DNA from: Catonella massiliensis
GTDB taxonomy: Bacteria > Bacillota > Clostridia > Lachnospirales > Lachnospiraceae
DNA: 64,000 nt
NCBI RefSeq assembly: GCF_016651435.1
Contig: NZ_JAEPRJ010000001.1
Location: 2,108,001-2,172,000, forward strand
Direction: 5' to 3'
Part shown: in pieces, positions 1 through 64,000 of the stretch
Layout of the letters: the number at the start of each line of letters is the position of its first letter
How positions within the stretch are numbered: the first letter of the stretch is position 1
The notes under the pieces: model-generated
What the model was told of the DNA's origin: nothing
Databases searched by the model: none
What the model saw: only the letters and a program-made list of their open reading frames with translations
Position numbers and translations under genes: made by a program

Positions 1-287
1 TCAACATAGTCATCTGCACCTATATGTTCTGTTGGATCAGAAGACCCATTAAATTTTACATAAAACTCGATTTCTGCTCGGATTGCTTCACTCATGTCTA
101 TAATTTGACTATTCTCATTATATAATCTGGTGCTGCCATTATAAAAGGACATTGATAGAGAGCCTCTTACTTTATCAGTCTTATCTGTCCCTGTAGCACT
201 TACAAAATCCGGCAGTTTCACTCCCACCACAAAAATACCCACCACAAAAAAGAAGCTGAGTATCATATACTTATATCTCTTCCACAT
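1..287 (-). CDS. N-terminus of a secreted protein (partial, runs off the left edge)
   Basis: The first 95 residues of a minus-strand gene are readable. The start is the ATG at 287, preceded by AAAGGAGGACCTTA. Residues about 5-30 form a basic-then-hydrophobic stretch (SFFFVVGIFVVGVKLPDFV) ending near VSA, which reads as a signal peptide or membrane anchor. The mature part begins with a T/D/K-rich segment and then a beta-rich stretch (RGSLSMSFYN). The frame stays open to the window edge, so length and function are unknown. A surface or pilin-like protein is possible but cannot be shown. Confidence 0.6.
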   Translation of the reverse strand, partial: MWKRYKYMILSFFFVVGIFVVGVKLPDFVSATGTDKTDKVRGSLSMSFYNGSTRLYNENSQIIDMSEAIRAEIEFYVKFNGSSDPTEHIGADDYV

Positions 288-420
288 AAGGTCCTCCTTT
301 ACCATTGGCAGCGGCTTTTACGCTAATCTATATTATCTCTTTCTCAGTAATTCCTGTTTCCTGAAAGCTTAGGACCAGCATTTAAGCAGGCTCCCGTCTT
401 ATACTTCTATCCGCCGTCCT

Positions 421-2334
421 CTACATCTTCCCAAGAAAAAGCGCAGTTATCCCGTTTATTTTTATCTTATCTGATACTAATATATCGTCTCGTTCATTAT
501 TTTTCTTAACAGTATTTATAAGCAATTTATATTTCCCTTCAGGCAGTGTAATCGTCTTTTCTTCCTTGTTTGCGTTGAATATGATAAGTGCCTCTTTATA
601 CACCGGTTTAACAAGGCTTGTCTCCTTGTTTGCTACCTTTACACCAAGAAGCCCCTCTTCTTTTACAAATGTAGTTATATTTTCCTTTGCTGTCTTTGAC
701 TTGTCGCAAAGTCCTGTCATTTCCTTTCTAAGTCCTATAAGCTCCTTATAAAAGCTCACCAGGTCTTTGTTCTTCTCAGTAAGCTCCCAGTCCATTTTAT
801 TTAGCCCTATAGGCATATTGAAGGTATTATGCTCTCCATTTTTGGTTCTAAGATACTCTTCACCTGAGTATATGAAGACTCTTCCCTGACAGCTCATATA
901 TATGGCCGCAGAGAGTTTATTCTGCTTCCTCCTCTCAGCCTCATCCCCAGTTGTAATGGTGAGCTTATCCCAAAGCGTGTGGTTATCGTGGCAGGATACA
1001 TAGCTGATTATGTGGTTTGGTGACAAGCCAAATGAGGTAAGACCGGCCTCAATCTTGTCTGTCTGCTTTAGGTTGCCGTTTACAAAGCCTGCCACCTCCT
1101 CATAGAAGACATGCCCCTTTATAGAGTCTCTTATATCATCTGAAAATATTCCTATGTTCTCGTCTAAAAGGTTCACATTGTCCTTAACTGCCCCTTTAGC
1201 TCCCTTTTCCATATAGGTCTTAGCAGCTGTCCAAGGCTCACCGTATATCAGCTTTTCTCCTCGTCCGTATGTCTCATCCAATGCCTTTTGCACCTTGTTC
1301 ATCAAATCAACTGTGAGGAGTCCCATCAAGTCAAAGCGAAAGCCGTCTATGTGGTATTCCTCGCACCAGTAAAGCACAGAATCAATGATGTACTTCTCTG
1401 TCATAGGCATTTCTGAGGCGATGTCATTGCCACAGGCTGAACCATCTGATAGCTCACCTTTTGCATCAAGCCTGTAGTGGTAATAAGGCATTGAGTTCTG
1501 AAGTGCATTATCGAGACTAAAGGTGTGATTGTAGACCACATCCATAATCACCCTAAGCCCCTTTTTGTGTATAGCCTGTATCATTTCCTTAAATTCCCTG
1601 ATGCGCACCTCTCCCCTTGCAGCATCGCTAGCGTATGAGCCTTCAGGTACATTATAATTAAGAGGATCGTATCCCCAGTTGAAGCTATCCTTGCCCCCTG
1701 CTTCATCTACAGAGGCAAAGTCATACACAGGCAAAAGCTGGATGTGACTCACACCAAGCTCTTTTATGTAGTTAAGCCCCGTAGGAAGCTTACCCTCATT
1801 TCTTAGGGTAGTATTATCCACTGTAAATGCCTTGTACTTTCCTCTTACATTTTCAGGGAAACCGGCATTTTCATCATAGGAGAACTCTTTGACATGGAGT
1901 TCATAGATGATGTCTTCTGCCCCCTTTAAAGGAGCCTTATCCTCTTCCCAGCCATTAGGATTAGTAGTGTTCAGGTCTATTATCATACTTCTCTTTCCAT
2001 TTACTCCACAGGCTTTCGCATAAGGGTCTGTGGAAATTCTCACCTTTCCCTTTATCTTAAGAGCAAAGTCATAGTATTTCCCACTCAGGTTCTCATTTAC
2101 AGAGTATTCCCATACTCCTCTCTCACAAAGCTTCATAGGTATGATGGTTTCTGCCTCACCCGTACTTCCATTGTCATATAACCTAAGGTCCACGCTTTCA
2201 GCAATAGGAGACCAAAGCCTTATAACAGTACCTCTCTCACAGACTTCGGCACCAAGGCTTCCCTCATAATTGTATTTATCTTCAAATTCTTTGGTTAAGT
2301 AATAATCCTTTAATTCTCTTGCTTCCTTACTCAT
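421..2334 (-). CDS. pulA: Type I pullulanase (alpha-1,6-glucan debranching enzyme)
   Basis: This GH13 enzyme hydrolyses alpha-1,6 branch points of pullulan, glycogen and limit dextrins. It has 637 residues from the ATG at 2334, which has GGGAG eight bases upstream; an in-frame TTG at 2349 overlaps that site and is less likely. Order: CBM48-like N-terminal beta domain (about 30-100), then the catalytic barrel. The type I signature FNWGYDP lies near 219-225. Catalytic residues are visible: nucleophile Asp335 in GFRFDLMG, acid/base Glu366 in YGEPWTA and the transition-state Asp450 in SCHDNHT. There is no signal peptide, so the enzyme should be cytoplasmic and act on imported or stored glucans. 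It fits with the maltodextrin-type transporter at 37.8-41.5 kb, although the two are not linked in one operon. Confidence 0.95.
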   Translation of the reverse strand: MSKEARELKDYYLTKEFEDKYNYEGSLGAEVCERGTVIRLWSPIAESVDLRLYDNGSTGEAETIIPMKLCERGVWEYSVNENLSGKYYDFALKIKGKVRISTDPYAKACGVNGKRSMIIDLNTTNPNGWEEDKAPLKGAEDIIYELHVKEFSYDENAGFPENVRGKYKAFTVDNTTLRNEGKLPTGLNYIKELGVSHIQLLPVYDFASVDEAGGKDSFNWGYDPLNYNVPEGSYASDAARGEVRIREFKEMIQAIHKKGLRVIMDVVYNHTFSLDNALQNSMPYYHYRLDAKGELSDGSACGNDIASEMPMTEKYIIDSVLYWCEEYHIDGFRFDLMGLLTVDLMNKVQKALDETYGRGEKLIYGEPWTAAKTYMEKGAKGAVKDNVNLLDENIGIFSDDIRDSIKGHVFYEEVAGFVNGNLKQTDKIEAGLTSFGLSPNHIISYVSCHDNHTLWDKLTITTGDEAERRKQNKLSAAIYMSCQGRVFIYSGEEYLRTKNGEHNTFNMPIGLNKMDWELTEKNKDLVSFYKELIGLRKEMTGLCDKSKTAKENITTFVKEEGLLGVKVANKETSLVKPVYKEALIIFNANKEEKTITLPEGKYKLLINTVKKNNERDDILVSDKIKINGITALFLGKM

Positions 2335-2565
2335 AATAAGTACTCCCAATCCTTTCCTTCGACAATGATTTTAACATATGTGTCTTTATTCACCTCATAC
2401 AGTGCTTGGCGTAAGACAAGTTGATTTAAGCTAAGCTGTATCTCACTTTGTGGAATCTCATACCAAATATATTGCAGACAAGAATGCCTTCTTATCCACT
2501 ATGATTATAGCATTTAAAATGCGAAAATACTATCTTAAACATTCTCTCCTTTCGAAACTTCTATC

Positions 2566-2595
2566 TTGAATAGGTGATTGTTATCGTGGTATAAT
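2566..2595 (+). promoter_or_regulatory. Sigma-A-type promoter of the isochorismatase-family gene
   Basis: TTGAAT (2566-2571), 18-bp spacer, TATAAT (2590-2595), on the plus strand. It leaves a leader of about 105 bases before the gene at 2706. Confidence 0.5.
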
Positions 2596-2705
2596 CTCTG
2601 TGATTTATCAGTTCCACAATCAAAACACTCTTCACAATCAAGCCTAACGACAATAAATTTAGTTACTGATTGGGTTACTACTGTCTTCTACACTAAGGAG
2701 GTTTT

Positions 2706-3227
2706 ATGAGAAAAATACTACTCGTAATTGATATGCAAAATGACTTTATTGACGGCTCTCTTGGCAGTGCCGAGGCAGAGAACATAGTTCAAAATGTAAT
2801 TAACAAGATAAAAGAATATCCCTCTGAGAATGTATTTGCCACAAAGGACACCCACGAGGCCAATTATCTAAGTACCTCTGAAGGAAGGCATCTTCCTGTG
2901 GAGCACTGCATCCGTGGCAGTAAAGGATGGGACATAAGACCTGAGATAAGCTCTCTCATCCCTTCCGAAAATGTATACGAAAAGGGTACCTTCGGCTCCG
3001 TAAAACTCGCCGAAAAAGTAGCTGAAATGGCGCATAAAGAAGAGATTGCAATTGAAATGGTAGGACTTTGCACAGATATTTGCGTTGTATCAAACGCACT
3101 CCTCATCAAGGCTTACCTCCCTGAGATACCTATATCAGTTGATTCTTCCTGCTGTGCCGGGGTTACTCCTGAGAAGCACGAAGCAGCTCTTGAGACAATG
3201 AGATCCTGCCAGATAAGTGTGATATAA
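2706..3227 (+). CDS. Cysteine hydrolase of the isochorismatase/nicotinamidase family
   Basis: The 173-residue protein has the alpha/beta fold of nicotinamidases and related amidases. The presumed triad is Asp9 (VIDMQNDF), Lys93 (YEKGTFGS) and Cys126 (GLCTDICV). Asp48 and His50 (TKDTHEANY), with a following His, match the usual metal site. The start is supported by AAGGAGG six bases upstream. PncA-type nicotinamidase, deaminating nicotinamide to nicotinate for NAD salvage, is the most likely activity because of the metal-site pattern, but other amidases of this fold are similar. It is monocistronic; the next plus-strand features are the tRNAs. Confidence 0.85.
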   Translation: MRKILLVIDMQNDFIDGSLGSAEAENIVQNVINKIKEYPSENVFATKDTHEANYLSTSEGRHLPVEHCIRGSKGWDIRPEISSLIPSENVYEKGTFGSVKLAEKVAEMAHKEEIAIEMVGLCTDICVVSNALLIKAYLPEIPISVDSSCCAGVTPEKHEAALETMRSCQISVI

Positions 3228-3417
3228 CTTGGATATAGAAAAAAGGCTGCTCTCTTACAGAGACTGCTCTATCATAAAGACTACTCCATCCTAAGGGTGG
3301 CTCTGTTATAAGGATAGTTATTACAATTCCCCTATGAGTGTCACTTGCGAAAAATTGCCAGATAATTTAGCTTATTTTTGCAATATGTCCTAAAATATTA
3401 AAAAATACAATTTCTAC

Positions 3418-3446
3418 TTGAAAATTAGCTGCCATAGTGCTATACT
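3418..3446 (+). promoter_or_regulatory. Promoter of the tRNA pair
   Basis: TTGAAA (3418-3423), 17-bp spacer, TATACT (3441-3446), ending 17 bases before the mature 5' end of tRNA-Asn. Confidence 0.65.
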
Positions 3447-3463
3447 GTTATGGCAGTCGAGAT

Positions 3464-3535
3464 TCCTCAATAGCTCAATGGTAGAGCGCACGGCTGTTAA
3501 CCGTGATGTTGTAGGTTCGAGCCCTACTTGGGGAG
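3464..3535 (+). tRNA. tRNA-Asn (anticodon GTT)
   Basis: A complete cloverleaf can be folded: acceptor 3464-3470 with 3528-3534, anticodon stem CACGG/CCGTG with GTT at 3496-3498, five-base variable loop, T arm GTAGG-TTCGAGC-CCTAC, discriminator G3535. CCA is not encoded. Confidence 0.95.
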
Positions 3536-3632
3536 CTTACATTAAATTCTTGATTAGATGAGCAAAGGCAAGTTTGAGTCTAGGATTTAATTACTTCTTT
3601 TAGCATAGCTAAAAAACATCATTATGTAATCA

Positions 3633-3703
3633 GGCGACATAGCCAAGCGGTAAGGCGTGGGTCTGCAACACCCTGATCACCGGTTCAAATCCGGTTGTCG
3701 CCT
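3633..3703 (+). tRNA. tRNA-Cys (anticodon GCA)
   Basis: Acceptor GGCGACA (3633-3639) pairs exactly with TGTCGCC (3696-3702). The anticodon GCA is at 3665-3667, the T loop is TTCAAAT and the discriminator is T3703. CCA is not encoded. The first anticodon-stem pair looks like a T-T mismatch. It is transcribed with tRNA-Asn. Confidence 0.93.
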
Positions 3704-3712
3704 CGAATTAAA

Positions 3713-3736
3713 GGTTCCCTTTTGGGAGCCTTTTTT
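3713..3736 (+). terminator. Rho-independent terminator of the tRNA operon
   Basis: GGTTCCC (3713-3719) and GGGAGCC (3724-3730) form a 7-bp stem with one G-T pair, followed by a T run. Confidence 0.85.
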
Positions 3737-3770
3737 ATTTAACCGGAATTAGGTAGAATTCACCATAAAA

Positions 3771-3835
3771 AAGTGCCTTCGGCACATCAGCTTCCCTGCC
3801 CCTCAATCTTGAGGGGTAAGGGCTTTTCTTTTTCC
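3771..3835 (+). terminator. Two hairpins, the second terminator-like; nothing else clear to 4084
   Basis: GTGCC-TTCG-GGCAC near 3771-3783 is a small tetraloop hairpin. CCCCTCAA (3799-3806) pairs with TTGAGGGG (3809-3816) and is followed by CTTTTCTTTTT. The rest of 3737-4084 has only a weak 60-codon minus-strand frame (3846-4028) without a ribosome site or recognisable domain. Confidence 0.45.
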
Positions 3836-4084
3836 TACTTTTGTATCATAATAATCTGAGGTAATGATCAATAGTCTCCATAAGCATTTTCATGTAACAG
3901 ATAAACAGCTGGAAGGTTTTATCATTGATTTTTATCTTGGTCTCCCTGAATATACGCAGACAGCTCTTATGAAGGTTGCATAAAGCATTTTTTTGTTGAA
4001 ATATTGAATTTTCAGGGTGCGAGTCCAAATTTTGGTGTGGGAAGTTTTAGTTATTTATATAAATCTTTGTTTTGCAACTTACTT

Positions 4085-4990
4085 TTACTCATCAAGTTCC
4101 CAATGTCCATTATTACCACTACCTACATAATTCAGATTATCTATCTCTTTTATAGCTCTTTCGATAGTCTTTACACTAACTCCAGCTTCATCTGCAATAG
4201 CCTTTCTTGTAACCCTATCATTGCTTCTCACTTTTTCTTTAATAAACTCTGCGAGGGCTATCTTATCGTGAACGACACCCTGAGCGACATCTTGAGCGAC
4301 ATTGTCGCCCCCAACCTTTTGCGTCGCTATCTTCTTTAGAGGAATAATTGTTCTAAATATATCTCCTTCTTCAAATAACGGATTTTGTCCTGAATAAAGC
4401 TGTGTGTACTTATAGGTATTTCTCATTCCTGAGCCAAGTTCATCCGCAAGACCTATTTCTCTGAATACTTTAGATATGGTAGGATTTTTAGGAAACGGTT
4501 CAAACTTTTGTAAATCTAATGCCCCCATTCCATGAGCTAAGTTACTATTTTCAACCGTAATCTTTTCATCATCAATAATCATTTTTGCAGGAAATCCACT
4601 TGAAAAATCTCTATGAGCCAGTGTATTGGAAACTATCTCTCTAAGAATCCTATCTCTTGCATTAACATTTACAATTCCATCTAAAACAAATAAATCGTTC
4701 AAATGCTTCTGCCCAAATTCTATAAGTCTGTCATAGCTATCAATCAGATTTGTTATAACAACATCTCTATCGTCATATCTATCCTTGTTTTCAACTCTGA
4801 ATATTGCATCTGTTTTGTGCTGCGGAAGAACAGACATAATAGAGTTGTCTTTTCCAAATAAAAGAATGGCAGCCAGTGTAATACCTTCACGCTTTGTTTC
4901 AGGATCTGTCAGAATAAGATTTGCACTCCTAAGAAGTTCTTCATTACTCATATTTCCCCAAACATGATTTTTATTTCGGGATATAGCCAT
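4085..4990 (-). pseudogene. 5'-truncated ATP-binding transcriptional regulator (HATPase_c_4 type, AlbA_2 domain missing)
   Basis: What remains is the C-terminal part of the widespread AlbA_2/AAA_4 regulator family: a GHKL-like ATP-binding half (REIVSNTLAHRDFSSG, then GLADELGSGMRNTYKY) and a C-terminal winged helix (VTRKAIADEAGVSVKTIERAI). Family members usually carry an N-terminal AlbA_2 domain and are about 450 or more residues long; this readable part is 301. The ATG at 4990 has no good ribosome site, and the same frame is open further upstream to 5122, reading FDTATVIDKTKK just before that ATG. The loss therefore lies where the IS110-type element begins. The gene is probably inactive, or makes only an ATPase/wHTH stub. 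Confidence 0.65.
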
Positions 4991-5118
4991 TTTCTTAGTT
5001 TTATCAATAACAGTAGCTGTGTCAAAGTATAAGAGTGAAAAATAACTTATATTTTTGGGCGCACTTATATAAGGGGTCGCAAGATCCCTAAAATTGGTAA
5101 CTATATAAATAATAAATG

Positions 5119-6390
5119 TTAGTTATCGTTGCGTTTTACTAACTTTGAGCTATCATAACCAAGGCTTTCAAGATAAGCAAAGACATTGTTTTCATTTAGA
5201 ATCACACGTTCTATATGATTTTTAGGAGACATAAGTTCTTCATAATCAATAGGATTAAACGGTTTTTCTTCTGAAACTATGTGATAAATGCAAACTATCA
5301 TCATTCGTGCTATGGCAATGATTGCTTTCTTATGACCACGGCGTTTTTTAACTCGACCATATTTGATTGCAAAATAAGGCTGCTTTTTGCTCTTGATTGC
5401 TGCAAGTGCACATTGCACCATCATAGGCTTTAAGTAATCTCCTGCTTTTGAAATCCGCACAGACTTCTTTTTACCGGCTGACTCATTGTTAGTAGGTGAA
5501 AGCCCACACCATGAGCACAGGTGCTTTGCGTCATCAAAGATGCTCATATCTACGCCTGTTTCAGCAAGAACGATTGTTGAACTTAGTTCGGTCATCCCAG
5601 GCATTGTAGAAACAAGTTCAACGAACTTGTAGTAAGGCTTCATCCTTACATAAAGCTCAACTTCAGATTGAGTAATCATGCTATCAAGATACTCCAGATG
5701 GCTTCGGGCAAGTTCAAGCTTTTTAGCCTGATCAGATTCTATGTTATACCCCCTGATTGCCTCAATGATTTCATCGGATTTAGCTTTTGCCCCTTTTTTA
5801 ATGAGTCTGCGGACAGCTTTTTCATCAATGGAATCAGAAGTATGTGTAAGAAGATACGACATGATTTCTGTGGCTGTTTTGCCAAAAGGATCAGACAGTA
5901 CACTGGCAATGCCGACATTGGAAACAGTCATGCAGTTTTGTATGCGGTTTTTCTCAGAAGATTTCATACATACCAGTTTGAAACGGTATCTTGCGATTTC
6001 ACGCAGCTGTCTGAAGTCTTTAGGGGGAATGAACGAGCATCTGACAAGGTCGAATTTGTAGAGGTCAGCAATCCATTTGGAGTCTTTTTTATCAGTTTTC
6101 TTTCCCTTGATGGCTTTGACATATTTAGGATGGGTAAGGCAGACTTCTATGTCATTCTCGAGATAATTAAAAATAGGAATCCAATATTTCCCAGTGGATT
6201 CCATACATACATGATAACAATTATTCTCGATTAGCCAGCTGTGAAATTTTCTAATATCTGAGTTGAAAGTAGAAAATGATTTTTGCTTGTACTCAGAGAT
6301 TCCATCAGCATTTGTGATTACGATGGTTGCAACGATAACATTTTTGTGGACATCAAGCCCACAGCAGATGGAGTATTTTAACTTCATCAT
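5119..6390 (-). CDS. IS110-family transposase (DEDD recombinase)
   Basis: The protein has 423 residues from the ATG at 6390, which has AAAGGTGGTG six bases upstream; the frame is open to 6456 but that extension lacks a ribosome site. The N-terminal RuvC-like DEDD domain starts with CCGLDVHKN (first catalytic Asp), contains CMESTGKYW (Glu) and KKTDKKDSKWIADL (Asp pair). The C-terminal Transposase_20 domain has STMPGMTELSSTIVLAETG and the serine-bearing segment RISKAGDYLKPMMVQ, where the family keeps its catalytic serine. In this family the enzyme excises a circle and inserts it at an RNA-specified target. The frame is complete, so it may be active. Confidence 0.92.
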   Translation of the reverse strand: MMKLKYSICCGLDVHKNVIVATIVITNADGISEYKQKSFSTFNSDIRKFHSWLIENNCYHVCMESTGKYWIPIFNYLENDIEVCLTHPKYVKAIKGKKTDKKDSKWIADLYKFDLVRCSFIPPKDFRQLREIARYRFKLVCMKSSEKNRIQNCMTVSNVGIASVLSDPFGKTATEIMSYLLTHTSDSIDEKAVRRLIKKGAKAKSDEIIEAIRGYNIESDQAKKLELARSHLEYLDSMITQSEVELYVRMKPYYKFVELVSTMPGMTELSSTIVLAETGVDMSIFDDAKHLCSWCGLSPTNNESAGKKKSVRISKAGDYLKPMMVQCALAAIKSKKQPYFAIKYGRVKKRRGHKKAIIAIARMMIVCIYHIVSEEKPFNPIDYEELMSPKNHIERVILNENNVFAYLESLGYDSSKLVKRNDN

Positions 6391-6640
6391 AAGTATCACC
6401 ACCTTTATAAAAAAAGGATAGCAACATTGACTGTCATCCTGCGACTGAATAAACATGGTTTATTACCAATGATAAGAGTCCGGGCTCAATGTCCCACTTG
6501 TTTGTGCTTGTAAGGATGACGGCACATATAAATATACGGGGTCGAAAATAAATTCGCCACTCCTCCTCCCGTGCTCTGTAGTATATTGCTATCCTATATA
6601 GATATTATAAGACAAAGCGAGGAGAGGCACAACATTTTTT
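6391..6640 (-). ncRNA. Candidate bridge-RNA leader of the IS110-type element
   Basis: About 200 bases lie between a good minus-strand promoter (6604-6632) and the transposase start. Such a long untranslated leader is expected for the IS110 bridge RNA. It contains local complementarity (GAG-CCCGGA-CTC near 6472-6487) and the 12-mer ACTTGTTTGTGC (6496-6507, plus sense), repeated exactly at 6645-6656 next to the presumed element end. Guide RNAs of this family match the target and the element ends, so that repeat is a candidate guide segment. The fold was not computed. Confidence 0.4.
6604..6632 (-). promoter_or_regulatory. Promoter of the IS110 leader and transposase
   Basis: On the minus strand: TTGTGC (6632-6627), 17-bp spacer, TATAAT (6609-6604). 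In IS110 elements such a promoter is partly formed by the junction of the circularised ends. Confidence 0.6.
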
Positions 6641-6729
6641 CATAACTTGTTTGTGCCTTGAGCGAAGCGAAAGGAATGGTAAAAAATATGAAAGCTTTTA
6701 TTTTATCGGAATTCGATGGGATTTCCTAA

Positions 6730-6806
6730 TAATCGAGCAGGAGGCGGTGGCTAACCGCCGTCCTCTCACAACACTGCACGTATGGTTCTCATATACAGTG
6801 CTTTCA
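6730..6806 (-). other. 3' end of a group II intron (domains V and VI), remnant
   Basis: Read on the minus strand, CACTG-TATATGAGAACCATACG-TGCAGTG has the size and shape of domain V. It is followed by GTGAGAGGACGGCGG-TTAG-CCACCGCC and CTGCTCGATT, resembling domain VI with its 3' end. No reverse-transcriptase frame lies upstream (6807-6997), so this is a relic. That stretch shows only an inverted repeat, AGACTGATA near 6826 with TATCAGTCT near 6866. Confidence 0.5.
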
Positions 6807-6997
6807 ATAGTTGACGTGCACAGACTGATATGCTGTGGTTAAATCATATAAGCCACTGTTTATCAGTCTTTCTTTTGTCATTGCTGTATTTATATCAACT
6901 GTGTGAGGTAAATCAATATCCACTTCTGCTCTTTGCTACTCTCCAGACAAACACAAATAATTGCAACATAATGGCTATATGTACTTCCTTTACAGAA

Positions 6998-7945
6998 CTA
7001 GAATTTACTTTTTATGTTACTAATAAGTTTCATTATATATACACTCTCATCAAGTGGCATAGATTTGCTTTCAAGTAATCCATTTTTAATACATTCTACT
7101 GTTTCTAAGAGTTCATATTCATAACCGCTTATTTGCTTTGGCACATCTATATGTTTTATTAGTTTATCGGAATCGTCAAATACATTTATTGAACTAGGAT
7201 TATTTATATTTTCAACTACTATATAGCCTTTTTCACCATAAAATACTCCACATCTATCAGAGCGACCATATATTCCATGAACAGAGACTGCCATAATTCC
7301 ATTTTTAAAAACAACCACTATACATTCCTTGCCGTCTACTCCTGTTTCTGTTTTAGTTGCTGTCACTGATATTTTATCAATGTCTTTTCCACAATACATG
7401 GTAATAAAATTTAGCCCATATACACCGAGATCCAATAATGCTCCTCCTGCAAGTTCAGGTCGTTGTATTCTTTCTACTTCATCTACATCGTAAGAAAGAT
7501 TTACTGTAACCATACTTATTTTACCGATAACTTCAGAAGAAATTATATCTTTAATTATATGTCGTGAAGGCATATATCTAGTCCACATTGCTTCTGCAAC
7601 ATATATTTTATTTTTAGCTGCTAATCTTTTTATTTCTTCAGCTTCCTCAAAACTGGATGTAAATGCCTTTTCACATAATACTGCTTTCTTATGAGATATA
7701 CATAGTTTTATATGCTCAAAATGATGTGAATGTGGTGTTGCAATATACACAAGTTCAACATTTTCATCACGCACCATCTCTTCATAGCTTCCATATGCTT
7801 TAGGTATGTTGAAATATCTTGCAAAAGCCTTTGCTCTAAAATTATTACGAGATGAAACAGCATAAAGTTCTAAAACTTTTACTTTTTTTATTGTCATAGC
7901 CAAAATTCTTGCAATGTTGCCAGTCCCTAATATCCCTATCCTCAT
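6998..7945 (-). CDS. Gfo/Idh/MocA-family NAD(P)-dependent oxidoreductase
   Basis: The 315-residue protein starts at the ATG at 7945 (GGGAGAG upstream); the frame extends to 7978 without a better site. The N-terminal Rossmann domain begins RIGILGTGNIARILA, the family's dinucleotide motif. YIATPHSHHFEH and LCEKAFTSSFEEAEE correspond to the conserved T-P-x-x-H and E-K regions. The C-terminal half is the usual substrate-binding beta-sheet domain with GGALLDLGVYG. Members oxidise or reduce sugar and cyclitol hydroxyls. It is the last gene of the A+T-rich operon, 51 bases after the previous stop, so it probably makes or tailors a sugar or polyol moiety of the product. Confidence 0.85.
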   Translation of the reverse strand: MRIGILGTGNIARILAMTIKKVKVLELYAVSSRNNFRAKAFARYFNIPKAYGSYEEMVRDENVELVYIATPHSHHFEHIKLCISHKKAVLCEKAFTSSFEEAEEIKRLAAKNKIYVAEAMWTRYMPSRHIIKDIISSEVIGKISMVTVNLSYDVDEVERIQRPELAGGALLDLGVYGLNFITMYCGKDIDKISVTATKTETGVDGKECIVVVFKNGIMAVSVHGIYGRSDRCGVFYGEKGYIVVENINNPSSINVFDDSDKLIKHIDVPKQISGYEYELLETVECIKNGLLESKSMPLDESVYIMKLISNIKSKF

Positions 7946-7996
7946 ATCATTTTCTCTCCCATGACTACTCATTACCATAACATGTAAAGCCCTAAT

Positions 7997-9031
7997 TTAT
8001 ATAACAAGATTTAATATATTGTTTAACTCTTGTAGAAGTTGCAAATATCTCCCATTTACTACCTTAGTTTTAAGAATGATTCTGTCTAAAGTAGCAATAT
8101 CCTTTTTAACCTCATATTTTAAACTGAACATTAAAATAGGCTCTGTATACTTAAGCAAATCGCAGACATCTTGATGCAAATTTGCAATTCTATTGCTAAT
8201 ATCTTGTACTAATTCAGCTTCATTATCTTTTATATAACAAATTCTTATATAAAATAGACGAACAAGAGCGTATATCAAATATATAGCTTTTTTTTCATAT
8301 ATATATTTGATATTATTTTTACAATTAATGGTATGTACAAGCGTATTTTCAAGTACATTTTTACCATAGTATATAGCCTCTGGAGCAAGTTCATAATAAT
8401 TTCCGTCAAAAACTCTCGGTATTAAAGTTTTATTCCAGATACAATGATTATCATCTGAACATTTATCATCTAAGAACAGATTTATTTCTTCTTTTATTTT
8501 TAGAAAGTTTATCTGCTTATTATTGCTAGGCTTAAATTTTTTTAATAATATAGAATAGTTACGTGTCCTACATACTGCTGAATCATAAGCTATTTCTATA
8601 TCATCAAACGAAACCTCTATTTTATTATAAGTTCCAATAGATGAAAAATCTGCAATATAAAATAATCTTTCTTCTATGTTAAACCCGTAAACAGTAATAG
8701 GATGAAGAAAAAATTCCGATATTTTAAAGTATTTTATTTTACTCCAGTCAATTTCGACTATAATATAGTAATATTTATTAATACTCTCTATTAAAGTCTC
8801 TGAGATTTTATTGTTACACTCTATGAATTTGCTTTCAAAAATTTTTACATTATTTGATATATGAGCATCATAATAATGATTACCCTTATCACAGAATTGA
8901 AATGCGAAGGTTTCCCAATAATTATCGACCAAGGTGTAATATGCATTATGTGCAGCAATAACAGACATTTCCATTGCATCAATGGGATTCTGACTTATCA
9001 CTGGGCTTTCATATGGTAGTATCATTTTCAT
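7997..9031 (-). CDS. Unknown protein, possible BtrH-like (papain-fold) acyl transferase
   Basis: The protein has 344 residues and no recognised catalytic motif. One stretch, around INKYYYIIVEIDW, HPITVYGFNIEERLFYIADF and VSFDDIEIAYDS, has the pattern of BtrH N-terminal/C39-like proteins in which a His and a following Asp sit on adjacent strands. The N-terminal part, AHNAYYTLVDNYWETFAFQF, occupies the position of the usual nucleophile helix but shows no obvious Cys there. The C-terminal 130 residues are helical. BtrH in butirosin biosynthesis transfers an aminoacyl group from a carrier protein to its acceptor, and a carrier protein and an ATP-grasp ligase are present in this operon. The assignment is weak and could be wrong; the gene is clearly part of the operon. 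Confidence 0.4.
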   Translation of the reverse strand: MKMILPYESPVISQNPIDAMEMSVIAAHNAYYTLVDNYWETFAFQFCDKGNHYYDAHISNNVKIFESKFIECNNKISETLIESINKYYYIIVEIDWSKIKYFKISEFFLHPITVYGFNIEERLFYIADFSSIGTYNKIEVSFDDIEIAYDSAVCRTRNYSILLKKFKPSNNKQINFLKIKEEINLFLDDKCSDDNHCIWNKTLIPRVFDGNYYELAPEAIYYGKNVLENTLVHTINCKNNIKYIYEKKAIYLIYALVRLFYIRICYIKDNEAELVQDISNRIANLHQDVCDLLKYTEPILMFSLKYEVKKDIATLDRIILKTKVVNGRYLQLLQELNNILNLVI

Positions 9032-9072
9032 TTATCATCCTTCTACTCTAAATAATCTCAAGCTCTGTTTTT

Positions 9073-10248
9073 TTATGTTTCACCATGTAAATACAAGTTA
9101 TTACATTGAGCACATATAGGCATAAGTTGCTCATCTATAATACAACGCGCCTTATTAAATGCTTCGCTGTTCCATATTTCTTTAAGGCTTTTTTCTTTTA
9201 AATTGCCTATATTAAACTCTTTAAAATGTTTACAAACCGATATTGAGGCGTCTGGCATGATGTCAGCTCTCATAGATATCGAATTACACGATGTTCTATT
9301 TTGGAGATAAATATTCTTTCCAGATAAGAATGGATATATCTCATCTTCCTTTATTTTAGGAAAATATCTAATATTAAACTTCCAATTATAATTATCTATC
9401 CTTTTCAATTCGCTTCTGATAGTTGTTCCGTACTCTTCTGGCAATCCATATTTGAAAGAATCCCAACTTCTATTTTCAGCCTTGCTTAGTTCAGGTAACC
9501 AAAGAAATCTAGTATTAATATACTTTTCCATAAGCTCTGATGATTCATCTGATATGTACCAGGGAAAGCATAAAATCAAAGAATCAACAGATAAACTCTG
9601 TACATATTGCGCATACTCAAACAATCTATTGTAGTTAGTATGATTTATTACAGTATGAATTGTAATTTTACCTAAAAATTCCTTTTCTGCCCTCTTTTTA
9701 AGTAACAAATCAATCGCAGCACAAATTTTGTTAAATACTCCATTCCCTCTAATTTTATCGTTATCTTCTTTAAATCCTTCCATTGCAATTACTAATTCTA
9801 AGTTTTTTCCAATTTTAATCAATGAGTTCAGATTATTTTCTATAAGCAATGCATTTGTACATATTGCACAAATCCTATTTTCTCCACTAATCAAATCTGC
9901 AAGTTCATCGAATTTACTATAGCACAGAGGCTCTCCACCCCATAAATATAAACCTGATTTAATATCACTTGTTTCAGCTAGAACTTTTCGTAGAACTTGA
10001 ATATCAAGCTCTTCATTTTGCTTAATTTCATCCATAAACTGGCAATATCCAAGTTCACTCCATTCATAACAATGCTTGCAACGTAAGTTGCATCTATTTG
10101 TTAGCTTAATTCCAACAAGAGATGGCATCTCTAAATGAAAGCCCTTTTCGCATCTTTTCCCTTTTTTAACTTCCGAAATATTTTTAAGTGTTTTTTTAAG
10201 TGCTTCAAAATATTGCGGATCAATTTTTTGTTTAATACTACAATCCAT
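9073..10248 (-). CDS. Radical SAM enzyme with SPASM-like C-terminus
   Basis: The 391-residue protein carries the radical SAM cluster motif CNLRCKHC (Cys53, Cys57, Cys60) preceded by GIKLTNR, and the GGE-type motif LWGGEPL that binds S-adenosylmethionine. After the TIM-barrel portion (about 45-250), the C-terminus has further cysteines in the SPASM/twitch arrangement: TSCNSIS, SVCKHFKEFNIGNL, then ICAQCNNLY near the end, with the typical SLKEIWNSEAF helix. SPASM proteins modify peptides or enzyme-bound substrates, or act as sugar or aminoglycoside dehydrogenases. It lies 19 bases after the glycosyltransferase. No precursor-peptide gene is visible, so the substrate is more likely carrier-bound or a sugar. 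Confidence 0.85.
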   Translation of the reverse strand: MDCSIKQKIDPQYFEALKKTLKNISEVKKGKRCEKGFHLEMPSLVGIKLTNRCNLRCKHCYEWSELGYCQFMDEIKQNEELDIQVLRKVLAETSDIKSGLYLWGGEPLCYSKFDELADLISGENRICAICTNALLIENNLNSLIKIGKNLELVIAMEGFKEDNDKIRGNGVFNKICAAIDLLLKKRAEKEFLGKITIHTVINHTNYNRLFEYAQYVQSLSVDSLILCFPWYISDESSELMEKYINTRFLWLPELSKAENRSWDSFKYGLPEEYGTTIRSELKRIDNYNWKFNIRYFPKIKEDEIYPFLSGKNIYLQNRTSCNSISMRADIMPDASISVCKHFKEFNIGNLKEKSLKEIWNSEAFNKARCIIDEQLMPICAQCNNLYLHGET

Positions 10249-10267
10249 AATTTTTGTCTCCTATGCA

Positions 10268-11326
10268 TTATACATTACTATCTAATTTTAGATAATCCTT
10301 TATTTTATAATAAATATTCTCTGTATTGATTCTACTCTTATATAAATTTTTATGGCATTCCTCTAATATTTCTATTGAAAAATTATTCCTCTGCCATTCG
10401 CTAAATGTTAATCCAAAACCATTTTTACACCAATAATCAGCATTAGCTTCCTCATGCTTTGCTATTGCAGTAGTAAAAATTATTGGAGTAGCAGTATTGA
10501 ACGAATCCATCAATGTGCCCCCACCTGGTTTTGATATAATACCAATTGAGCTTTTAACTAATTCATTTATGTAATGTATGTTCTTAAGATTCATGTTACA
10601 TGAATTATAATATAATGGCGGAAATACCTTTTCTTCAATTCCCCAAGGTTGCCAATCGTTGGTATAAAAACATCTGATTTTCCCATTTAACATATCTATA
10701 TTTCTTAAGGATATTACATCTAAATTAAAACCTTTTTCACATATAGTATTAATAATCCCATTTTCTAGGCCAATTCCCCAACCTCCACCATGCATTACTA
10801 GTCTATTTTCTCTTTGATTAAATGGGGTTGGACAGATGTCTTCTAATGCAATATAACTATCAATTATATGTTCGTTGTTTCCAACTATCCAAAAGGCAGC
10901 GTCACAATCCATATTAAAATTTTTCCACGATGGTGCAATATCGCAATCCATGTGTATACAAACTTTTACAACTTCTCTACAAATATAATCTCTATACTTC
11001 TTTAATACTGATCCCCAATTCCCTGAAAATACTATAAACGTATTAATTTTTCTGTTTTTCCATACTTGTAATAAATTATTTACCTTTTCATCATCGAAGT
11101 TGACTATATTACCAGCAATATTCATACGTGATGAAATCTGGGCAATTCTAATATCCTTTTGGTACGCTAATCGGTTTTCAGTAATCCTTTTCATTTTATC
11201 TGTATGGAACAGATTCTCTACAACTTCAAAAGTTATATCTTTTACATCTCTACGTAATCGATTATATAAAATCATTGCTGGGATATAAGTTCCTAATCCA
11301 ATCCCACTTGATAATATTGCAACTAT
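10268..11326 (-). CDS. MurG/GT-B-like glycosyltransferase, apparently starting at ATA
   Basis: From the first ATG (11275) the protein would have 335 residues and lack its N-terminal strand and glycine loop. The same frame upstream reads AILSSGIGLGTYIPA, the expected GT-B start, and is bounded by a TAG at 11345-11347. AGGAGG sits seven bases before an ATA codon at 11326, and no ATG, GTG or TTG occurs between stop and 11275. The probable protein is thus 352 residues, initiated at ATA or carrying a start-codon mutation. The C-terminal donor-site loop GIISKPGGGTLMDSF followed by IAKHEEANADYW matches MurG-like enzymes. It would transfer a sugar to the cluster product. It sits 21 bases after the ATP-grasp stop. 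Confidence 0.75.
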   Translation of the reverse strand: MVAILSSGIGLGTYIPAMILYNRLRRDVKDITFEVVENLFHTDKMKRITENRLAYQKDIRIAQISSRMNIAGNIVNFDDEKVNNLLQVWKNRKINTFIVFSGNWGSVLKKYRDYICREVVKVCIHMDCDIAPSWKNFNMDCDAAFWIVGNNEHIIDSYIALEDICPTPFNQRENRLVMHGGGWGIGLENGIINTICEKGFNLDVISLRNIDMLNGKIRCFYTNDWQPWGIEEKVFPPLYYNSCNMNLKNIHYINELVKSSIGIISKPGGGTLMDSFNTATPIIFTTAIAKHEEANADYWCKNGFGLTFSEWQRNNFSIEILEECHKNLYKSRINTENIYYKIKDYLKLDSNV

Positions 11327-11347
11327 ATAAATCCCTCCTATCTGCTA

Positions 11348-12664
11348 TTATACTAATTTGAAACCACTGTCTTTCATATATAATTTAAACTTATCATAAG
11401 TTTCGCAAATATGTTTAAATGAATCTGCACAAATAACACAGTACACCCTACCTCTATATTTACGACCTGCACTTTTGTTAATAAACATTGTCCTCTCAGA
11501 AAGAATAATTATTCCTCTATTATTCATCGGAGTGAACAGTAGTCCTATTCCATCCAATCCACTTAGTAAATTATCATAATCTATCTGCTCAAATCCCCCT
11601 ATAAAATCAAATTGAGCCAACATTCCTTGAAGATAATATTTTTGTAAAAATATATCCACATAATGTTTTAAAAGACTCATTGATTTTCGTGCATTAATTT
11701 CTACAATTTCAACAATATTGCCATTTCTAAGTATCATAGAATCTATGCAAACGTCCCCTATATACCCATCAGAATACATTTGTTTTCCAATTTCTTCAAT
11801 TTTTTTATAATACTGATTTCTGTCCAAGAGTTTTAATATATCACTCTCTATGGATACAGAACCGCCATAAGACAAGCCATTATTTAGCACTTTTTGTGTA
11901 GACATAATATCTATGGTACCAAATTTATCTATATAAAACTGGCAAGAAAAATCATAATATTTATCTAGTAATGGCTCCACTATAAGCTCTACAAGCTGCC
12001 CTTTTCTTTCTTTTGATCGAATCTGTTCTACAATTCTCTTTGAAATAGGTCCATATTCCACACAAATATTACCTTTACCTGAAACTCCATAATTTTCTTT
12101 TATTATACTTTTCAGGTTATTCTTATTATTTTCTAAAACAATTTTCTCTATTTCATCAGCAGAACTTGCATACTTCGCAATATTTTTACAATCTATCCTT
12201 TCACGCATAATTGAAGAATATTTTTTGGAATTCACTTCTTTAACCAGCTTATGTGATGAAAACTCTCCTTTACATAATAGTTTGCATTTTATATCATCAG
12301 CATATTCATTTATAACGAATGGATCTAAGTTAAGACCTTTAATTTCTTCTTTGCCATCATTATCTTCATATAAACATTTATAAGAAGATTTATCATAGTT
12401 AAAGCCATTATTAACTGAGCAATATAAATTATTAAATTTAAACCCAATATCATGTAAATAATCTCTATGAGTAGCATTCATTTTAAATCTAGTGAACAAA
12501 TAGCTATTAATGTTACTATCATTACAAGAAAATATAGCCTGTAATTCATCCATTGCAAGGACTATATTTTTGCTTTCAGTACTTGATATATTTGGCAATC
12601 TGACTATTCTATCATCCTGCCAAAACCTTTCTCCTTCAAAATCTCCAACTATAAGCTTATCCAT
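11348..12664 (-). CDS. ATP-grasp ligase of the carrier-protein-linked type
   Basis: The protein has 438 residues. ATP-grasp features are visible in the middle: a lysine and flexible-loop region (IKENYGVSGKGN, near 190-200), VEPLLDKYYDFSCQF for the adenine-binding strand, and the metal-binding end DVCIDSMI...IVEINARKSMS near 300-325. The N-terminal 150 residues form a pre-ATP-grasp domain, and the C-terminal 90 residues are specific to this subfamily. ATP-grasp enzymes couple a carboxylate to an amine or thiol through an acyl phosphate; BtrJ of the butirosin pathway loads glutamate onto a carrier protein. The carrier gene lies 18 bases upstream, so loading or extending an amino acid on that carrier is the likely job. 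The substrate cannot be read from sequence. Confidence 0.7.
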   Translation of the reverse strand: MDKLIVGDFEGERFWQDDRIVRLPNISSTESKNIVLAMDELQAIFSCNDSNINSYLFTRFKMNATHRDYLHDIGFKFNNLYCSVNNGFNYDKSSYKCLYEDNDGKEEIKGLNLDPFVINEYADDIKCKLLCKGEFSSHKLVKEVNSKKYSSIMRERIDCKNIAKYASSADEIEKIVLENNKNNLKSIIKENYGVSGKGNICVEYGPISKRIVEQIRSKERKGQLVELIVEPLLDKYYDFSCQFYIDKFGTIDIMSTQKVLNNGLSYGGSVSIESDILKLLDRNQYYKKIEEIGKQMYSDGYIGDVCIDSMILRNGNIVEIVEINARKSMSLLKHYVDIFLQKYYLQGMLAQFDFIGGFEQIDYDNLLSGLDGIGLLFTPMNNRGIIILSERTMFINKSAGRKYRGRVYCVICADSFKHICETYDKFKLYMKDSGFKLV

Positions 12665-12682
12665 CTTTAATCTCTCACATTT

Positions 12683-12937
12683 CTAATCTTTTTTTATCTG
12701 GATTTCAATAAATTCACAAAAAGCTTCAATTTTCTCTAGTAATTTATAATCAAAACTGTCAAAGTCAATTTCAATATTATATTCATCTTCAACTAATAAA
12801 ATAAAATTTATTAATTGTAATGAATCTAGTCCCGCATCATTAATGAGACTTGAATCCCTGTTTAATTCATTTTTGTCAATTTTACCTTCTTTAACCTGCC
12901 AAACTAAATCAATAATTTTACTAACAATAGTTTCCAT
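12683..12937 (-). CDS. Acyl/peptidyl carrier protein
   Basis: The 84-residue acidic four-helix protein has the phosphopantetheine attachment motif AGLDSLQLINF with Ser39. It is a free-standing carrier of the ACP/PCP superfamily. No fatty-acid synthase genes are nearby, and its partner is the ATP-grasp enzyme immediately downstream. It probably holds an aminoacyl thioester during assembly. Activation needs a phosphopantetheinyl transferase, which is not encoded in this window. Confidence 0.9.
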   Translation of the reverse strand: METIVSKIIDLVWQVKEGKIDKNELNRDSSLINDAGLDSLQLINFILLVEDEYNIEIDFDSFDYKLLEKIEAFCEFIEIQIKKD

Positions 12938-13011
12938 TTATTAATCCTCCATAAATTATAATATTTTAATTTTATATATTTCTTTATAATTAAGCTTGTA
13001 TCAATCCTTTA

Positions 13012-13815
13012 TCATGTACTTGCACTCACATATTTTTTCACAGCAATTTCCCAAACAAACTTTATCATAGTGAAGAATATAATAGGTCCAATAATTCCCC
13101 ATATTAATTCGTATATAGCCAACTCGCCTGTTACAAACAAAGTTCCATAATTTGCCATTGGAAATATTGGATAAATATAAGTTCCTATTCTCTGAATAAG
13201 CTTACCATAAACTGCTTTTGGCATCTTATTCATATCATGTATAGCATAGCCTATATTGTATACACCTGATGCTTTAACTGTCCAAAAAGATAAAATTGCA
13301 GGCACCAGCTGTAACACATATACCCAAATCACTCCCAGCAACATAAATATTATAAATCCTATAATATTTGCAAACGATATTGCTACACCCATTTTTTGCC
13401 ATCCTATAACAATAAGTACAATACCTGTAATAAAATCTGCAATAGGATATCCGAATTCCACGTATCTAAGTGTTACTATAAATTGTAGTGAAATAGGCTT
13501 TGTAATAAATAAATCTAGCTGTCCCGTTCGCAAGTATTCTGGGATATTATAAAAGTTTGTAAAGAACATACTCATATATATACCCGTAATAACTAAATAT
13601 GTTCCTACAAATAAAAACAAACTTTCTTTCCCTATGCCCCCTATAGAAATATCTGAAGTATATAATACCAGCAAATATAACAAATGAGAACAAATCCAGC
13701 CACATTCTGCTAATATGGAAAATAAAAAATTAATCCTATACTCCATCTGTGCCTGTAAGCAATTCCTTAAAAATACAAAATATAATCGAAAATACATTCT
13801 AACATTTTTTAACAT
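13012..13815 (-). CDS. ABC-2-type exporter permease (PF06182-like)
   Basis: The 267-residue membrane protein has about six hydrophobic segments. The motif PEYLRTGQLDLFITKPISLQF is the hallmark of the DUF990/ABC2_membrane_6 family, which works as a heteromeric pair with a second permease and one ATPase. Its partners are the two genes just upstream. The transporter probably exports the product of this operon or gives self-resistance. Confidence 0.85.
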   Translation of the reverse strand: MLKNVRMYFRLYFVFLRNCLQAQMEYRINFLFSILAECGWICSHLLYLLVLYTSDISIGGIGKESLFLFVGTYLVITGIYMSMFFTNFYNIPEYLRTGQLDLFITKPISLQFIVTLRYVEFGYPIADFITGIVLIVIGWQKMGVAISFANIIGFIIFMLLGVIWVYVLQLVPAILSFWTVKASGVYNIGYAIHDMNKMPKAVYGKLIQRIGTYIYPIFPMANYGTLFVTGELAIYELIWGIIGPIIFFTMIKFVWEIAVKKYVSAST

Positions 13816-13876
13816 ATTATTTTTTTCCTCTAACTCCTGTTAAAAATTGTCTTTACATACTACTATAACCTCAATC

Positions 13877-14707
13877 TCAGCCTCCTACTGCTGTATATCT
13901 TTTTAATCCTACATTCCAAGTTGCACTGCATATTATAAAAAATATGCCTATCCATAATACTTGTACCAAAACTCCTCTTCCCAGACTATCTATTGTTACA
14001 GTTCCATTTAGAGTATTGGTTAGAAAATATGTTGTATAAGTAAATGGTAGAATTTCAAATAAAGAACTAGTTTTTTCTCCAAATATACTTAACGGAAAAA
14101 TAGCTCCACTTACTATTGCAACCAATATATCTATAATGCCATATAGCCTCCCCACTTCTACTATCCAGAATGCTAACATACTTACACTCAAAAATATCAA
14201 AAAATTCAGTATGAAAGCTGGAATTAAAACTATTAAAAAAGCTATGATTGCAAAAGGTTGTATAATTAATCCTAAATTAGGGGCTACTCCAACTATAAAT
14301 ATAATTAAAACTACAAATACTACTATAAGTTCTAATATTTTTTCACCAAATGAACGCATTATCTGATAAATTATATATTTTACAGGTTGTACCAAAAAAT
14401 TATTTAACGTTCCATTTTTTATATCCTGGGATATTTGGTGATGGCAATCTGTGCCAATCAATTTAGATATAAAGCCAGCACACAATGTGTAAATAAGGGC
14501 TTCCGCATAAGTTAACCCAAACATCCTATCCCCCTGTCCCTTACCTGCGAACACTGCTGACCAAACAAAATACTGCATCATTATAGGAAAGACTATACTA
14601 ATTAAATTTATTAAATAATTCCCCCTATATTCGAGTGCATTTTCAAATCCTAGTATAAAAATAGAACGATATTTTTTTATAGTATTTTTATACATCTCAT
14701 ACCTCAA
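13877..14707 (-). CDS. ABC-2-type exporter permease, second subunit
   Basis: The 276-residue protein has six predicted membrane segments and the related motif ISQDIKNGTLNNFLVQPVK. It is homologous in layout to the 267-residue permease 61 bases downstream, as expected for the two halves of a DUF990-type exporter. The start is 14 bases after the ATPase gene, so the two are translationally close. Confidence 0.85.
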   Translation of the reverse strand: MRYEMYKNTIKKYRSIFILGFENALEYRGNYLINLISIVFPIMMQYFVWSAVFAGKGQGDRMFGLTYAEALIYTLCAGFISKLIGTDCHHQISQDIKNGTLNNFLVQPVKYIIYQIMRSFGEKILELIVVFVVLIIFIVGVAPNLGLIIQPFAIIAFLIVLIPAFILNFLIFLSVSMLAFWIVEVGRLYGIIDILVAIVSGAIFPLSIFGEKTSSLFEILPFTYTTYFLTNTLNGTVTIDSLGRGVLVQVLWIGIFFIICSATWNVGLKRYTAVGG

Positions 14708-14721
14708 TTTGCTTTATATTT

Positions 14722-15699
14722 TTATTGTCTTTCATAAATCCTTTCTAACCCTTCTTCAAGCGGAATATCAGATAAGCCAAAATCTTTGATAGGCATGGTG
14801 TCTGTAACTTTCTGCAACAATCTTTTAACATCATCTTTATTAACTTCTATTTCAGCTTCACATTCATCATATTTTCTAATAATTCCAAATTGTTCAAGTA
14901 TTTCTTTATCTACAGCACTTGAGAACTTAAGGGTTATTATTTTTTTGTCATAATATATTGAATTTATATCCTCACTTTTCCCGTCATATACTACTTCTCC
15001 TTCATTTATTACTATTATTCTCGAACACAAGTCTTCAATATCTTTCATATAATGGCTTGTTAATAATATAGTTGCCTGATACTCTTGATTATAATATCTC
15101 AAAAAATTTCTTATTTTTTTTTGAGATATCATATCAAGCCCTATAGTGGGTTCATCTAAGAAAATAACTTTTGGCTTATGGAGCAATGCTGCAATTATTT
15201 CAAGTTTCATTCTTTCTCCTAAGGAAAGTCGTCTAACTTGTACATCCATTATATTCGATACTTCCATTAAATCAGCTAACATTTTAATAGTCTCTTTATA
15301 TTCTTCATCATCAATTCCATATATACACTTGTTTAAGTAAAGCGACTCTTTTGCCGGTAAGTCCCACCAAAGCTGATTCTTTTGTCCCATTATTATTGAA
15401 AACTGTCTTTTAAACTCGTTATTTCTTTCCCATGGTATATATCCAAGTACATTAATCTCCCCTGTCGTTGGATACAAAATACCAGAAAGCATTTTTAATG
15501 TTGTTGTTTTACCTGCACCATTAGGCCCAACAAAGCCAACAAATTCTCCCTCTTTAATGTTGAATGATATATTATTCACAGACTCCTTAATTAATTTTTC
15601 TCTTTTGAAAAAATTTTTAAGCGAGCCTTTTACACCATCTTCTTTTTTATAGTATTCGAATCTTTTGGTTAAATGCTTCACCTCTATGCAATTATTCAT
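14722..15699 (-). CDS. ABC exporter ATPase
   Basis: The 325-residue NatA/CcmA-like nucleotide-binding protein shows Walker A GPNGAGKTTT, Q-loop IIMGQKNQLWWDLPA, signature RRLSLGERMKLE, Walker B VIFLDEPTIGLD and the His-switch TSHYMKD. The long N-terminal lead (EYYKKEDGVKGSLKNFF) and the QKNQLWWDLP segment are typical of ATPases paired with DUF990 permeases. It energises export by the two permeases that follow. It lies 41 bases after the first radical SAM gene. Confidence 0.93.
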   Translation of the reverse strand: MNNCIEVKHLTKRFEYYKKEDGVKGSLKNFFKREKLIKESVNNISFNIKEGEFVGFVGPNGAGKTTTLKMLSGILYPTTGEINVLGYIPWERNNEFKRQFSIIMGQKNQLWWDLPAKESLYLNKCIYGIDDEEYKETIKMLADLMEVSNIMDVQVRRLSLGERMKLEIIAALLHKPKVIFLDEPTIGLDMISQKKIRNFLRYYNQEYQATILLTSHYMKDIEDLCSRIIVINEGEVVYDGKSEDINSIYYDKKIITLKFSSAVDKEILEQFGIIRKYDECEAEIEVNKDDVKRLLQKVTDTMPIKDFGLSDIPLEEGLERIYERQ

Positions 15700-15740
15700 A
15701 AAACCCCTTCCATTAATACGTTATACTTACCAAAAGTGAT

Positions 15741-16826
15741 TTAACTGTGTCCTTCAGTTTGAGTATAATATCTTGAACAAGCAATGCACATAGGCATCAT
15801 CTCTTTTCTTAACAATCTTCTATATTTTGCACAATGTTTATTGTTCCAAATATCTAAAAAATCTTCTTTATTTACGTTGCCAAAATTTAAATCCTGAAGA
15901 GTATGGCACATAATCACATCACCCGATGCTGACACTTCTGCATGCAAATATACAAAAGGACATTTATTCCTTTTATCAAGCATATCGTTCCAATTTGCTT
16001 TGAAATAATTTCTGTAATTATTGGCATCTATTGTTGATGGATTATTAAAAAATTTTATACCACTCTTCTGACTAAAATTTTTAATATCATTCATATCACA
16101 AGCGAGTTTATCACAATCAATGTCATCAAAGTCACTTATATCTCTGACAAATCCTCTTGCAGAATTCGTTTCTGTTATATTAAAGTTCTCATTTAAAAAC
16201 TTACTGTATTTGCTATAGCACTCATATGTTGCAAAATTTTGAAACTCAAAGCTGACATGATCTATTCTACATTCTTTGATGAATGACAAGTAAAACTCTC
16301 TAATATTAAAATAGTTTGTAGGAGTGACAACTGTAGTAATTCCAATTTTAGGTATATCATTTTTGCGCAATGCTAGAATTCTCTTAATTCCACTTATTGC
16401 TTTATCATATGTCCCTATTCCACGTTGTAAATCATTAATTCTTTTATCTCCATCTAATGAAACCCAAATCCTTGTTATTCCAGATTCAAGCAATTCATTT
16501 GCATGCTTCTCTAACAATGTGCCATTTGTTGCAATATCAACACGGCTTCCGTTTTTCTTTATACATTCAATTACATCAAATATTCGATTATAAAGAAGCG
16601 GTTCACCTCCAAATAGCTCATAATATGGCTTTGCAATAGCACACTGTTCAATAATTTTCTTAACTATGTCAAATTCTAAAGAATTTAATTTTGTCTTATT
16701 TCTATATGCTCCATTTTTACCCCACTCATAGCACATATCACAACGTAAATTGCATGCTTCTAGCAGTTGCAATACAATCCATTTAGGGATCATTCTACTT
16801 TTATTAAAGCTTAAAATCTCGCACAT
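15741..16826 (-). CDS. Radical SAM enzyme with SPASM-like C-terminus, first gene of the operon
   Basis: The 361-residue protein has the cluster motif CNLRCDMC (Cys25, Cys29, Cys32), ELFGGEPLLY for S-adenosylmethionine, and IATNGTLLE and WVSLDGD on later barrel strands. The C-terminus holds auxiliary-cluster cysteines: NKCPFVYLHAEVSASG, VIMCHTLQDLNFGNV and MCIACSRYY. It is related to, but clearly distinct from, the radical SAM protein at 9073-10248, so two different radical steps are expected. Its substrate is unknown. It starts at ATG 16826 with GAAGG upstream, about 65 bases downstream of a consensus promoter. Confidence 0.87.
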   Translation of the reverse strand: MCEILSFNKSRMIPKWIVLQLLEACNLRCDMCYEWGKNGAYRNKTKLNSLEFDIVKKIIEQCAIAKPYYELFGGEPLLYNRIFDVIECIKKNGSRVDIATNGTLLEKHANELLESGITRIWVSLDGDKRINDLQRGIGTYDKAISGIKRILALRKNDIPKIGITTVVTPTNYFNIREFYLSFIKECRIDHVSFEFQNFATYECYSKYSKFLNENFNITETNSARGFVRDISDFDDIDCDKLACDMNDIKNFSQKSGIKFFNNPSTIDANNYRNYFKANWNDMLDKRNKCPFVYLHAEVSASGDVIMCHTLQDLNFGNVNKEDFLDIWNNKHCAKYRRLLRKEMMPMCIACSRYYTQTEGHS

Positions 16827-16896
16827 ACCTTCAACTTTCCATTCATTATAATAATATTTCGCAAAATGTTAAATATAATTTTGCTTTTCATGTGCG

Positions 16897-16925
16897 ATTA
16901 TATATATTTTTTTTTATTTTGTCAA
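16897..16925 (-). promoter_or_regulatory. Consensus promoter of the A+T-rich biosynthetic operon
   Basis: On the minus strand: TTGACA (16925-16920), exactly 17 bases, TATAAT (16902-16897). Both hexamers match the sigma-A consensus perfectly. The spacer is almost only A and T. A weak hairpin GCAAAA/TTTTGC follows in the leader (16861-16884). Confidence 0.8.
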
Positions 16926-16948
16926 GATTAATTATTTTTTTATCTTTA

Positions 16949-17526
16949 CATATTCTTGCTAAGTAGTTTTTCAACTTAAATGCAACATGGTGTTGCACTT
17001 ACTCTGACAGGTACCTCTGTTGCATTTACTTTGAAGTATATCATTAGCTCAGTTTCAAAATTATTAAATATAATACATAGAGCCACTCTAATTGATAAAT
17101 CAAGGAAATATAAGGCTATTGTGTAGGTTTTATTTATGGTTATATTGGGCTTAATTTATAATAAATTTCACTTACGAAATTCTAGTCAAGGCTGGGCTGA
17201 AAGCCCATTCACTTTAGCCTTGACAGATTTCGTGTAAGTGAAATATAATCGATTAGCCCAAATATAAGGTTTATAAGTAGATATTGGTAAAATTTTTCAA
17301 AGTAAACGCAACACTAAAAACCGTTGCATTTAACCTGAAAGATGTAGTTTCAGGTCTGTTTGCTATACCCTTTTTTCGCCAAAAGCAATAAAATCAAACC
17401 AAATTTGATTAAATTCAGTCAGATTTTATTGATATAATTTTATCATTTTATCTAGCAATAGTGTTGCATTTACTATTTTTACAAAGTGTTGCACTTACCT
17501 TGAAAATCTAGCCATATTCTTGCTAA
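16949..17526. repeat. Nested inverted repeats resembling transposon ends (non-coding element)
   Basis: A 14-bp direct repeat CATATTCTTGCTAA flanks the region at 16949-16962 and 17513-17526. Just inside are inverted ends, TTTTCAACTTAAATGCAACA (near 16968-16987) and TGTTGCACTTACCTTGAAAA (17487-17506). Further copies of TGTTGCAYTTAC lie at 16991, 17019, 17323 and 17462, with an inverted one at 17296-17312. Such repeated TGTTGCA ends resemble IS21-family terminal repeats, but no istA or istB frame is present. In the middle a long imperfect palindrome (about 17146-17260) carries a GGGCT-GAA-AGCCC core. The rest of 16827-17831 holds no gene. Confidence 0.55.
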
Positions 17527-17770
17527 ATATTTTTTAATATTTTTATTATTTGTAAATAAAATATGCTCTTTTATCACACATCTACTGTATACCACCTTCC
17601 CTGATATCTCTTGAGGAACTCACATTACGCTAGAAATTCAGTTTCTAGTTCCACTCATTTCCATTGTATCCATTAATTCCATTAACTTCCTCGCGTTCAA
17701 CATTCCCTTAGGCAATGGTTACCTTAATGCAGTTTAACCCATTAGAAACGTGCGCTGCTAAGTAACAACA

Positions 17771-17810
17771 AAAAACCTCCGAAAAGTCAATTTCTGACTT
17801 CACGGAGGTT
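17771..17810 (-). terminator. Terminator of the purine permease gene
   Basis: AACCTCCG and CGGAGGTT form the outer stem with inner AAGTCA/TGACTT. On the minus strand the hairpin is followed by TTTTTTGTTG. Confidence 0.85.
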
Positions 17811-17831
17811 TGTTACTATGATGTTAGTATA

Positions 17832-19193
17832 TTACAACAATACATACTTAGCTATAAAGAGCACTGCAAGTATATACATAAGAGGTGTAATCTTCTTAGC
17901 TCTTCCGCCAACAAGGTTAAGTACTACATATGAGATAACGCCGAAAGCGATACCTTCTGAGATAGAGTACATAAATGGCATAGCGAAGATGCAGATATAA
18001 GCAGGAACTGCCTCGAGAAGGTCTGAATTCCAGTCAATCTTCGTTACCTGCTGAAGCATAAGGAAACCAACTACTATAAGAGCAGGTGCTGTAGCAAATG
18101 AAGGTATTGCAAGGAATACAGGTGAAAAGAAAAGTGCAACTAAGAAGAGAAGTCCTGACACTATTGATGTGAGGCCTGTTCTTCCGCCCTCTGAAATACC
18201 TGATGATGATTCTACAAATGTAGTAATTGTAGAAGTACCAAGTACTGCACCAACTATAGTTCCGATTGAGTCTGCAAGCAAGGCTCCCTTAATTCCCTTA
18301 AGCTCACCCTTCTCATCGAGCATATTTGCCTTAGAAGCACAGCCTATAAGTGTTCCAAGGGTATCAAATACATCTACGAAAAGGAAAGCAAACATAACTA
18401 CGAAGAAGTCTGCTGTCTTTATAAATGAAAAATCAAGCTGTCCAAAGGTAGGTGCAAGTGACGCAGGTGGTGCAAATATTCCTGATGGGAATAAGCTATA
18501 ATAACCTGCCTCAGGATTAGGCACGTAGATGCCTACAGCCTGAAGAATCATGCCTACTACCCAGAGCACTACCATTCCGATAAGGATGGAGCCTTTTACA
18601 TTCTTAAATAAAAGATAGGTCATAAGTAAGATACCGCAAAGTGCGAGAATAACTGAGACTCCTGCTGAGTTAAAGGTACCGTCTGCTATCGAGCCCTTGA
18701 AAGAAAAGAGGGTTACAAGAGTAGCACCGTCAACTACTATCTTAGAGTTCTGAAGACCTATAAAACATATGAACAGACCAATACCTACAGACACAGCTAC
18801 CTTGAGCGTATTCGGTATAGCGTTAAATATAGCTTCACGAACATTGGTTAGTGAAAGCACCACAAATACGAGGCCTTCAACAAATACTGCTGTCAAAGCC
18901 TGCTGCCAGGTATATCCCATACCCAAAACTACTGAATACGCAAAATAAGCATTCAGTCCCATTCCTGCTGAAAGAACAAAAGGAAGATTGGCAAATAAGG
19001 CCATACAAAACGATGCAATTGCAGAAGCAAGCGCTGTCGCTGTAAAGACCGCTCCCTGATCCATTCCCGCCTTACCAAGTACATTTGGATTTACGGCAAG
19101 AATGTACGCCATAGTCATAAAGGTTGTAATACCTGCCATAGTCTCAACCTTAACACTGGTTCCTCTTTCCCTCAATTTGAAAAACTCTTCCAT
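17832..19193 (-). CDS. NCS2-family purine permease (AzgA/PbuG type)
   Basis: The 453-residue membrane protein belongs to the AzgA-like branch of the NCS2 family, which imports adenine, guanine or hypoxanthine with a proton. Visible family landmarks are TMAYILAVNP near the N-terminus, LSAGMGLNAYFAYSVVLGMG, FLFVDVFDTLGTLIG and TTFVESSSGISEGGRTG. The start is preceded by CAAGGAGGCTAAG. It is a single-gene unit with its own terminator. Specificity among purines is not readable by eye. No recognisable purine riboswitch precedes it. Confidence 0.9.
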   Translation of the reverse strand: MEEFFKLRERGTSVKVETMAGITTFMTMAYILAVNPNVLGKAGMDQGAVFTATALASAIASFCMALFANLPFVLSAGMGLNAYFAYSVVLGMGYTWQQALTAVFVEGLVFVVLSLTNVREAIFNAIPNTLKVAVSVGIGLFICFIGLQNSKIVVDGATLVTLFSFKGSIADGTFNSAGVSVILALCGILLMTYLLFKNVKGSILIGMVVLWVVGMILQAVGIYVPNPEAGYYSLFPSGIFAPPASLAPTFGQLDFSFIKTADFFVVMFAFLFVDVFDTLGTLIGCASKANMLDEKGELKGIKGALLADSIGTIVGAVLGTSTITTFVESSSGISEGGRTGLTSIVSGLLFLVALFFSPVFLAIPSFATAPALIVVGFLMLQQVTKIDWNSDLLEAVPAYICIFAMPFMYSISEGIAFGVISYVVLNLVGGRAKKITPLMYILAVLFIAKYVLL

Positions 19194-19292
19194 CTTAGCC
19201 TCCTTGTTTTGTTAGATATAAATATGGGCTGGTAGTTTGGCAATTAAAACAGACACCATACTTAAAAAATACGACAACGTATAATATATCAC

Positions 19293-19319
19293 AATAAAAA
19301 GGGGCATGCAAACCCCTTT
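19293..19319 (-). terminator. Terminator after the HAD phosphatase gene
   Basis: AAAGGGG and CCCCTTT form the stem around TTTGCATG; on the minus strand a TTTTTATT tract follows. Confidence 0.8.
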
Positions 19320-19342
19320 CTTATATATTTTTCTAATACAAC

Positions 19343-19987
19343 CTATCGAACTATATCCAGTATGTCACTACACCTCTCCACTATATGCGTAGCCCCATAC
19401 CTTTCAAACTCTTCCCTATTGCCATATCCATACATAACCGCAATAGAGTCAACACCGTTTTTATTGGCTGCCTCTATGTCAAACATCCTATCCCCTATCA
19501 TTACCGCAGACTTAGGGTCAGTGATACCATTCTTTTCAAAGGCTCGCTTTATCATCACATCCTTGTGCACAGTCTTTTCCTCGTGAGACGGCCCTGTAAG
19601 ACTTACAAAATACTTATCAAGACCATGCTTTCTTATTATCTTCTCAGCTATAGGCGCAGGCTTGGAGGTAACTACCATCATAACATGCCCCCTATTCTTT
19701 AGCTCATCAAGCATATCCTCGACCCCTTCATACACCGGTGCAATAAGATATCCTGCAGACTCATAATGCTCCCTGTATATCTCAATTGCCCTGTCAGCCT
19801 CCTCAGGGTTCATTCCACAGAACTTGGTAAATGAGTCAAAAAGCGGAGGTCCTATAAACTTCTTGTATTCAGCCTCAGAAAGCATCTCCCAGCCCATAGT
19901 GCTAAGAGCGTGCTTAGCAGATTCTACTATGCCATCTCCTGATTCTACTAAGGTTCCATCCAAATCAAACATCAAATATTTATACAT
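19343..19987 (-). CDS. HAD-superfamily phosphatase (phosphoglycolate-phosphatase-like)
   Basis: The 214-residue enzyme has motif I FDLDGTLVES (Asp8, Asp10), motif II VVTSKP, a motif III lysine in EEKTVHKD and motif IV MIGDRMFDI. A helical cap is inserted after motif I (subfamily IA). Such enzymes dephosphorylate small phosphate esters, commonly phosphoglycolate or pyrophosphate. The start overlaps the end of the DUF896 gene by 8 bases, so it is the last gene of the mnmG operon. The natural substrate is uncertain. Confidence 0.88.
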   Translation of the reverse strand: MYKYLMFDLDGTLVESGDGIVESAKHALSTMGWEMLSEAEYKKFIGPPLFDSFTKFCGMNPEEADRAIEIYREHYESAGYLIAPVYEGVEDMLDELKNRGHVMMVVTSKPAPIAEKIIRKHGLDKYFVSLTGPSHEEKTVHKDVMIKRAFEKNGITDPKSAVMIGDRMFDIEAANKNGVDSIAVMYGYGNREEFERYGATHIVERCSDILDIVR

Positions 19988-20195
19988 CTTTTCTCCTCTT
20001 AAGGTCTACCTCGTTGCCATTTTCATCAACTACTTTCGTATTTTCAAGCTGACTTCTGATATTGCCTTTGATTGCTGCAACATATTCTTCTCTTAGTTTC
20101 TTCTGCTCAGCCTTTTCTTCATCAGTAAGCCCCTCTGCCTTTGACTTGTGACTGAGTTCGTTAATTCTTTTGATATCATTCTCTGTTAATCCCAT
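19980..20195 (-). CDS. DUF896-family small protein (YnzC-like)
   Basis: This 71-residue charged helical protein matches the DUF896/YnzC family: [24 protein letters not shown] followed by [12 protein letters not shown]. In Bacillus the family includes YneA-operon partners of unclear role; a specific function is not known. AAAGGAG precedes the ATG. Its start overlaps the mnmG end by 10 bases, and its end overlaps the HAD gene, so translation of the three is probably coupled. Confidence 0.9.
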
Positions 20196-22072
20196 TTCTT
20201 TCTCCTTTTAAATTGTTCTATGTATACTAAGAGCACCGCTATATCAGATGGCGACACTCCCGATATACGGCTCGCCTGACCTACTGAGAGCGGCCTTATT
20301 TCGGCAAGCTTCTGCCTTGCTTCTAACCTAATATTCTCTATATTCTCATACTCTATATCCTCAGGAATGAGGCGGTTTTCCATCTTCTTAAACTGTTCAA
20401 CCTGTCTGTTCTCTCTCTCAATGTAGCCCTCATACTTTATATTGATGTTTACCTGCTCTCCAACAGCCTCAGAAAGCTCAGGTCTTTCATCATCGATTAC
20501 AGCCAGAATCTCGTAGCTTAGCTCCGGTCTCTTTATCAGGTCTGCAAGGGTAACTGCACCAAGAAGAGGCGTACTTCCATTTGATACAAGGAAATCATTT
20601 ACCTCTTTCTTTCCACCTATGGTTTTTGACTTCAGACGCTTTATTTCCTCTTCAATTTCAGCCTCTTTCTTAAGCAGGGCTTCATATCTTTCCTTTGATA
20701 TAAGTCCCACCTCATAGCCTATCTTAGTAAGTCTTATGTCGGCATTGTCCTGCCTTAGGAGCAGTCTGTACTCTGCTCTTGAAGTCATCATCCTGTATGG
20801 CTCCGCTGTGTGCTTAGTCACCAAATCATCTATAAGAACTCCAATATAGGCATCTGAACGCTTGAGAATAAGCGGCTCTTTGCCATCAAGCTTCCTCACC
20901 GCATTGATACCTGCTATCAGTCCCTGAGCGGCTGCCTCCTCATAGCCTGAGCTTCCATTAAACTGTCCTGCTGCATACAAGCCCTCCGCCACCTTTGTCT
21001 CAAGACTTTCTTTAAGTGTGGTCGCATCTACACAGTCATACTCTATAGCATAGGCATTTCTAACTATTTGGACATTCTCAAGTCCGGGGATGGTCCTGTA
21101 CATTGCCACCTGTACATCCTCCGGCATAGATGAACTCATACCGTCAACATACATTTCATTGGTGTACTCTCCCTCAGGCTCTACAAAGATCTGGTGCCTC
21201 TCTTTGTCAGCAAACCTCATCACCTTGTCCTCTATGGATGGACAGTATCTTGGCCCTACTCCCTCTATTACACCGCCGTAGAGAGGTGAACGCTCGATAT
21301 TCTCCCTGATTATCCTATGAGTCTCTTCATTGGTATATGTTAGATGACAGGGAATCTGCTCTCTGCTTATATCTTTTCCTTCGTTTAAAAATGAAAATGG
21401 AACTACCTTTTCGTCTCCGTTTTGCACTTCCATTTTGGAAAAATCTATGGTTCGCTTGTCTACTCTGGCAGGAGTTCCCGTCTTGAATCTCCTTAGCTTC
21501 ATACCTAAGCTAAGCAGGGAATCCGTCAAATGTGTAGAGGCTGACAGCCCATTAGGTCCTGTGTATTCACTCACATCTCCGTATATACAGCGCGCCTTTA
21601 GGTAAGTTCCCGTACAGAGAATAACCGCCTTAGCAGTATATACCGCACCTGAATACGTCTTAACACCTGTTACCCTACCCTCTACAACCAGAATCTCAGC
21701 CACCTCAGCCTGTTTTATGGTAAGGTTAGGAGTATTCTCCATCACCTTTCTCATCTCAAGAGAATAAGCCTGTTTATCCGCCTGCGCCCTAAGGCTGTGA
21801 ACCGCAGGTCCTTTGGACTTATTAAGCATCTTAGACTGGATATAGGTCTTGTCTATATTTTTACCCATCTCTCCACCGAGGGCATCTACTTCTTTTACCA
21901 AATGCCCCTTGGAAGTGCCTCCAATGTTTGGGTTACAGGGCATGAGGGCAATGCTGTCTACACTTACGGTAAAAACCAGCACCTTTTTACCAAGTCTTGC
22001 CGCAGCCAGTGCCGCCTCACAGCCCGCATGTCCCGCTCCTATTACTATTATTTCAAAGTCATTACAAATCAT
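20186..22072 (-). CDS. mnmG: tRNA uridine-5-carboxymethylaminomethyl modification enzyme MnmG (GidA)
   Basis: The 628-residue FAD protein works with MnmE to install the cmnm5 group on wobble U34 of several tRNAs. The FAD-binding [10 protein letters not shown] begins at residue 12. Other landmarks are [50 protein letters not shown] and [17 protein letters not shown], all in family order. The C-terminal helical domain ends normally ([23 protein letters not shown] type). The start has GAGGATAAT upstream. The partner gene mnmE is not in this window. Confidence 0.97.
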
Positions 22073-22202
22073 ATTATCCTCAAATCTATGTCGTGTATGT
22101 ACCTATTCTTCATAATGATACTTGCAGGTATATATAATCAAGTTATCATTACTATCTAAATTATAAGTAAGCCTATGTTCATCTGTTATTCTTCTACTAT
22201 AA

Positions 22203-22441
22203 ACCTTCCTATAATGTCAAGCCCTAAATCATTGAATTTTAGGCTTTTCTTTAAATTTTTACCTCGTAAAACAGAGCAAAAAATGTATGACAGTCATTGT
22301 ATTTTATACTGAACAGCTAAAAGAGGGTGTGGTTTATAAAGCATACCATTGTTTTGCTTTATAAAGGCTATAAATACTCTGTTAACTATGATGGTGAACC
22401 TTCCGTATCTAAAGGGATCGTATCCCAACTTCCTTCGTCCC
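22203..22441. repeat. 239-bp partial tandem duplication of the IS1111-group left end
   Basis: This stretch repeats 22442-22680 base for base at an offset of 239, with scattered mismatches such as GTATCT against GTGTCT. It ends at TCGTCCC, where the full element continues differently. It looks like an older element end left beside the newer copy. Confidence 0.85.
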
Positions 22442-22968
22442 ACCTTCCTATAATGTCAAGCCCTAAATCATTTAATTTCAGGCTTTTCTTTAAATATTTA
22501 CCTCATAAAACAGAGCAAAAAATGTATGACAGTCATTGTATTTTATACTGAACAGCTAAAAGAGGGTGTAGTTTATAAAGCATCCCATTGTTTTGCTTTA
22601 TAAAGGCTATAAATCCTCTGCTAACTATGATGGTGAACCTTCCGTGTCTAAAGGGATCGTGTCCCAACTTCCTTCGTCCCACCTGTCCATACACCGAGTG
22701 CCTGCTAAGCTTTCTAACAGGGTCATGCCCTACGGAGAGAACTACTGCAAGCTACAGCTCTTGTTTGTTTTTTGATTTTACTGACCTGCATACTCCACAG
22801 GGTACGGATATTCCGTGGATGCTTACCCTGACTCGTTTTGCTGGTCATTGTGATGATGCAGCACCTGTAGCGCTCCATCGTTATCGGGTTCCCTTCCAGA
22901 ACCCTGCCCGATCTCGGAAGAATCCGAAAACCGGCAAGGCTCTGGAATAAATTTTGCTGTCGACTGTT
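22442..22968 (-). ncRNA. Long non-coding 3' region of IS copy 1, candidate guide (seek) RNA
   Basis: In the IS1111 subgroup the guide RNA is encoded in the non-coding end next to the transposase gene. Here the only long non-coding part is downstream of the transposase, and it is conserved between the two copies almost to the base. No coding signature is seen in it. RNA borders are unknown. Confidence 0.3.
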
Positions 22969-24396
22969 TTACGCTACAATAGCTTCCTTATTTTCCGGAC
23001 GTCTGATGTCCATCAACATCTTCTTCGGAGCATATTTCGTACCAGTATTCAGAATCGTATAGATAATCCTCAGAAGCTTGCAGGCTATCACAATCAATGA
23101 CTGCATCTTTTTCAACGGATTATCGGCTCGTGTCGTATAATACATATGGAGTTCTTTGAATTCCTCTGCATGGGCCACTGCTGACTTTGCTGCCTGGAAT
23201 AACCAATATCTGAGTCGTTTGCGTCCTCTATGACTGATTTTGGTTTCTCCCTTATGCTTTCCTGAACTGCATGCCACAAGGCCTAATCCGCTTAATTTCT
23301 GTATTTCCTTAACATCATCAAATCTTGAAATATCTCCCATCTCTGCAAGAATACCGGAAAGTGTATTTTCTCCAATCCCAGATATCTCCAGAACGTTACC
23401 TGTATGCGGTATCTCCTGACATTTCTGGTTGATCTGGTTCTCTATAACAGCAAGTTCAACATCCAGTTCCATGATTTTCTGCACGAACCACTTTACAGCT
23501 GCCTTGCTTGCAATAGATCCATCCTTAATCCCAACACTTGCTTTTGCGTACTGTAAGATTTCTCTGGCTCTGCTGTACCCGCGTCCTCTAAGTTTAGCAG
23601 CATGCCAAATCTGTCTTATCCCTTCTTCTCCAAGTGCGGTCAGTTCATCCGGAAATGGTGCCTCTTTCAGCAGTTCAAGGCTAAATGCTCCATCGACTTT
23701 TCCCAATGCTTCCTTATACTCCGGGAAATATATCTTCATCTCCCTGTGCATCCGGTTGATTGTTCGAATTCTGTCTTCATTCAGTTGGTCTCTGAACATG
23801 GATAACCTACGAAGTTCAGCATAGATTTTTTCTGGAAGATATGGCATACCAAAGTTGCCATCCTTGACAAGATTTGCTATCAGTTTTGGATCCTTCCTGT
23901 CATCCTTGAGCTGGCTGTTATCTTCAACCTCCTTTGTCTGCTTAACAGCATAAGGGTTTACCTGAACAACACTGATTCCATTTGTAATCATCCATGTAGC
24001 AAGGCAGAACCAGTAGTGACCGGTCGGCTCTAAGCCAAGCACTATCTGACTCTTATCATGTTCAGCGGCTATCCTCACTGCCCATTCCTTTGCACTCCGG
24101 AAGCCCTCTTGATTATTGTTGAAAGAATGTGCGGACTTACTGAGTTCCCGTCCTCTGGTATCAATTGCTCTCATATAGTGCGTTTCGCTGCCTACATCAC
24201 ATCCCAAGATAAGCATGTCATCGCTGATAAAAGAGAGTTTTTTATTTTTATCGAACTTACCATTGGTTTCCAACTCACGCCAGGTTGAAGCTGCGAGATT
24301 TTCCTTAATCACCTCCGATTTTTTCAAAAGCTCCTGCTGTTCAAAAATATTTGCTGTTACTACTTGATTTTTTTTCTTTGTGCCTTTAATATTCAT
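22969..24396 (-). CDS. IS1111-group transposase, copy 1
   Basis: The 475-residue DEDD recombinase shows ILGCDVGSETHYMRA (first Asp), LGLEPTGHYWF (Glu) and VEDNSQLKDDRKDPKLIANLV (Asp pair) in the RuvC-like half. The Transposase_20 half carries LEISGIGENTLSGILAEMGDIS and KISHRGRKRLRYWLFQAA, including the serine-bearing helix start. The ATG has AAGAGGTATC upstream. It differs from copy 2 by only a few residues, for example IYFPEYKEA here against IYYPEYNEA. The frame is complete and probably functional. Confidence 0.93.
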   Translation of the reverse strand: MNIKGTKKKNQVVTANIFEQQELLKKSEVIKENLAASTWRELETNGKFDKNKKLSFISDDMLILGCDVGSETHYMRAIDTRGRELSKSAHSFNNNQEGFRSAKEWAVRIAAEHDKSQIVLGLEPTGHYWFCLATWMITNGISVVQVNPYAVKQTKEVEDNSQLKDDRKDPKLIANLVKDGNFGMPYLPEKIYAELRRLSMFRDQLNEDRIRTINRMHREMKIYFPEYKEALGKVDGAFSLELLKEAPFPDELTALGEEGIRQIWHAAKLRGRGYSRAREILQYAKASVGIKDGSIASKAAVKWFVQKIMELDVELAVIENQINQKCQEIPHTGNVLEISGIGENTLSGILAEMGDISRFDDVKEIQKLSGLGLVACSSGKHKGETKISHRGRKRLRYWLFQAAKSAVAHAEEFKELHMYYTTRADNPLKKMQSLIVIACKLLRIIYTILNTGTKYAPKKMLMDIRRPENKEAIVA

Positions 24397-24491
24397 TTTA
24401 GATACCTCTTGTGTTTTTTAGATTTTACCAACTGGCAGGTCAGTAATAATCTAAATTTACTTGAGGTATTTTTTTATGTCAATCTCTTGAC

Positions 24492-24911
24492 CTATTTATA
24501 GTATACAGGAAGCTTTCTTAATTTCTTCATTAGTGTAAGCCTGCACTCCCAAAAAGAAACTACATCAATGTATAAATTTTCTGTAATGACAGTATATTGT
24601 TTTGCATCCCCAATATCTAAAATCCCACCTGAATACCGGTTTGCTTCTTTCAGATATTTTCCATCTTCAACTTCATATATAACATTTGAGAAATTATCCT
24701 CTTTCAGTCCTTCAATATTCTCATACATATCCAAATCTACAAGTCTTCTATCAAATATCCTTACAGCCTCAGTAATTCCAAAATCAAGAATCAGCCTATT
24801 CTCTTTGCTTCTTAACTCTATAATCAAGAAATTTGAATCTCCGCAAATAACCTTTGCTTTATAGTTTCCTTTCGGAATCTCTCCCTTACGATATTCTTTC
24901 CAAACTTCCAT
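24492..24911 (-). pseudogene. Immunity-like protein, 3' end replaced by IS copy 1
   Basis: The 139-residue product resembles the first 140 residues of the protein at 27177-28253: both begin with WK-Y-R-EIPK, share SNVIYEVEDGKYLKE-like and TVITENLYIDVVSFWE-like segments, and line up to about LTLMKK. The last residues, RKLPVYYK and the stop, lie inside the shared element end (24492-24518). The same tail ends the truncated YoeB protein at copy 2. The ATG at 24911 has GAGGTATAAT upstream. Little may be missing, because short relatives of this size could exist, so it may still work as an immunity protein. Confidence 0.65.
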
Positions 24912-24941
24912 ATTATACCTCAATCATCTAATAATTTCATA

Positions 24942-25430
24942 CTACACCACAGTTCCATCCTGTAAATTTATAATTAGTTGTCTTCCATCACAATCAAGCC
25001 ATAGCCTTTCATTATCCAACAATTCATAATTCGTAACCATCTCTCTGAATGCAGTACTCCATTTTTCTTTTTTCTCACTATAACAAAATAATTCTAAATC
25101 ACATAATACATAAACATCGTTTCCAATATTTATTACATCTAAAATTACTGTGGACAATTTTTCATTAAATAATATCTCTTTGTTTTTGATATCAATTAAT
25201 AATAAATTCTGTCCGGCTCCAATATAGCAGACATCATTCTTATCATCAAATCCGAACATTAAATCTATACCATAGTCAGCATATGCTATACCAAATTCAA
25301 AAGAATTTCTTATATTTATTATTGCATACATATTGTGATATTCATCACAATACACCATTTTTCTTCCTCCCAGTTTATTTTCCAATTCCATTAAAGTATC
25401 AATTCTCTTTATAATTATATCTTCATTCAT
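24942..25430 (-). CDS. Putative immunity protein of the polymorphic toxin
   Basis: The 162-residue acidic protein has no recognised domain; it is rich in alternating beta-type segments (YCDEYHNMYAIINIRN, DDKNDVCYIGAGQNLLLIDI, VILDVINIGNDVYVLCDLEL) that suggest a small propeller- or barrel-like fold. It starts one base after the toxin stop codon, with AAGGGGG inside the toxin end as ribosome site. Immediate translation after a toxin gene is the usual position for the cognate immunity protein. Confidence 0.6.
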   Translation of the reverse strand: MNEDIIIKRIDTLMELENKLGGRKMVYCDEYHNMYAIINIRNSFEFGIAYADYGIDLMFGFDDKNDVCYIGAGQNLLLIDIKNKEILFNEKLSTVILDVINIGNDVYVLCDLELFCYSEKKEKWSTAFREMVTNYELLDNERLWLDCDGRQLIINLQDGTVV

Positions 25431-25431
25431 T

Positions 25432-26865
25432 TTAATATTTCCCCCTTTTTATTATTACTGACTCCAGTTCGTTTCCTTTCCACAAAGATTCGAACAATAC
25501 TCCTCCACCCGGTCCCATAAAGAAACTTTCACGAGTTGTAGATATATAATGTCCTAGCGGTTTATCCGGTAACTCATTATAAGTAAAGGTTTTCATTTTT
25601 GTTTCCACTATGCTTGTCGGATCATTAAATACTTTCTCGAAATGATTTATTAATGCGTTCCTACCAGCTTTATTATCATGTATTCCTATATGTTGCAAGC
25701 TGATTTGCATTGACTTTGTCCTATGAATATTGTGCTCTCTTCCCATTGCTTTTCCAAACAAAAAATCGAGCTTTCTATCAATTTGAGCTATATTAACTTT
25801 TGATAATTTTTTAGTATTCAAATTCAGTTCATTTGTTTTAATATCGTTTTTTACTGTTTTTTCATTTTTGTCAGTTGCTTTTGTATCCGTTTTATCTATT
25901 TTGAAAAGTTTTTCATATATTATCTTGCCAATTTTTTTAGGTTTTTGATCTTTTTTTAATCTATCAATTATATCATATTTTTTATAATTTTGCCTATGTT
26001 CTATAGCAACAGTCAGTAAAACTCCCTTACCAAGTATTGACAAAGCACTTTTACCCGCCAATTTTAATCCTGTATTTGTAAGCACTCCTTTGCTTCCTAT
26101 TTTAAAACCTACCTCAGTAGATTTTTTAATCCCAAATTTCTGTCCAAACCTAGTAATAGTTTTAGACATTCTAATACCAAATTTAATAACTTTTTTTATA
26201 TCTGGAAATTTTTCTTCTCCCTTCTTTATTTTAGGAACTATATATGATGGTATATTTATTGCCGAACCATTCAAAACTCGTTGTGAATTAAATTTCTTAG
26301 TAACAGGTTTTATATAATTATTCTCTCTACTAAAAGTCTTACTTCGTGTAATACTATAATTTCCTCGAACTATATTATTACTTTCTCTTCCATTATTAGG
26401 TCTTTTCTTTTTATCTGTATTATTATCTTTCTTATGGTTCTTTTTGCTACTTTGAACCACATTTGGTTGCACTACAGGCTTAACCCCGCCTGAAACTTTC
26501 TTGTTATCATTGCTTACCTTTCCTGTTTTTGTTACATTTACATTATTAACAGATTGTGAGGTTGTTTTACCTGAACCTGTGGTGATTAGCTTTGAGGAAT
26601 TTGAGTCTTTTTTAACAGTCTTTGACAAAGTCGAATTTGTACTTTTCTTTACCGGTTTTGATGGCACCGGATTTGTCTTCTGTGGTTTTGATGGAGGTAA
26701 ACTTGGTTTTACCTGTTTTGATGGTGAACTTGACTTAGCTGGTTTTGATGGTGCAGCACTTGATTTCGCTGGCTTTGCTGATGAACTTGAGCTTGGCTTA
26801 GACGGCTTCGAGCTACTTCTATAAGAGCTGCTACTTGCTGTATGTGTATTTCTTGATATTTTCAT
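25432..26865 (-). CDS. Polymorphic-toxin-like protein with unknown C-terminal domain
   Basis: The 477-residue protein has a Ser/Pro/Lys-rich low-complexity N-terminus (residues about 8-120, repeated S-KP-K and PSKP units), a basic linker, and a hydrophobic-glycine patch near 245-290 (GSKGVLTNTGLKLAGKSALS). The last 120 residues are a compact domain with HNIHRTKSMQISLQHIGI, NALINHFEKVFNDPTS and GHYISTTRESFFMGPGGGVL. This layout, together with immunity-like genes on both sides, fits a contact- or secretion-dependent toxin. The toxin activity is not recognisable; no secretion signal or LXG domain is visible. GGAGG precedes the ATG. Confidence 0.55.
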   Translation of the reverse strand: MKISRNTHTASSSSYRSSSKPSKPSSSSSAKPAKSSAAPSKPAKSSSPSKQVKPSLPPSKPQKTNPVPSKPVKKSTNSTLSKTVKKDSNSSKLITTGSGKTTSQSVNNVNVTKTGKVSNDNKKVSGGVKPVVQPNVVQSSKKNHKKDNNTDKKKRPNNGRESNNIVRGNYSITRSKTFSRENNYIKPVTKKFNSQRVLNGSAINIPSYIVPKIKKGEEKFPDIKKVIKFGIRMSKTITRFGQKFGIKKSTEVGFKIGSKGVLTNTGLKLAGKSALSILGKGVLLTVAIEHRQNYKKYDIIDRLKKDQKPKKIGKIIYEKLFKIDKTDTKATDKNEKTVKNDIKTNELNLNTKKLSKVNIAQIDRKLDFLFGKAMGREHNIHRTKSMQISLQHIGIHDNKAGRNALINHFEKVFNDPTSIVETKMKTFTYNELPDKPLGHYISTTRESFFMGPGGGVLFESLWKGNELESVIIKRGKY

Positions 26866-27070
26866 TTAATTTCCTCCCTTCCAATTTAATGAAATTAACA
26901 TTAAAACTGTCTACCCAAGTATAATTTATCTACTAATCAAATTCAAGCAGAGTATTTAGAAAATTCTCACCATAGTTACGAGAAATCCTCATATGTCAAT
27001 AATCCCGGAGCATGTAAATTGCTGATGATTATTTCGATAATAAGTTTTAAAGGTTTTTCCTAGGTACGAA

Positions 27071-27170
27071 GAGGGGCTGTCGCAATAAGTAAAAGTACAA
27101 CAAAATATAGTAAATTTATCATTAAATAATTACTGTATTTTGTGTATCTCATTTGTAATGCTACAGCCTC
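27071..27170. repeat. 100-base imperfect long hairpin downstream of the 358-residue gene
   Basis: The left arm starts GAGGGGCTGTCGCAATA and contains CAAAATATAGTAA; the right arm read in reverse starts GAGGCTGTAGCATTA and contains CAAAATACAGTAA. The arms pair over almost their whole length. It could terminate the minus-strand gene or be a small repeat element. The rest of 26866-27176 holds no gene. Confidence 0.6.
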
Positions 27171-27176
27171 CCATAA

Positions 27177-28253
27177 TTAACATTTAGTATCAATTTTATT
27201 CATACTGTTTCCTGAAATAATAATACTGTCTTCTTTTATCATTTCCCCATCCAGAAAAGTCCTTACTGTCCAGTTCCCAAAGTCAGTTTCATCTATTTCG
27301 GTTATATCTAACCAAAATCTTAACATAACCTTATCATCATCCGATTCTTCATAACTGCCAAAATCATTTTCCGTGAATCTATACAGTTCTCCATCAGGCT
27401 TATACCAGGCTACAGTTGCAATGTGAAGTCCTTTTATTTCATTAAAGCTAAGCATACACACAGCTTGTTTGTCCTTGTCTGCATTAAATATCTTTGATTC
27501 TTCTTTATCCGGTACAACTTCCATCATTTTATGGAAAATGCCGTATTCAAGGAGTGTTGAGGAGCTTTCTATCTCTTTATCTACTACTCCGTCTTTATCA
27601 ATGGTAAGCACAGACCAGTAGTTTTTATCATCTATACATATATTTTTGTTTTCCTTGTCTATAAGCTCAAGTCCGTCACCAAGAAGAAATTTATAATAAT
27701 ATTCTCCCTCTGTAATTTCTACGCCTGTCTCATAACGGCTTTCATCCTTTGACATATAAACAGGCTCTTCAAGGTGTTTGAATATTAAATCAACTTTATT
27801 CAACTTATAATTCTCCCGATAAGAGAAATATGCCTCCTTCTCTGCCTTTTCTTCCATCATAGTAATTACAGGCTCCGAAGCTGTCACAATTTCAAAGAAA
27901 AAATTTTCTGTCATTATTACATATTGATAAATCTTTGTTCCTATAAGTTTTCTTCCGACTATTTTTCTTACTTCCTTTGCATAATCCCCATCTTCTACTT
28001 CATAGATTACATTCTTGCGACGATCAGGCTTGAATTTCATTATATCTTCAAAAATTTTATTTAATGCTCTGCCTTCCTCAAATACTCTGACAGAATACAT
28101 ATTCTTAAATTCCAATTTAATATAATTTATGATTCTGCCATTATGCCAATTCTCAAGTTTTATTACCGGATTGTTATCCTCTACATAGGAGATATCCCCA
28201 ATATAAACATCTTTAGGTATCTCATCCTCACGATATATTTTCCAATTTTCCAT
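27177..28253 (-). CDS. Immunity-like two-part protein, paralogue of the truncated gene at 24492
   Basis: The 358-residue protein has an N-terminal half homologous to the 139-residue protein at 24492-24911 (WKIYREDEIPK, KNVIYEVEDGDYAKE, YVIMTENFFFEIV). Its C-terminal half, from about residue 150, is acidic and beta-rich (VEITEGEYYYKFLLGDGLELID, KGLHIATVAWYKPDGELYRF) and has no recognised family. Paralogous accessory immunity genes next to a toxin are common in polymorphic-toxin loci. IS copy 2 ends only 11 bases before the ATG, so the native promoter has been displaced. Confidence 0.55.
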   Translation of the reverse strand: MENWKIYREDEIPKDVYIGDISYVEDNNPVIKLENWHNGRIINYIKLEFKNMYSVRVFEEGRALNKIFEDIMKFKPDRRKNVIYEVEDGDYAKEVRKIVGRKLIGTKIYQYVIMTENFFFEIVTASEPVITMMEEKAEKEAYFSYRENYKLNKVDLIFKHLEEPVYMSKDESRYETGVEITEGEYYYKFLLGDGLELIDKENKNICIDDKNYWSVLTIDKDGVVDKEIESSSTLLEYGIFHKMMEVVPDKEESKIFNADKDKQAVCMLSFNEIKGLHIATVAWYKPDGELYRFTENDFGSYEESDDDKVMLRFWLDITEIDETDFGNWTVRTFLDGEMIKEDSIIISGNSMNKIDTKC

Positions 28254-28263
28254 AGCCTATCTA

Positions 28264-28790
28264 ACCTTCCTATAATGTCAAGCCCTAAATCATTTAATTT
28301 CAGGCTTTTCTTTAAATATTTACCTCATAAAACAGAGCAAAAAATGTATGACAGTCATTGTATTTTATACTGAACAGCTAAAAGAGGGTGTAGTTTATAA
28401 AGCATCCCATTGTTTTGCTTTATAAAGGCTATAAATCCTCTGCTAACTATGATGGTGAACCTTCCGTGTCTAAAGGGATCGTGTCCCAACTTCCTTCGTC
28501 CCACCTGTCCATACACCGAGTGCCTGCTAAGCTTTCTAACAGGGTCATGCCCTACGGAGAGAACTACTGCAAGCTACAGCTCTTGTTTGTTTTTTGATTT
28601 TACTGACCTGCATACTCCACAGGGTACGGATATTCCGTGGATGCTTACCCTGACTCGTTTTGCTGGTCATTGTGATGATGCAGCACCTGTAGCGCTCCAT
28701 CGTTATCGGGTTCCCTTCCAGAACCCTGCCCGATCTCGGAATAATCCGACACCCGGCAAGGCTCTGGAATAAATTTTGCTGTCGACTGTT
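28264..28790 (-). ncRNA. Long non-coding 3' region of IS copy 2, candidate guide (seek) RNA
   Basis: Counterpart of 22442-22968, nearly identical. Conservation without coding signal in both copies supports a functional end or RNA. Confidence 0.3.
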
Positions 28791-30218
28791 TTACGCTACA
28801 ATAGCTTCCTTATTTTCCGGACGTCTGATGTCCATCAACATCTTCTTCGGAGCATATTTCGTACCAGTATTCAGAATCGTATAGATAATCCTCAGAAGCT
28901 TGCAGGCTATCACAATCAATGACTGCATCTTTTTCAACGGATTATCGGCTCGTGTCGTATAATACATATGGAGTTCTTTGAATTCCTCTGCATGGGCCAC
29001 TGCTGACTTTGCTGCCTGGAATAACCAATATCTGAGTCGTTTGCGTCCTCTATGACTGATTTTGGTTTCTCCCTTATGCTTTCCTGAACTGCATGCCACA
29101 AGGCCTAATCCGCTTAATTTCTGTATTTCCTTAACATCATCAAATCTTGAAATATCTCCCATCTCTGCAAGAATACCGGAAAGTGTATTTTCTCCAATCC
29201 CAGATATCTCCAGAACGTTACCTGTATGCGGTATCTCCTGACATTTCTGGTTGATCTGGTTCTCTATAACAGCAAGTTCAACATCCAGTTCCATGATTTT
29301 CTGCACGAACCACTTTACAGCTGCCTTGCTTGCAATAGATCCATCCTTAATCCCAACACTTGCTTTTGCGTACTGTAAGATTTCTCTGGCTCTGCTGTAC
29401 CCGCGTCCTCTAAGTTTAGCAGCATGCCAAATCTGTCTTATCCCTTCTTCTCCAAGTGCGGTCAGTTCATCCGGAAATGGTGCCTCTTTCAGCAGTTCAA
29501 GGCTAAATGCTCCATCGACTTTTCCCAATGCTTCGTTATACTCCGGGTAATATATCTTCATCTCCCTGTGCATCCGGTTGATTGTTCGTATTCTGTCTTC
29601 ATTCAGTTGGTCTCTGAACATGGATAACCTACGAAGCTCCGCATAGATTTTTTCTGGAAGATATGGCATACCAAAGTTGCCATCCTTGACAAGATTTGCT
29701 ATCAGTTTTGGATCCTTCCTGTCATCCTTGAGCTGGCTGTTATCTTCAACCTCCTTTGTCTGCTTAACAGCATAAGGGTTTACCTGAACAACACTGATTC
29801 CATTTGTAATCATCCATGTAGCAAGGCAGAACCAGTAGTGACCGGTCGGCTCTAAGCCAAGCACTATCTGACTCTTATCATGTTCAGCGGCTATCCTCAC
29901 TGCCCATTCCTTTGCACTCCGGAAGCCCTCTTGATTATTGTTGAAAGAATGTGCGGACTTACTGAGTTCCCGTCCTCTGGTATCAATTGCTCTCATATAG
30001 TGCGTTTCGCTGCCTACATCACATCCCAAGATAAGCATGTCATCGCTGATAAAAGAGAGTTTTTTATTTTTATCGAACTTACCATTGGTTTCCAACTCAC
30101 GCCAGGTTGAAGCTGCGAGATTTTCCTTAATCACCTCCGATTTTTTCAAAAGCTCCTGCTGTTCAAAAATATTTGCTGTTACTACTTGATTTTTTTTCTT
30201 TGTGCCTTTAATATTCAT
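28791..30218 (-). CDS. IS1111-group transposase, copy 2
   Basis: A 475-residue protein nearly identical to copy 1, with the same DEDD and Transposase_20 motifs; the readable differences are F-to-Y and K-to-N in IYYPEYNEALG. The frame is intact. The close identity implies recent duplication or ongoing gene conversion. Confidence 0.93.
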   Translation of the reverse strand: MNIKGTKKKNQVVTANIFEQQELLKKSEVIKENLAASTWRELETNGKFDKNKKLSFISDDMLILGCDVGSETHYMRAIDTRGRELSKSAHSFNNNQEGFRSAKEWAVRIAAEHDKSQIVLGLEPTGHYWFCLATWMITNGISVVQVNPYAVKQTKEVEDNSQLKDDRKDPKLIANLVKDGNFGMPYLPEKIYAELRRLSMFRDQLNEDRIRTINRMHREMKIYYPEYNEALGKVDGAFSLELLKEAPFPDELTALGEEGIRQIWHAAKLRGRGYSRAREILQYAKASVGIKDGSIASKAAVKWFVQKIMELDVELAVIENQINQKCQEIPHTGNVLEISGIGENTLSGILAEMGDISRFDDVKEIQKLSGLGLVACSSGKHKGETKISHRGRKRLRYWLFQAAKSAVAHAEEFKELHMYYTTRADNPLKKMQSLIVIACKLLRIIYTILNTGTKYAPKKMLMDIRRPENKEAIVA

Positions 30219-30313
30219 TTTAGATACCTCTTGTGTTTTTTAGATTTTACCAACTGGCAGGTCAGTAATAATCTAAATTTACTTGAGGTATTTTTTTATG
30301 TCAATCTCTTGAC

Positions 30314-30493
30314 CTATTTATAGTATACAGGAAGCTTTCTATACTTAAGAGTTTCAGGCTTACCTATTCCCTGTAAAACTCCTTCCCTATCAATGCTCTT
30401 AATTAAGTCATTAATTCGTTTTACTACCTTTTTATCATCTTTCTGCCATTCCAAATAATGTTCCCAAGCAGTTGGTGTGAATACAATATTCAT
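30314..30493 (-). pseudogene. yoeB: YoeB-type toxin gene truncated by IS copy 2
   Basis: The minus-strand frame reads FTPTAWEHYLEWQKDDKKVV and then KRINDLIKSIDREG and GIGKPETLK, the conserved N-terminal part of YoeB mRNA interferases. At that point the element end supplies YRKLPVYYK and a stop. YoeB is normally about 85 residues and needs the lost C-terminal catalytic residues, including the SRRI and H-R-V-Y segments, so this 59-residue product should be inactive. The ATG overlaps the yefM stop (TAATG). Confidence 0.85.
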
Positions 30494-30747
30494 TATTCAA
30501 GTTCTCCCAAGTCTTCTATGGACTTCATAATAAATTTCCCTGCTTCTGCTTCTGCCATGGACTTATCTAGCATGGTAAGATATTCTGCATTTCTTTTAGC
30601 TTTCATTATATTATTATATTCTGACTCTGACATCATTACTACATTCTGGTTCTTTGGTCTGGATACAATCAATGTCTCCCCATCAAAAACCTTATCGCAA
30701 AAAGATTTGAAGTTATCCCTTACATCCATACTCTTTACTGCCAACAT
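30493..30747 (-). CDS. yefM: YefM/Phd-family antitoxin
   Basis: The 84-residue antitoxin starts at the ATG at 30747 (GAGGTG upstream). It has the N-terminal Phd/YefM DNA-binding part LAVKSMDVRDNFKSFCDKV, the SRPKNQNVVMMSESEYNN strand region and an acidic C-terminal toxin-binding tail ending LGELE. It represses its own operon in characterised systems. The toxin gene that follows is truncated, leaving the antitoxin alone. Confidence 0.92.
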   Translation of the reverse strand: MLAVKSMDVRDNFKSFCDKVFDGETLIVSRPKNQNVVMMSESEYNNIMKAKRNAEYLTMLDKSMAEAEAGKFIMKSIEDLGELE

Positions 30748-30796
30748 TTTTAACACCTCATTTCGTTATAAAAATCGTATTGTTTTTCGTACAGTA

Positions 30797-30825
30797 ATTA
30801 TACTCTAGTATTATTATCTTGTCAA
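30797..30825 (-). promoter_or_regulatory. Consensus promoter of the yefM operon
   Basis: On the minus strand: TTGACA (30825-30820), 17 bases, TATAAT (30802-30797). TGTACGAAAAACAATACG just downstream is a plausible YefM operator region. Confidence 0.75.
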
Positions 30826-30846
30826 AATATTTATTATACTTTTTTA

Positions 30847-30882
30847 ATTGAAAATAGATTTTCAAAAAAATCTATTTTCAAT
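30847..30882. repeat. A+T-rich 13-bp perfect hairpin
   Basis: ATTGAAAATAGA and TCTATTTTCAAT form a near-perfect stem around a short A-rich loop, between yefM and the next operon's terminator. Confidence 0.6.
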
Positions 30883-30888
30883 TAAAAC

Positions 30889-30927
30889 TGGGGCAAGGCT
30901 TCCACTCAACTCAGAAACCCTGCCCCA
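30889..30927 (-). terminator. Terminator of the redox operon
   Basis: TGGGGCAGGGTTTC pairs with GAAGCCTTGCCCCA on the minus strand, followed by GTTTTAATT. The stem could work in both directions. Confidence 0.7.
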
Positions 30928-30962
30928 ACTATTATGCTAGTCTATATTATCTTATTTCTTCT

Positions 30963-31850
30963 TTACTTCTTCCTTAACTCCTCAATCTTCTTCTCAATCT
31001 CAGCAATCTTAGTAAGTCCCTCTTTGATTACCTTACTCTCTTCCTCAGTAAAGTCAGCCTTTGCAGCCTCGAACTGCTCTGTTAGGAACTCTACATATGG
31101 CTTATCTGCATTTTTCTCAGCTTCATCCTTCTTTATCTTAGAGAATAACTTATTCCAAACATCTGCATTTTCAGCAAAAACCTTGTTCTCTTCCTCGTAA
31201 AGTGATGCAGCAGGGTCTACAGGAGCATTCTTGTCATCAGATGTAACCTTTGCTGTAACTCCGTTTCCTGCCTTTATCTCCTCTATTACCTTAAGTATCT
31301 CTGCCTGTTTCTTCTCGTCCTCGATTGCGCCTACGATAGGGTCGCCGATTATATTTCCCTGCTTGTCAACTATAACAGTCGTTGGGAAGGTAAATATGGT
31401 CCTCACATACTCGTGGTCATTAGGAAGAATTAGATTCCTATAGGTTACTCCCTGCTTAGAAAGGATGTCCTTCGCCTCTGCAAGCCCTTTTTCATCACTT
31501 GCTGTACCTGCATTGATACCTACAAGCTCAGCCCCCTGTTCTTTTAGCTTCTTGCTAAATTTTTCAAGTGCAGGCATCTCATTTACACAGGCAGAGCAAC
31601 CATTAAACCAGAAGTTGACAAGGGTCGCCTCGTTCTTGCTAAATAAACTCTCATCTACATCATTTCCGTCAAAGTCCTTACCCTTAAAGGCAGGGAACTT
31701 TTGTGCTGTGACCTTGCTTCCGGCTTCTACCTTACTGCCCGACTCTGTCTTCGTGCCAGATGATGCATCCTTGTTGCCACAGGCTGTAATTGATGCTGCA
31801 AGCATAGCAGCCACTAAAAATACAGGAATAATTGTCTTTTTTGTCTTCAT
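30963..31850 (-). CDS. Thioredoxin-fold (TlpA-like) lipoprotein
   Basis: The 295-residue protein has a lipoprotein signal with lipobox ITAC (Cys24), a Ser/Gly/Lys-rich linker, then a TlpA/ResA-type domain with the redox pair Cys85 and Cys88 in WFNGCSACVNEMP and the cis-Pro loop TFPTTVIVDKQGNI. A C-terminal 90-residue helical, Glu/Lys-rich region (about 205-295) follows and is unusual for a plain TlpA protein. It should act outside the membrane in thiol-disulfide exchange. The membrane ferredoxin gene precedes it by 11 bases, so the two are co-transcribed. Confidence 0.88.
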   Translation of the reverse strand: MKTKKTIIPVFLVAAMLAASITACGNKDASSGTKTESGSKVEAGSKVTAQKFPAFKGKDFDGNDVDESLFSKNEATLVNFWFNGCSACVNEMPALEKFSKKLKEQGAELVGINAGTASDEKGLAEAKDILSKQGVTYRNLILPNDHEYVRTIFTFPTTVIVDKQGNIIGDPIVGAIEDEKKQAEILKVIEEIKAGNGVTAKVTSDDKNAPVDPAASLYEEENKVFAENADVWNKLFSKIKKDEAEKNADKPYVEFLTEQFEAAKADFTEEESKVIKEGLTKIAEIEKKIEELRKK

Positions 31851-31861
31851 TTTTCTTCTCC

Positions 31862-32803
31862 TTAGTTCACACTTTTTGTTGTTTTATTTTTATTAAGCTC
31901 ACGCGCTCTTTCGAGAATCTTCATCTTCTCAGGTCCCCAATTCACGCTGATAGCCTTGGTAGGACAGACTTTCACACATTCACCGCAACGGATGCATTCC
32001 ATATGGGCATCGTTTTTGGTTATATCCACATCCATCTTACAGGTTCTTGCACATTTTCCACAGGATACACACTTGTTAAAGTCTACATTGTAGTGGAGGA
32101 GTGACACCTTATTAAACAGAGCATAAAAGGCTCCAAGAGGGCATATCCACTTACAAAACGGACGGTACACAAGCACACTTAGCACAATCACAAGGATGAG
32201 GATGCTAAGCTTCCAAAGGAAGAGCTTGCCAAGTGTTGCTCTGATGGCAGGACTTGCTATCGACAGGGGAATGCCTCCTTCAAGTATACCCTGAGGACAG
32301 ATGTATTTACAAAAGTACGGTGAAGATATCCCCGCTGCATTATTTAAGAATGTAGGAAGTATGATGACTGCTACCAGCAAAATGATGTATTTAAGGTAAG
32401 TCAGTGCCTTTAGCTTCTTGGTGCTAAACTTCTTAGACGGTATCTTGTGAAGCAAATCCTGAAACAGTCCAAATGGACAGAGGAATCCACAGATAAATCT
32501 ACCAAGCATAACACCGAAAAATATCATAATTCCCGTAATATAGTAGGTAAGGCTAAAGTCCCTCGAGCCTACCACCGCCTGAAATGAGCCGATAGGACAG
32601 GATCCTGTTGCTCCCGGACAGGAGTAGCAGTTAAGTCCCGGCACACAGGCTATTTTCCCTTTACCCTGATACAAGGTTCCCTTAAAAAAGTTAGGAAGAT
32701 GAATATTAGTTAATAGAGTTGCTATTATCTGTACCATTGTCCTGCTTTTAAGGAAATCTTTAACCCGGCCCTTATTTTTATTGTTAGTTAACTTCTTTTC
32801 CAC
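31862..32803 (-). CDS. Membrane 4Fe-4S protein (NapH/RnfB-like) of the CD1871A redox module
   Basis: The 313-residue protein starts most likely at the GTG at 32803 (GGATGGAG upstream); the frame is open to 32848. It has about five membrane segments, the motifs CGFLCPFGLF and CKWICPLGAF typical of NapH/CcoG-like 4Fe-4S proteins, an N-terminal CYSCPGATGSCPIG, and two C-terminal ferredoxin clusters CVSCGKCARTC and CIRCGECVKVC. It would pass electrons across or within the membrane, probably to a thioredoxin-like partner. The start lies close behind the 54-residue CXXC gene. Confidence 0.88.
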   Translation of the reverse strand: MEKKLTNNKNKGRVKDFLKSRTMVQIIATLLTNIHLPNFFKGTLYQGKGKIACVPGLNCYSCPGATGSCPIGSFQAVVGSRDFSLTYYITGIMIFFGVMLGRFICGFLCPFGLFQDLLHKIPSKKFSTKKLKALTYLKYIILLVAVIILPTFLNNAAGISSPYFCKYICPQGILEGGIPLSIASPAIRATLGKLFLWKLSILILVIVLSVLVYRPFCKWICPLGAFYALFNKVSLLHYNVDFNKCVSCGKCARTCKMDVDITKNDAHMECIRCGECVKVCPTKAISVNWGPEKMKILERARELNKNKTTKSVN

Positions 32804-32829
32804 CTTAGCTCCATCCTTTCTTACTATAA

Positions 32830-32994
32830 TTAGCCTATACCCACGCACTCAAGACATAGGTTGATTGCTTTGGTAAGTACAGTTTGAGCCTCTCCGCGGT
32901 ATGCCCCAAATGCTATAAACGCAATCGAAACTACAAGTAAAGCCACCTGAGCCACTAACTTCTTTTTGTTAGTCTTAAATGTGAAATTCCCCAT
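32830..32994 (-). CDS. CD1871A-family CXXC-motif membrane peptide
   Basis: This 54-residue frame starts at the ATG at 32994. It has a single membrane segment ([19 protein letters not shown]) followed by [23 protein letters not shown]. The end CLECVGIG with its CXXC pair is the family signature, and such peptides are regularly found beside the membrane ferredoxin and a TlpA-like lipoprotein. It ends at 32830, upstream of the GTG of the ferredoxin gene. Confidence 0.85.
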
Positions 32995-33030
32995 TTTATA
33001 AACCTCTTTTCTATTTTTTATTTATACAAT

Positions 33031-33097
33031 GATACAAGTGTCAAAAGAATAAAAATTCGATGCAAGCGTGCTTGCAAGAGAATTTATTATCTTTTGG
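33031..33097. repeat. Dispersed palindromic repeat, copy A
   Basis: The unit begins GATACAAGTGTCAAAAGAAT and ends GAATTTATTATCTTTTG. Its ends are inverted (CAAAAGAATAAAAATTC against GAATTTATTATCTTTTG). A second copy is at 53072-53139 and a degenerate inverted one near 57017-57085. The rest of 32995-33397 holds no other gene. Confidence 0.75.
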
Positions 33098-33397
33098 TAC
33101 CCACATCATACAGTATCAAAACCATAAAAGCCCGGTTGCACCTGCGTTAGAATTTTTTATTTCTGACACCATATCACCTGTACGGTACCAAGGAGAACAC
33201 TTAGATTGCAAAAGGGGGAGAGCAAATTCGATTAGTCTCTTCAGTGCCGGTGCTACAAATGACGAACTTAAGTATAACACAGTCTGTATAAAATTTGTGT
33301 TAAGAAAAAAAGATTTTAACTTTTCTTCTTAATAGAAATTTTATTTCCCTTATGATATGATAAACAAAACTAAACTAATTGTAAAGGAAGTGACAAC

Positions 33398-34075
33398 GTG
33401 AGACTGTTGGTTGTTGAAGATGAAAAGGCTCTGTGCGAGTCCATTGCAAAGGGACTTAGGCTTGATGGCTATGAGGTAGATACGGCTTTTGACGGAGAGG
33501 AAGCGGTGGAGGTAATCTCTACCGATAGCTATGACCTTATTATCCTTGACTTAAATCTGCCGGGGATGGACGGCTTAGACATACTGAAAAATATGCGTGA
33601 AAATGATAATGAGACAAATGTCCTCATCCTCTCTGCAAGAGGCGGACTGAACGATAAAATAGAGGGACTTGACAGTGGGGCAAATGATTATCTATGTAAG
33701 CCTTTTCACTTTGAAGAGCTTGAGGCAAGGGTTAGGAGCCTCACTAGAAGAAGGACTGTTCAAAACAATATAGTCCTTGAATGTGGGGAAATATCCTTAA
33801 ATACCAAGACACGCACTGCCTTTGCAAAAGGAGAAGAGATTGCACTTACAAGGAAGGAACTTGCAATCCTGGAATACCTCATCCTCCACCAGGGGCGCCC
33901 TGTAAGTCAGGAGGAGCTTATAGAGCATGTATGGGACGGTAGCGTGGATAGCTTTAGCAACTCAATCAGGGTTCACATAAGTGCACTTAGAAAGAAGATA
34001 AGAACTGCCCTAGGTAAAGACCCTATTACCAATAGAGTAGGCCAAGGCTATGTGATAGGAGGGAATGGAGAATGA
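33398..34075 (+). CDS. OmpR/PhoB-family response regulator
   Basis: The 225-residue regulator has a receiver domain with the acidic pair in VVEDEK, phosphoacceptor Asp51 (LIILDLNLPGMDG), the switch Ser in LILSARG and the Lys in YLCKPFHFEEL. The C-terminal winged helix runs LTRKELAILEYLILHQGRPVS to VHISALRKKI and VIGG. The start is a GTG with AAGGAAGTG upstream. It is divergent from the CXXC/ferredoxin/TlpA operon and overlaps the histidine kinase gene by 4 bases. Confidence 0.95.
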   Translation: MRLLVVEDEKALCESIAKGLRLDGYEVDTAFDGEEAVEVISTDSYDLIILDLNLPGMDGLDILKNMRENDNETNVLILSARGGLNDKIEGLDSGANDYLCKPFHFEELEARVRSLTRRRTVQNNIVLECGEISLNTKTRTAFAKGEEIALTRKELAILEYLILHQGRPVSQEELIEHVWDGSVDSFSNSIRVHISALRKKIRTALGKDPITNRVGQGYVIGGNGE

Positions 34076-35220
34076 AAAAGCATCTTTCTCTTAGGTGGAA
34101 GCTCACCCTTATGACAGCCTTTATGGTAGTTACCGCCTGCCTTGCAATCTGCTTTTTTATAAGCCGTTCTGCCATACTTTATATGGATGAGATTGGCAAT
34201 TCAGCTATAGCCATACTCCCAAATACCGATATCCCTACAACTAATTCTGATGAGATTAAGGTAGTACTTAACCCTAAGTCTGTAGTTGCAGATACAGTTA
34301 AAAACACGCAGATTGAATTCTGGATAAAAAGTCTTGCAATTACACTAATTATAACCCTTACGGTGAGCTTTCTTATGTATCTCATAGTGGGCTATGCACT
34401 TTATCCTTTGAGGGAGCTTACCCTGCAGATAGAGGACATTCAGGCAAAGAACCTTAAAAAACCCATACTATCAAAAAGTAATTCTACAGAGATAGAAAGA
34501 CTTACCCTTGCCTTTAACAGACTTCTCCTTAGACTTGAGGAGACCTTTGCCACACAAAGGCAGTTCTCAGCCAATGCCGCTCACGAGCTTAGAACTCCTC
34601 TTGCGGTGATGAGTACAAAGTTTGAGGTCTTTGAAAAAAATAAAAATCCGGATGAAGCAGACTATAAAGAAGCCATAGGTATGGCAAGAAGCCAGACCGA
34701 CCGTCTCTCACACGTAATTGACATCCTACTTGAAATGACTGAGCTGCAGTCAGCTCCCAAGAGTGATAGTATCTCTCTTTCTGAGATAACTGAAGAGGTC
34801 ATCTGCGACCTGGTGGCTGTGGCTGAAAAAAAGAATATAAGCCTTGTTCAAGACGATGGAGAGGCAAGGCTTACTGGCAGCGATACCCTTGTGTACAGGG
34901 CTATATATAATCTGATCGAAAATGCAATTAAGTACAACAAAAATGACGGTAAGGTGTCTATAGCCATTACTGAGGACGAGGACTTTGCAAAGGTGATTAT
35001 CACAGACACCGGAAGCGGTATAGCAAAAGAAGACTGGGATAAAATATTTGAGCCGTTTTTCAGAGTTGATAAATCCCGAAGCCGTTCTATGGGCGGAGCA
35101 GGACTGGGACTTGCCCTCGTAAAGGAAATCGCAGTAAGGCATGGCGGTGATGTAAAGGTTGTAGAGAGTTCTGATAGAGGAAGCAGTATAGAGCTTTCAC
35201 TAAGTAAAAATAATAATTAG
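34072..35220 (+). CDS. HAMP sensor histidine kinase
   Basis: The 382-residue kinase has two membrane segments (about 12-32 and 88-110) enclosing a short extracellular loop of some 55 residues, a HAMP linker, phosphoacceptor His171 in FSANAAHELRTPLA and ATP-lid boxes NLIENAIKYN, ITDTGSGIAKEDW and GGAGLGLALVKEI. The small sensor loop suggests sensing in or at the membrane. It overlaps the regulator stop (ATGA) and probably controls the adjacent divergent redox operon; this is inference from position. Confidence 0.94.
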   Translation: MKKHLSLRWKLTLMTAFMVVTACLAICFFISRSAILYMDEIGNSAIAILPNTDIPTTNSDEIKVVLNPKSVVADTVKNTQIEFWIKSLAITLIITLTVSFLMYLIVGYALYPLRELTLQIEDIQAKNLKKPILSKSNSTEIERLTLAFNRLLLRLEETFATQRQFSANAAHELRTPLAVMSTKFEVFEKNKNPDEADYKEAIGMARSQTDRLSHVIDILLEMTELQSAPKSDSISLSEITEEVICDLVAVAEKKNISLVQDDGEARLTGSDTLVYRAIYNLIENAIKYNKNDGKVSIAITEDEDFAKVIITDTGSGIAKEDWDKIFEPFFRVDKSRSRSMGGAGLGLALVKEIAVRHGGDVKVVESSDRGSSIELSLSKNNN

Positions 35221-35355
35221 TCGGTAAACAGCCTATGCAAAATAAATTCTCCCACTATTAGCAGTCATGCGATAAAACTCACCAAAAGTCCACCCACCAA
35301 AGTAGATTATACTGCTGTCAAAAATTATATTAGCTCTCAAGTAGATAATATTTAA

Positions 35356-35443
35356 GGGGATGTCACATTTATGATAATACCTTGCACCAATTTTTGCTTA
35401 TGATTAAGCTAACTGATGCACTTTTATCGGATGTGACATCCCC
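35356..35443. repeat. 13-bp perfect inverted repeat with a 62-base loop
   Basis: GGGGATGTCACAT (35356-35368) pairs with ATGTGACATCCCC (35431-35443) between the converging kinase and chemoreceptor genes. It may terminate both, or border a small RNA. Confidence 0.6.
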
Positions 35444-35457
35444 TCTATTATTAGCCT

Positions 35458-37602
35458 CTAGAACGTAAATCTAGCTACTTCATCCTGAAGCTCAGTTGCT
35501 ATATGTGCAAGATTTTCACTTGCAGCAGATATATCTCCTATAGACTGAACCTGAGTATCCACTGATGCAGATGCTTCTTCTGATGTAGCTGCATTCTCCT
35601 CAGCAATTGCTGAGAGGTTTTCAACCATCTTTGTTACGTTCTGGTTCTCAGTCTCAATGGTCTTTGAAGATGAATTTATCTCTGCCACGATGTTCTTACT
35701 ATTCTCAACCGCCTTTGATATTTCCTCAAACTTCTCGCTTGTTTCTGCCACTTTTTCACTTTGCTTTGCAACCATTTCGCTTGACTGCTCCATCATGGTT
35801 ACTGCTGATTCGGCCTTAGTCTTAAGCTCGTCAATTACGGCTCTTATCTCTGCAGTAAAGCCTGCACTCTGTTCTGCAAGTTTTCTGATTTCATCAGCAA
35901 CAACCGCAAAGCCCTTTCCTGCCTCGCCTGCTCTTGCTGCCTCAATAGCCGCATTAAGTGCAAGAAGGTTGGTCTGGTCTGAGATAGACTGAATCATCTC
36001 AGATGCATTTGATATCTTCACTGTTGCCTCACTTGTCTCAACTATAACAGCACTAACATTATCTGATATCTTACGGTTTTCATCTGTAAGTTCAACAAGG
36101 TCTTTAAGTGTTTCATTTCCATCATTTTTGCATTTATCAATAGTATTAGTTGCCTCATCAAGCTCGCCCAGTGTATCCATCATTCCACTAAGAAGCCTGT
36201 TGGCAGTCTCTACTGAGGCAGCTGCTGCCTGTGTATCTTCTGCCTGGCTGCTTGCTCCGTCAGCTATATTGGTAACTGCAGTAGCTACCTCTCCTGCTGC
36301 ATCTGATGTAGACTGTGCCGTAGCTGTGAGCTCTTCGGCAGTAGCAGCGGTATTTTGTGCATGCGAATTAATATTTGATACTATACTGATAAGATTCTGG
36401 TTGAGCTTCCTAAGACTTAATATCAGCCCTGCTATCTCATTACCACTCTTGTCATACTTAGCATTTTCTGCTCTTTCTGCATCCAGATTGAGGTTGTAGT
36501 CAGCAAGTTTAGATAGTGCACTGCTTACAACCTTAAGTGGCAGCGATACCATCTTTCTTAAAAGGAGCATGATAACAAATGCAATCACTATAATAAGCAC
36601 TATGTTGATAATCACACTAAATACAGCTGTCCTGACTGCCTCCGCTGTCATTTTACTCATGCTTATAACAGATTCAAATACCCAGTATTCTGAAGTTCCT
36701 TCTACAGCTACCGGTACATATATAATCAAAGAATTTTTCCCTGTGGTTACAGAAACTTTCTCGAGTTCGGATTCCTCATTCTGCTGTGCCTTTTCAATCC
36801 TTGACTTAACCTCAGGATCATCAGTTATATCTTTAAGTATGAAGCTTTCATCCATTGAATGTGCGGTCACAAGTCCCTCATCAGATACAAGAACAGTAAA
36901 ATTGTCCTCACTATTGTTAGGGTCTTCTGCAAGCTCCTTAGACAGTTCGGTAACATAGATGTCTGCTGTAACTGCTCCGATTAGCTTCCCGTCCTCGGTT
37001 ATAGGTATTCCGTAGGTAGTTACTATATTATCTCCATCCTTAAAAGGCTGTGTAATAAGTGCTTTACCTGTCTTCATTATCTCGGTGTACCAGCTTGAAT
37101 CCCTGTAGCCCTTTATTTTACTTTCCTTAAAGCTTCCACCAGCATCCCTGCTAAAATAAGACTGCATAAGTCCTTCTTCATTGTCAGATGTCTTATTCTG
37201 CTCATCTTTACCGTCGAATCCATTTGGTTCAAAGAACACCCCAAGTCCACCTATATCCGCATTACTTGCGATGGTTTCTTCAACCATATCAGATATGATC
37301 TTTCTTTTTCTTTCTTCCTTGGTTGTGTTCTTCATCAAGGCATCTACTGCATCTTCGATAGTTTTAGCAGTGTAGTAAACAGAGTTAAACCGCTGCTCAA
37401 GCTGCTTCCCTAACTTCCTTGTTCGTTCATATTGAAGTTCCTTGTTTGAACTTATGGCGGAATTATAGCTTCTTGTAGCATCAACAGCTGTCTTTGCTCC
37501 CAGTGTGATGATAAGTAAAATCGAAATGATTATGCTTATCGTCATACCTACACTCTTTACCCTGGTATTTCCATCTTTAGCTACGTTGTTCTTCATCTTC
37601 AT
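35458..37602 (-). CDS. Methyl-accepting chemotaxis protein with dCache sensor
   Basis: The 714-residue receptor has an N-terminal membrane segment (about 17-37), an extracellular Cache-type sensor (about 40-320, with [14 protein letters not shown] and [13 protein letters not shown]), a second membrane segment near 330-352, HAMP, and a long cytoplasmic coiled coil. The signalling tip [20 protein letters not shown] and [18 protein letters not shown] is intact. It would sense a small external ligand and control CheA; the ligand is unknown. A CCGATAT sequence at 37652-37646 on the minus strand resembles a sigma-D -10 box with a poor -35. Confidence 0.95.
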
Positions 37603-37703
37603 GACTTTCCCTCCATGCTTGTTGTCGTTTTGGTGACCATAATTAATATCGGATATTTCGTAAAAATAAATAATAGCATTAATTTATTTTTATAAAAAAT
37701 TAC

Positions 37704-37747
37704 AAAAAAGCCACAACTCATCATCTTATGATAAGTCATGGCTTTTG
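37704..37747 (-). terminator. Terminator of the maltodextrin-type operon
   Basis: AAAAGCCATGACTTATCAT pairs with ATGATGAGTTGTGGCTTTT, followed on the minus strand by TTTGTAATTTTT. A second short inverted repeat, ATTCTGCCT with AGGCAGAAT, lies at 37750-37779. Confidence 0.8.
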
Positions 37748-37820
37748 TAATTCTGCCTAAATATCACGAAAGGCAGAATCAATCTTAGTCGTTAAATGAA
37801 AAACATTTCACTTTTTTACA

Positions 37821-38690
37821 TTAGCCCTTTACGGCTCCACCCATTCCATTTACATAGAACTTCTGTAAGTAAATGAAGAGGACAGCTATAGGAATGGAGA
37901 TGCACACTGCTCCTGCTGCAAATCTTGTATACCAGTCAATGATATACTCCTTGCTAAGCATCTGCCACAGTCCGATAGAAACTGTAAAATAATCAGCTTC
38001 TGCCCTACAGATAACCTTTGCGGCAATAAAGTCTACCCAAGGTGATATGAAGGCTGTAAGTACTGTAAATACAATAACAGGCTTTGATAGAGGAATAGTT
38101 ACCTTGGTGAATACCTCCCATTTGGTAGCACCGTCTATCATGGCAGCCTCGTCAAGTGCCTTAGGCACTGTATCAAAGAAGCCCTTTGCTATGTAGAAGC
38201 CCAGTCCGGAACTGGCTGAGTATATGAGTACAAGAGCAACCCTAATCATAGGTCCCTGTGAAAGACCAAGTGACTTGATGATATAGTACACAGCCACAAT
38301 AGCCATAATTCCCGGAAAGAGCCCGAGTATCATAGCCATGTTCATAAATGGCTTTCTTGCCTTAAATCGAAGTCTTGAAAGACAGTAGCTTACGCAAAGC
38401 ACAAATACTGTCGATACAAGGCAGGAAAAAACTGCAATTATAAAGGTGTTCATAAACATCTTAGGGAAGTTCAGTATGGCTGTATCAGTGAAAAGCTTTG
38501 TGTAGTTCTCAAAGCTTAGCTTATCAGGAAATATACCCGAACTGCCCTTAGGTGTAAGACTCTTAAGTACAACCCAAACTACAGGAAGTACCCATATTGC
38601 AGCAAGCACAGCCAAAAATATATGTACAAATACATTGGTCATTACCTGACGAGCCCTATATGAAGATGACATTTTTACTTTATTATCCAT
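37821..38690 (-). CDS. Maltodextrin-type ABC permease, MalG family
   Basis: The 289-residue inner-membrane subunit has six membrane segments and the EAA loop DEAAMIDGATKWEVFTKV and PLSKPVIV, which contacts the ATPase. The C-terminus NGMGGAVKG is the usual MalG ending. Its start overlaps the stop of the MalF gene by one base. The ATPase subunit is not encoded here and is presumably a shared MsmX-type protein. Confidence 0.93.
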   Translation of the reverse strand: MDNKVKMSSSYRARQVMTNVFVHIFLAVLAAIWVLPVVWVVLKSLTPKGSSGIFPDKLSFENYTKLFTDTAILNFPKMFMNTFIIAVFSCLVSTVFVLCVSYCLSRLRFKARKPFMNMAMILGLFPGIMAIVAVYYIIKSLGLSQGPMIRVALVLIYSASSGLGFYIAKGFFDTVPKALDEAAMIDGATKWEVFTKVTIPLSKPVIVFTVLTAFISPWVDFIAAKVICRAEADYFTVSIGLWQMLSKEYIIDWYTRFAAGAVCISIPIAVLFIYLQKFYVNGMGGAVKG

Positions 38691-40036
38691 TATTTGAACG
38701 CCTCCTCATTCTTATAAGATCCACTCCTGTGGTAGGTTATGAGTGCCACTATGGAAAGTATAATGAAGGTAATAATACCTATAACTGCACCTGTATTAAA
38801 GTACTGCTTATCAACCGTAAGCTTATACAGCCAGGTGATAAGAAGGTCTGTCTTACCGGCAGTGTCGCCGACATCTACAGGAGCACCTCCTGAGAGCAGG
38901 TAGATAACGTTGAAGTTATTGATATTACCTGTAAACTGTGTGATAAGATAAGGTGTTGTTACAAAGAGCATGTAAGGAAGGGTTATCTTCCAGAATATGG
39001 TCACCGTATTGGCACCGTCCACCCTTGCAGCCTCATAAAGCTCCTCAGGAATATTCTGCAGGATTCCTGTTACCTGTAAAAGCGTATATGGAATACCTAC
39101 CCAAAGGTTGATTACGATAACTGTGATTCTTGCCCAGGTTGCATTCTCAAAGAAAGGAAGGTACTTACCCTCACCAAGTATGCCAAGTGCCCTAAGTAAA
39201 AGATTAACGTCACCCTTTGGCTGAAGCATGGTTCTCATTATCATAAGAGAAACAAACTGTGGCACTGCTATAGATAATATAAAGCAGAACCTCCAGAACC
39301 CCTTGAATCTAGTACCTTTTCTGTTTATGATGAGACCTAAAATCATACCCAGTATATAGTTAAGTGTGGTAGCAAACACCGCCCACACGACTGTCCAAAT
39401 TAAAACTCCCCAGAACGACTTACCTACTTCACTTCCGAGTGTAAGCACATCCTTAAAGTTGTCAAGCCCTACCCAGTTAAAGAGTACCAGATGGTCTCCC
39501 TTCACCGAATAGCTTGTAAATGCCATGCTTATCATGTAAATAAGAGGCATGATGGTAAATAACACAATTCCGATAAACGGAGGTGTCATAAGCAGCTTGT
39601 GTAAGTCCTTATCAAAAAGATTCTTTACATCTTCTACAAAGCTTAGTGGCTTCTTTCCTGCCTTCTTTCTAAGCTCAGCTTCATAAGAACTCTTCACCGC
39701 AGATACTACAACAACTATGAAAAACAGGGTAATAACTATAACAAATATACCATAAAGAAGCATAAGTACAGTATTGTCGCCGGCAGTATATTCATATATC
39801 TGCTTCTTTTCGTTCCATACTTCCTCCTGAGGATTGCCGCCAAGAGTAATAAATCTTCCAAGATCATAGATACCGGTATTAATCAGATAGTAAATATAGG
39901 CAGCTTCCAGTCCCAAGAACATAAGCCCCTTTATTATCTGCCCGCGTACCAGATTGCCAAGTCCCAGTATAACAAGGGAGAGCTTGGTGAAAATATCGCC
40001 TTTCGCTAGTGCCTTAAAGAATTTCACATCTTCCAT
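38690..40036 (-). CDS. Maltodextrin-type ABC permease, MalF family
   Basis: The 448-residue subunit has a long N-terminal extension with several membrane segments before the transport core, and the EAA loop PEELYEAARVDGANTVTIFWKITLPYM. Size and extension are usual for Firmicutes MalF. GGGGATAAAAC precedes the ATG. It pairs with MalG. Confidence 0.93.
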   Translation of the reverse strand: MEDVKFFKALAKGDIFTKLSLVILGLGNLVRGQIIKGLMFLGLEAAYIYYLINTGIYDLGRFITLGGNPQEEVWNEKKQIYEYTAGDNTVLMLLYGIFVIVITLFFIVVVVSAVKSSYEAELRKKAGKKPLSFVEDVKNLFDKDLHKLLMTPPFIGIVLFTIMPLIYMISMAFTSYSVKGDHLVLFNWVGLDNFKDVLTLGSEVGKSFWGVLIWTVVWAVFATTLNYILGMILGLIINRKGTRFKGFWRFCFILSIAVPQFVSLMIMRTMLQPKGDVNLLLRALGILGEGKYLPFFENATWARITVIVINLWVGIPYTLLQVTGILQNIPEELYEAARVDGANTVTIFWKITLPYMLFVTTPYLITQFTGNINNFNVIYLLSGGAPVDVGDTAGKTDLLITWLYKLTVDKQYFNTGAVIGIITFIILSIVALITYHRSGSYKNEEAFK

Positions 40037-40150
40037 GTTTTATCCCCACACATCTGTTATTTTCGTGTAAATGGTTTCCCGCTTCCTCATAAACTTATTT
40101 TTATTATAAATGCGTGCCCTTACTCTGAACACGCATCTATAATAATATCC

Positions 40151-40187
40151 GGCTACAGACCGCAGATACTGTCTGCAGTCTGTAACC
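40151..40187 (-). promoter_or_regulatory. Intercistronic hairpin between binding-protein and permease genes
   Basis: GGTTACAGAC pairs with GTCTGTAGCC, with an inner TGCAGA/TCTGCG stem. No strong T run follows, so it probably stabilises the binding-protein mRNA or partly reduces read-through, as known for mal operons. Confidence 0.65.
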
Positions 40188-40203
40188 TTTATATCACATC
40201 TTA

Positions 40204-41526
40204 TTATTTTGTATTAAATGCAGTGTTTAAAGCTTCTGTCTTTTCTGCTGCGTTTTTCTCTGTTACATCACCTGAGAGGATAGCCTTACCCATATTCTCA
40301 GCATTTGACCAGTAGTTAGACATACCGGCTACGAATGGCTGCATGATAGAAGTATTGGCAATTGTATTACCCTGTGCTGTTGCAAGAGCATCAGAAGCGA
40401 TTTCAGGATCCTCAAGAAGAGACTTATCTGTAGGAATAGTATTTCTTGTCTTGTAGTGCTCTTTCTGAGCCTCTGGGCTTCCAAGGAAAGAAGCAAGTGC
40501 AACTGCTACCTGTGGATACTTTGTATTAGGGTTTACACCGATTGCCTTAGATCCTGCAAAGCTCTTAAGCTGTACTTCTTTGCCGTCAATCTTAGCTGTA
40601 GGAAGCTGAACTATACCAACGTTTTCAGCACCAAGGGCATCAGCTACGTTGTTATAATCCCAAGTACCACTAAATACTGCATTTACGCTTCCGTTCTTAA
40701 GTCCCTTAATACCTGAACCATCAGCATCGTTAGAGAAATTCTTGTTCTTTACAAGATTTACAAGATACTTTGTAGCTGCTACTGCCTTTTCACCACTGTA
40801 ATCAATACCTGCAGAAGCATCGTTGTTGCCGCCAAAGAGTGTACAACCGTTACCTGCATAGAAAGCTACATTGTACCAGCTATTGCTAAGTGGGAAAGAT
40901 ACCTTACCCTTCTCAAGCATCTTATCAAGGCTCTTTACATCATCCTCAGAGAAGACTCTCTTGTCGTAGTACATAAACCAGGTATTTGATGTAAAAGGTA
41001 CAGCGTATACACCACCCTCATAAGTAACTGTATTTACAATAAGATCTGTATTCTGTGACTTAACAGCATCAAGTGCGGTTCCGCCAAGCTTTGAGATAGC
41101 CTTTGCTGCAACAAGGTCACCGATGTTATCATTGGCAAGCATATATACATCTGCTGCTGCGCTAGGATCCTGTGTTACCTGAGTCTTTGCCTCACCCTCA
41201 GGGCAAACACCATACTTAAATGTAAGCTTCCAGTTAGGATGAGCTGCTGCGAACTTATCGCACATGGTGCCAAGCCAGTTTCCGCTCTCCTTAGCCTGAT
41301 CTTCCTGTGGGCTCCATACTGTTATTGTAGCCTCTACTGCCTCTTCATCTGTAGAAGCTGCACTTCCTGACTTTGCTGCAGAAGTTGTTGAAGCAGTTGA
41401 AGTAGCTGCGCTTCCTGATTTAGCCGCACTGCTTGTCTTTGTGTCAGATGACTTTCCACAGCCTACAAGAGAAGCTGCCATCACCGCTGCAAGCATAAGT
41501 GACAAGAATTTTTTTGACTTTCTCAT
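40204..41526 (-). CDS. Maltodextrin-type solute-binding lipoprotein (MalE-like)
   Basis: The 440-residue lipoprotein has a signal peptide with lipobox SLVGC near Cys23, an Ala/Ser/Gly-rich linker (SAAKSGSAATSTASTT), then a family 1 solute-binding fold starting EATITVWSPQEDQAKESGNW. NTWFMYYDKRVFSEDDVKS and GSKAIGVNPNTKYP are typical of maltodextrin-binding proteins. AAAGGAGG precedes the ATG. It is the first gene of the operon and is divergent from a LacI-type repressor. Confidence 0.92.
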   Translation of the reverse strand: MRKSKKFLSLMLAAVMAASLVGCGKSSDTKTSSAAKSGSAATSTASTTSAAKSGSAASTDEEAVEATITVWSPQEDQAKESGNWLGTMCDKFAAAHPNWKLTFKYGVCPEGEAKTQVTQDPSAAADVYMLANDNIGDLVAAKAISKLGGTALDAVKSQNTDLIVNTVTYEGGVYAVPFTSNTWFMYYDKRVFSEDDVKSLDKMLEKGKVSFPLSNSWYNVAFYAGNGCTLFGGNNDASAGIDYSGEKAVAATKYLVNLVKNKNFSNDADGSGIKGLKNGSVNAVFSGTWDYNNVADALGAENVGIVQLPTAKIDGKEVQLKSFAGSKAIGVNPNTKYPQVAVALASFLGSPEAQKEHYKTRNTIPTDKSLLEDPEIASDALATAQGNTIANTSIMQPFVAGMSNYWSNAENMGKAILSGDVTEKNAAEKTEALNTAFNTK

Positions 41527-41620
41527 TTGAATTATCCTCCTTTGATGTTAGAATATATTCCGTATTATGATATTCCTGCTGTTTTCCTGCCGCCACAGAA
41601 AAATAAGGACTCACCAATTA

Positions 41621-41656
41621 ACGAAATATATTCGTAAAGTTTCGAAACTTTACGAA
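41621..41656. promoter_or_regulatory. LacI-type operator pair for the transporter operon
   Basis: A 26-bp perfect palindrome spans 41631-41656, with half-sites TTCGTAAAG and CTTTACGAA. A further half-site, ACGAA-ATATA-TTCGT, overlaps its left edge (41621-41635). It lies about 17 bases downstream of the -10 box, which suits repression. Confidence 0.75.
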
Positions 41657-41672
41657 ACCTTATTTTCGTCTT

Positions 41673-41701
41673 ATGTTATCATTATCTCGGCTGATTGTCA
41701 A
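41673..41701 (-). promoter_or_regulatory. Promoter of the maltodextrin-type operon
   Basis: On the minus strand: TTGACA (41701-41696), 17 bases, TAACAT (41678-41673), with the operator palindrome just downstream. Confidence 0.7.
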
Positions 41702-41814
41702 TATTTTTTTGTGCATTTAGCACATGTAATCTATTTTAAACTTTTAATGCCTCTTAATTGTCATATCATTTCTGCATTTTGTTTAATTATTTTACACTTT
41801 TTTCTTAATTACTA

Positions 41815-41843
41815 TTGCAAATTAAACAAAATAATATTATACT
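41815..41843 (+). promoter_or_regulatory. Promoter of the LacI-type regulator
   Basis: TTGCAA (41815-41820), 17 bases, TATACT (41838-41843). Confidence 0.65.
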
Positions 41844-41845
41844 AA

Positions 41846-41863
41846 TTTCGTAAATTTTCGTAA
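41846..41863 (+). promoter_or_regulatory. Operator of the LacI-type regulator gene
   Basis: TTTCGTAAATTTTCGTAA starts three bases after the -10 box and repeats the TTCGTAA half-site, consistent with autoregulation. Confidence 0.55.
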
Positions 41864-41882
41864 GCACTGAGGAAGGTTTTAT

Positions 41883-42911
41883 ATGGTTACTATCAAGGAT
41901 ATAGCTAAAGAGCTTGGAGTTTCACAGGGAACAGTCTCAAAGGGCCTTAACAACGCTCCGGATGTAAGTGAGACTTTAAAGCAAAAGATTGTAAATACAG
42001 CCATTGCAATGGGGTACAAGAGCATCAAGCTAAAGCACGCGGGAAGTGGCAAAAAGCTATGTATATTTATGGAAAATATGGATTATGAGTCTTCGGGGCA
42101 GTTTGGATATGATATAGTGTCAGGCTTTAGACAGGAGGCGGTAAAGGAAGGCTTTGATGTCGCTCTTCTCCCAATTACTCCTGCTTTTCAGTCTAATGAG
42201 CCTTATGATTCGTTTATGTTTAGAAACGGCTTTACAGGTTCTTTTTGTGTGGGCTTTGCCCTGGAGGATCCTTGGCTAAAAGAGTTTAAGACTACTACTA
42301 TTCCGACAGTACTTTTTGACAACTATGTATCTAAGAATCCCAACACCTGCTATGTAGGCACTGACAGCGCAGAAATAATGGAACTCATAGTTTCACATCT
42401 TTATCGTCTGGGACATAGAAAAATAGCCTTCTTAAACGGCTCTAAGAATTCTCTTATTACCGAACAGAGAATGGAAGGCTTTTATAACAGTATGAATAAG
42501 AGAAAACTTACAGTAGATGATGACTTAGCCATATACGCCTACTTTGTTGCAAGGGTAGCGGAGGACCATATAGACAGTTTTTTAAACAAAGGTGCGACAG
42601 CCATCATCTGTGGCAATGATGTGATTGCATCAGGTGTATATACAGAGCTTATGGGAAGGGGGCTGTCCGTTCCCGGTGATATAAGTGTAGTAGGCATAGA
42701 CGATATCCCGCTTGCTTCCCTCCTTTCTCCTCCTCTTACCACGGTACGCCAGGAGCGTGAACTGCTTGGAAGGTCCGGGTTTTTCGCTCTTAATTCAATC
42801 CTAACACATAATATGGCAATAAGCCGCAACCTTCTTAGACCTGAGCTCATTCAAAGAGAATCTACTTCTTATGCCAAAGAAGGGGTACATTTGGCAGTAA
42901 TTGAGGGATAA
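41883..42911 (+). CDS. LacI-family repressor of the maltodextrin-type operon
   Basis: The 342-residue protein has the LacI helix-turn-helix VTIKDIAKELGVSQGTVSKGLNNAPDVS at residues 2-29 and a periplasmic-binding-protein-like sensor domain with FLNGSKNSLITEQRMEGF and VVGIDDIPLASLLSPPLTTV. AGGAAGG precedes the ATG. It is transcribed away from the binding-protein gene, and both promoters have TTCGTAA-type operators. The inducer is probably a maltodextrin; this is inferred from the transporter type. Confidence 0.93.
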   Translation: MVTIKDIAKELGVSQGTVSKGLNNAPDVSETLKQKIVNTAIAMGYKSIKLKHAGSGKKLCIFMENMDYESSGQFGYDIVSGFRQEAVKEGFDVALLPITPAFQSNEPYDSFMFRNGFTGSFCVGFALEDPWLKEFKTTTIPTVLFDNYVSKNPNTCYVGTDSAEIMELIVSHLYRLGHRKIAFLNGSKNSLITEQRMEGFYNSMNKRKLTVDDDLAIYAYFVARVAEDHIDSFLNKGATAIICGNDVIASGVYTELMGRGLSVPGDISVVGIDDIPLASLLSPPLTTVRQERELLGRSGFFALNSILTHNMAISRNLLRPELIQRESTSYAKEGVHLAVIEG

Positions 42912-42918
42912 GTAATTT

Positions 42919-42971
42919 AAAAATAGAGGCTGTAACACTTACAAAACATGAGTGCTACAGCCTCTATTTAT
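42919..42971. terminator. Bidirectional terminator
   Basis: AAATAGAGGCTGTAACACT pairs with AGTGCTACAGCCTCTATTT between the converging regulator and lipoprotein genes. Confidence 0.85.
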
Positions 42972-42981
42972 TTAACCTTTA

Positions 42982-44151
42982 TTATTTGGTCTTTGTTTCG
43001 GTCTTTGCTGCTACTTCTTTTCCATTCTTTACTATATAAGCTCCTACCTTATCAAGAAGAATCAAATCCATAAGATTGCCCTTACCTACCTGGCTCTCAT
43101 AAGCAGCAATATCTATGCTGCCCTTTGCGCCACTGTTCTCATAGTATGTATTGAGTGCAGTCTTATATTCATCATCAGTTACCTCAAGCTTCTCTGCTTC
43201 TGCTATTGCTCTAACAACTACAAGCTGTTTTGCACTGTTTGTTGCCTGAGCCTTTACTTCTTTATCAAACTCTTCCTCAGTGAGCTTAAACTGGTTCTTA
43301 ACGATGTCCTCTAACTTGAGTCCATACTGAGCAGCTAAGTTGTTCCAGTAGTTCATAATCTGTGTATAGTATCTGTCCTCTGCTTCCTTAGGCACTGATT
43401 TTACTGCACTTTCTGTAACTACCTTTTCTATAACTTCTCTCTGAATGCTCTCTTTGGCAGCATCTTTCTTGCTCTCTTCAAGCTTCTTTCTTACATCTTC
43501 TTCGTAGTCTGCACTTGTTGCAAACTCTGTGTTTTCCTTAACCAGTTCATCCGTTAACTTCTTAGGAGCTTTTCCTACAATGTAGTTAATCTTAACTGTA
43601 AATACTACCTTCGCACCCTTTAATTCCTCACTATGATAGTCCTTTGGGAAGGTAAGGTTAAGGTCAACGGTCTCACCCGGCTTCTTGCCTATGAGTCCAT
43701 CTTCAAAGCCCGGAATGAAGCTCCCTGAGCCGATATTAAGGTCAGTTCCCTTTGCAGTTCCTCCGTCAAAGGCTACTCCGTCTTTCTTACCCTCATAGTC
43801 TATGTTGACAGTATCGCCTTTTTTAATCTCTCTATCGGTAATCTTCTCAGGATAGTTCTTAAGGAACTCCTTTACCTTTTCCTCTACCTCTGCATCGGTT
43901 ACAACTGTATCTACCTTGGTGTACTCAACTCCCTTGTAGTTAGCGAGTTTCTCTATGTAATCCGAAGGATTGAACTCTATCACAGCGCCGTTATCTACAG
44001 CTGAGCCTGTAGCAGCCGAACCACTGCTAACCGCTGAACCGGATGCTGAGCCTGTGCTTCCACTCTTACTACTGCCCGAATTGCCTCCACAAGCAGTTAA
44101 CGCTATTGCTACCGCACTGATAGCAGTCATTAAATATACTCTTTTTTTCAT
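42982..44151 (-). CDS. Trigger-factor-like peptidyl-prolyl isomerase lipoprotein
   Basis: The 389-residue protein has a lipoprotein signal ending LTACGG, a Gly/Ser linker, and then trigger-factor modules without the ribosome-binding N-domain: an FKBP-type domain (about 100-195; DTVNIDYEGKKDGVAFDGG, FIPGFEDGLIGKKPGE, FPKDYHSEELKG) and the helical C-domain (about 200-380; YEEDVRKKLEESKKDAAKES, QATNSAKQLVVVRAIAEAE). It should work at the outer face of the membrane, folding exported proteins in the way PrsA does. It is monocistronic. Confidence 0.88.
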   Translation of the reverse strand: MKKRVYLMTAISAVAIALTACGGNSGSSKSGSTGSASGSAVSSGSAATGSAVDNGAVIEFNPSDYIEKLANYKGVEYTKVDTVVTDAEVEEKVKEFLKNYPEKITDREIKKGDTVNIDYEGKKDGVAFDGGTAKGTDLNIGSGSFIPGFEDGLIGKKPGETVDLNLTFPKDYHSEELKGAKVVFTVKINYIVGKAPKKLTDELVKENTEFATSADYEEDVRKKLEESKKDAAKESIQREVIEKVVTESAVKSVPKEAEDRYYTQIMNYWNNLAAQYGLKLEDIVKNQFKLTEEEFDKEVKAQATNSAKQLVVVRAIAEAEKLEVTDDEYKTALNTYYENSGAKGSIDIAAYESQVGKGNLMDLILLDKVGAYIVKNGKEVAAKTETKTK

Positions 44152-44287
44152 TACTGATTTTCCCTTTCTTCTACTTCAAAACATATTATTGTGTTACATC
44201 CATATTCCTGTAACGTATCTGCAATTCTATCATGTTTTTTGGTAAAATGAAAGTGTAGTTTTGTGAATAGTTTGTGATTAGTGGATT

Positions 44288-44316
44288 AAAAAAGTGTGTG
44301 CAGGCACACTTTTTCC
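44288..44316 (-). terminator. Terminator of the second sugar ABC operon
   Basis: AAAAAGTGTG and CACACTTTTT form a stem with a T run on the minus strand; a further CACACTTTT follows at 44321. Confidence 0.75.
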
Positions 44317-44334
44317 TACACACACTTTTATATT

Positions 44335-45993
44335 TTACTTAAGCTTACTATTGTAGATTTCTAATGCAGCATTGATATCGCCCATGTTATTAAGCTCTTC
44401 TATATACTTATTCCACTCGTCAAATGAACGTTCGCCCTTAATGAATTTAACCTTCTGCTCTTGTGCATAAGTCTCTACAGGTGTCATTATATTGGCGTAT
44501 TCGCTTGACTCATCTGAGGAAATTGAAGGATTAGGCGCTCCATCAGTTGGTGATATGTTGGATGCATTCATTACCTTGGTTGCAAATGCCACCAGCTTTT
44601 CATCCACTATTTTATTATCCCAGTATATAGGTGATGGATTGGTAATCTCAATTCTCCATAAATCCATATCCTGTGGCTGAGGGAAGATACCTGAACGCAT
44701 ATTTCCTGAAACAGGCATACCAAGTTCAGCAAACTTTTCTTTATCAATTATAAGATGTTTTTTGCCATCTTTTACTTCATATGTCTTTCCTTCGATACCC
44801 CAGTTAAGGAGGTCTATAATATCCTGATCATACTGTATATCAAGGAATTTGACCATTTCTTCTGCGACAGGTGACTGCGCATTTACTACTGTTGCATATC
44901 TTGAATTGAATTCATATTCATTGACAAATTCTCTTTCAAACTGCCATGCTTTGTCCTTATATTTATCTGAGGTAGGAATAGGAACTCCAACCCATTCATC
45001 AGCAGGACGCTCTGTTGCCCATGTTCCAGGGTAGCCTTCCCAAGAAGAGAGGAAGATGCATGCTGAGCCGGACTCTAAATCTGCATTCCCCATATCTGTG
45101 GTATATGTAAAATAGTCAGGAGATATCAGGCCTTCAGTATATATTTTATTGAGATACTGAAGGGCAAGCTTATAATCATCTGAAAGTGGTCCGTACTGGA
45201 ATTTTGTGCCGTCAAAATATCTTTTTGCATTAGTATGATATGCATCAAATACAACATCTTCCGGCTTCTGCCACTCTTCAAGCTGTACTATAGGGTACTT
45301 TGATACTCCTGCTTCCTTAATAGCCTTAGCTGTCTTATAAACTTCATCTAAAGTAGTAGGAATAGGAAGATTAAGCTTCTTCAACACACTGTTTTTAACA
45401 GCCATCAAAGTTGAGCCTGCGCAATGTGCTGAACCGGTATGTGTTATACTGAGGTTATACGCACCATAAAGTGCTCCTTCCGGAGTGAAGAGATTTTTCT
45501 TGCTATTAGGGTCTTTGTCTAAAAAGCTCTTATAATTAGGCATTTTGTCTAAGTGCTCTGCCAGATTCAAGTACAATCCCTTAGAACCATATTCATCTAT
45601 CATCTGCTTTGTGCTTCCCTTAGAGCTAAAGCAGGTAAGAATATCAGGTAAATCTCCACCGGCATTTATTACCTGTAATTTTTCTGTATAGTCTCCAGAA
45701 TGAATATACTCAAAGGTAATATCAAGCGGACGTCCCATCTTGCTCTCACACATCTCAAGCCATTTTTTCTGAATCTCTGTGCCCTCTGGTGATTTGTCGC
45801 CAAAGTAAATGGTAGTTACCTTAAACTTTAACGCTTCCTTAGAGTCCCCCGTATTGGTTGAAGCTGCACTGGTGCTCTTCCCGGAAGTAGCTTGAGCACT
45901 TCCGCTTTTTCCCTTGTCTGCTCCACAACCTGAAAGCAGCATTGCCGCACACATTCCGAGTGCTACGATTTTTGATAGATTCTTTCTTTTCAT
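44335..45993 (-). CDS. Extracellular solute-binding lipoprotein of a YtcQ/LipO-type sugar ABC transporter
   Basis: The 552-residue lipoprotein has lipobox LLSGC (Cys23) and a short Ser/Thr/Gly linker, then the large type of family 1 binding protein seen with YtcP/LplB permeases. VTTIYFGDKSPEGTEIQKKW starts the mature fold, and NWGIEGKTYEVKDG near residue 405 is a family landmark. Substrates of this group are typically complex oligosaccharides or uronate derivatives. It is the last gene of the operon, 43 bases after the LplC-type permease. Confidence 0.9.
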   Translation of the reverse strand: MKRKNLSKIVALGMCAAMLLSGCGADKGKSGSAQATSGKSTSAASTNTGDSKEALKFKVTTIYFGDKSPEGTEIQKKWLEMCESKMGRPLDITFEYIHSGDYTEKLQVINAGGDLPDILTCFSSKGSTKQMIDEYGSKGLYLNLAEHLDKMPNYKSFLDKDPNSKKNLFTPEGALYGAYNLSITHTGSAHCAGSTLMAVKNSVLKKLNLPIPTTLDEVYKTAKAIKEAGVSKYPIVQLEEWQKPEDVVFDAYHTNAKRYFDGTKFQYGPLSDDYKLALQYLNKIYTEGLISPDYFTYTTDMGNADLESGSACIFLSSWEGYPGTWATERPADEWVGVPIPTSDKYKDKAWQFEREFVNEYEFNSRYATVVNAQSPVAEEMVKFLDIQYDQDIIDLLNWGIEGKTYEVKDGKKHLIIDKEKFAELGMPVSGNMRSGIFPQPQDMDLWRIEITNPSPIYWDNKIVDEKLVAFATKVMNASNISPTDGAPNPSISSDESSEYANIMTPVETYAQEQKVKFIKGERSFDEWNKYIEELNNMGDINAALEIYNSKLK

Positions 45994-46036
45994 GAAAATT
46001 CCTCCTGTTTATTATATTGTACACTCTCACCCCGGC

Positions 46037-46960
46037 TTAACCTTTTACACCACCAACCATAATGCCCGCAGCAAAGTATTTCTGTATAAAAGGATATATA
46101 CACATTATTGGGAGCATTATGACTACTATGGTAGCCATTTGTAGATTTTGAGGAGTAATTGTGCTATTTCTGAACATCTGCATTATGGATGGATCCATGC
46201 TATTAAAGGCAGTACTGTTAAAAAGTATCTTTCTAAGTATCATCTGAACAGGATAATAATCCTGTGTATTAAGGTAAATGAGTGCTGAATACCAGTCATT
46301 CCACTTGCCTACTATCGTAAAAAGCGCTATGGCTGCAATAATAGGTTTAGAAAGCGGCATTATTATCTTCATAAGGATAAGGAATTCTCCTGCACCGTCT
46401 ATTCTTGCAGATTCACGCATACTAGGGTTTATTCCTGCAAAAAATGTCCTAAATAATATAAGATTATATGCTGTTACTACAAACGGTATGACCATTACTG
46501 CAGGGTTGTCTATAAGGTGCAGCCCCTTCATAAGAAGGTAGGTAGGTATGGCTCCACCGCTAAAAAACATAGTAATTGTTATAAAGATAGTAATTCCCTT
46601 CCTTAAAGGAAAACTCTTAATTGTAAGCGGATATGCAGTAAATGCCGTTAACACTATTACAAGTATTGTATGTAATCCTGCATATATAACTGTGTTTAAG
46701 TAGGTTCTTACTATCAAACTGTCCTGAAGCACCTTTTTATATCCCTCAATTGTGAATCCTCTAGGCCATAGGAAGAGTCCACCTTTTTGTATTTCTGAGC
46801 CTATTGATACAGATACACATACTACGTGTATGATAGGTGCGAGCATTACCAAAGAAATGATTAGCATTATTAAGACATTGGTAAAATTAAATACTCTGTC
46901 GCCAAGACTTAACTTAATTTTTCTTTTATTAGCTCCTTTCATTCCTGCACCTCCTACCAC
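46037..46960 (-). CDS. Sugar ABC permease, YtcP/LplC family
   Basis: The 307-residue subunit has six membrane segments. The EAA loop reads NPSMRESARIDGAGEFLILMKIIMPLSKPI, and the C-terminus FAAGIMVGGVKG is the usual family end. Its start overlaps the stop of the other permease gene by 7 bases. It needs that partner, which carries an amber codon. Confidence 0.92.
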   Translation of the reverse strand: MVGGAGMKGANKRKIKLSLGDRVFNFTNVLIMLIISLVMLAPIIHVVCVSVSIGSEIQKGGLFLWPRGFTIEGYKKVLQDSLIVRTYLNTVIYAGLHTILVIVLTAFTAYPLTIKSFPLRKGITIFITITMFFSGGAIPTYLLMKGLHLIDNPAVMVIPFVVTAYNLILFRTFFAGINPSMRESARIDGAGEFLILMKIIMPLSKPIIAAIALFTIVGKWNDWYSALIYLNTQDYYPVQMILRKILFNSTAFNSMDPSIMQMFRNSTITPQNLQMATIVVIMLPIMCIYPFIQKYFAAGIMVGGVKG

Positions 46961-47862
46961 AAACTATTTTCGCTAATTTTCTTACTAAAGAAATTAGCCG
47001 TAATTAGCAATACAAAAGATATAATCGATGTCAAAAGTCCAATCGCTGTCGTATACTCGAACTTTCCGCCTAAGATTCCTTCTCTGTATACATAAGTCCC
47101 TATAATATCAGCTGTTTCATAGGTAGACTCATTGTACAAAAGCAGAACTTTTGTAAAGTCAGACGAGATAATTTTTCCACTCTCAAGTATTAACATAATA
47201 GTTGTAGTTGGTATGATAGCAGGCCATGACACATATTTGATTCTCTGCCACCTGTTTGCACCATCCAAAGTAGCTGCCTCATGCAGCTGAGGGTCTACTG
47301 TTGATAAGGCTGCAAGGTATACAATTGCTCCCCAACCTAAGCCCTGCCATATATTACTTGCAATAAAAATCGTCCTAAACTATCTTGGGTCAGTCATAAA
47401 CGATATTTCTTTAGCGCCAAAGAATCCTCTTATGGTATTGATAACACCATCTACTCCACAGAAGTTAATCACAAGTCCTACTATAACGACAGTTGAAATA
47501 AAGTATGGAAGATAAGAGATTGACTGAACAACCTTCTTAAACTTACTATTGGTAAGCTGATCCATAAGCAATGCAAAAATTATTGGTGCAGGAAAACTCC
47601 ACAACAGTGTATATACTCCTAATAAGAGTGTGTTTTTAATCAGACGAAATAAGTAAGGATTTGCAAAAAACTGTTTGAAGTATTTTAACCCTACCCAGTG
47701 ATTTGCACCGAAAAGCCCTCCCACCGGGTTGTAGTCCTGGAAAGCTATCAGTATTCCATACATAGGTAGATATGAAAAAATGAACACTGCAACAAGACCC
47801 GGAATTGACATAAGAATCAGTTCTTTATGGTCTAAGCATCTCCTTAAAAAGCTTTTCTTCAT
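46954..47862 (-). pseudogene. Sugar ABC permease, LplB family, interrupted by an in-frame TAG
   Basis: The N-terminal part (47862 to 47383, 160 residues) reads MSIPGLVAVFIFSYLPMYGI and ends SFMTDPR. A TAG follows at 47380-47382. The same frame continues FRTIFIASNIWQGLGWGAIV, then LHEAATLDGANRWQRIKYV (the EAA loop) and runs to the normal end at 46954. In relatives a Trp or another aromatic residue precedes FR, so a single TGG-to-TAG change explains it. No frameshift or deletion is seen. CAGGAGGAGTTTCG precedes the start. The truncated product would lack the EAA loop and be non-functional unless the codon is read through. Confidence 0.85.
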
Positions 47863-48167
47863 CGAAACTCCTCCTGTTCTTTTTATTAATCTTATATTTG
47901 AATTTGTTTTAATACATATCTTTTGTTAATATTTTAACCAATCTTCTTTTCTCGCTTTTATTGATTTGACTATATCGCACAATTTTACTCAAATCAATCG
48001 TTATTTTTTAGTTATTATTTCATTTCTTAGTATTAATATTAATTTTTGAAACCTATATTAAAAAACGATAACTCATATTTCATCTATTTCACTTTTATAT
48101 GCACATAAATTATGATAATATTTAAGAACAAGCTAATATTTAGTTGGTTACAAATGGGGGATTTAAA

Positions 48168-50273
48168 ATGCGAACAAGAAAAAGTATCCTTAGTGGGGTA
48201 ATTTATCTCAATTTATCTATAGCAGTAATTATTGCTATTTTGTTTTTTGTATCAAGTGCTGTGTACAGTCACCAGCTAAGTAAAGAGAGATATCATCTTG
48301 CAAGTACAAAGCTTGCCAGGTTGAACAGCGACTTTCAGCTGGAAATGAACCGTCTGGATGCGCTATTTTCACTTTGCATACGTGACTCATCACTTGTATA
48401 TACACTCACCGATAAGCTTGGCAAGGATTTTTTTGAGAAAAACGCTGAAAACGCTGCATCCAAGCTTTCTCTCCTGAGACAATCCCTTCCGTATGCCAAG
48501 ACAGTCTTCTTATACACAAAATCATCAAAACGTGTTGTACAGGATAACGGGCACTTATACACTGAAAATGACTTTGTACATATAGTTCTAAACAAGAATG
48601 ACAATAATAAGCTATCTACAATCAAAGACTTGCCAGATGGACTGTATCATTACAGCAATTTTTATGCATTATATGTAAAAAATCTATATAAGCATGGATA
48701 TATCGCCGCTTCGATATATCTGCCTGAGTTTGCAAACATCCATAAGTCCATTGATAGTGATTTCTTAGGATATGTAGTAGATGAAGATGGAAAAAGCCTA
48801 ATCTCCAATCCCAGACTATTTCTCTCAGACAAAGATATTAAGCTTGCCCTTGAAAATGATTTTATTAATTGTAATAACACAAAGTATTACTCAATTGCCT
48901 CTAAAATGAGTATTTTCCCATATATAGGCCTTGTTCTTGTAAATAACGACGAGCTTATGTCGCCTTTATACTACATGTATACAGTTATGGGAATAACCTT
49001 CGTCATACTACTAGCAAGTTCATTGTTACTTGTTTTTCTAAACTATAAGCTTTATCTTCCTCTTAAGAAGTTTACTTCTCAGTTTGGTAGTTCCGGAGAT
49101 AATGAAGTAGCGATACTGGAGAATCAGATTCATGAGCTTTTATACGAAATTAACTGTCTTAGCTCAGACACAAATAACTCTGGAATGATTAATGAGAGAA
49201 TAGCATTATACTATTTATTAAGTACAACTTCCGAGCCTGACGAGAAAACTCTCGCTACTTTAGAGGAAAAATACCCATATTATATGGTTATTGTCTTGGT
49301 TATTCAAAATAATTCAGGGAATGAGGACATATCTTTCGTGTCTGCGCTAGAGAAAAAACTAGTCGATAGATTTGAACTAAAGTTCATTAATGTAAATAAA
49401 TATACATATTCTTTGATTGCAAAGCCTGAAGATAAAGAAGAAATACTTAAAGAAATTGAAGCACAGACAGCTGATTCAAATAATGACATTCAGGTGTTTG
49501 CAGGTATTCGTGAGTACTGTACTGCTATAAGCGGGCTTAATGCTGAGTATAAGCTTGCAGAAAACTCGTTGCTTGCTTCTCCTGTCATAAATGGTAAGCA
49601 GTTTACTTATAGTACAGACAATAATTTACCAAAAAAGAAATCACGCCTTCCGGTAGATATACACAATCTTTTATTTGAGTATGCCAGAAATAATGCTCCT
49701 GAAATGATATTAAAGGAACTTGAGCTTATATTTTATCCTGAAGCGCCTATAAGCATATCAGATTTTAGACATTATTATGTTGAAATACAATCAATATTTG
49801 AAAAAGCCTGCCTTGCAAAAAAACTTGAGCTGCCAACGTTCACAGATGGCCATGATGCATATAATACAAACTTTATGTATCAAAATCTATCAGACCTTTC
49901 TTACAAGCTTTTTTCAAAGGCTGATAAAGAGCAATACGACATTAAAAGCCGTATGGAAGAGTATATTAATGGACATTTAAGCGAACCACTTACATTAAGC
50001 AGTGTAGCTGAAGCATTTTCCATAACTCCGGTATATCTTTCCAGCTGGTTTAAGAAAAACATGGGAACAAACTTTTCATCTTATGTTTCTACTGTAAAGA
50101 TGGACTATGCCATAACGCTTCTATGCAGGCAGAATCCTCCTAAAATACAGGATATAGCTTCTTCTGTAGGCATAGACAGTACTGCAACATTTATAAGGCA
50201 GTTCAAGAAACATACAAGAACTACCCCTTCCCAGTATCAAAAAAGCTGGGCATCTTCAGATAACAAAAGATAA
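48168..50273 (+). CDS. YesN/AraC-type membrane-anchored transcription regulator
   Basis: The 701-residue protein starts at the ATG at 48168 (GGGGGA upstream); the frame extends to a TTG at 48144. Two membrane segments (about 9-33 and 270-295) enclose an extracellular sensor. A middle region (about 330-580) lacks a known domain, and the C-terminal 100 residues are an AraC double helix-turn-helix (LTLSSVAEAFSITPVYLSSWF, IQDIASSVGIDSTATFIRQFKKH, TTPSQYQK). Such regulators sit beside LplB/LplC/YtcQ-type transporters and activate them in response to external sugar. This one is divergent from that operon. 47863-48167 holds no other gene. Confidence 0.9.
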   Translation: MRTRKSILSGVIYLNLSIAVIIAILFFVSSAVYSHQLSKERYHLASTKLARLNSDFQLEMNRLDALFSLCIRDSSLVYTLTDKLGKDFFEKNAENAASKLSLLRQSLPYAKTVFLYTKSSKRVVQDNGHLYTENDFVHIVLNKNDNNKLSTIKDLPDGLYHYSNFYALYVKNLYKHGYIAASIYLPEFANIHKSIDSDFLGYVVDEDGKSLISNPRLFLSDKDIKLALENDFINCNNTKYYSIASKMSIFPYIGLVLVNNDELMSPLYYMYTVMGITFVILLASSLLLVFLNYKLYLPLKKFTSQFGSSGDNEVAILENQIHELLYEINCLSSDTNNSGMINERIALYYLLSTTSEPDEKTLATLEEKYPYYMVIVLVIQNNSGNEDISFVSALEKKLVDRFELKFINVNKYTYSLIAKPEDKEEILKEIEAQTADSNNDIQVFAGIREYCTAISGLNAEYKLAENSLLASPVINGKQFTYSTDNNLPKKKSRLPVDIHNLLFEYARNNAPEMILKELELIFYPEAPISISDFRHYYVEIQSIFEKACLAKKLELPTFTDGHDAYNTNFMYQNLSDLSYKLFSKADKEQYDIKSRMEEYINGHLSEPLTLSSVAEAFSITPVYLSSWFKKNMGTNFSSYVSTVKMDYAITLLCRQNPPKIQDIASSVGIDSTATFIRQFKKHTRTTPSQYQKSWASSDNKR

Positions 50274-50283
50274 TTGCATTACT

Positions 50284-50319
50284 AAAGACCGGTGACAGAA
50301 TCTTCTGCTACCGGTCTTT
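50284..50319. terminator. Bidirectional terminator
   Basis: AAAGACCGGT and ACCGGTCTTT form a perfect 10-bp stem between the converging regulator and copper-ATPase genes. Confidence 0.85.
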
Positions 50320-50338
50320 AGTCTGTCATCAAGAACTT

Positions 50339-50545
50339 TTAATGTATCCCCTTCACCTCGTAACCAGCCTTTACAACTGCTTCTTTCAGCACATCATCAC
50401 TTACTTCCTTCAAAAGGCTCACCTTTGCGTTCTTGTTTTCAAGGCTTACTTCTGCCTTTACACCGTCTATGGCATTAAGAGCTTCTGTTACATGCTTTAC
50501 GCAGTGAGCGCAAGACATCCCTTCAATATCAATTGTTTTCTCCAT
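50339..50545 (-). CDS. copZ: Possible separate CopZ chaperone from an internal start in copA
   Basis: Within copA, and in the same frame, AAAGGAGG lies eight bases before an ATG at 50545. Translation from there gives a complete 68-residue HMA protein beginning EKTIDIEGMSCAHC, identical in size to free CopZ copper chaperones. Either the cell makes both a fused pump and a free chaperone from one mRNA, or a once separate copZ was fused by loss of the copA stop while its ribosome site remained. Confidence 0.55.
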   Translation of the reverse strand: MEKTIDIEGMSCAHCVKHVTEALNAIDGVKAEVSLENKNAKVSLLKEVSDDVLKEAVVKAGYEVKGIH

Positions 50546-52927
50546 AACAATATCCTCCTTTGTGTAACTGTTATCCTTTGTTTCATCTGTCTGAGCCTTC
50601 TTTTCATTTTGCTTAGGCTGACTCTGTGTAATCTGCGTTCTTGCCTTAACCTTCTTGTACTTAGGTGTGAAAAACCTTAGTCTGAGCGAATTGGATAGTA
50701 CAAATACCGATGAAAAGCTCATCGCAAGTGCACCAATCATTGGGTTAAGCCTCAGCCCAAAGGCAGCAAAGAATACTCCTGCCGCCACAGGTATACAAAG
50801 AGCATTGTAAAATAATGCCCAGAACAGATTCTCTTTAATCTTCTTTACTACCTCGTTACTTAGCAAGATTGCATAAGGCACATCTCTTAGATCGCTATGC
50901 ATAAGTATGATGTCAGCTGTATCCACCGCTACATCTGCACCGGTGCCAATGGCTACTCCCACATCTGCACCTGCAAGGGCAGGGGCATCATTTATTCCAT
51001 CACCAACCATCATGACAGTCTTGCCCTTCTCCTTAAGCCTTCTTATCTCTGCTTCTTTGCCGATAGGCTTAACCTCTGCAACCACTCTGTTTACTCCGGT
51101 TTCACGTCCTATAGCAAGGGCTGTGCGCTCATTGTCTCCTGTAAGCATAACCACATCTATGCCTATTTGGTTAAGCTCCCTTACAGCCTCCTTACTTCCT
51201 TCCTTTATAACGTCGGCTACAGCTATGATGCCGATTAGCTCCTTTTTATCCTTTCCTCTTGCAAAGTAGAGAACCGTCTTTCCAAGGTTATGAAGCTCAT
51301 CTGCCTTAGCCTTAAATCTGTTATCAGTTATGCCAAGCTCCTGCATATAGGCTGCATTTCCTGCATATAAGGCAAGTCCTTCTACCTCTCCTGCTATTCC
51401 TCTGCCCTCTATGGTTTCAAGGGTTTCAGCTCTTTTTATCTCGATGTTTTTAGCTTTAGCGTACTCTGTAACCGCATTAGCAAGCGGATGAGAACTGGCA
51501 CTCTCAAGGGTAGCCGCAAGCGAAATAAACTCAGTCTCATCAATGTCATTTACAAAAATATCAGTTACCTTAGGCCTTCCTTCAGTAATTGTACCTGTCT
51601 TGTCAAGAACTACAGTGTCTATCTTATGTGCTACCTCTAGGCTTACCACATTTCTTATAATAATGCCCTTCTCAGCTCCTTTTCCTGTACCAGCCATAAT
51701 AGCCGCAGGAGTGGCAAGTCCCAGTGCGCAAGGGCAGGAGATGACAAGGACTGCAACCGCCATATTAAGCGCAAAGGAGAAGTCTCCCCTTACAAATAGC
51801 CATATGATGAAGGTAAGAAAAGAAATACAAAGCACCACAGGCACAAACACTCCGCTGATTTTGTCTGCAAGTCTTGATATAGGAGCTTTTGAGCCTGCAG
51901 CCTCCTCTACAAGGGAAATAATCTTGTAAAGCGCAGTATCTTCACCTACATTGGTGGCCCTAAAACTGAAATAACCAGAACGGCTGATGGTTCCTCCAGT
52001 CACCCTGTCATCTGTATTTTTCTCTACAGGAATACTCTCTCCTGTCACCATGGCTTCATCCACAGCACCACTGCCGTTTACTATGACACCATCCACAGGT
52101 ACAGTCTCTCCAGCCTTTACTACTACTATATCTCCTGCCACAACCTCGGAGACCAACACCTCACTCTCCACGCCGTCTCTTAAGATAACTGCCTTGTCGG
52201 GAATCAGATTTACAAGCTTGCTTATAGCTTCTGTAGTCTTCTTCTTACTCCTTGCTTCAAGGTATTTACCTAGGGTAATGAGAGTAAGTATGGTACCCGC
52301 TGTATCAAAGTAGAGATTCATCCCAAAAGGCATGGATGACTTCACATCTCCTATGGAGATAAAGTAGGCAATCATATACAGAGAATAAATGCTGTATAAA
52401 AATGATGTACCTGAGCCTATCGCAATTAGGGTATCCATATTGGGATTTCTCTTAAAGAGATGCTTAAATCCGCTTATAAAGAACTTTCTTCCGGTGAAAA
52501 TAATCGGAATAACAAGCAGGAGTTCAGTAAGCGCAAGGAGAAGCTTCCCTCCGTCTCCCATAAATGCCTTTGGAAATGGTACATTAAACATACCTCCCAT
52601 ACCAAAATACATAAGTGGGACCATGAAGATAAATGAAACTATCGCCCTTAGCTTAAGCTCTTTTGCATAGTCATCAGCAGTATCTGTCTGCTTTTTACTA
52701 CTCTCAGACTTGATGTCCTTTTTTACACTCGCTCCATAGCCTGCATCTTCTACTGCCTTTATGACCATTTCATCCGTAAGTCCGTCTGAAAGCTCTAGTG
52801 TCATCTTATTTTGCATAAGGTTGACATTTACATCCTTTGCACCTTCCAGCTTCTCTACAGCCCTTGTGACGGCTGCAGAGCAAGAAGCGCAGGACATACC
52901 TGTTATATTGTAGGTTTCTTTTTTCAT
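50339..52927 (-). CDS. copA: Copper-translocating P1B-type ATPase with a C-terminal fused CopZ domain
   Basis: The 862-residue pump starts at the ATG at 52927 (AGAAGG upstream); the open frame to 52975 has no better site. It has an N-terminal HMA domain with GMSCASC (Cys13, Cys16), eight membrane segments, the TGES actuator loop, CPC motif (ISCPCALGLATP), phosphorylation site DKTGTITEG, the P1B His-Pro (SASSHPLAN) and GDGINDAPAL. A charged Gln/Lys linker leads to a second HMA domain, GMSCAHC, at residues about 795-862. Export of Cu(I) is the expected role. The C-terminal HMA is preceded by its own ribosome site, described separately. No CopY/CsoR regulator gene is adjacent. Confidence 0.95.
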   Translation of the reverse strand: MKKETYNITGMSCASCSAAVTRAVEKLEGAKDVNVNLMQNKMTLELSDGLTDEMVIKAVEDAGYGASVKKDIKSESSKKQTDTADDYAKELKLRAIVSFIFMVPLMYFGMGGMFNVPFPKAFMGDGGKLLLALTELLLVIPIIFTGRKFFISGFKHLFKRNPNMDTLIAIGSGTSFLYSIYSLYMIAYFISIGDVKSSMPFGMNLYFDTAGTILTLITLGKYLEARSKKKTTEAISKLVNLIPDKAVILRDGVESEVLVSEVVAGDIVVVKAGETVPVDGVIVNGSGAVDEAMVTGESIPVEKNTDDRVTGGTISRSGYFSFRATNVGEDTALYKIISLVEEAAGSKAPISRLADKISGVFVPVVLCISFLTFIIWLFVRGDFSFALNMAVAVLVISCPCALGLATPAAIMAGTGKGAEKGIIIRNVVSLEVAHKIDTVVLDKTGTITEGRPKVTDIFVNDIDETEFISLAATLESASSHPLANAVTEYAKAKNIEIKRAETLETIEGRGIAGEVEGLALYAGNAAYMQELGITDNRFKAKADELHNLGKTVLYFARGKDKKELIGIIAVADVIKEGSKEAVRELNQIGIDVVMLTGDNERTALAIGRETGVNRVVAEVKPIGKEAEIRRLKEKGKTVMMVGDGINDAPALAGADVGVAIGTGADVAVDTADIILMHSDLRDVPYAILLSNEVVKKIKENLFWALFYNALCIPVAAGVFFAAFGLRLNPMIGALAMSFSSVFVLSNSLRLRFFTPKYKKVKARTQITQSQPKQNEKKAQTDETKDNSYTKEDIVMEKTIDIEGMSCAHCVKHVTEALNAIDGVKAEVSLENKNAKVSLLKEVSDDVLKEAVVKAGYEVKGIH

Positions 52928-53018
52928 TATGCCTTCTTTCTGTGATAGCAACTTTTTTCTACATAATTCACTCATTTATCACAAAATTACATTGTGTTCA
53001 ATGGATTTTAAAAATTCT

Positions 53019-53050
53019 ACCCCTCCTTAACCAAAATGTCAAGGAGGGGT
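53019..53050. terminator. Hairpin upstream of copA
   Basis: ACCCCTCCTT pairs with AAGGAGGGGT, a perfect 10-bp stem. It is followed on the minus strand by AGAATTTTT, so it may stop read-through from pgi into copA. Confidence 0.65.
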
Positions 53051-53071
53051 AGTCTAATAATTATTATTTAC

Positions 53072-53139
53072 GATACAAGTGTCAAAAGTATAAAAATTCG
53101 ATTGGGGCTTACTTGCAAGAGAATTTATTATCTTTTGAC
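53072..53139. repeat. Dispersed palindromic repeat, copy B
   Basis: It matches copy A: GATACAAGTGTCAAAAG, ATAAAAATTCGAT, then CTTGCAAGAGAATTTATTAT and CTTTTGACA. The outer TGTCAAAAG and CTTTTGACA are inverted, so the unit can fold on itself. Confidence 0.8.
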
Positions 53140-53209
53140 ATGCAAAAAATATGAGTAAGTAGCCATTTTTTTGTAAAAAATGAGCGGATTACGAATATTT
53201 TTGCATGCA
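53138..53209 (-). terminator. Long imperfect hairpin downstream of pgi
   Basis: CATGCAAAAAATATGAGTAA pairs imperfectly with TTACGAATATTTTTGCATG around an A/T-rich loop. It lies just after the pgi stop and beside repeat copy B. Confidence 0.5.
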
Positions 53210-53240
53210 ATCTCACACAGTTCTAATATATTGGTACTAT

Positions 53241-54557
53241 TTACTTAGCGCCAGGCTTGCCAAGGAGTCTAAACATATTTGCCTTGTAGAATTCTACACC
53301 CGGCTGGTCAAAAGGATTGATGCCAAGCATATAGCCACTTACTCCCACCGCAAATTCAAAGAAGTAGAAAAGCTCACCAAGGTGGTACTCTGTCTGCTCA
53401 GGTATTTCGATGAGAAGTGTAGGCACATTTCCATCCACATGAGCCGCAATAGTACCCTTCATAGCGCACTTATTTACATAGTCCATAGTCTTGCCTGAGA
53501 GGTAGTTAAGACCGTCTATATCATTCTCAGCACTCTTAAGTGTAAAATCTCTTCTAGGCTTTTCCACAACAAGAACAGTCTCATACATAAGCCTTGAACC
53601 GTCCTGAATGAACTGTCCCATTGAATGAAGGTCTGTAGTAAGGTCTACTGAAGCAGGGAAGATACCCTTCTGGTCCTTGCCCTCGCTCTCTCCGTAGAGC
53701 TGTTTCCACCACTCTGATATGAAGTGCAGGCTTGGCTCATAGTTTGCAAGGATTTCAACACTCTTTCCCTTTCTGTAAAGGATGTTTCTTATAGCCGCAT
53801 AACGAAGTGCAGGATTCTCACTAAAGTCATTGTTTAAGCAGATTTCCCTAAGGTGGGCAGCACCCTCCATAAGCTTGTCTATATCAGCACCGCTGGCTGC
53901 AATAGGGAGAAGTCCCACAGCAGTAAGTACTGAGAAACGTCCGCCTACATCATCAGGGATGACGAAGCACTCATAGCCCTCTTCGTCAGAAAGAGTCTTA
54001 AGAGCACCACGTGCCTTGTCTGTGGTTGAATATATTCTCTTAGCTGCTCCTTCTTTTCCGTATTTCTTCTCTGTAAGCTCTCTAAATACTCTAAAAGCAA
54101 CTGCAGCCTCAGTAGTTGTTCCTGATTTTGATATTACATTTACAGAGAAATCCTTATCTCCTATAAGGTCAATGAGTTCCTCAATGTAAGCACCGCTCAT
54201 GCTATTACCTACATAATAAATCTGTGGAGCCTTACGCTTCTCCTTTGGTAAGTCATTGTAGAAGCTATGCTTTACGAAGTCAATGGCTGCTCTTGCTCCA
54301 AGGTAAGAACCGCCTATACCGATTACAAAAAGGATGTCAGAGTCATTTCTAATCTTCTCAGCTGCCTTTTTGATTCTTGCAAACTCTTCCTTATCATAGT
54401 TGACAGGGAGATCTATCCAGCCAAGGAAATCCTTTCCGTCACCGGTTTTCTCCTTAAGTCTCTTTGCTGCATCCAAAACTGCAGGCTTAATGCTCTCCAC
54501 CTCGTGGTCGCCTATGAATTTCTGAGCATTTTTGTAACAAAAATATAATGTATCCAC
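53241..54557 (-). CDS. pgi: Glucose-6-phosphate isomerase
   Basis: The 438-residue enzyme interconverts glucose-6-phosphate and fructose-6-phosphate. Two SIS domains are visible: [18 protein letters not shown] and [18 protein letters not shown] bind the phosphate, and [17 protein letters not shown] is the family signature. The C-terminal [10 protein letters not shown], whose region supplies the active-site Lys, is present. Size and layout match Firmicutes Pgi. AAGGAGGGT lies upstream of the ATG. Confidence 0.96.
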
Positions 54558-54594
54558 TGCAAAACCCTCCTTGTTTTATTGCATTTTTAACTAC

Positions 54595-54834
54595 TTAGCC
54601 ATTATCATTCATCATAAATTCAATTAGTTTCTTTGTATCCTCAGGCTCGTATGCAACTATTTCCATTTCAGGTATTGTTCCTGATGAGAAAATATTAGCT
54701 AAGGATACATACTGAGAAAGCTTTGACTTAAGGTTCAATCTGTCTCCCTCATTTGTTACAAGCTCTATCTTGCCGCTGCACTTGTCCACCAGCTGAAAGA
54801 ACTTCTCGATGTTGTTGATATTTGTAATCTTCAT
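54595..54834 (-). CDS. Small protein of unknown function
   Basis: The 79-residue protein has no recognised domain. It begins MKITNINNIEKFFQLVDKC and contains KIELVTNEGDRLNLKSKLSQYV, an HPr- or ferredoxin-like alternation of helix and strand. AGGAAGAAC precedes the ATG. Position between pgi and an orphan antitoxin gives no hint of function. Confidence 0.6.
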   Translation of the reverse strand: MKITNINNIEKFFQLVDKCSGKIELVTNEGDRLNLKSKLSQYVSLANIFSSGTIPEMEIVAYEPEDTKKLIEFMMNDNG

Positions 54835-54925
54835 GTTCTTCCTCCCAAAAATTTGATTATATTTAAATTATCGACCTATATCAGAGATTTGTCAAGTTAC
54901 CATTTGATATTATCTCGAGATCATC

Positions 54926-55207
54926 TTAACCTCTTGCCTCTCTTATTGCTTCATTAATTTCGTCTAAAGACAAATCAGAAATTCCATATTCTTTTGCAAT
55001 CTTACTTGCACGTTTCATCGCAGAAATCCCTTTGTTCTCTTTAACCTCTTCTATCTTCATACTAAATGGAATTCCCTTTTCCCTAATTAGCCTAGCTAAA
55101 CAAATCCTAAAATATGATTGTAAATCTATCCCAAGTTTACTACAAATCTCTATTGCCTCAGTTCTATCATTTTCATCTACTCTAAATTGTACCAGTGTAT
55201 TTACCAT
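54926..55207 (-). CDS. RelB/DinJ-family antitoxin without an adjacent toxin
   Basis: The 93-residue protein has the ribbon-helix-helix start NTLVQFRVDENDRTEAIEIC, followed by SKLGIDLQSYFRICLARL, and the DinJ-like IPFSMKI. GGGAGGCGATTTAT precedes the ATG. DinJ usually pairs with YafQ directly downstream; only 91 bases and an unrelated gene follow here, so the toxin appears lost or encoded elsewhere. Confidence 0.85.
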   Translation of the reverse strand: MVNTLVQFRVDENDRTEAIEICSKLGIDLQSYFRICLARLIREKGIPFSMKIEEVKENKGISAMKRASKIAKEYGISDLSLDEINEAIREARG

Positions 55208-55291
55208 ATAAATCGCCTCCCTTAAACAAATTATAACATTGTTCGTTTACATATGCAATCATATGATTAATAAATGATGTGAAGCAATTAT

Positions 55292-56887
55292 TTACATCTC
55301 CGCATTGCCAAATTCTGACAGTTTTAAGCCCTCATTACGCTCAAGCACTGTCTGTATGCTCCAAGGGTGGGTAAATATAAGTAAAGGCCTGCCCTTCATA
55401 TCCTTGATACGCTTTGTATCCATGGTGAGGGAGAGCTTGTCCATATCCACATCCTTATTCTCTATCCAACGGATATGCTCATAAGGCAGTGTTTCAAGGC
55501 GTATCTCCACATTGTACTCCTGTAGCAGCCTAAACTTAAGCACATCAAACTGAAGCTCACCCACAGCTCCAACCAGGATTTCCTCAAAGCCCTGGCTGTA
55601 CTCCTGGAATATCTGAATAGCACCCTCTTGGGCTATCTGCTCTATCCCCTTTACAAACTGCTTACGCTTCATGGTATCCATCTGGCGGACTCTTGCAAAA
55701 TGCTCCGGCGCAAATGTAGGTATTCCTGCAAATCTAAAACTCTCATTTGGCGAGCAGACAGTGTCTCCTATAGAGAATATGCCCGGATCAAAGATACCTA
55801 TTATATCTCCTGCGTAGGCCTCTTCCACTATCTTTCTTTCCTGTGCCATCATCTGCTGAGGCTGTGAAAGGCGGATTTTCCTGCCTGCCTGCACATGGTT
55901 TACTTCCATTCCTGCTTCAAACCTGCCGGAGCAGATACGCATAAATGCAATCCTGTCTCTGTGCATCTTGTTCATGTTTGCCTGAATCTTAAATACAAAG
56001 GCTGAGAACACATCAGAGCGGGGATCAAGTTCACCCTTGTCAGTCATCCTTGAAGATGGGATGTAGGTCATCTTAAGGAAGTGCGTAAGGAAGGTCTCTA
56101 CACCGAAGTTAGTAAGCGCAGAACCAAAGAATACAGGGCTTAATTCACCCCTGCTTACCTTATCCTGGTCAAACTCAGGGCAGGCCCCATCCAGAAGCTC
56201 AAGCTCCTCCATTAACTTCTCGTAGTTATCATTGCCTAGAGAAGTCCTTGCTTCCTCATCCTTTATATTAAAATAGCTTGTCTCAACTTCCTTTGCACCC
56301 GCATTGGCAGCCTTAAACTCCATAACTGTCTCGGTATTTCTATCATATACACCCTTAAAGTTCTTACCACAGCCTATAGGCCAGTTGATAGGACAGGTCT
56401 TGATACCAAGTATGCTCTCTATCTGGTCCATAAGCTCGAAGGTATCCATAGCCTCACGGTCAAGCTTGTTTACAAAGGTAAATATAGGAATGTGGCGCAT
56501 AACACAGACCTTAAACAGCTTGATAGTCTGAGCCTCCACACCCTTGCTCGCATCTACCACCATGACCGCAGAATCTGCAGCCATAAGAGTACGGTAGGTA
56601 TCCTCTGAGAAGTCCTGATGTCCCGGTGTGTCAAGGATGTTGATACAATAACCATCGTACTCAAACTGCATAACTGAAGAGGTTACAGATATACCTCTTT
56701 GCTTTTCTATTTCCATCCAGTCCGACACTGCATGTCTGCTGGTTTTTCTAGCCTTCACAGAGCCTGCTAGGTTAATAGCCCCTCCGTAAAGCAGAAGCTT
56801 CTCTGTAAGTGTTGTCTTTCCCGCATCGGGATGTGAAATAATCGCAAATGTTCTACGCTTTTCTATTTCTTTTACTAAATCAGACAT
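55292..56887 (-). CDS. prfC: Peptide chain release factor 3
   Basis: The 531-residue GTPase recycles RF1/RF2 after termination. The start is the ATG at 56887 (AAGGAAAATAT upstream); the ORF extends five codons to a TTG that overlaps the ribosome site. G motifs are complete: SHPDAGKTTLTEKLL, DTPGHQDFSEDTYRTL and FVNKLDREA, with the RF3-type switch KQRGISVTSSVM. Domains II and III follow normally. Confidence 0.95.
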   Translation of the reverse strand: MSDLVKEIEKRRTFAIISHPDAGKTTLTEKLLLYGGAINLAGSVKARKTSRHAVSDWMEIEKQRGISVTSSVMQFEYDGYCINILDTPGHQDFSEDTYRTLMAADSAVMVVDASKGVEAQTIKLFKVCVMRHIPIFTFVNKLDREAMDTFELMDQIESILGIKTCPINWPIGCGKNFKGVYDRNTETVMEFKAANAGAKEVETSYFNIKDEEARTSLGNDNYEKLMEELELLDGACPEFDQDKVSRGELSPVFFGSALTNFGVETFLTHFLKMTYIPSSRMTDKGELDPRSDVFSAFVFKIQANMNKMHRDRIAFMRICSGRFEAGMEVNHVQAGRKIRLSQPQQMMAQERKIVEEAYAGDIIGIFDPGIFSIGDTVCSPNESFRFAGIPTFAPEHFARVRQMDTMKRKQFVKGIEQIAQEGAIQIFQEYSQGFEEILVGAVGELQFDVLKFRLLQEYNVEIRLETLPYEHIRWIENKDVDMDKLSLTMDTKRIKDMKGRPLLIFTHPWSIQTVLERNEGLKLSEFGNAEM

Positions 56888-57016
56888 ATATTTTCCTTTC
56901 AAAAATCTTGTATATCTATTAATACAGAACTACATTGTTGTCACTTACTGCAGTCCTTGTATAAATATTCATCATCCAACTACTTTTTACAAAATAGCTG
57001 CTTACTCTTATTTTCG

Positions 57017-57085
57017 TGCCAAAAGATATAAATTTTTATGTAAGCAAATCCAAACAAAATTTCTAAGTTTTTGACACACGTATCA
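57017..57085. repeat. Dispersed palindromic repeat, degenerate inverted copy C
   Basis: Read in reverse it carries ATACGTGTGTCAAAAAC, TTTGCTTAC and AATTTATATCTTTTGGC, aligning with copies A and B with several mismatches. Confidence 0.5.
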
Positions 57086-57132
57086 TATTATAGCAGTTAC
57101 CAAAGTATTTTTCACTAAAAATTTTAAAAAGC

Positions 57133-57160
57133 TGAGAGGGCTGCTATAATGCAACCCTCT
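57133..57160 (-). terminator. Terminator of the Ig-repeat surface protein gene
   Basis: AGAGGGTTGC pairs with GCAGCCCTCT on the minus strand, then CAGCTTTTTAAAATTTTT. Confidence 0.75.
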
Positions 57161-57166
57161 ATTATT

Positions 57167-59437
57167 CTAATTTGCTTTTTTTCTCTTCTTTTCTTTTGGA
57201 CTTATCTTGATGTCATAGGTCTCCGAATATCCGCCTTTTTTAGCGCTTACTGTAACACTTACTGTGCCCACAGCCTTGGCAGTCATTTCTCCAAGCTTTG
57301 AGATTGTCATAAGGTCTTCATTGTCAACCTCATAGGTGAACTCCTCGTCCTTATCCTTTGAAAATAAAACATAAGGCTTTATCTTTGACTTCGTACCCAC
57401 AGTAAGGCTCTTATCTATGGAAACCACCATAAATGGCTTTCTCTGCTCAGTATCGCGAAGCTCCTGCTTGGTTACATCATTGTTATTATTTTCCATTATT
57501 ACGTATGTGCCTGAGCTGTAGGCATAAAAGCGGTAGAGATTGTTTGCCACCAGCCCGCCAGTCTGCTGCACCATTATTCTTCTCCTGTCAGGGGTGAAGT
57601 ATACAGCTACTCTGGCAGGGTCAAACTCCTCAGGTATCGTAAGTTCTGCTATCAGATACTGGTTCTCATCAAACTGAAAGCTGTCGATATCCATTTCAAA
57701 GGCAATGTAATTCTTAGTACTATTCACCCTCTTTATGGCAGACTTTATAAGGTCATCCTCCAAATCTTCCGTCTCAAGCTTGATATCTTCCCTTACAAAC
57801 TGATCCTGTATAAATGCAGTAAGTGTAGAGCTGTAGTCCCCTCCACCTACCGTAGACTCAAGAGTTCCCACGCCTGCAATCCTTCTTGCAAATGCCTCTA
57901 CAGTGAAGGTCGCAGTCTTGGCACCGAAGTTTACCGTAAACACATTGTCTCCCACCTTACTTGCGGTAGTTGACATTATGGTGTAGTCTTCAACATTGCT
58001 GCTGCTTCCGTCATTATAGGTAGCAGTCACAACCAGCTTCTTGCGGTCTAATGACTCGTACTGCTCCAGTGCACCTCCATTGTACACAGCCTCAAGCTGA
58101 GTTACCGTTTTCGCTGTAACAGGAACATAGATGGTGGCTGTAAGCTTTTTATAAGTGACTATAACCTCTTGCATCCCAACTGTGTTCATTGTTTCCGTAG
58201 AAATGTCAAAATCAGATATGGTCTTATTGGTTCCATCGGGATAATAAGCAGTAACCAAGATGCCCGATTTACTTATCTTGCTTCCCTCTATCACCGTTCC
58301 ACCATTATATGTGGCGGTTATATTGGTAGGAAGTACTTCTGTACCCTTTACTACCACAGTATCATTAAAGCCCTTGTAGGAGACAGTGATTGTATTGGCT
58401 CCTACCTCTTTGACCGTATCCGGAGATATGGTAAAGCCCGCTGTTATGGTTTCTTTTGTCTTGTCGTTGTTGGTAAGCTCAATGGTTATCTTGGAAAGGT
58501 CAATCTTGCTTCCCACAACAAGGTCAGTCCCTGTGTACTTGGCAGACATCTTCTCAGCGGTTTTTGCCACTCCGTTTACTACGAACTTGCCCTTAAGATT
58601 GCCGTAGGTAACTGTGACAGTATTCTCACCCGGAGCCTTCACCTCCAGATTGTTAAATGAAAGGTCAGAGGTCTTTACAGCCTTTTTATCATTGTTGGTA
58701 TATACAATGCTCGCCTTTATCTTCTTAGTGTCTACAATCTGCCCTACTACAAGGTTTTTATCACCTGAATATATTACTTCAAGCTCTTTTTCTCCATAGC
58801 CCTTGACTTGAACATTGGTTTTTCTTCCGTTAAACTCTACAGTTATATTGTTGTTTCCGTCAACCACTATGGCCTCAGGAGAAATGGAAAACTGGTTATG
58901 GCTGATAGTCCTTGTAGTCTGTGTACGTCCGTTAGGTGTAATCACCCCATATACCACACTCAGGGTAATCTCACCCTTCTTTATAGCGTCTCCAACATGA
59001 TACTTGCTTGCACCATTCCAAGTCGCCTCCATCTTATCAAAGGTCTCATTGGTTTTAGGTATAGTGATTTTATACACCAGCTCTTCGCCTGTCTTTGTCT
59101 TAGCCGTATTGTCATAAGTTATGGCAAGCTCAAATGCACTCTTTGCATCAATGGGAACTGCATTGAGGGAAAGCTTTATATGGCTAAGCTCACTCTCAGG
59201 GAGAGGAACAAACTTCTCTTCCCCGTCATAGCGCATAGTAAACTTAAAGTCTGTTTTACTAAGCGCAGTACCTACCAGTACATCGCCGTTTTCATTCTTA
59301 ACCCCTATATATTCGGCTGAAAGCTCAGCTATCTTCTTGTCATCCTCCGCACTTACTCTAAGTGGTGCAGACAAGCCTATAATCATAACAAAGCAAAGTA
59401 AAATTGATATGAACCCTTTAATTCCGGTATTCCTCAT
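57167..59437 (-). CDS. Secreted protein with Ig-like (Big) repeats
   Basis: The 756-residue protein has a signal peptide (FISILLCFVMIIGLSAPLRVSA) and at least five repeats of about 75 residues, each opening like LEVIYSGDKNLVVGQ, MSAKYTGTDLVVGSK, ITATYNGGTVIEGSK or LEAVYNGGALEQYES and closing with NTVTVTYG-like strands. These are Big_3-type Ig-like units. A spacer follows, and the C-terminal 80 residues form a Big_2-like domain (VSIDKSLTVGTKSKIKPYV, GEMTAKAVGTVSVTVSA). It lacks an LPXTG anchor and ends KKRKKAN. A surface adhesin or cell-wall associated role is likely but not shown. Confidence 0.85.
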   Translation of the reverse strand: MRNTGIKGFISILLCFVMIIGLSAPLRVSAEDDKKIAELSAEYIGVKNENGDVLVGTALSKTDFKFTMRYDGEEKFVPLPESELSHIKLSLNAVPIDAKSAFELAITYDNTAKTKTGEELVYKITIPKTNETFDKMEATWNGASKYHVGDAIKKGEITLSVVYGVITPNGRTQTTRTISHNQFSISPEAIVVDGNNNITVEFNGRKTNVQVKGYGEKELEVIYSGDKNLVVGQIVDTKKIKASIVYTNNDKKAVKTSDLSFNNLEVKAPGENTVTVTYGNLKGKFVVNGVAKTAEKMSAKYTGTDLVVGSKIDLSKITIELTNNDKTKETITAGFTISPDTVKEVGANTITVSYKGFNDTVVVKGTEVLPTNITATYNGGTVIEGSKISKSGILVTAYYPDGTNKTISDFDISTETMNTVGMQEVIVTYKKLTATIYVPVTAKTVTQLEAVYNGGALEQYESLDRKKLVVTATYNDGSSSNVEDYTIMSTTASKVGDNVFTVNFGAKTATFTVEAFARRIAGVGTLESTVGGGDYSSTLTAFIQDQFVREDIKLETEDLEDDLIKSAIKRVNSTKNYIAFEMDIDSFQFDENQYLIAELTIPEEFDPARVAVYFTPDRRRIMVQQTGGLVANNLYRFYAYSSGTYVIMENNNNDVTKQELRDTEQRKPFMVVSIDKSLTVGTKSKIKPYVLFSKDKDEEFTYEVDNEDLMTISKLGEMTAKAVGTVSVTVSAKKGGYSETYDIKISPKEKKRKKAN

Positions 59438-59632
59438 AACAAAATACTCCTTTCCAAAATTTCCTATATCTAATTATATCGGCATATCGTTACTAAGTTA
59501 TTATATATCTTATCAAAACTTTTATCTCTTTATAGTCTACCCCTACAAATGCCGGTTTAGCAGAAAGTTTTCCTTTAGTACTTTAGTATGTCATTGAAAA
59601 TTTAAGCCCAAAAAGGCTATGATATTCACTAG

Positions 59633-60922
59633 TTAAATCACATCTTTATCCAGTAGAAAATCAATAACATTTATATTCAAGATGCCATTATCATCATACC
59701 AGCGCTTTCCAATATCTTTTCTTACTAAAATTTTGGGAAAAAAGTCACCTGTAAGCGCAAAAGGCCTTAGTTCTATCTCTGCTTTTTCATCATCAGGCAT
59801 CGCATAAGCTGACTGTATATAAGTCCGCTTCCCTCCTGAGTTTACCACAAAATCAATTTCTATCGGAATACGAACTGAATTTCCATTGTCATTAACTGCT
59901 CTTTGATATACAACGCCGACATCAACTAGAAACTGCCTTATATTTAACTCGTTATATATAATGTTCTCCATTATATGCGTCATTTCCTGTTGACGAAAGC
60001 CTATCCTTGCATTCCTAAGGCCTATATCCTCGCTATAATACTTGTTTGGAGAATCAAAGTACGACTTTCCTTTCACATCATAACGCTTGCTTTCCGAAAA
60101 AAGGAAGGCATCTTCCAAATGTCCTATATATGTACGAATCGTATTGGCTGACACGCTATAGCCTTGCTTAGACTTCAAGGTATTAGCAATTTTAGTTGGA
60201 TTGGTTAATGAGCCAACAGACGAGCACAGCAAGTCAAGTATTTGTTCAAGCACATCCTGCCTCTCTATTCTCTTTCGTTCAACAATGTCCTTAATATATA
60301 CTTCTTGGAATAGAGATTTAAGATAGTTCATCTTCGTGGCATCATTAGGTCTTGACAAAATAAGCGGCATACCGCCATAGAAGGCATATTCATCAAAAGC
60401 TTCATTTTTATCTCCACCAACGGCAGAGTAATATTCAGCAAAACTAAGCGGATGTACTCTTATTTCATCACTTCGTCCTCTAAACTCTGTAAGAATGTCA
60501 CTTGAAAGCATTTTTGAATTGCTTCCGGTTACATATACATCTAAATTTGATAGACCTCTCAAATCATTAAGCGCATCATAAAAAGTAATCCTTTTACCGT
60601 CAGGATTGTACGGGTTAGCCACCTCATCAGACATTTGTATTTCATCAACAAAGAGATAGTACTCCTCTTTACTTTTTTCTACCTTTTCTCTTAAATACGA
60701 TGAAAGTATAAGCGGATTGCGGTATTTAATATCTTTTGCAAGGTCAAGCTCAATTGTAATAATCTGCTCATCTTTTACACCATTCTCAATCAGATAATCT
60801 CTATATATATTTTTTAGTAGATAGGATTTGCCACATCTCCTTATGCCTGTGATTACCTTTACCAAGCCATCAAAACGATATGAAATCAACTGTTGCAGAT
60901 AACTATCACGTTTAATTTCCAT
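59633..60922 (-). CDS. AAA_14/DUF4143-family ATPase
   Basis: The 429-residue protein starts at the ATG at 60922 with GGAGTGGGGG upstream. It has Walker A TGIRRCGKSYLLKNI, Walker B YYLFVDEIQM, sensor VYVTGSNSKML, and the C-terminal DUF4143 winged-helix and nuclease-like part (SVSANTIRTYIGHLEDAFLF, PIEIDFVVNSGGKRTYIQ). This family is widespread in anaerobes; its biological role is not established. It is monocistronic and divergent from the gene at 61158. Confidence 0.9.
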   Translation of the reverse strand: MEIKRDSYLQQLISYRFDGLVKVITGIRRCGKSYLLKNIYRDYLIENGVKDEQIITIELDLAKDIKYRNPLILSSYLREKVEKSKEEYYLFVDEIQMSDEVANPYNPDGKRITFYDALNDLRGLSNLDVYVTGSNSKMLSSDILTEFRGRSDEIRVHPLSFAEYYSAVGGDKNEAFDEYAFYGGMPLILSRPNDATKMNYLKSLFQEVYIKDIVERKRIERQDVLEQILDLLCSSVGSLTNPTKIANTLKSKQGYSVSANTIRTYIGHLEDAFLFSESKRYDVKGKSYFDSPNKYYSEDIGLRNARIGFRQQEMTHIMENIIYNELNIRQFLVDVGVVYQRAVNDNGNSVRIPIEIDFVVNSGGKRTYIQSAYAMPDDEKAEIELRPFALTGDFFPKILVRKDIGKRWYDDNGILNINVIDFLLDKDVI

Positions 60923-61157
60923 AACCCCCACTCCATTCTATTGAAAATTTCCGCCCATCTAGGCTAATCTAGTCAATATTATATAACTATTCTTTAACAT
61001 TTTCAAATGATTATTTTTTTAGTAGACAGTATATACATAAGACAAGCATTTGGTGTTATAATAGACTATGAAATAAAGACCTTATGCTTTATCAATCTGC
61101 GAGTGACTTCTCTATGATTTTACTTTGCCTGATTGATGACTATGAAAGGAGCCTACT

Positions 61158-62693
61158 ATGAAGAAAAAACTAATTGCACTTGTACTACTCTTTGCCCTGT
61201 TTTTTAGTACCTTGCCTCAAGCTACTGAGGCTAAGACAAAGCAAAAAAAGCTTGACTACAGCAATATGCCTTATCTTGATACGCTTATATACAATAAAGA
61301 CTTTGAGAAAAATGGCGTTTACAGCGCGTCAAGAAAGTATCTAAAGCTTATAGAGGATGCTGCTAAAACTGGGAAAATAACCGAAAAATTCAAGGCGGCA
61401 GAAAGATATTTCGATGATGATATGGATTACGAACTTACATATACAAATGACTATGGTCCCAATTTTTATGGAACTCTCTCCGACAAAGGGCTTGCATTCT
61501 TTTTGAATAGGTTAAAACTTAACGAAACGCCCATTTACTTGGAAACAGACTTTAATGAGCTTCCTTATGAATTTGATGATACAGTAGAAGTAAACAAGTC
61601 GTTAGAATATATATGCCTAAAAATATTAAAGGACAGAAATCCAAAATCCTATGAATATGATAAACGCATGGAAAATAAAATAGGATATTCCATTGCATCA
61701 CGTATGAAGTTTATAAATGACAATGCCATTTTACCTAAGAACTTCCTTAAAGATTTGAGGAAAAGGCTGTCTATCAACAGGATTTACAAGTTATATGTCA
61801 GTAATTACGAGAAGTATAAAAAACTACATAACGACAACAAGTACCTGTACTACAAGAATGAAAAAGTCCCTGCTCCTTGGAGAACTGACAACTTTTTTGT
61901 TACTCCTATAGTGATTGGTGGATATAAAAGGGGATTTAATCCAAAGACAGATAAATACCTAAACATCTTCTGTAATGCAAACTTTACCTATGATGACGCC
62001 ATAACTTCACCTCCTGATATTAAAGCATACATATATGACAAATCAGGTAACCTCGTGGATACATTAAAGCCTTCATATCAGTATAAGAGTAATTATCTGG
62101 GCTCATTTATATTTACTGTAAACAATACCGCCAAATACCTTAAAAATGGTAAATACAAGGTTATCGTTAAAATGAAAGCTAAGAATGGCAAGGATGAGCT
62201 CTACGCTGAAAAATCGGAGGCTTTCACAGTTACAAACAGGAATGTGTATGGAAGTTACAGGAGGGTTCCTATATACCCTGCAAACGGCTCTGATAGCCGT
62301 GCAATGAAGACATTGGGCGCTAGATATTTTAAGAATATAGAAAATACCACCAACACTAGATTGGCTTACAATATTTATAAATTTGTTAAGACTTCTAAGA
62401 AAGTACACGTTAAAGAGCGTGACTTTGATAAATATTTGTCAGTCTATGACAACAGCAAGTTGTTATATGACTCATTTTGTAAAACCGAGTGCTTATGTAG
62501 ATTCTCTTATGACCAAACTGAGTTTGGTCGATATTACTATATCCTCAGAAAAGATTTTGAGTACCTTCACAATCTATTCTTAGGCAATTTTTTATACTCC
62601 CTCGGAGTGCCCCCACAAGAGATTGCAAAATATTATAAGCATTATAAAGATCCAAATCCTTTAAACTTTAAGATACCATATAGAGGGTTATAA
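61158..62693 (+). CDS. Secreted protein of unknown function
   Basis: The 511-residue protein has a signal peptide (LIALVLLFALFFSTLPQATEA) followed by a Lys-rich stretch. Most of it is Lys/Tyr/Asn-rich without a recognised domain. A beta-sandwich-like section near 245-355 (FVTPIVIGGYKRGFNPKTDKY, KYKVIVKMKAKNGKDELYAE) resembles an Ig or FN3 fold. The only cysteines lie near 440-450 (CKTECLC). AAAGGAGCC precedes the ATG. Confidence 0.6.
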   Translation: MKKKLIALVLLFALFFSTLPQATEAKTKQKKLDYSNMPYLDTLIYNKDFEKNGVYSASRKYLKLIEDAAKTGKITEKFKAAERYFDDDMDYELTYTNDYGPNFYGTLSDKGLAFFLNRLKLNETPIYLETDFNELPYEFDDTVEVNKSLEYICLKILKDRNPKSYEYDKRMENKIGYSIASRMKFINDNAILPKNFLKDLRKRLSINRIYKLYVSNYEKYKKLHNDNKYLYYKNEKVPAPWRTDNFFVTPIVIGGYKRGFNPKTDKYLNIFCNANFTYDDAITSPPDIKAYIYDKSGNLVDTLKPSYQYKSNYLGSFIFTVNNTAKYLKNGKYKVIVKMKAKNGKDELYAEKSEAFTVTNRNVYGSYRRVPIYPANGSDSRAMKTLGARYFKNIENTTNTRLAYNIYKFVKTSKKVHVKERDFDKYLSVYDNSKLLYDSFCKTECLCRFSYDQTEFGRYYYILRKDFEYLHNLFLGNFLYSLGVPPQEIAKYYKHYKDPNPLNFKIPYRGL

Positions 62694-62706
62694 CCACAAC
62701 TATTAA

Positions 62707-62745
62707 TGGGAAGGCTTTTGTATTCTCATACAGAAGCCTTCCCAA
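62707..62745. terminator. Bidirectional terminator
   Basis: TGGGAAGGCTT pairs with AAGCCTTCCCA, with an inner TGTA/TACA, between converging genes. Confidence 0.85.
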
Positions 62746-62773
62746 ATTATTTCGGTTAATACGGATTGATATA

Positions 62774-63592
62774 TTAAGCCAACTTCCAATTCTTAACTAT
62801 ATATATTGCATCCCTGTTTTGGGATGTTCGACTGCTTTCGTTGGCTGAGAAGAATAAAGTCTTGCCAACAATATGCATACTTTCAATTTCAAATTTTGTT
62901 GTAGATGAATTGGAAAACGTATCTTGACCCACATAAACACAATCACTATATCTATATTTTAGTATATGGCTTTTAGTAAATCTCTTAGTTTTTGCATCTT
63001 TTTCTGCAAGTATAAAATATAAATACCCATCTTTATAAAACATGTCCTGCGCCTCAGTGTTATCAACTTCAATTTTCAGCGTATTCGGATATGTAAATGT
63101 TTTCATTTTCTCAGTACTGTACTCAACTTTATCTGTTATATTGCTAGAAAAGTAAACTCTCTGCCTTGCATGACCGTCGTTATGGCCACTAAAGTGCACT
63201 ATGAATTGATTGTTTCCTATAGCCGCAATTGAGCTGATATCAGCATCACCTGAGTTAATATCTATCTTTGTTCCCGCTTCATGCTTAGTACCTTTTAGCT
63301 TCGTAGTAGATAACTTAACAATATAATTCTTATCTGTTCCTACATAAAGGAAACCACCGCTTAAAGTCAGACTATTGGCATGTCCTAATCTTTCATACAT
63401 ATGTGTATGTGATGGTTTTACAAAACCTTTTTCAATTTTATCAGTTTTGTTTATCACGTACAAGCACTGCTTTGATTTGTCTTGTTTTGATTTAATACAA
63501 TATAACGTTCCGTTGCTATCAATAGATATTCCACCCATATTTGTGCATTCCATCTTATCAGGAATCCTATATAATAATTCAAATTTACTCAT
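62774..63592 (-). CDS. Possible beta-propeller protein of unknown function
   Basis: The 272-residue protein starts at the ATG at 63592 (AAGGAGAG upstream). It has repeated blades of the form GGISIDSNGTLYCIKS, ANSLTLSGGFLYVGTDKNYI, SSIAAIGNNQFIVHFSG, AQDMFYKDGYLYFILAE and ESMHIVGKTLFFSANES, with no signal peptide. This spacing of about 45 residues fits a small propeller. Its neighbour upstream is a holin-like fragment, which hints at a phage- or bacteriocin-derived module. Confidence 0.55.
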   Translation of the reverse strand: MSKFELLYRIPDKMECTNMGGISIDSNGTLYCIKSKQDKSKQCLYVINKTDKIEKGFVKPSHTHMYERLGHANSLTLSGGFLYVGTDKNYIVKLSTTKLKGTKHEAGTKIDINSGDADISSIAAIGNNQFIVHFSGHNDGHARQRVYFSSNITDKVEYSTEKMKTFTYPNTLKIEVDNTEAQDMFYKDGYLYFILAEKDAKTKRFTKSHILKYRYSDCVYVGQDTFSNSSTTKFEIESMHIVGKTLFFSANESSRTSQNRDAIYIVKNWKLA

Positions 63593-63702
63593 AATCTTTC
63601 TCTCCTTAATCATTATTCTTTGTTTCCACTTCTTTCATTGGGATTGGTTTCATATCTTCATTTAGCTATCTATAGCCCATTAAGGCTATGTAATATACAG
63701 CT

Positions 63703-63762
63703 TTAGTTAGCTGGTGCTCTTATAGAGCAAAATCTTTTATTACCAAAAGCTCTAGATTTCAC
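63703..63762 (-). CDS. Possible 19-residue peptide
   Basis: A GTG at 63762 follows AAGGAGGTGG by six bases and opens a frame of 19 codons, basic and with one Cys (KSRAFGNKRFCSIRAPAN), ending TAA. The ribosome site is unusually strong for such a short frame. It could be a leader peptide or a chance frame; a second weak short frame (KPIPMKEVETKNND) follows before the gene at 63592. Confidence 0.35.
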   Translation of the reverse strand: MKSRAFGNKRFCSIRAPAN

Positions 63763-63803
63763 TTTTAACCACCTCCTTCTACTTAGTAGCCTTGGCGGAT
63801 GGC

Positions 63804-64000
63804 TTAAAAGGACGTTTTGGATATCTTTCTATCATTTCCATTAAGTTCAGCTACATCAGTCATGCCTTCACTAATAATGTAAGATACAAGTGTTCCAAGT
63901 GCTGATATAATGGCTGCTACATGCTCTATCGTAAGACTATTAATATTTAATACAGTCAGCATTGCGGTTGAAAAACCTATAATTGCAACCCAAAACTTTC
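63804..64000 (-). CDS. Holin-like small membrane protein (partial, runs off the right edge)
   Basis: The readable 65 C-terminal residues begin KFWVAIIGFSTAMLTVL and continue IEHVAAIISALGTLVSYIISEGMTDVA, ending in a charged tail. Two hydrophobic segments with this spacing resemble phage-holin proteins. The N-terminus is outside the window, so the family is not certain. Confidence 0.5.
   Translation of the reverse strand, partial: KFWVAIIGFSTAMLTVLNINSLTIEHVAAIISALGTLVSYIISEGMTDVAELNGNDRKISKTSF

Follow-up and report, generated by a model that had tools for sequence, protein, structure and literature searches.

The butirosin side chain is made with the BtrI carrier protein, the BtrJ ATP-grasp enzyme, the BtrK decarboxylase and the BtrH acyltransferase, whose papain-like cysteine is catalytic. 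ATP-grasp enzymes are recognised by a glycine-rich loop and a metal-binding E-x-N motif, and those of the PGM1 type form amides. We analysed a window of 64,000 nucleotides of Catonella massiliensis in which ten minus-strand genes span positions 16826 to 6998. Like the butirosin genes they encode a free-standing carrier, an ATP-grasp enzyme and a BtrH_N-like protein, all without an NRPS; unlike them they include neither decarboxylase nor cyclitol synthase, their BtrH-like protein is without the cysteine, and two radical SAM enzymes, a glycosyltransferase (GT) and an exporter of their own are added.

For radical SAM enzymes, excerpts of the published work describe BtrN as having an auxiliary cluster held by four cysteines and catalysing a two-electron oxidation (PMC9012708, PMC6231123), and state that SkfB also has a twitch domain and that function in this group is poorly predicted by relatedness networks (PMC6231123). 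The indolic-acid chemistry of nosiheptide is, in the excerpted text, centred on the carrier protein NosJ (PMC5585349); with the NosJ system, so far as those excerpts describe it, our locus would have in common the handling of a radical SAM enzyme's product by a free-standing carrier, but not the product or the gene set. An adenine-nucleotide-hydrolase-type enzyme belongs to the closthioamide-type cluster in excerpts of PMC6772006; Pfam finds no thioamide enzyme domain of this kind among our ten proteins, and a match to that cluster type, to which the preliminary description had pointed, fell away. We give about even chances to the reading that the operon is a laterally acquired, NRPS-free carrier-protein cluster for an exported small molecule.

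Gene organization

The features, in the order of the operon, are:

16897..16925 (-), promoter-like site, TTGACA-17-TATAAT, 12/12 consensus, 70 bases 5′ of the first gene
15741..16826 (-), rSAM1, twitch-type radical SAM enzyme, 361 aa; Pfam Radical_SAM 3e-17, SPASM 2e-11
14722..15699 (-), ABC transporter ATPase, 325 aa; Pfam ABC_tran 5e-27; DrrA-like, below the NCBIfam cut-off
13877..14707 (-), ABC-2 permease 1, 276 aa, TTG start; Pfam ABC2_membrane_6 1e-21
13012..13815 (-), ABC-2 permease 2, 267 aa; Pfam ABC2_membrane_6 1e-31
12683..12937 (-), acyl carrier protein, 84 aa; Pfam PP-binding 3e-8; predicted pantetheine site Ser39
11348..12664 (-), ATP-grasp ligase, family unnamed, 438 aa; matches PGM1-related ligases by profile
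10268..11275 (-), GT-B type glycosyltransferase, 335 aa as annotated; keeps the HGGGWG and KPGGGT motifs of its relatives
9073..10248 (-), rSAM2, twitch-type radical SAM enzyme, 391 aa; Pfam Radical_SAM 4e-15, SPASM 9e-12
7997..9031 (-), BtrH_N-like papain-fold protein, 344 aa; BtrH_N E 0.01, below the Pfam cut-off
6998..7978 (-), Gfo/Idh/MocA oxidoreductase, 326 aa; Pfam GFO_IDH_MocA 2e-24

The nine intergenic gaps measure 41, 14, 61, 74, 18, 72, 19, 41 and 18 bases. The operon is real, and the preliminary description of ten same-strand genes with gaps of 14-74 bases behind one consensus promoter was borne out, as were, by Pfam, its DUF990-type exporter (an ABC ATPase with two ABC2_membrane_6 permeases) and its Gfo/Idh/MocA enzyme. 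The carrier with Ser39, the ATP-grasp motifs and the two different CxxxCxxC proteins with extra C-terminal cysteines also held, on domain and profile matches and on the invariant residues given below. Promoter-like sites overall are not in excess (74 observed versus 71.3 in shuffles). A second perfect site lies at 17220-17249 in the opposite orientation to that of the operon. A hairpin at 17165-17250 was considered as a repeated element and rejected, a search of the genome having matched only its own two strands.

Conservation among relatives

We compared the best 80 of 283 ATP-grasp relatives by similarity, which are mostly from Paenibacillus and several of which end at contig ends. The carrier is present in 79 of these loci, the GT in 78, rSAM2 in 71, the ABC ATPase in 50, the Gfo enzyme in 45, each permease in 43, rSAM1 in 29 and the BtrH-like gene in 25, although family counts vary with the clustering (76/80 for the carrier by clustering versus 79/80 by direct hits). 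All ten genes occur in four loci: the ten-gene set is not unique to this genome. To our knowledge, no pathway with this set has been described. Among the nine loci lacking rSAM2, the contig continues in five (L065, L069, L070, L077 and L081) and ends in four (L025, L055, L058 and L061); in L060 rSAM2 stands about 7 kb off on the other strand, and L095 is without the ATP-grasp gene. Chance neighbourhood was rejected with ten non-operon proteins of the window as controls: seven matched 0/80 loci, and the remaining three, an IS110 transposase, a methyl-accepting protein and a response regulator, matched one, four and six.

We also searched, reciprocally, 148 genomes of one family sampled from a larger group, which we take to be Paenibacillaceae because one of their loci shares 93% identity with a locus of Paenibacillus xylanexedens over 7 kb. 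The ATP-grasp protein gave 55 matches at E 1e-40. All 42 that scored above 250 bits, a line set after the scores were known, had the GT within 8 kb (42/42), while it was near in just 4 of the 13 at or below that line. Conversely, 43 of 49 GT places had an ATP-grasp match within 8 kb, and of the other six, five were read and four hold a more divergent ATP-grasp gene in the same slot. The rSAM2 places, found in 43/148 genomes, all had the GT within 9 kb (48/48). Pairwise distances between the families co-vary, with r 0.92 for ATP-grasp and GT and 0.88 for ATP-grasp and rSAM2, in a range of 0.63 (ABC ATPase versus carrier) to 0.95 over 28 pairs, all uncorrected for species phylogeny. A conserved module is what emerges when the proposed co-occurrence of the families is followed across the 80 loci and the 148 genomes, and the view that the operon forms a single co-inherited biosynthetic unit is supported by these comparisons.

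Carrier protein and ATP-grasp ligase

Ser39 of the carrier is invariant in 78/78 aligned rows (with the window counted twice). By itself, the ATP-grasp protein matches nothing in Pfam at E 0.01 and nothing in NCBIfam, and among 34 family members there are weak Pfam matches to CPSase_L_D2 in six, PreAtp-grasp in three and PGM1_C in two, the window member having none. Profile comparison is more telling: hhalign aligns the family with PGM1-related ligases at a probability of 100 and E 1e-44 over 417 columns, nearly the whole length, and the profile also matches PDB 8ynd at E 4e-8. The residues K189, G193-V194-S195-G196, E230, E322 and N324 are invariant in the 34 sequences, so that the glycine-rich loop and the E-x-N hallmark are present in 34/34. 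Judged by profile and residues, the protein is homologous to ligase-type (PGM1-type) ATP-grasp enzymes; it differs from the PGM1-type peptide ligases in its low identity to them (18%), in being without a Pfam model of its own and in its genomic pairing with a carrier.

By a strict rule, the carrier gene lies directly 5′ of the ATP-grasp gene in 59/80 loci and directly 5′ of rSAM2 in 13/80, and this links it to both. In seven loci that the strict rule places elsewhere, the carrier starts 136-251 bases before the start of the ATP-grasp gene, and we therefore read these as adjacent too. Thirteen loci have a second ATP-grasp gene, of a group homologous to the first, and nine of the thirteen a second carrier gene; this second group has proteins named PGM1-related, and the name BtrJ is absent among the best 120 of the 184 proteins that it matches.

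These data bear on an alternative in which the ATP-grasp enzyme would be a PGM1-like amide ligase that couples an amino acid with an amino sugar or a peptide, while the papain-fold protein would draw on another acyl unit held by the carrier. Peptide ligases are indeed among the nearest solved relatives of both ATP-grasp groups (8ynd and, weakly, PGM1), and the naming of the second group points the same way, but a carrier that is so regularly present and so often directly 5′ of the ATP-grasp gene, and that is duplicated in most loci with a second ATP-grasp gene, argues against it. We regard the amide ligase as unlikely, though the most serious of the alternatives. An ATP-grasp protein of an unrelated ligase family with no carrier partner, which would have counted against the preliminary description, is not what we found: the homology is of ligase type and 79/80 relatives' loci have a carrier gene.

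Glycosyltransferase

The C-terminal part of the GT matches the profile of PDB 9wde, a processive diacylglycerol glucosyltransferase, at E 3e-8. The GT-B donor loop reported earlier would fit this match and the conserved motifs, but the GT's own Pfam match is below cut-off, one of 31 members matches Glyco_tran_28_C (at 5e-4), and the annotated start needs correction. The reading frame extends 5′ of the annotated ATG, and the 19 residues so added look like the N-terminus of GT relatives, which is why we propose a gene without a standard start codon, its true start likely lying 51-57 bases upstream at ATA 11326 or ATT 11332. Three of 79 rows were removed from the GT alignment by the length filter. 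An in-frame TGA inside the gene of some relatives (five places) was considered and rejected: in the six loci read, the translated stretches reach to within 9-12 bases of the match end and hold no stop, and the TGA therefore falls at the C-terminal end of the GT.

The resemblance to lipid glycosyltransferases, along with the nucleotide-sugar and polysaccharide genes that adjoin the operon in some relatives, would fit an operon that puts an acyl or aminoacyl group on a surface glycan or glycolipid instead of making a diffusible metabolite. We think this quite unlikely: none of the ten genes matches a polymerase, an O-unit flippase or an initiating sugar transferase in Pfam, and acyl-donor cassettes and exporters vary among relatives as they do in natural-product clusters.

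Radical SAM enzymes and BtrH-like protein

Both radical SAM enzymes combine CX3CX2C with four auxiliary C-terminal cysteines, as in the BtrN-like twitch and without the seven-cysteine SPASM motif, and by their cysteines they fit the twitch (BtrN-type) definition. The invariant cysteines are C25/C29/C32 and C289/C307/C347/C350 in 30/30 rows of rSAM1, and C53/C57/C60, C130 and C321/C339/C379/C382 in 72/72 rows of rSAM2. The best PDB match of rSAM1 is the cytosylglucuronate decarboxylase BlsE (3e-13, N-terminal part), and it also matches MoaA, peptide-modifying enzymes and the C-terminus of BtrN (0.001), so its likeness to known twitch enzymes is partial, with BlsE at the N-terminal and BtrN at the C-terminal end. 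The sole PDB match of rSAM2 is the sactisynthase SkfB.

The BtrH-like protein retains H110 in 53/53 rows and D128 in 44/53, but a conserved cysteine nucleophile is missing; the best cysteine column reaches 17/26 in the window's group, and the window is without it. The other BtrH-like group (F26) keeps two cysteine columns in 15/15. The likeness to the BtrH acyl transferase that had been proposed is accordingly weak.

With its carrier, ATP-grasp, BtrH-like and BtrN-like parts, and with BtrK-like cassettes in relatives, the operon could pass for a butirosin-like aminoglycoside pathway; this we reject as very improbable, because Pfam finds no BtrK-type decarboxylase among the ten operon proteins, the cluster has no 2-deoxy-scyllo-inosose synthase, DHQ_synthase is matched once in the genome, at a distance of 1 Mb, and the cysteine is missing from the BtrH-like protein. 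A RiPP cluster with two radical SAM maturases, suggested by the frequent role of radical SAM/SPASM proteins in peptide maturation and by the SkfB match, is just as improbable: 1 kb upstream on the operon strand holds no convincing precursor peptide gene, the six ORFs there being 22-38 codons long and each beginning with GTG or TTG, and an invariant carrier protein is found instead. The four auxiliary cysteines likewise speak against it, though SkfB is also a twitch enzyme in the excerpted text (PMC6231123).

Proposed pathway

In the carrier-protein reading that we favour, the PGM1-type ATP-grasp enzyme would activate its carboxylic acid substrate, probably an amino acid, and load it on the phosphopantetheine arm at Ser39. 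The tethered unit would then be oxidised by the four-cysteine twitch enzymes, by rSAM2 in most relatives and, as a second oxidation step in some, by rSAM1. The GT-B enzyme would attach a sugar, the Gfo-type dehydrogenase could adjust the oxidation state, the papain-fold protein may help to release or transfer the unit, and export of the product would fall to the three-gene ABC-2 transporter. Because PGM1-type enzymes form amides, carrier loading is argued by analogy with BtrJ. Gene content, motifs and co-inheritance are read from the sequence; from them we infer the substrate, the step order, the product, the transport direction, the glycosylation site and amino acid loading. Among the papers listed, we came across no experimentally tested activity of these proteins. 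Further points against the reading are the loci without rSAM2, the low share of ATP-grasp matches at or below 250 bits with the GT near, the poor prediction of function by relatedness networks, the distance correlations uncorrected for phylogeny, the peptide-modifying matches of rSAM1 and the polysaccharide-gene neighbours. As for the NRPS-free, carrier-bound aminoacyl route of the preliminary description, the co-inherited unit and the ligase-type ATP-grasp enzyme with its carrier stood, and the butirosin likeness did not.

More tentatively, and somewhat short of an even chance, the operon may stand for natural products of an undescribed class: a new ATP-grasp family would load an acyl, probably aminoacyl, unit on a dedicated carrier, and on this carrier the unit would be glycosylated and radically oxidised. 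Such a class would be common in Paenibacillus-type bacteria, have spread to anaerobes and use exchangeable acyl-donor cassettes. The module is widespread and compact, and each of its enzymes can be expressed separately, which makes the metabolite class directly testable. Radical chemistry on carrier-bound or sugar substrates would be extended by an unnamed ATP-grasp family that regularly has a carrier as its partner, and by two twitch enzymes for which no peptide precursor is apparent. With one core and varied acyl-donor cassettes, the locus family offers a ready comparison set for each step.

Distribution and neighbouring genes

The operon is AT-rich (GC 0.296 versus 0.374) and present in one of five genomes of the genus, and was probably acquired laterally. 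The core occurs in records of Paenibacillus, Cohnella, Clostridium, Lachnospiraceae, Chlorobi, Methylococcaceae, Nostoc and Cyclobacteriaceae. Some relatives carry a second, butirosin-like cassette, and the one decarboxylase tested is closest to BtrK. This BtrK-like decarboxylase family is found in 13 of the 81 loci compared (80 of relatives and the window's own) and in 12 of the 13 relatives with a second ATP-grasp gene; accessory families were scanned by single representatives. Exporters differ among relatives, with MatE in L040. Genes for glucose-1-phosphate cytidylyltransferase, nucleotide-sugar dehydrogenase and FkbM methyltransferase adjoin the operon in some relatives, and polysaccharide pyruvyltransferase or sulfotransferase genes also do so in some.

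Organization of the operon and its flanks

The operon is real and conserved. Ten genes follow one another on the minus strand, beginning at 16826 and ending at 6998 of the window, with intergenic gaps of 14-74 bases, as the preliminary description had it, and the consensus promoter claimed ahead of them was recovered as a perfect match. The order of transcription is radical SAM enzyme 1 (rSAM1), ABC ATPase, two ABC-2 permeases, acyl carrier protein, ATP-grasp protein, glycosyltransferase of probable GT-B type (GT), radical SAM enzyme 2 (rSAM2), a BtrH-like papain-fold protein and a Gfo/Idh/MocA oxidoreductase (Gfo).

16925-16897, minus strand: sigma-70-type promoter-like site, perfect match in a consensus scan
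5119-6456: IS110-type transposase gene, flanking the 3′ side of the operon

The operon region is AT-rich, with a GC content of 0.296 compared with 0.374 for the window and 0.42-0.45 in the five nearest housekeeping-type genes. The IS110-type gene has 20 matches in the genome including itself, four of them at 96-100% identity, and one of these four copies carries an internal stop. Another transposase-like gene, a distant match to it, is present in two nearly identical copies about 5.8 kb apart (22969-24396 and 28791-30218). A hairpin that is single copy in the genome lies at 17165-17250, and within this stretch there is a divergent, perfect promoter-like site (17220-17249).

Conservation of the gene set

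The ATP-grasp profile was scanned against one genome per species (84,980 species), giving 283 relatives, and the ten families were then counted in the loci of the best 80 of these 283. GT was present in 78/80 loci, the carrier in 76/80 by clustering and 79/80 by direct matches, rSAM2 in 71/80, the ABC ATPase in 50/80, Gfo in 45/80, each permease in 43/80, rSAM1 in 29/80 and the BtrH-like group in 25/80. All ten families occurred together in four of the 80 (L016, L028, L054 and L073) and nine of the ten in 14, while among ten control proteins from the window outside the operon seven matched 0/80 loci and the other three matched 1, 4 and 6. The carrier gene is directly 5′ of rSAM2, not of the ATP-grasp gene, in 13/80 loci, an order also seen in loci L092, L093 and L096.

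A reciprocal test used 148 genomes of one family, by inference the Paenibacillus group. There were 55 ATP-grasp matches at E 1e-40, and GT was found within 8 kb of all 42 above 250 bits and near 4 of the 13 weaker ones; conversely, 43 of 49 GT places had an ATP-grasp match within 8 kb. GT lay within 9 kb of all 48 rSAM2 places, and rSAM2 near 48 of the 49 GT places. Five of the six GT places lacking an ATP-grasp match were read: at four of them a more divergent ATP-grasp fills the equivalent position, and at the remaining one (L095) none was found. The operon is a unit.

Protein families

Pfam recognised seven of the ten operon proteins above cut-offs. The ATP-grasp protein had no match in NCBIfam and none in Pfam at E 0.01, and its 34-sequence profile aligned over 417 columns with PGM1-related ATP-grasp ligases (E 1e-44) and matched the solved ATP-grasp peptide ligase 8ynd (4e-8); all 34 sequences share the glycine-rich loop and E-x-N without variation. 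The GT profile matched processive diacylglycerol glucosyltransferase (3e-8), with the C-terminal half alone aligned. The annotated GT start leaves out 19 in-frame residues, encoded within 11276-11347, that are similar to the N-terminus of relatives. Because no ATG, GTG or TTG was found in this extension, and AGGAGG stands directly ahead of ATT 11332 and ATA 11326, the sequence suggests translation from one of these non-standard starts.

The two radical SAM enzymes are paralogues (26% identity, E 2e-37) in which CX3CX2C and four C-terminal cysteines are kept in 30/30 (rSAM1) and 72/72 (rSAM2) aligned rows. This cysteine pattern is the twitch arrangement of BtrN, which passages of PMC9012708 and PMC6231123 describe as holding one auxiliary cluster by four cysteines and carrying out a two-electron oxidation. 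Among solved proteins, rSAM1 matches BlsE best (3e-13), then MoaA and several peptide-modifying enzymes, with BtrN at 0.001; rSAM2 matches SkfB only (3e-4).

The BtrH-like call is the least secure assignment among the operon proteins. His110 is kept in 53/53 rows and Asp128 in 44/53, and no cysteine is kept throughout the group of the window protein (best column 17/26); F26, another BtrH-like group in relatives, keeps two cysteine columns in 15/15.

Comparison with butirosin and proposed pathway

The preliminary description likened the operon to the butirosin route. The parts in common with butirosin side-chain assembly stand, but three defining features are missing from the window operon: the decarboxylase, the cysteine acyltransferase and the cyclitol synthase. 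We conclude that the operon probably serves a new form of carrier-based biosynthesis without NRPS, in which the ATP-grasp protein belongs to an unnamed family, and that it is a good target for further work. The ten-gene set may be new in print: among the papers listed by searches of the open-access full-text literature (subscription journals are mostly outside it), none was recognised as describing it.

Gene content, conservation and motifs were observed; the chemistry, the order of steps and the direction of transport we infer. In the favoured scheme, the ATP-grasp protein would load an acyl, probably aminoacyl, unit onto the carrier, the tethered unit would undergo radical oxidation, and glycosylation, redox adjustment and export would follow.

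Variable surroundings in relatives

A second type of ATP-grasp occurs in 13 loci, accompanied by a decarboxylase in 12/13, a BtrH_N-like protein in 12/13 and a second carrier in 9/13; the one decarboxylase tested scored 411 bits with BtrK versus 163 bits for the next kind of solved protein. Other loci have an AMP-ligase (12 members) and a carrier of another family (9 members), and ten have a ketosynthase-III-like protein whose Pfam match is weak. Further neighbours, each identified from one representative, are FkbM and other methyltransferases, glucose-1-phosphate cytidylyltransferase with a nucleotide-sugar dehydrogenase, an APH-type kinase, a MatE exporter, an arginine-deiminase-like enzyme and an N-acetyltransferase. 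Since accessory genes differ in this way across loci, the conserved core pairs with acyl donors and tailoring enzymes that can be exchanged, in the fashion of natural-product clusters. Genes for sugar nucleotides and polysaccharides, present at some of the loci, keep a surface glycan in play as an alternative.

Decarboxylase and second-type ATP-grasp pairs also occur at L089 (9372-11984) and L091 (9912-12611), where no GT or rSAM2 match was found in the 20 kb read, which suggests that the BtrK-like cassette travels alone as well. In a related cluster, L026 (contig shared with L090), a third radical SAM protein (6535-7851) has a SPASM match preceding the radical SAM domain. At L040 and L059, both from Lachnospiraceae, the core is adjoined by a MatE exporter and a kinase of the phosphotransferase (APH) family (L040 by domain scan, L059 with the same families by clustering), possibly for self-protection.

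Distribution

The operon was most likely acquired laterally. Among five genomes from the genus, the ATP-grasp gene was found in that of the window alone. In the family sample it matched at E 1e-30 in 3/299 genomes: the window's own, G278, with the core present (locus L088), and G108, where the match is the second-type ATP-grasp of L089 and the core is absent. The phylum sample gave matches at E 1e-40 in 4/398 genomes.
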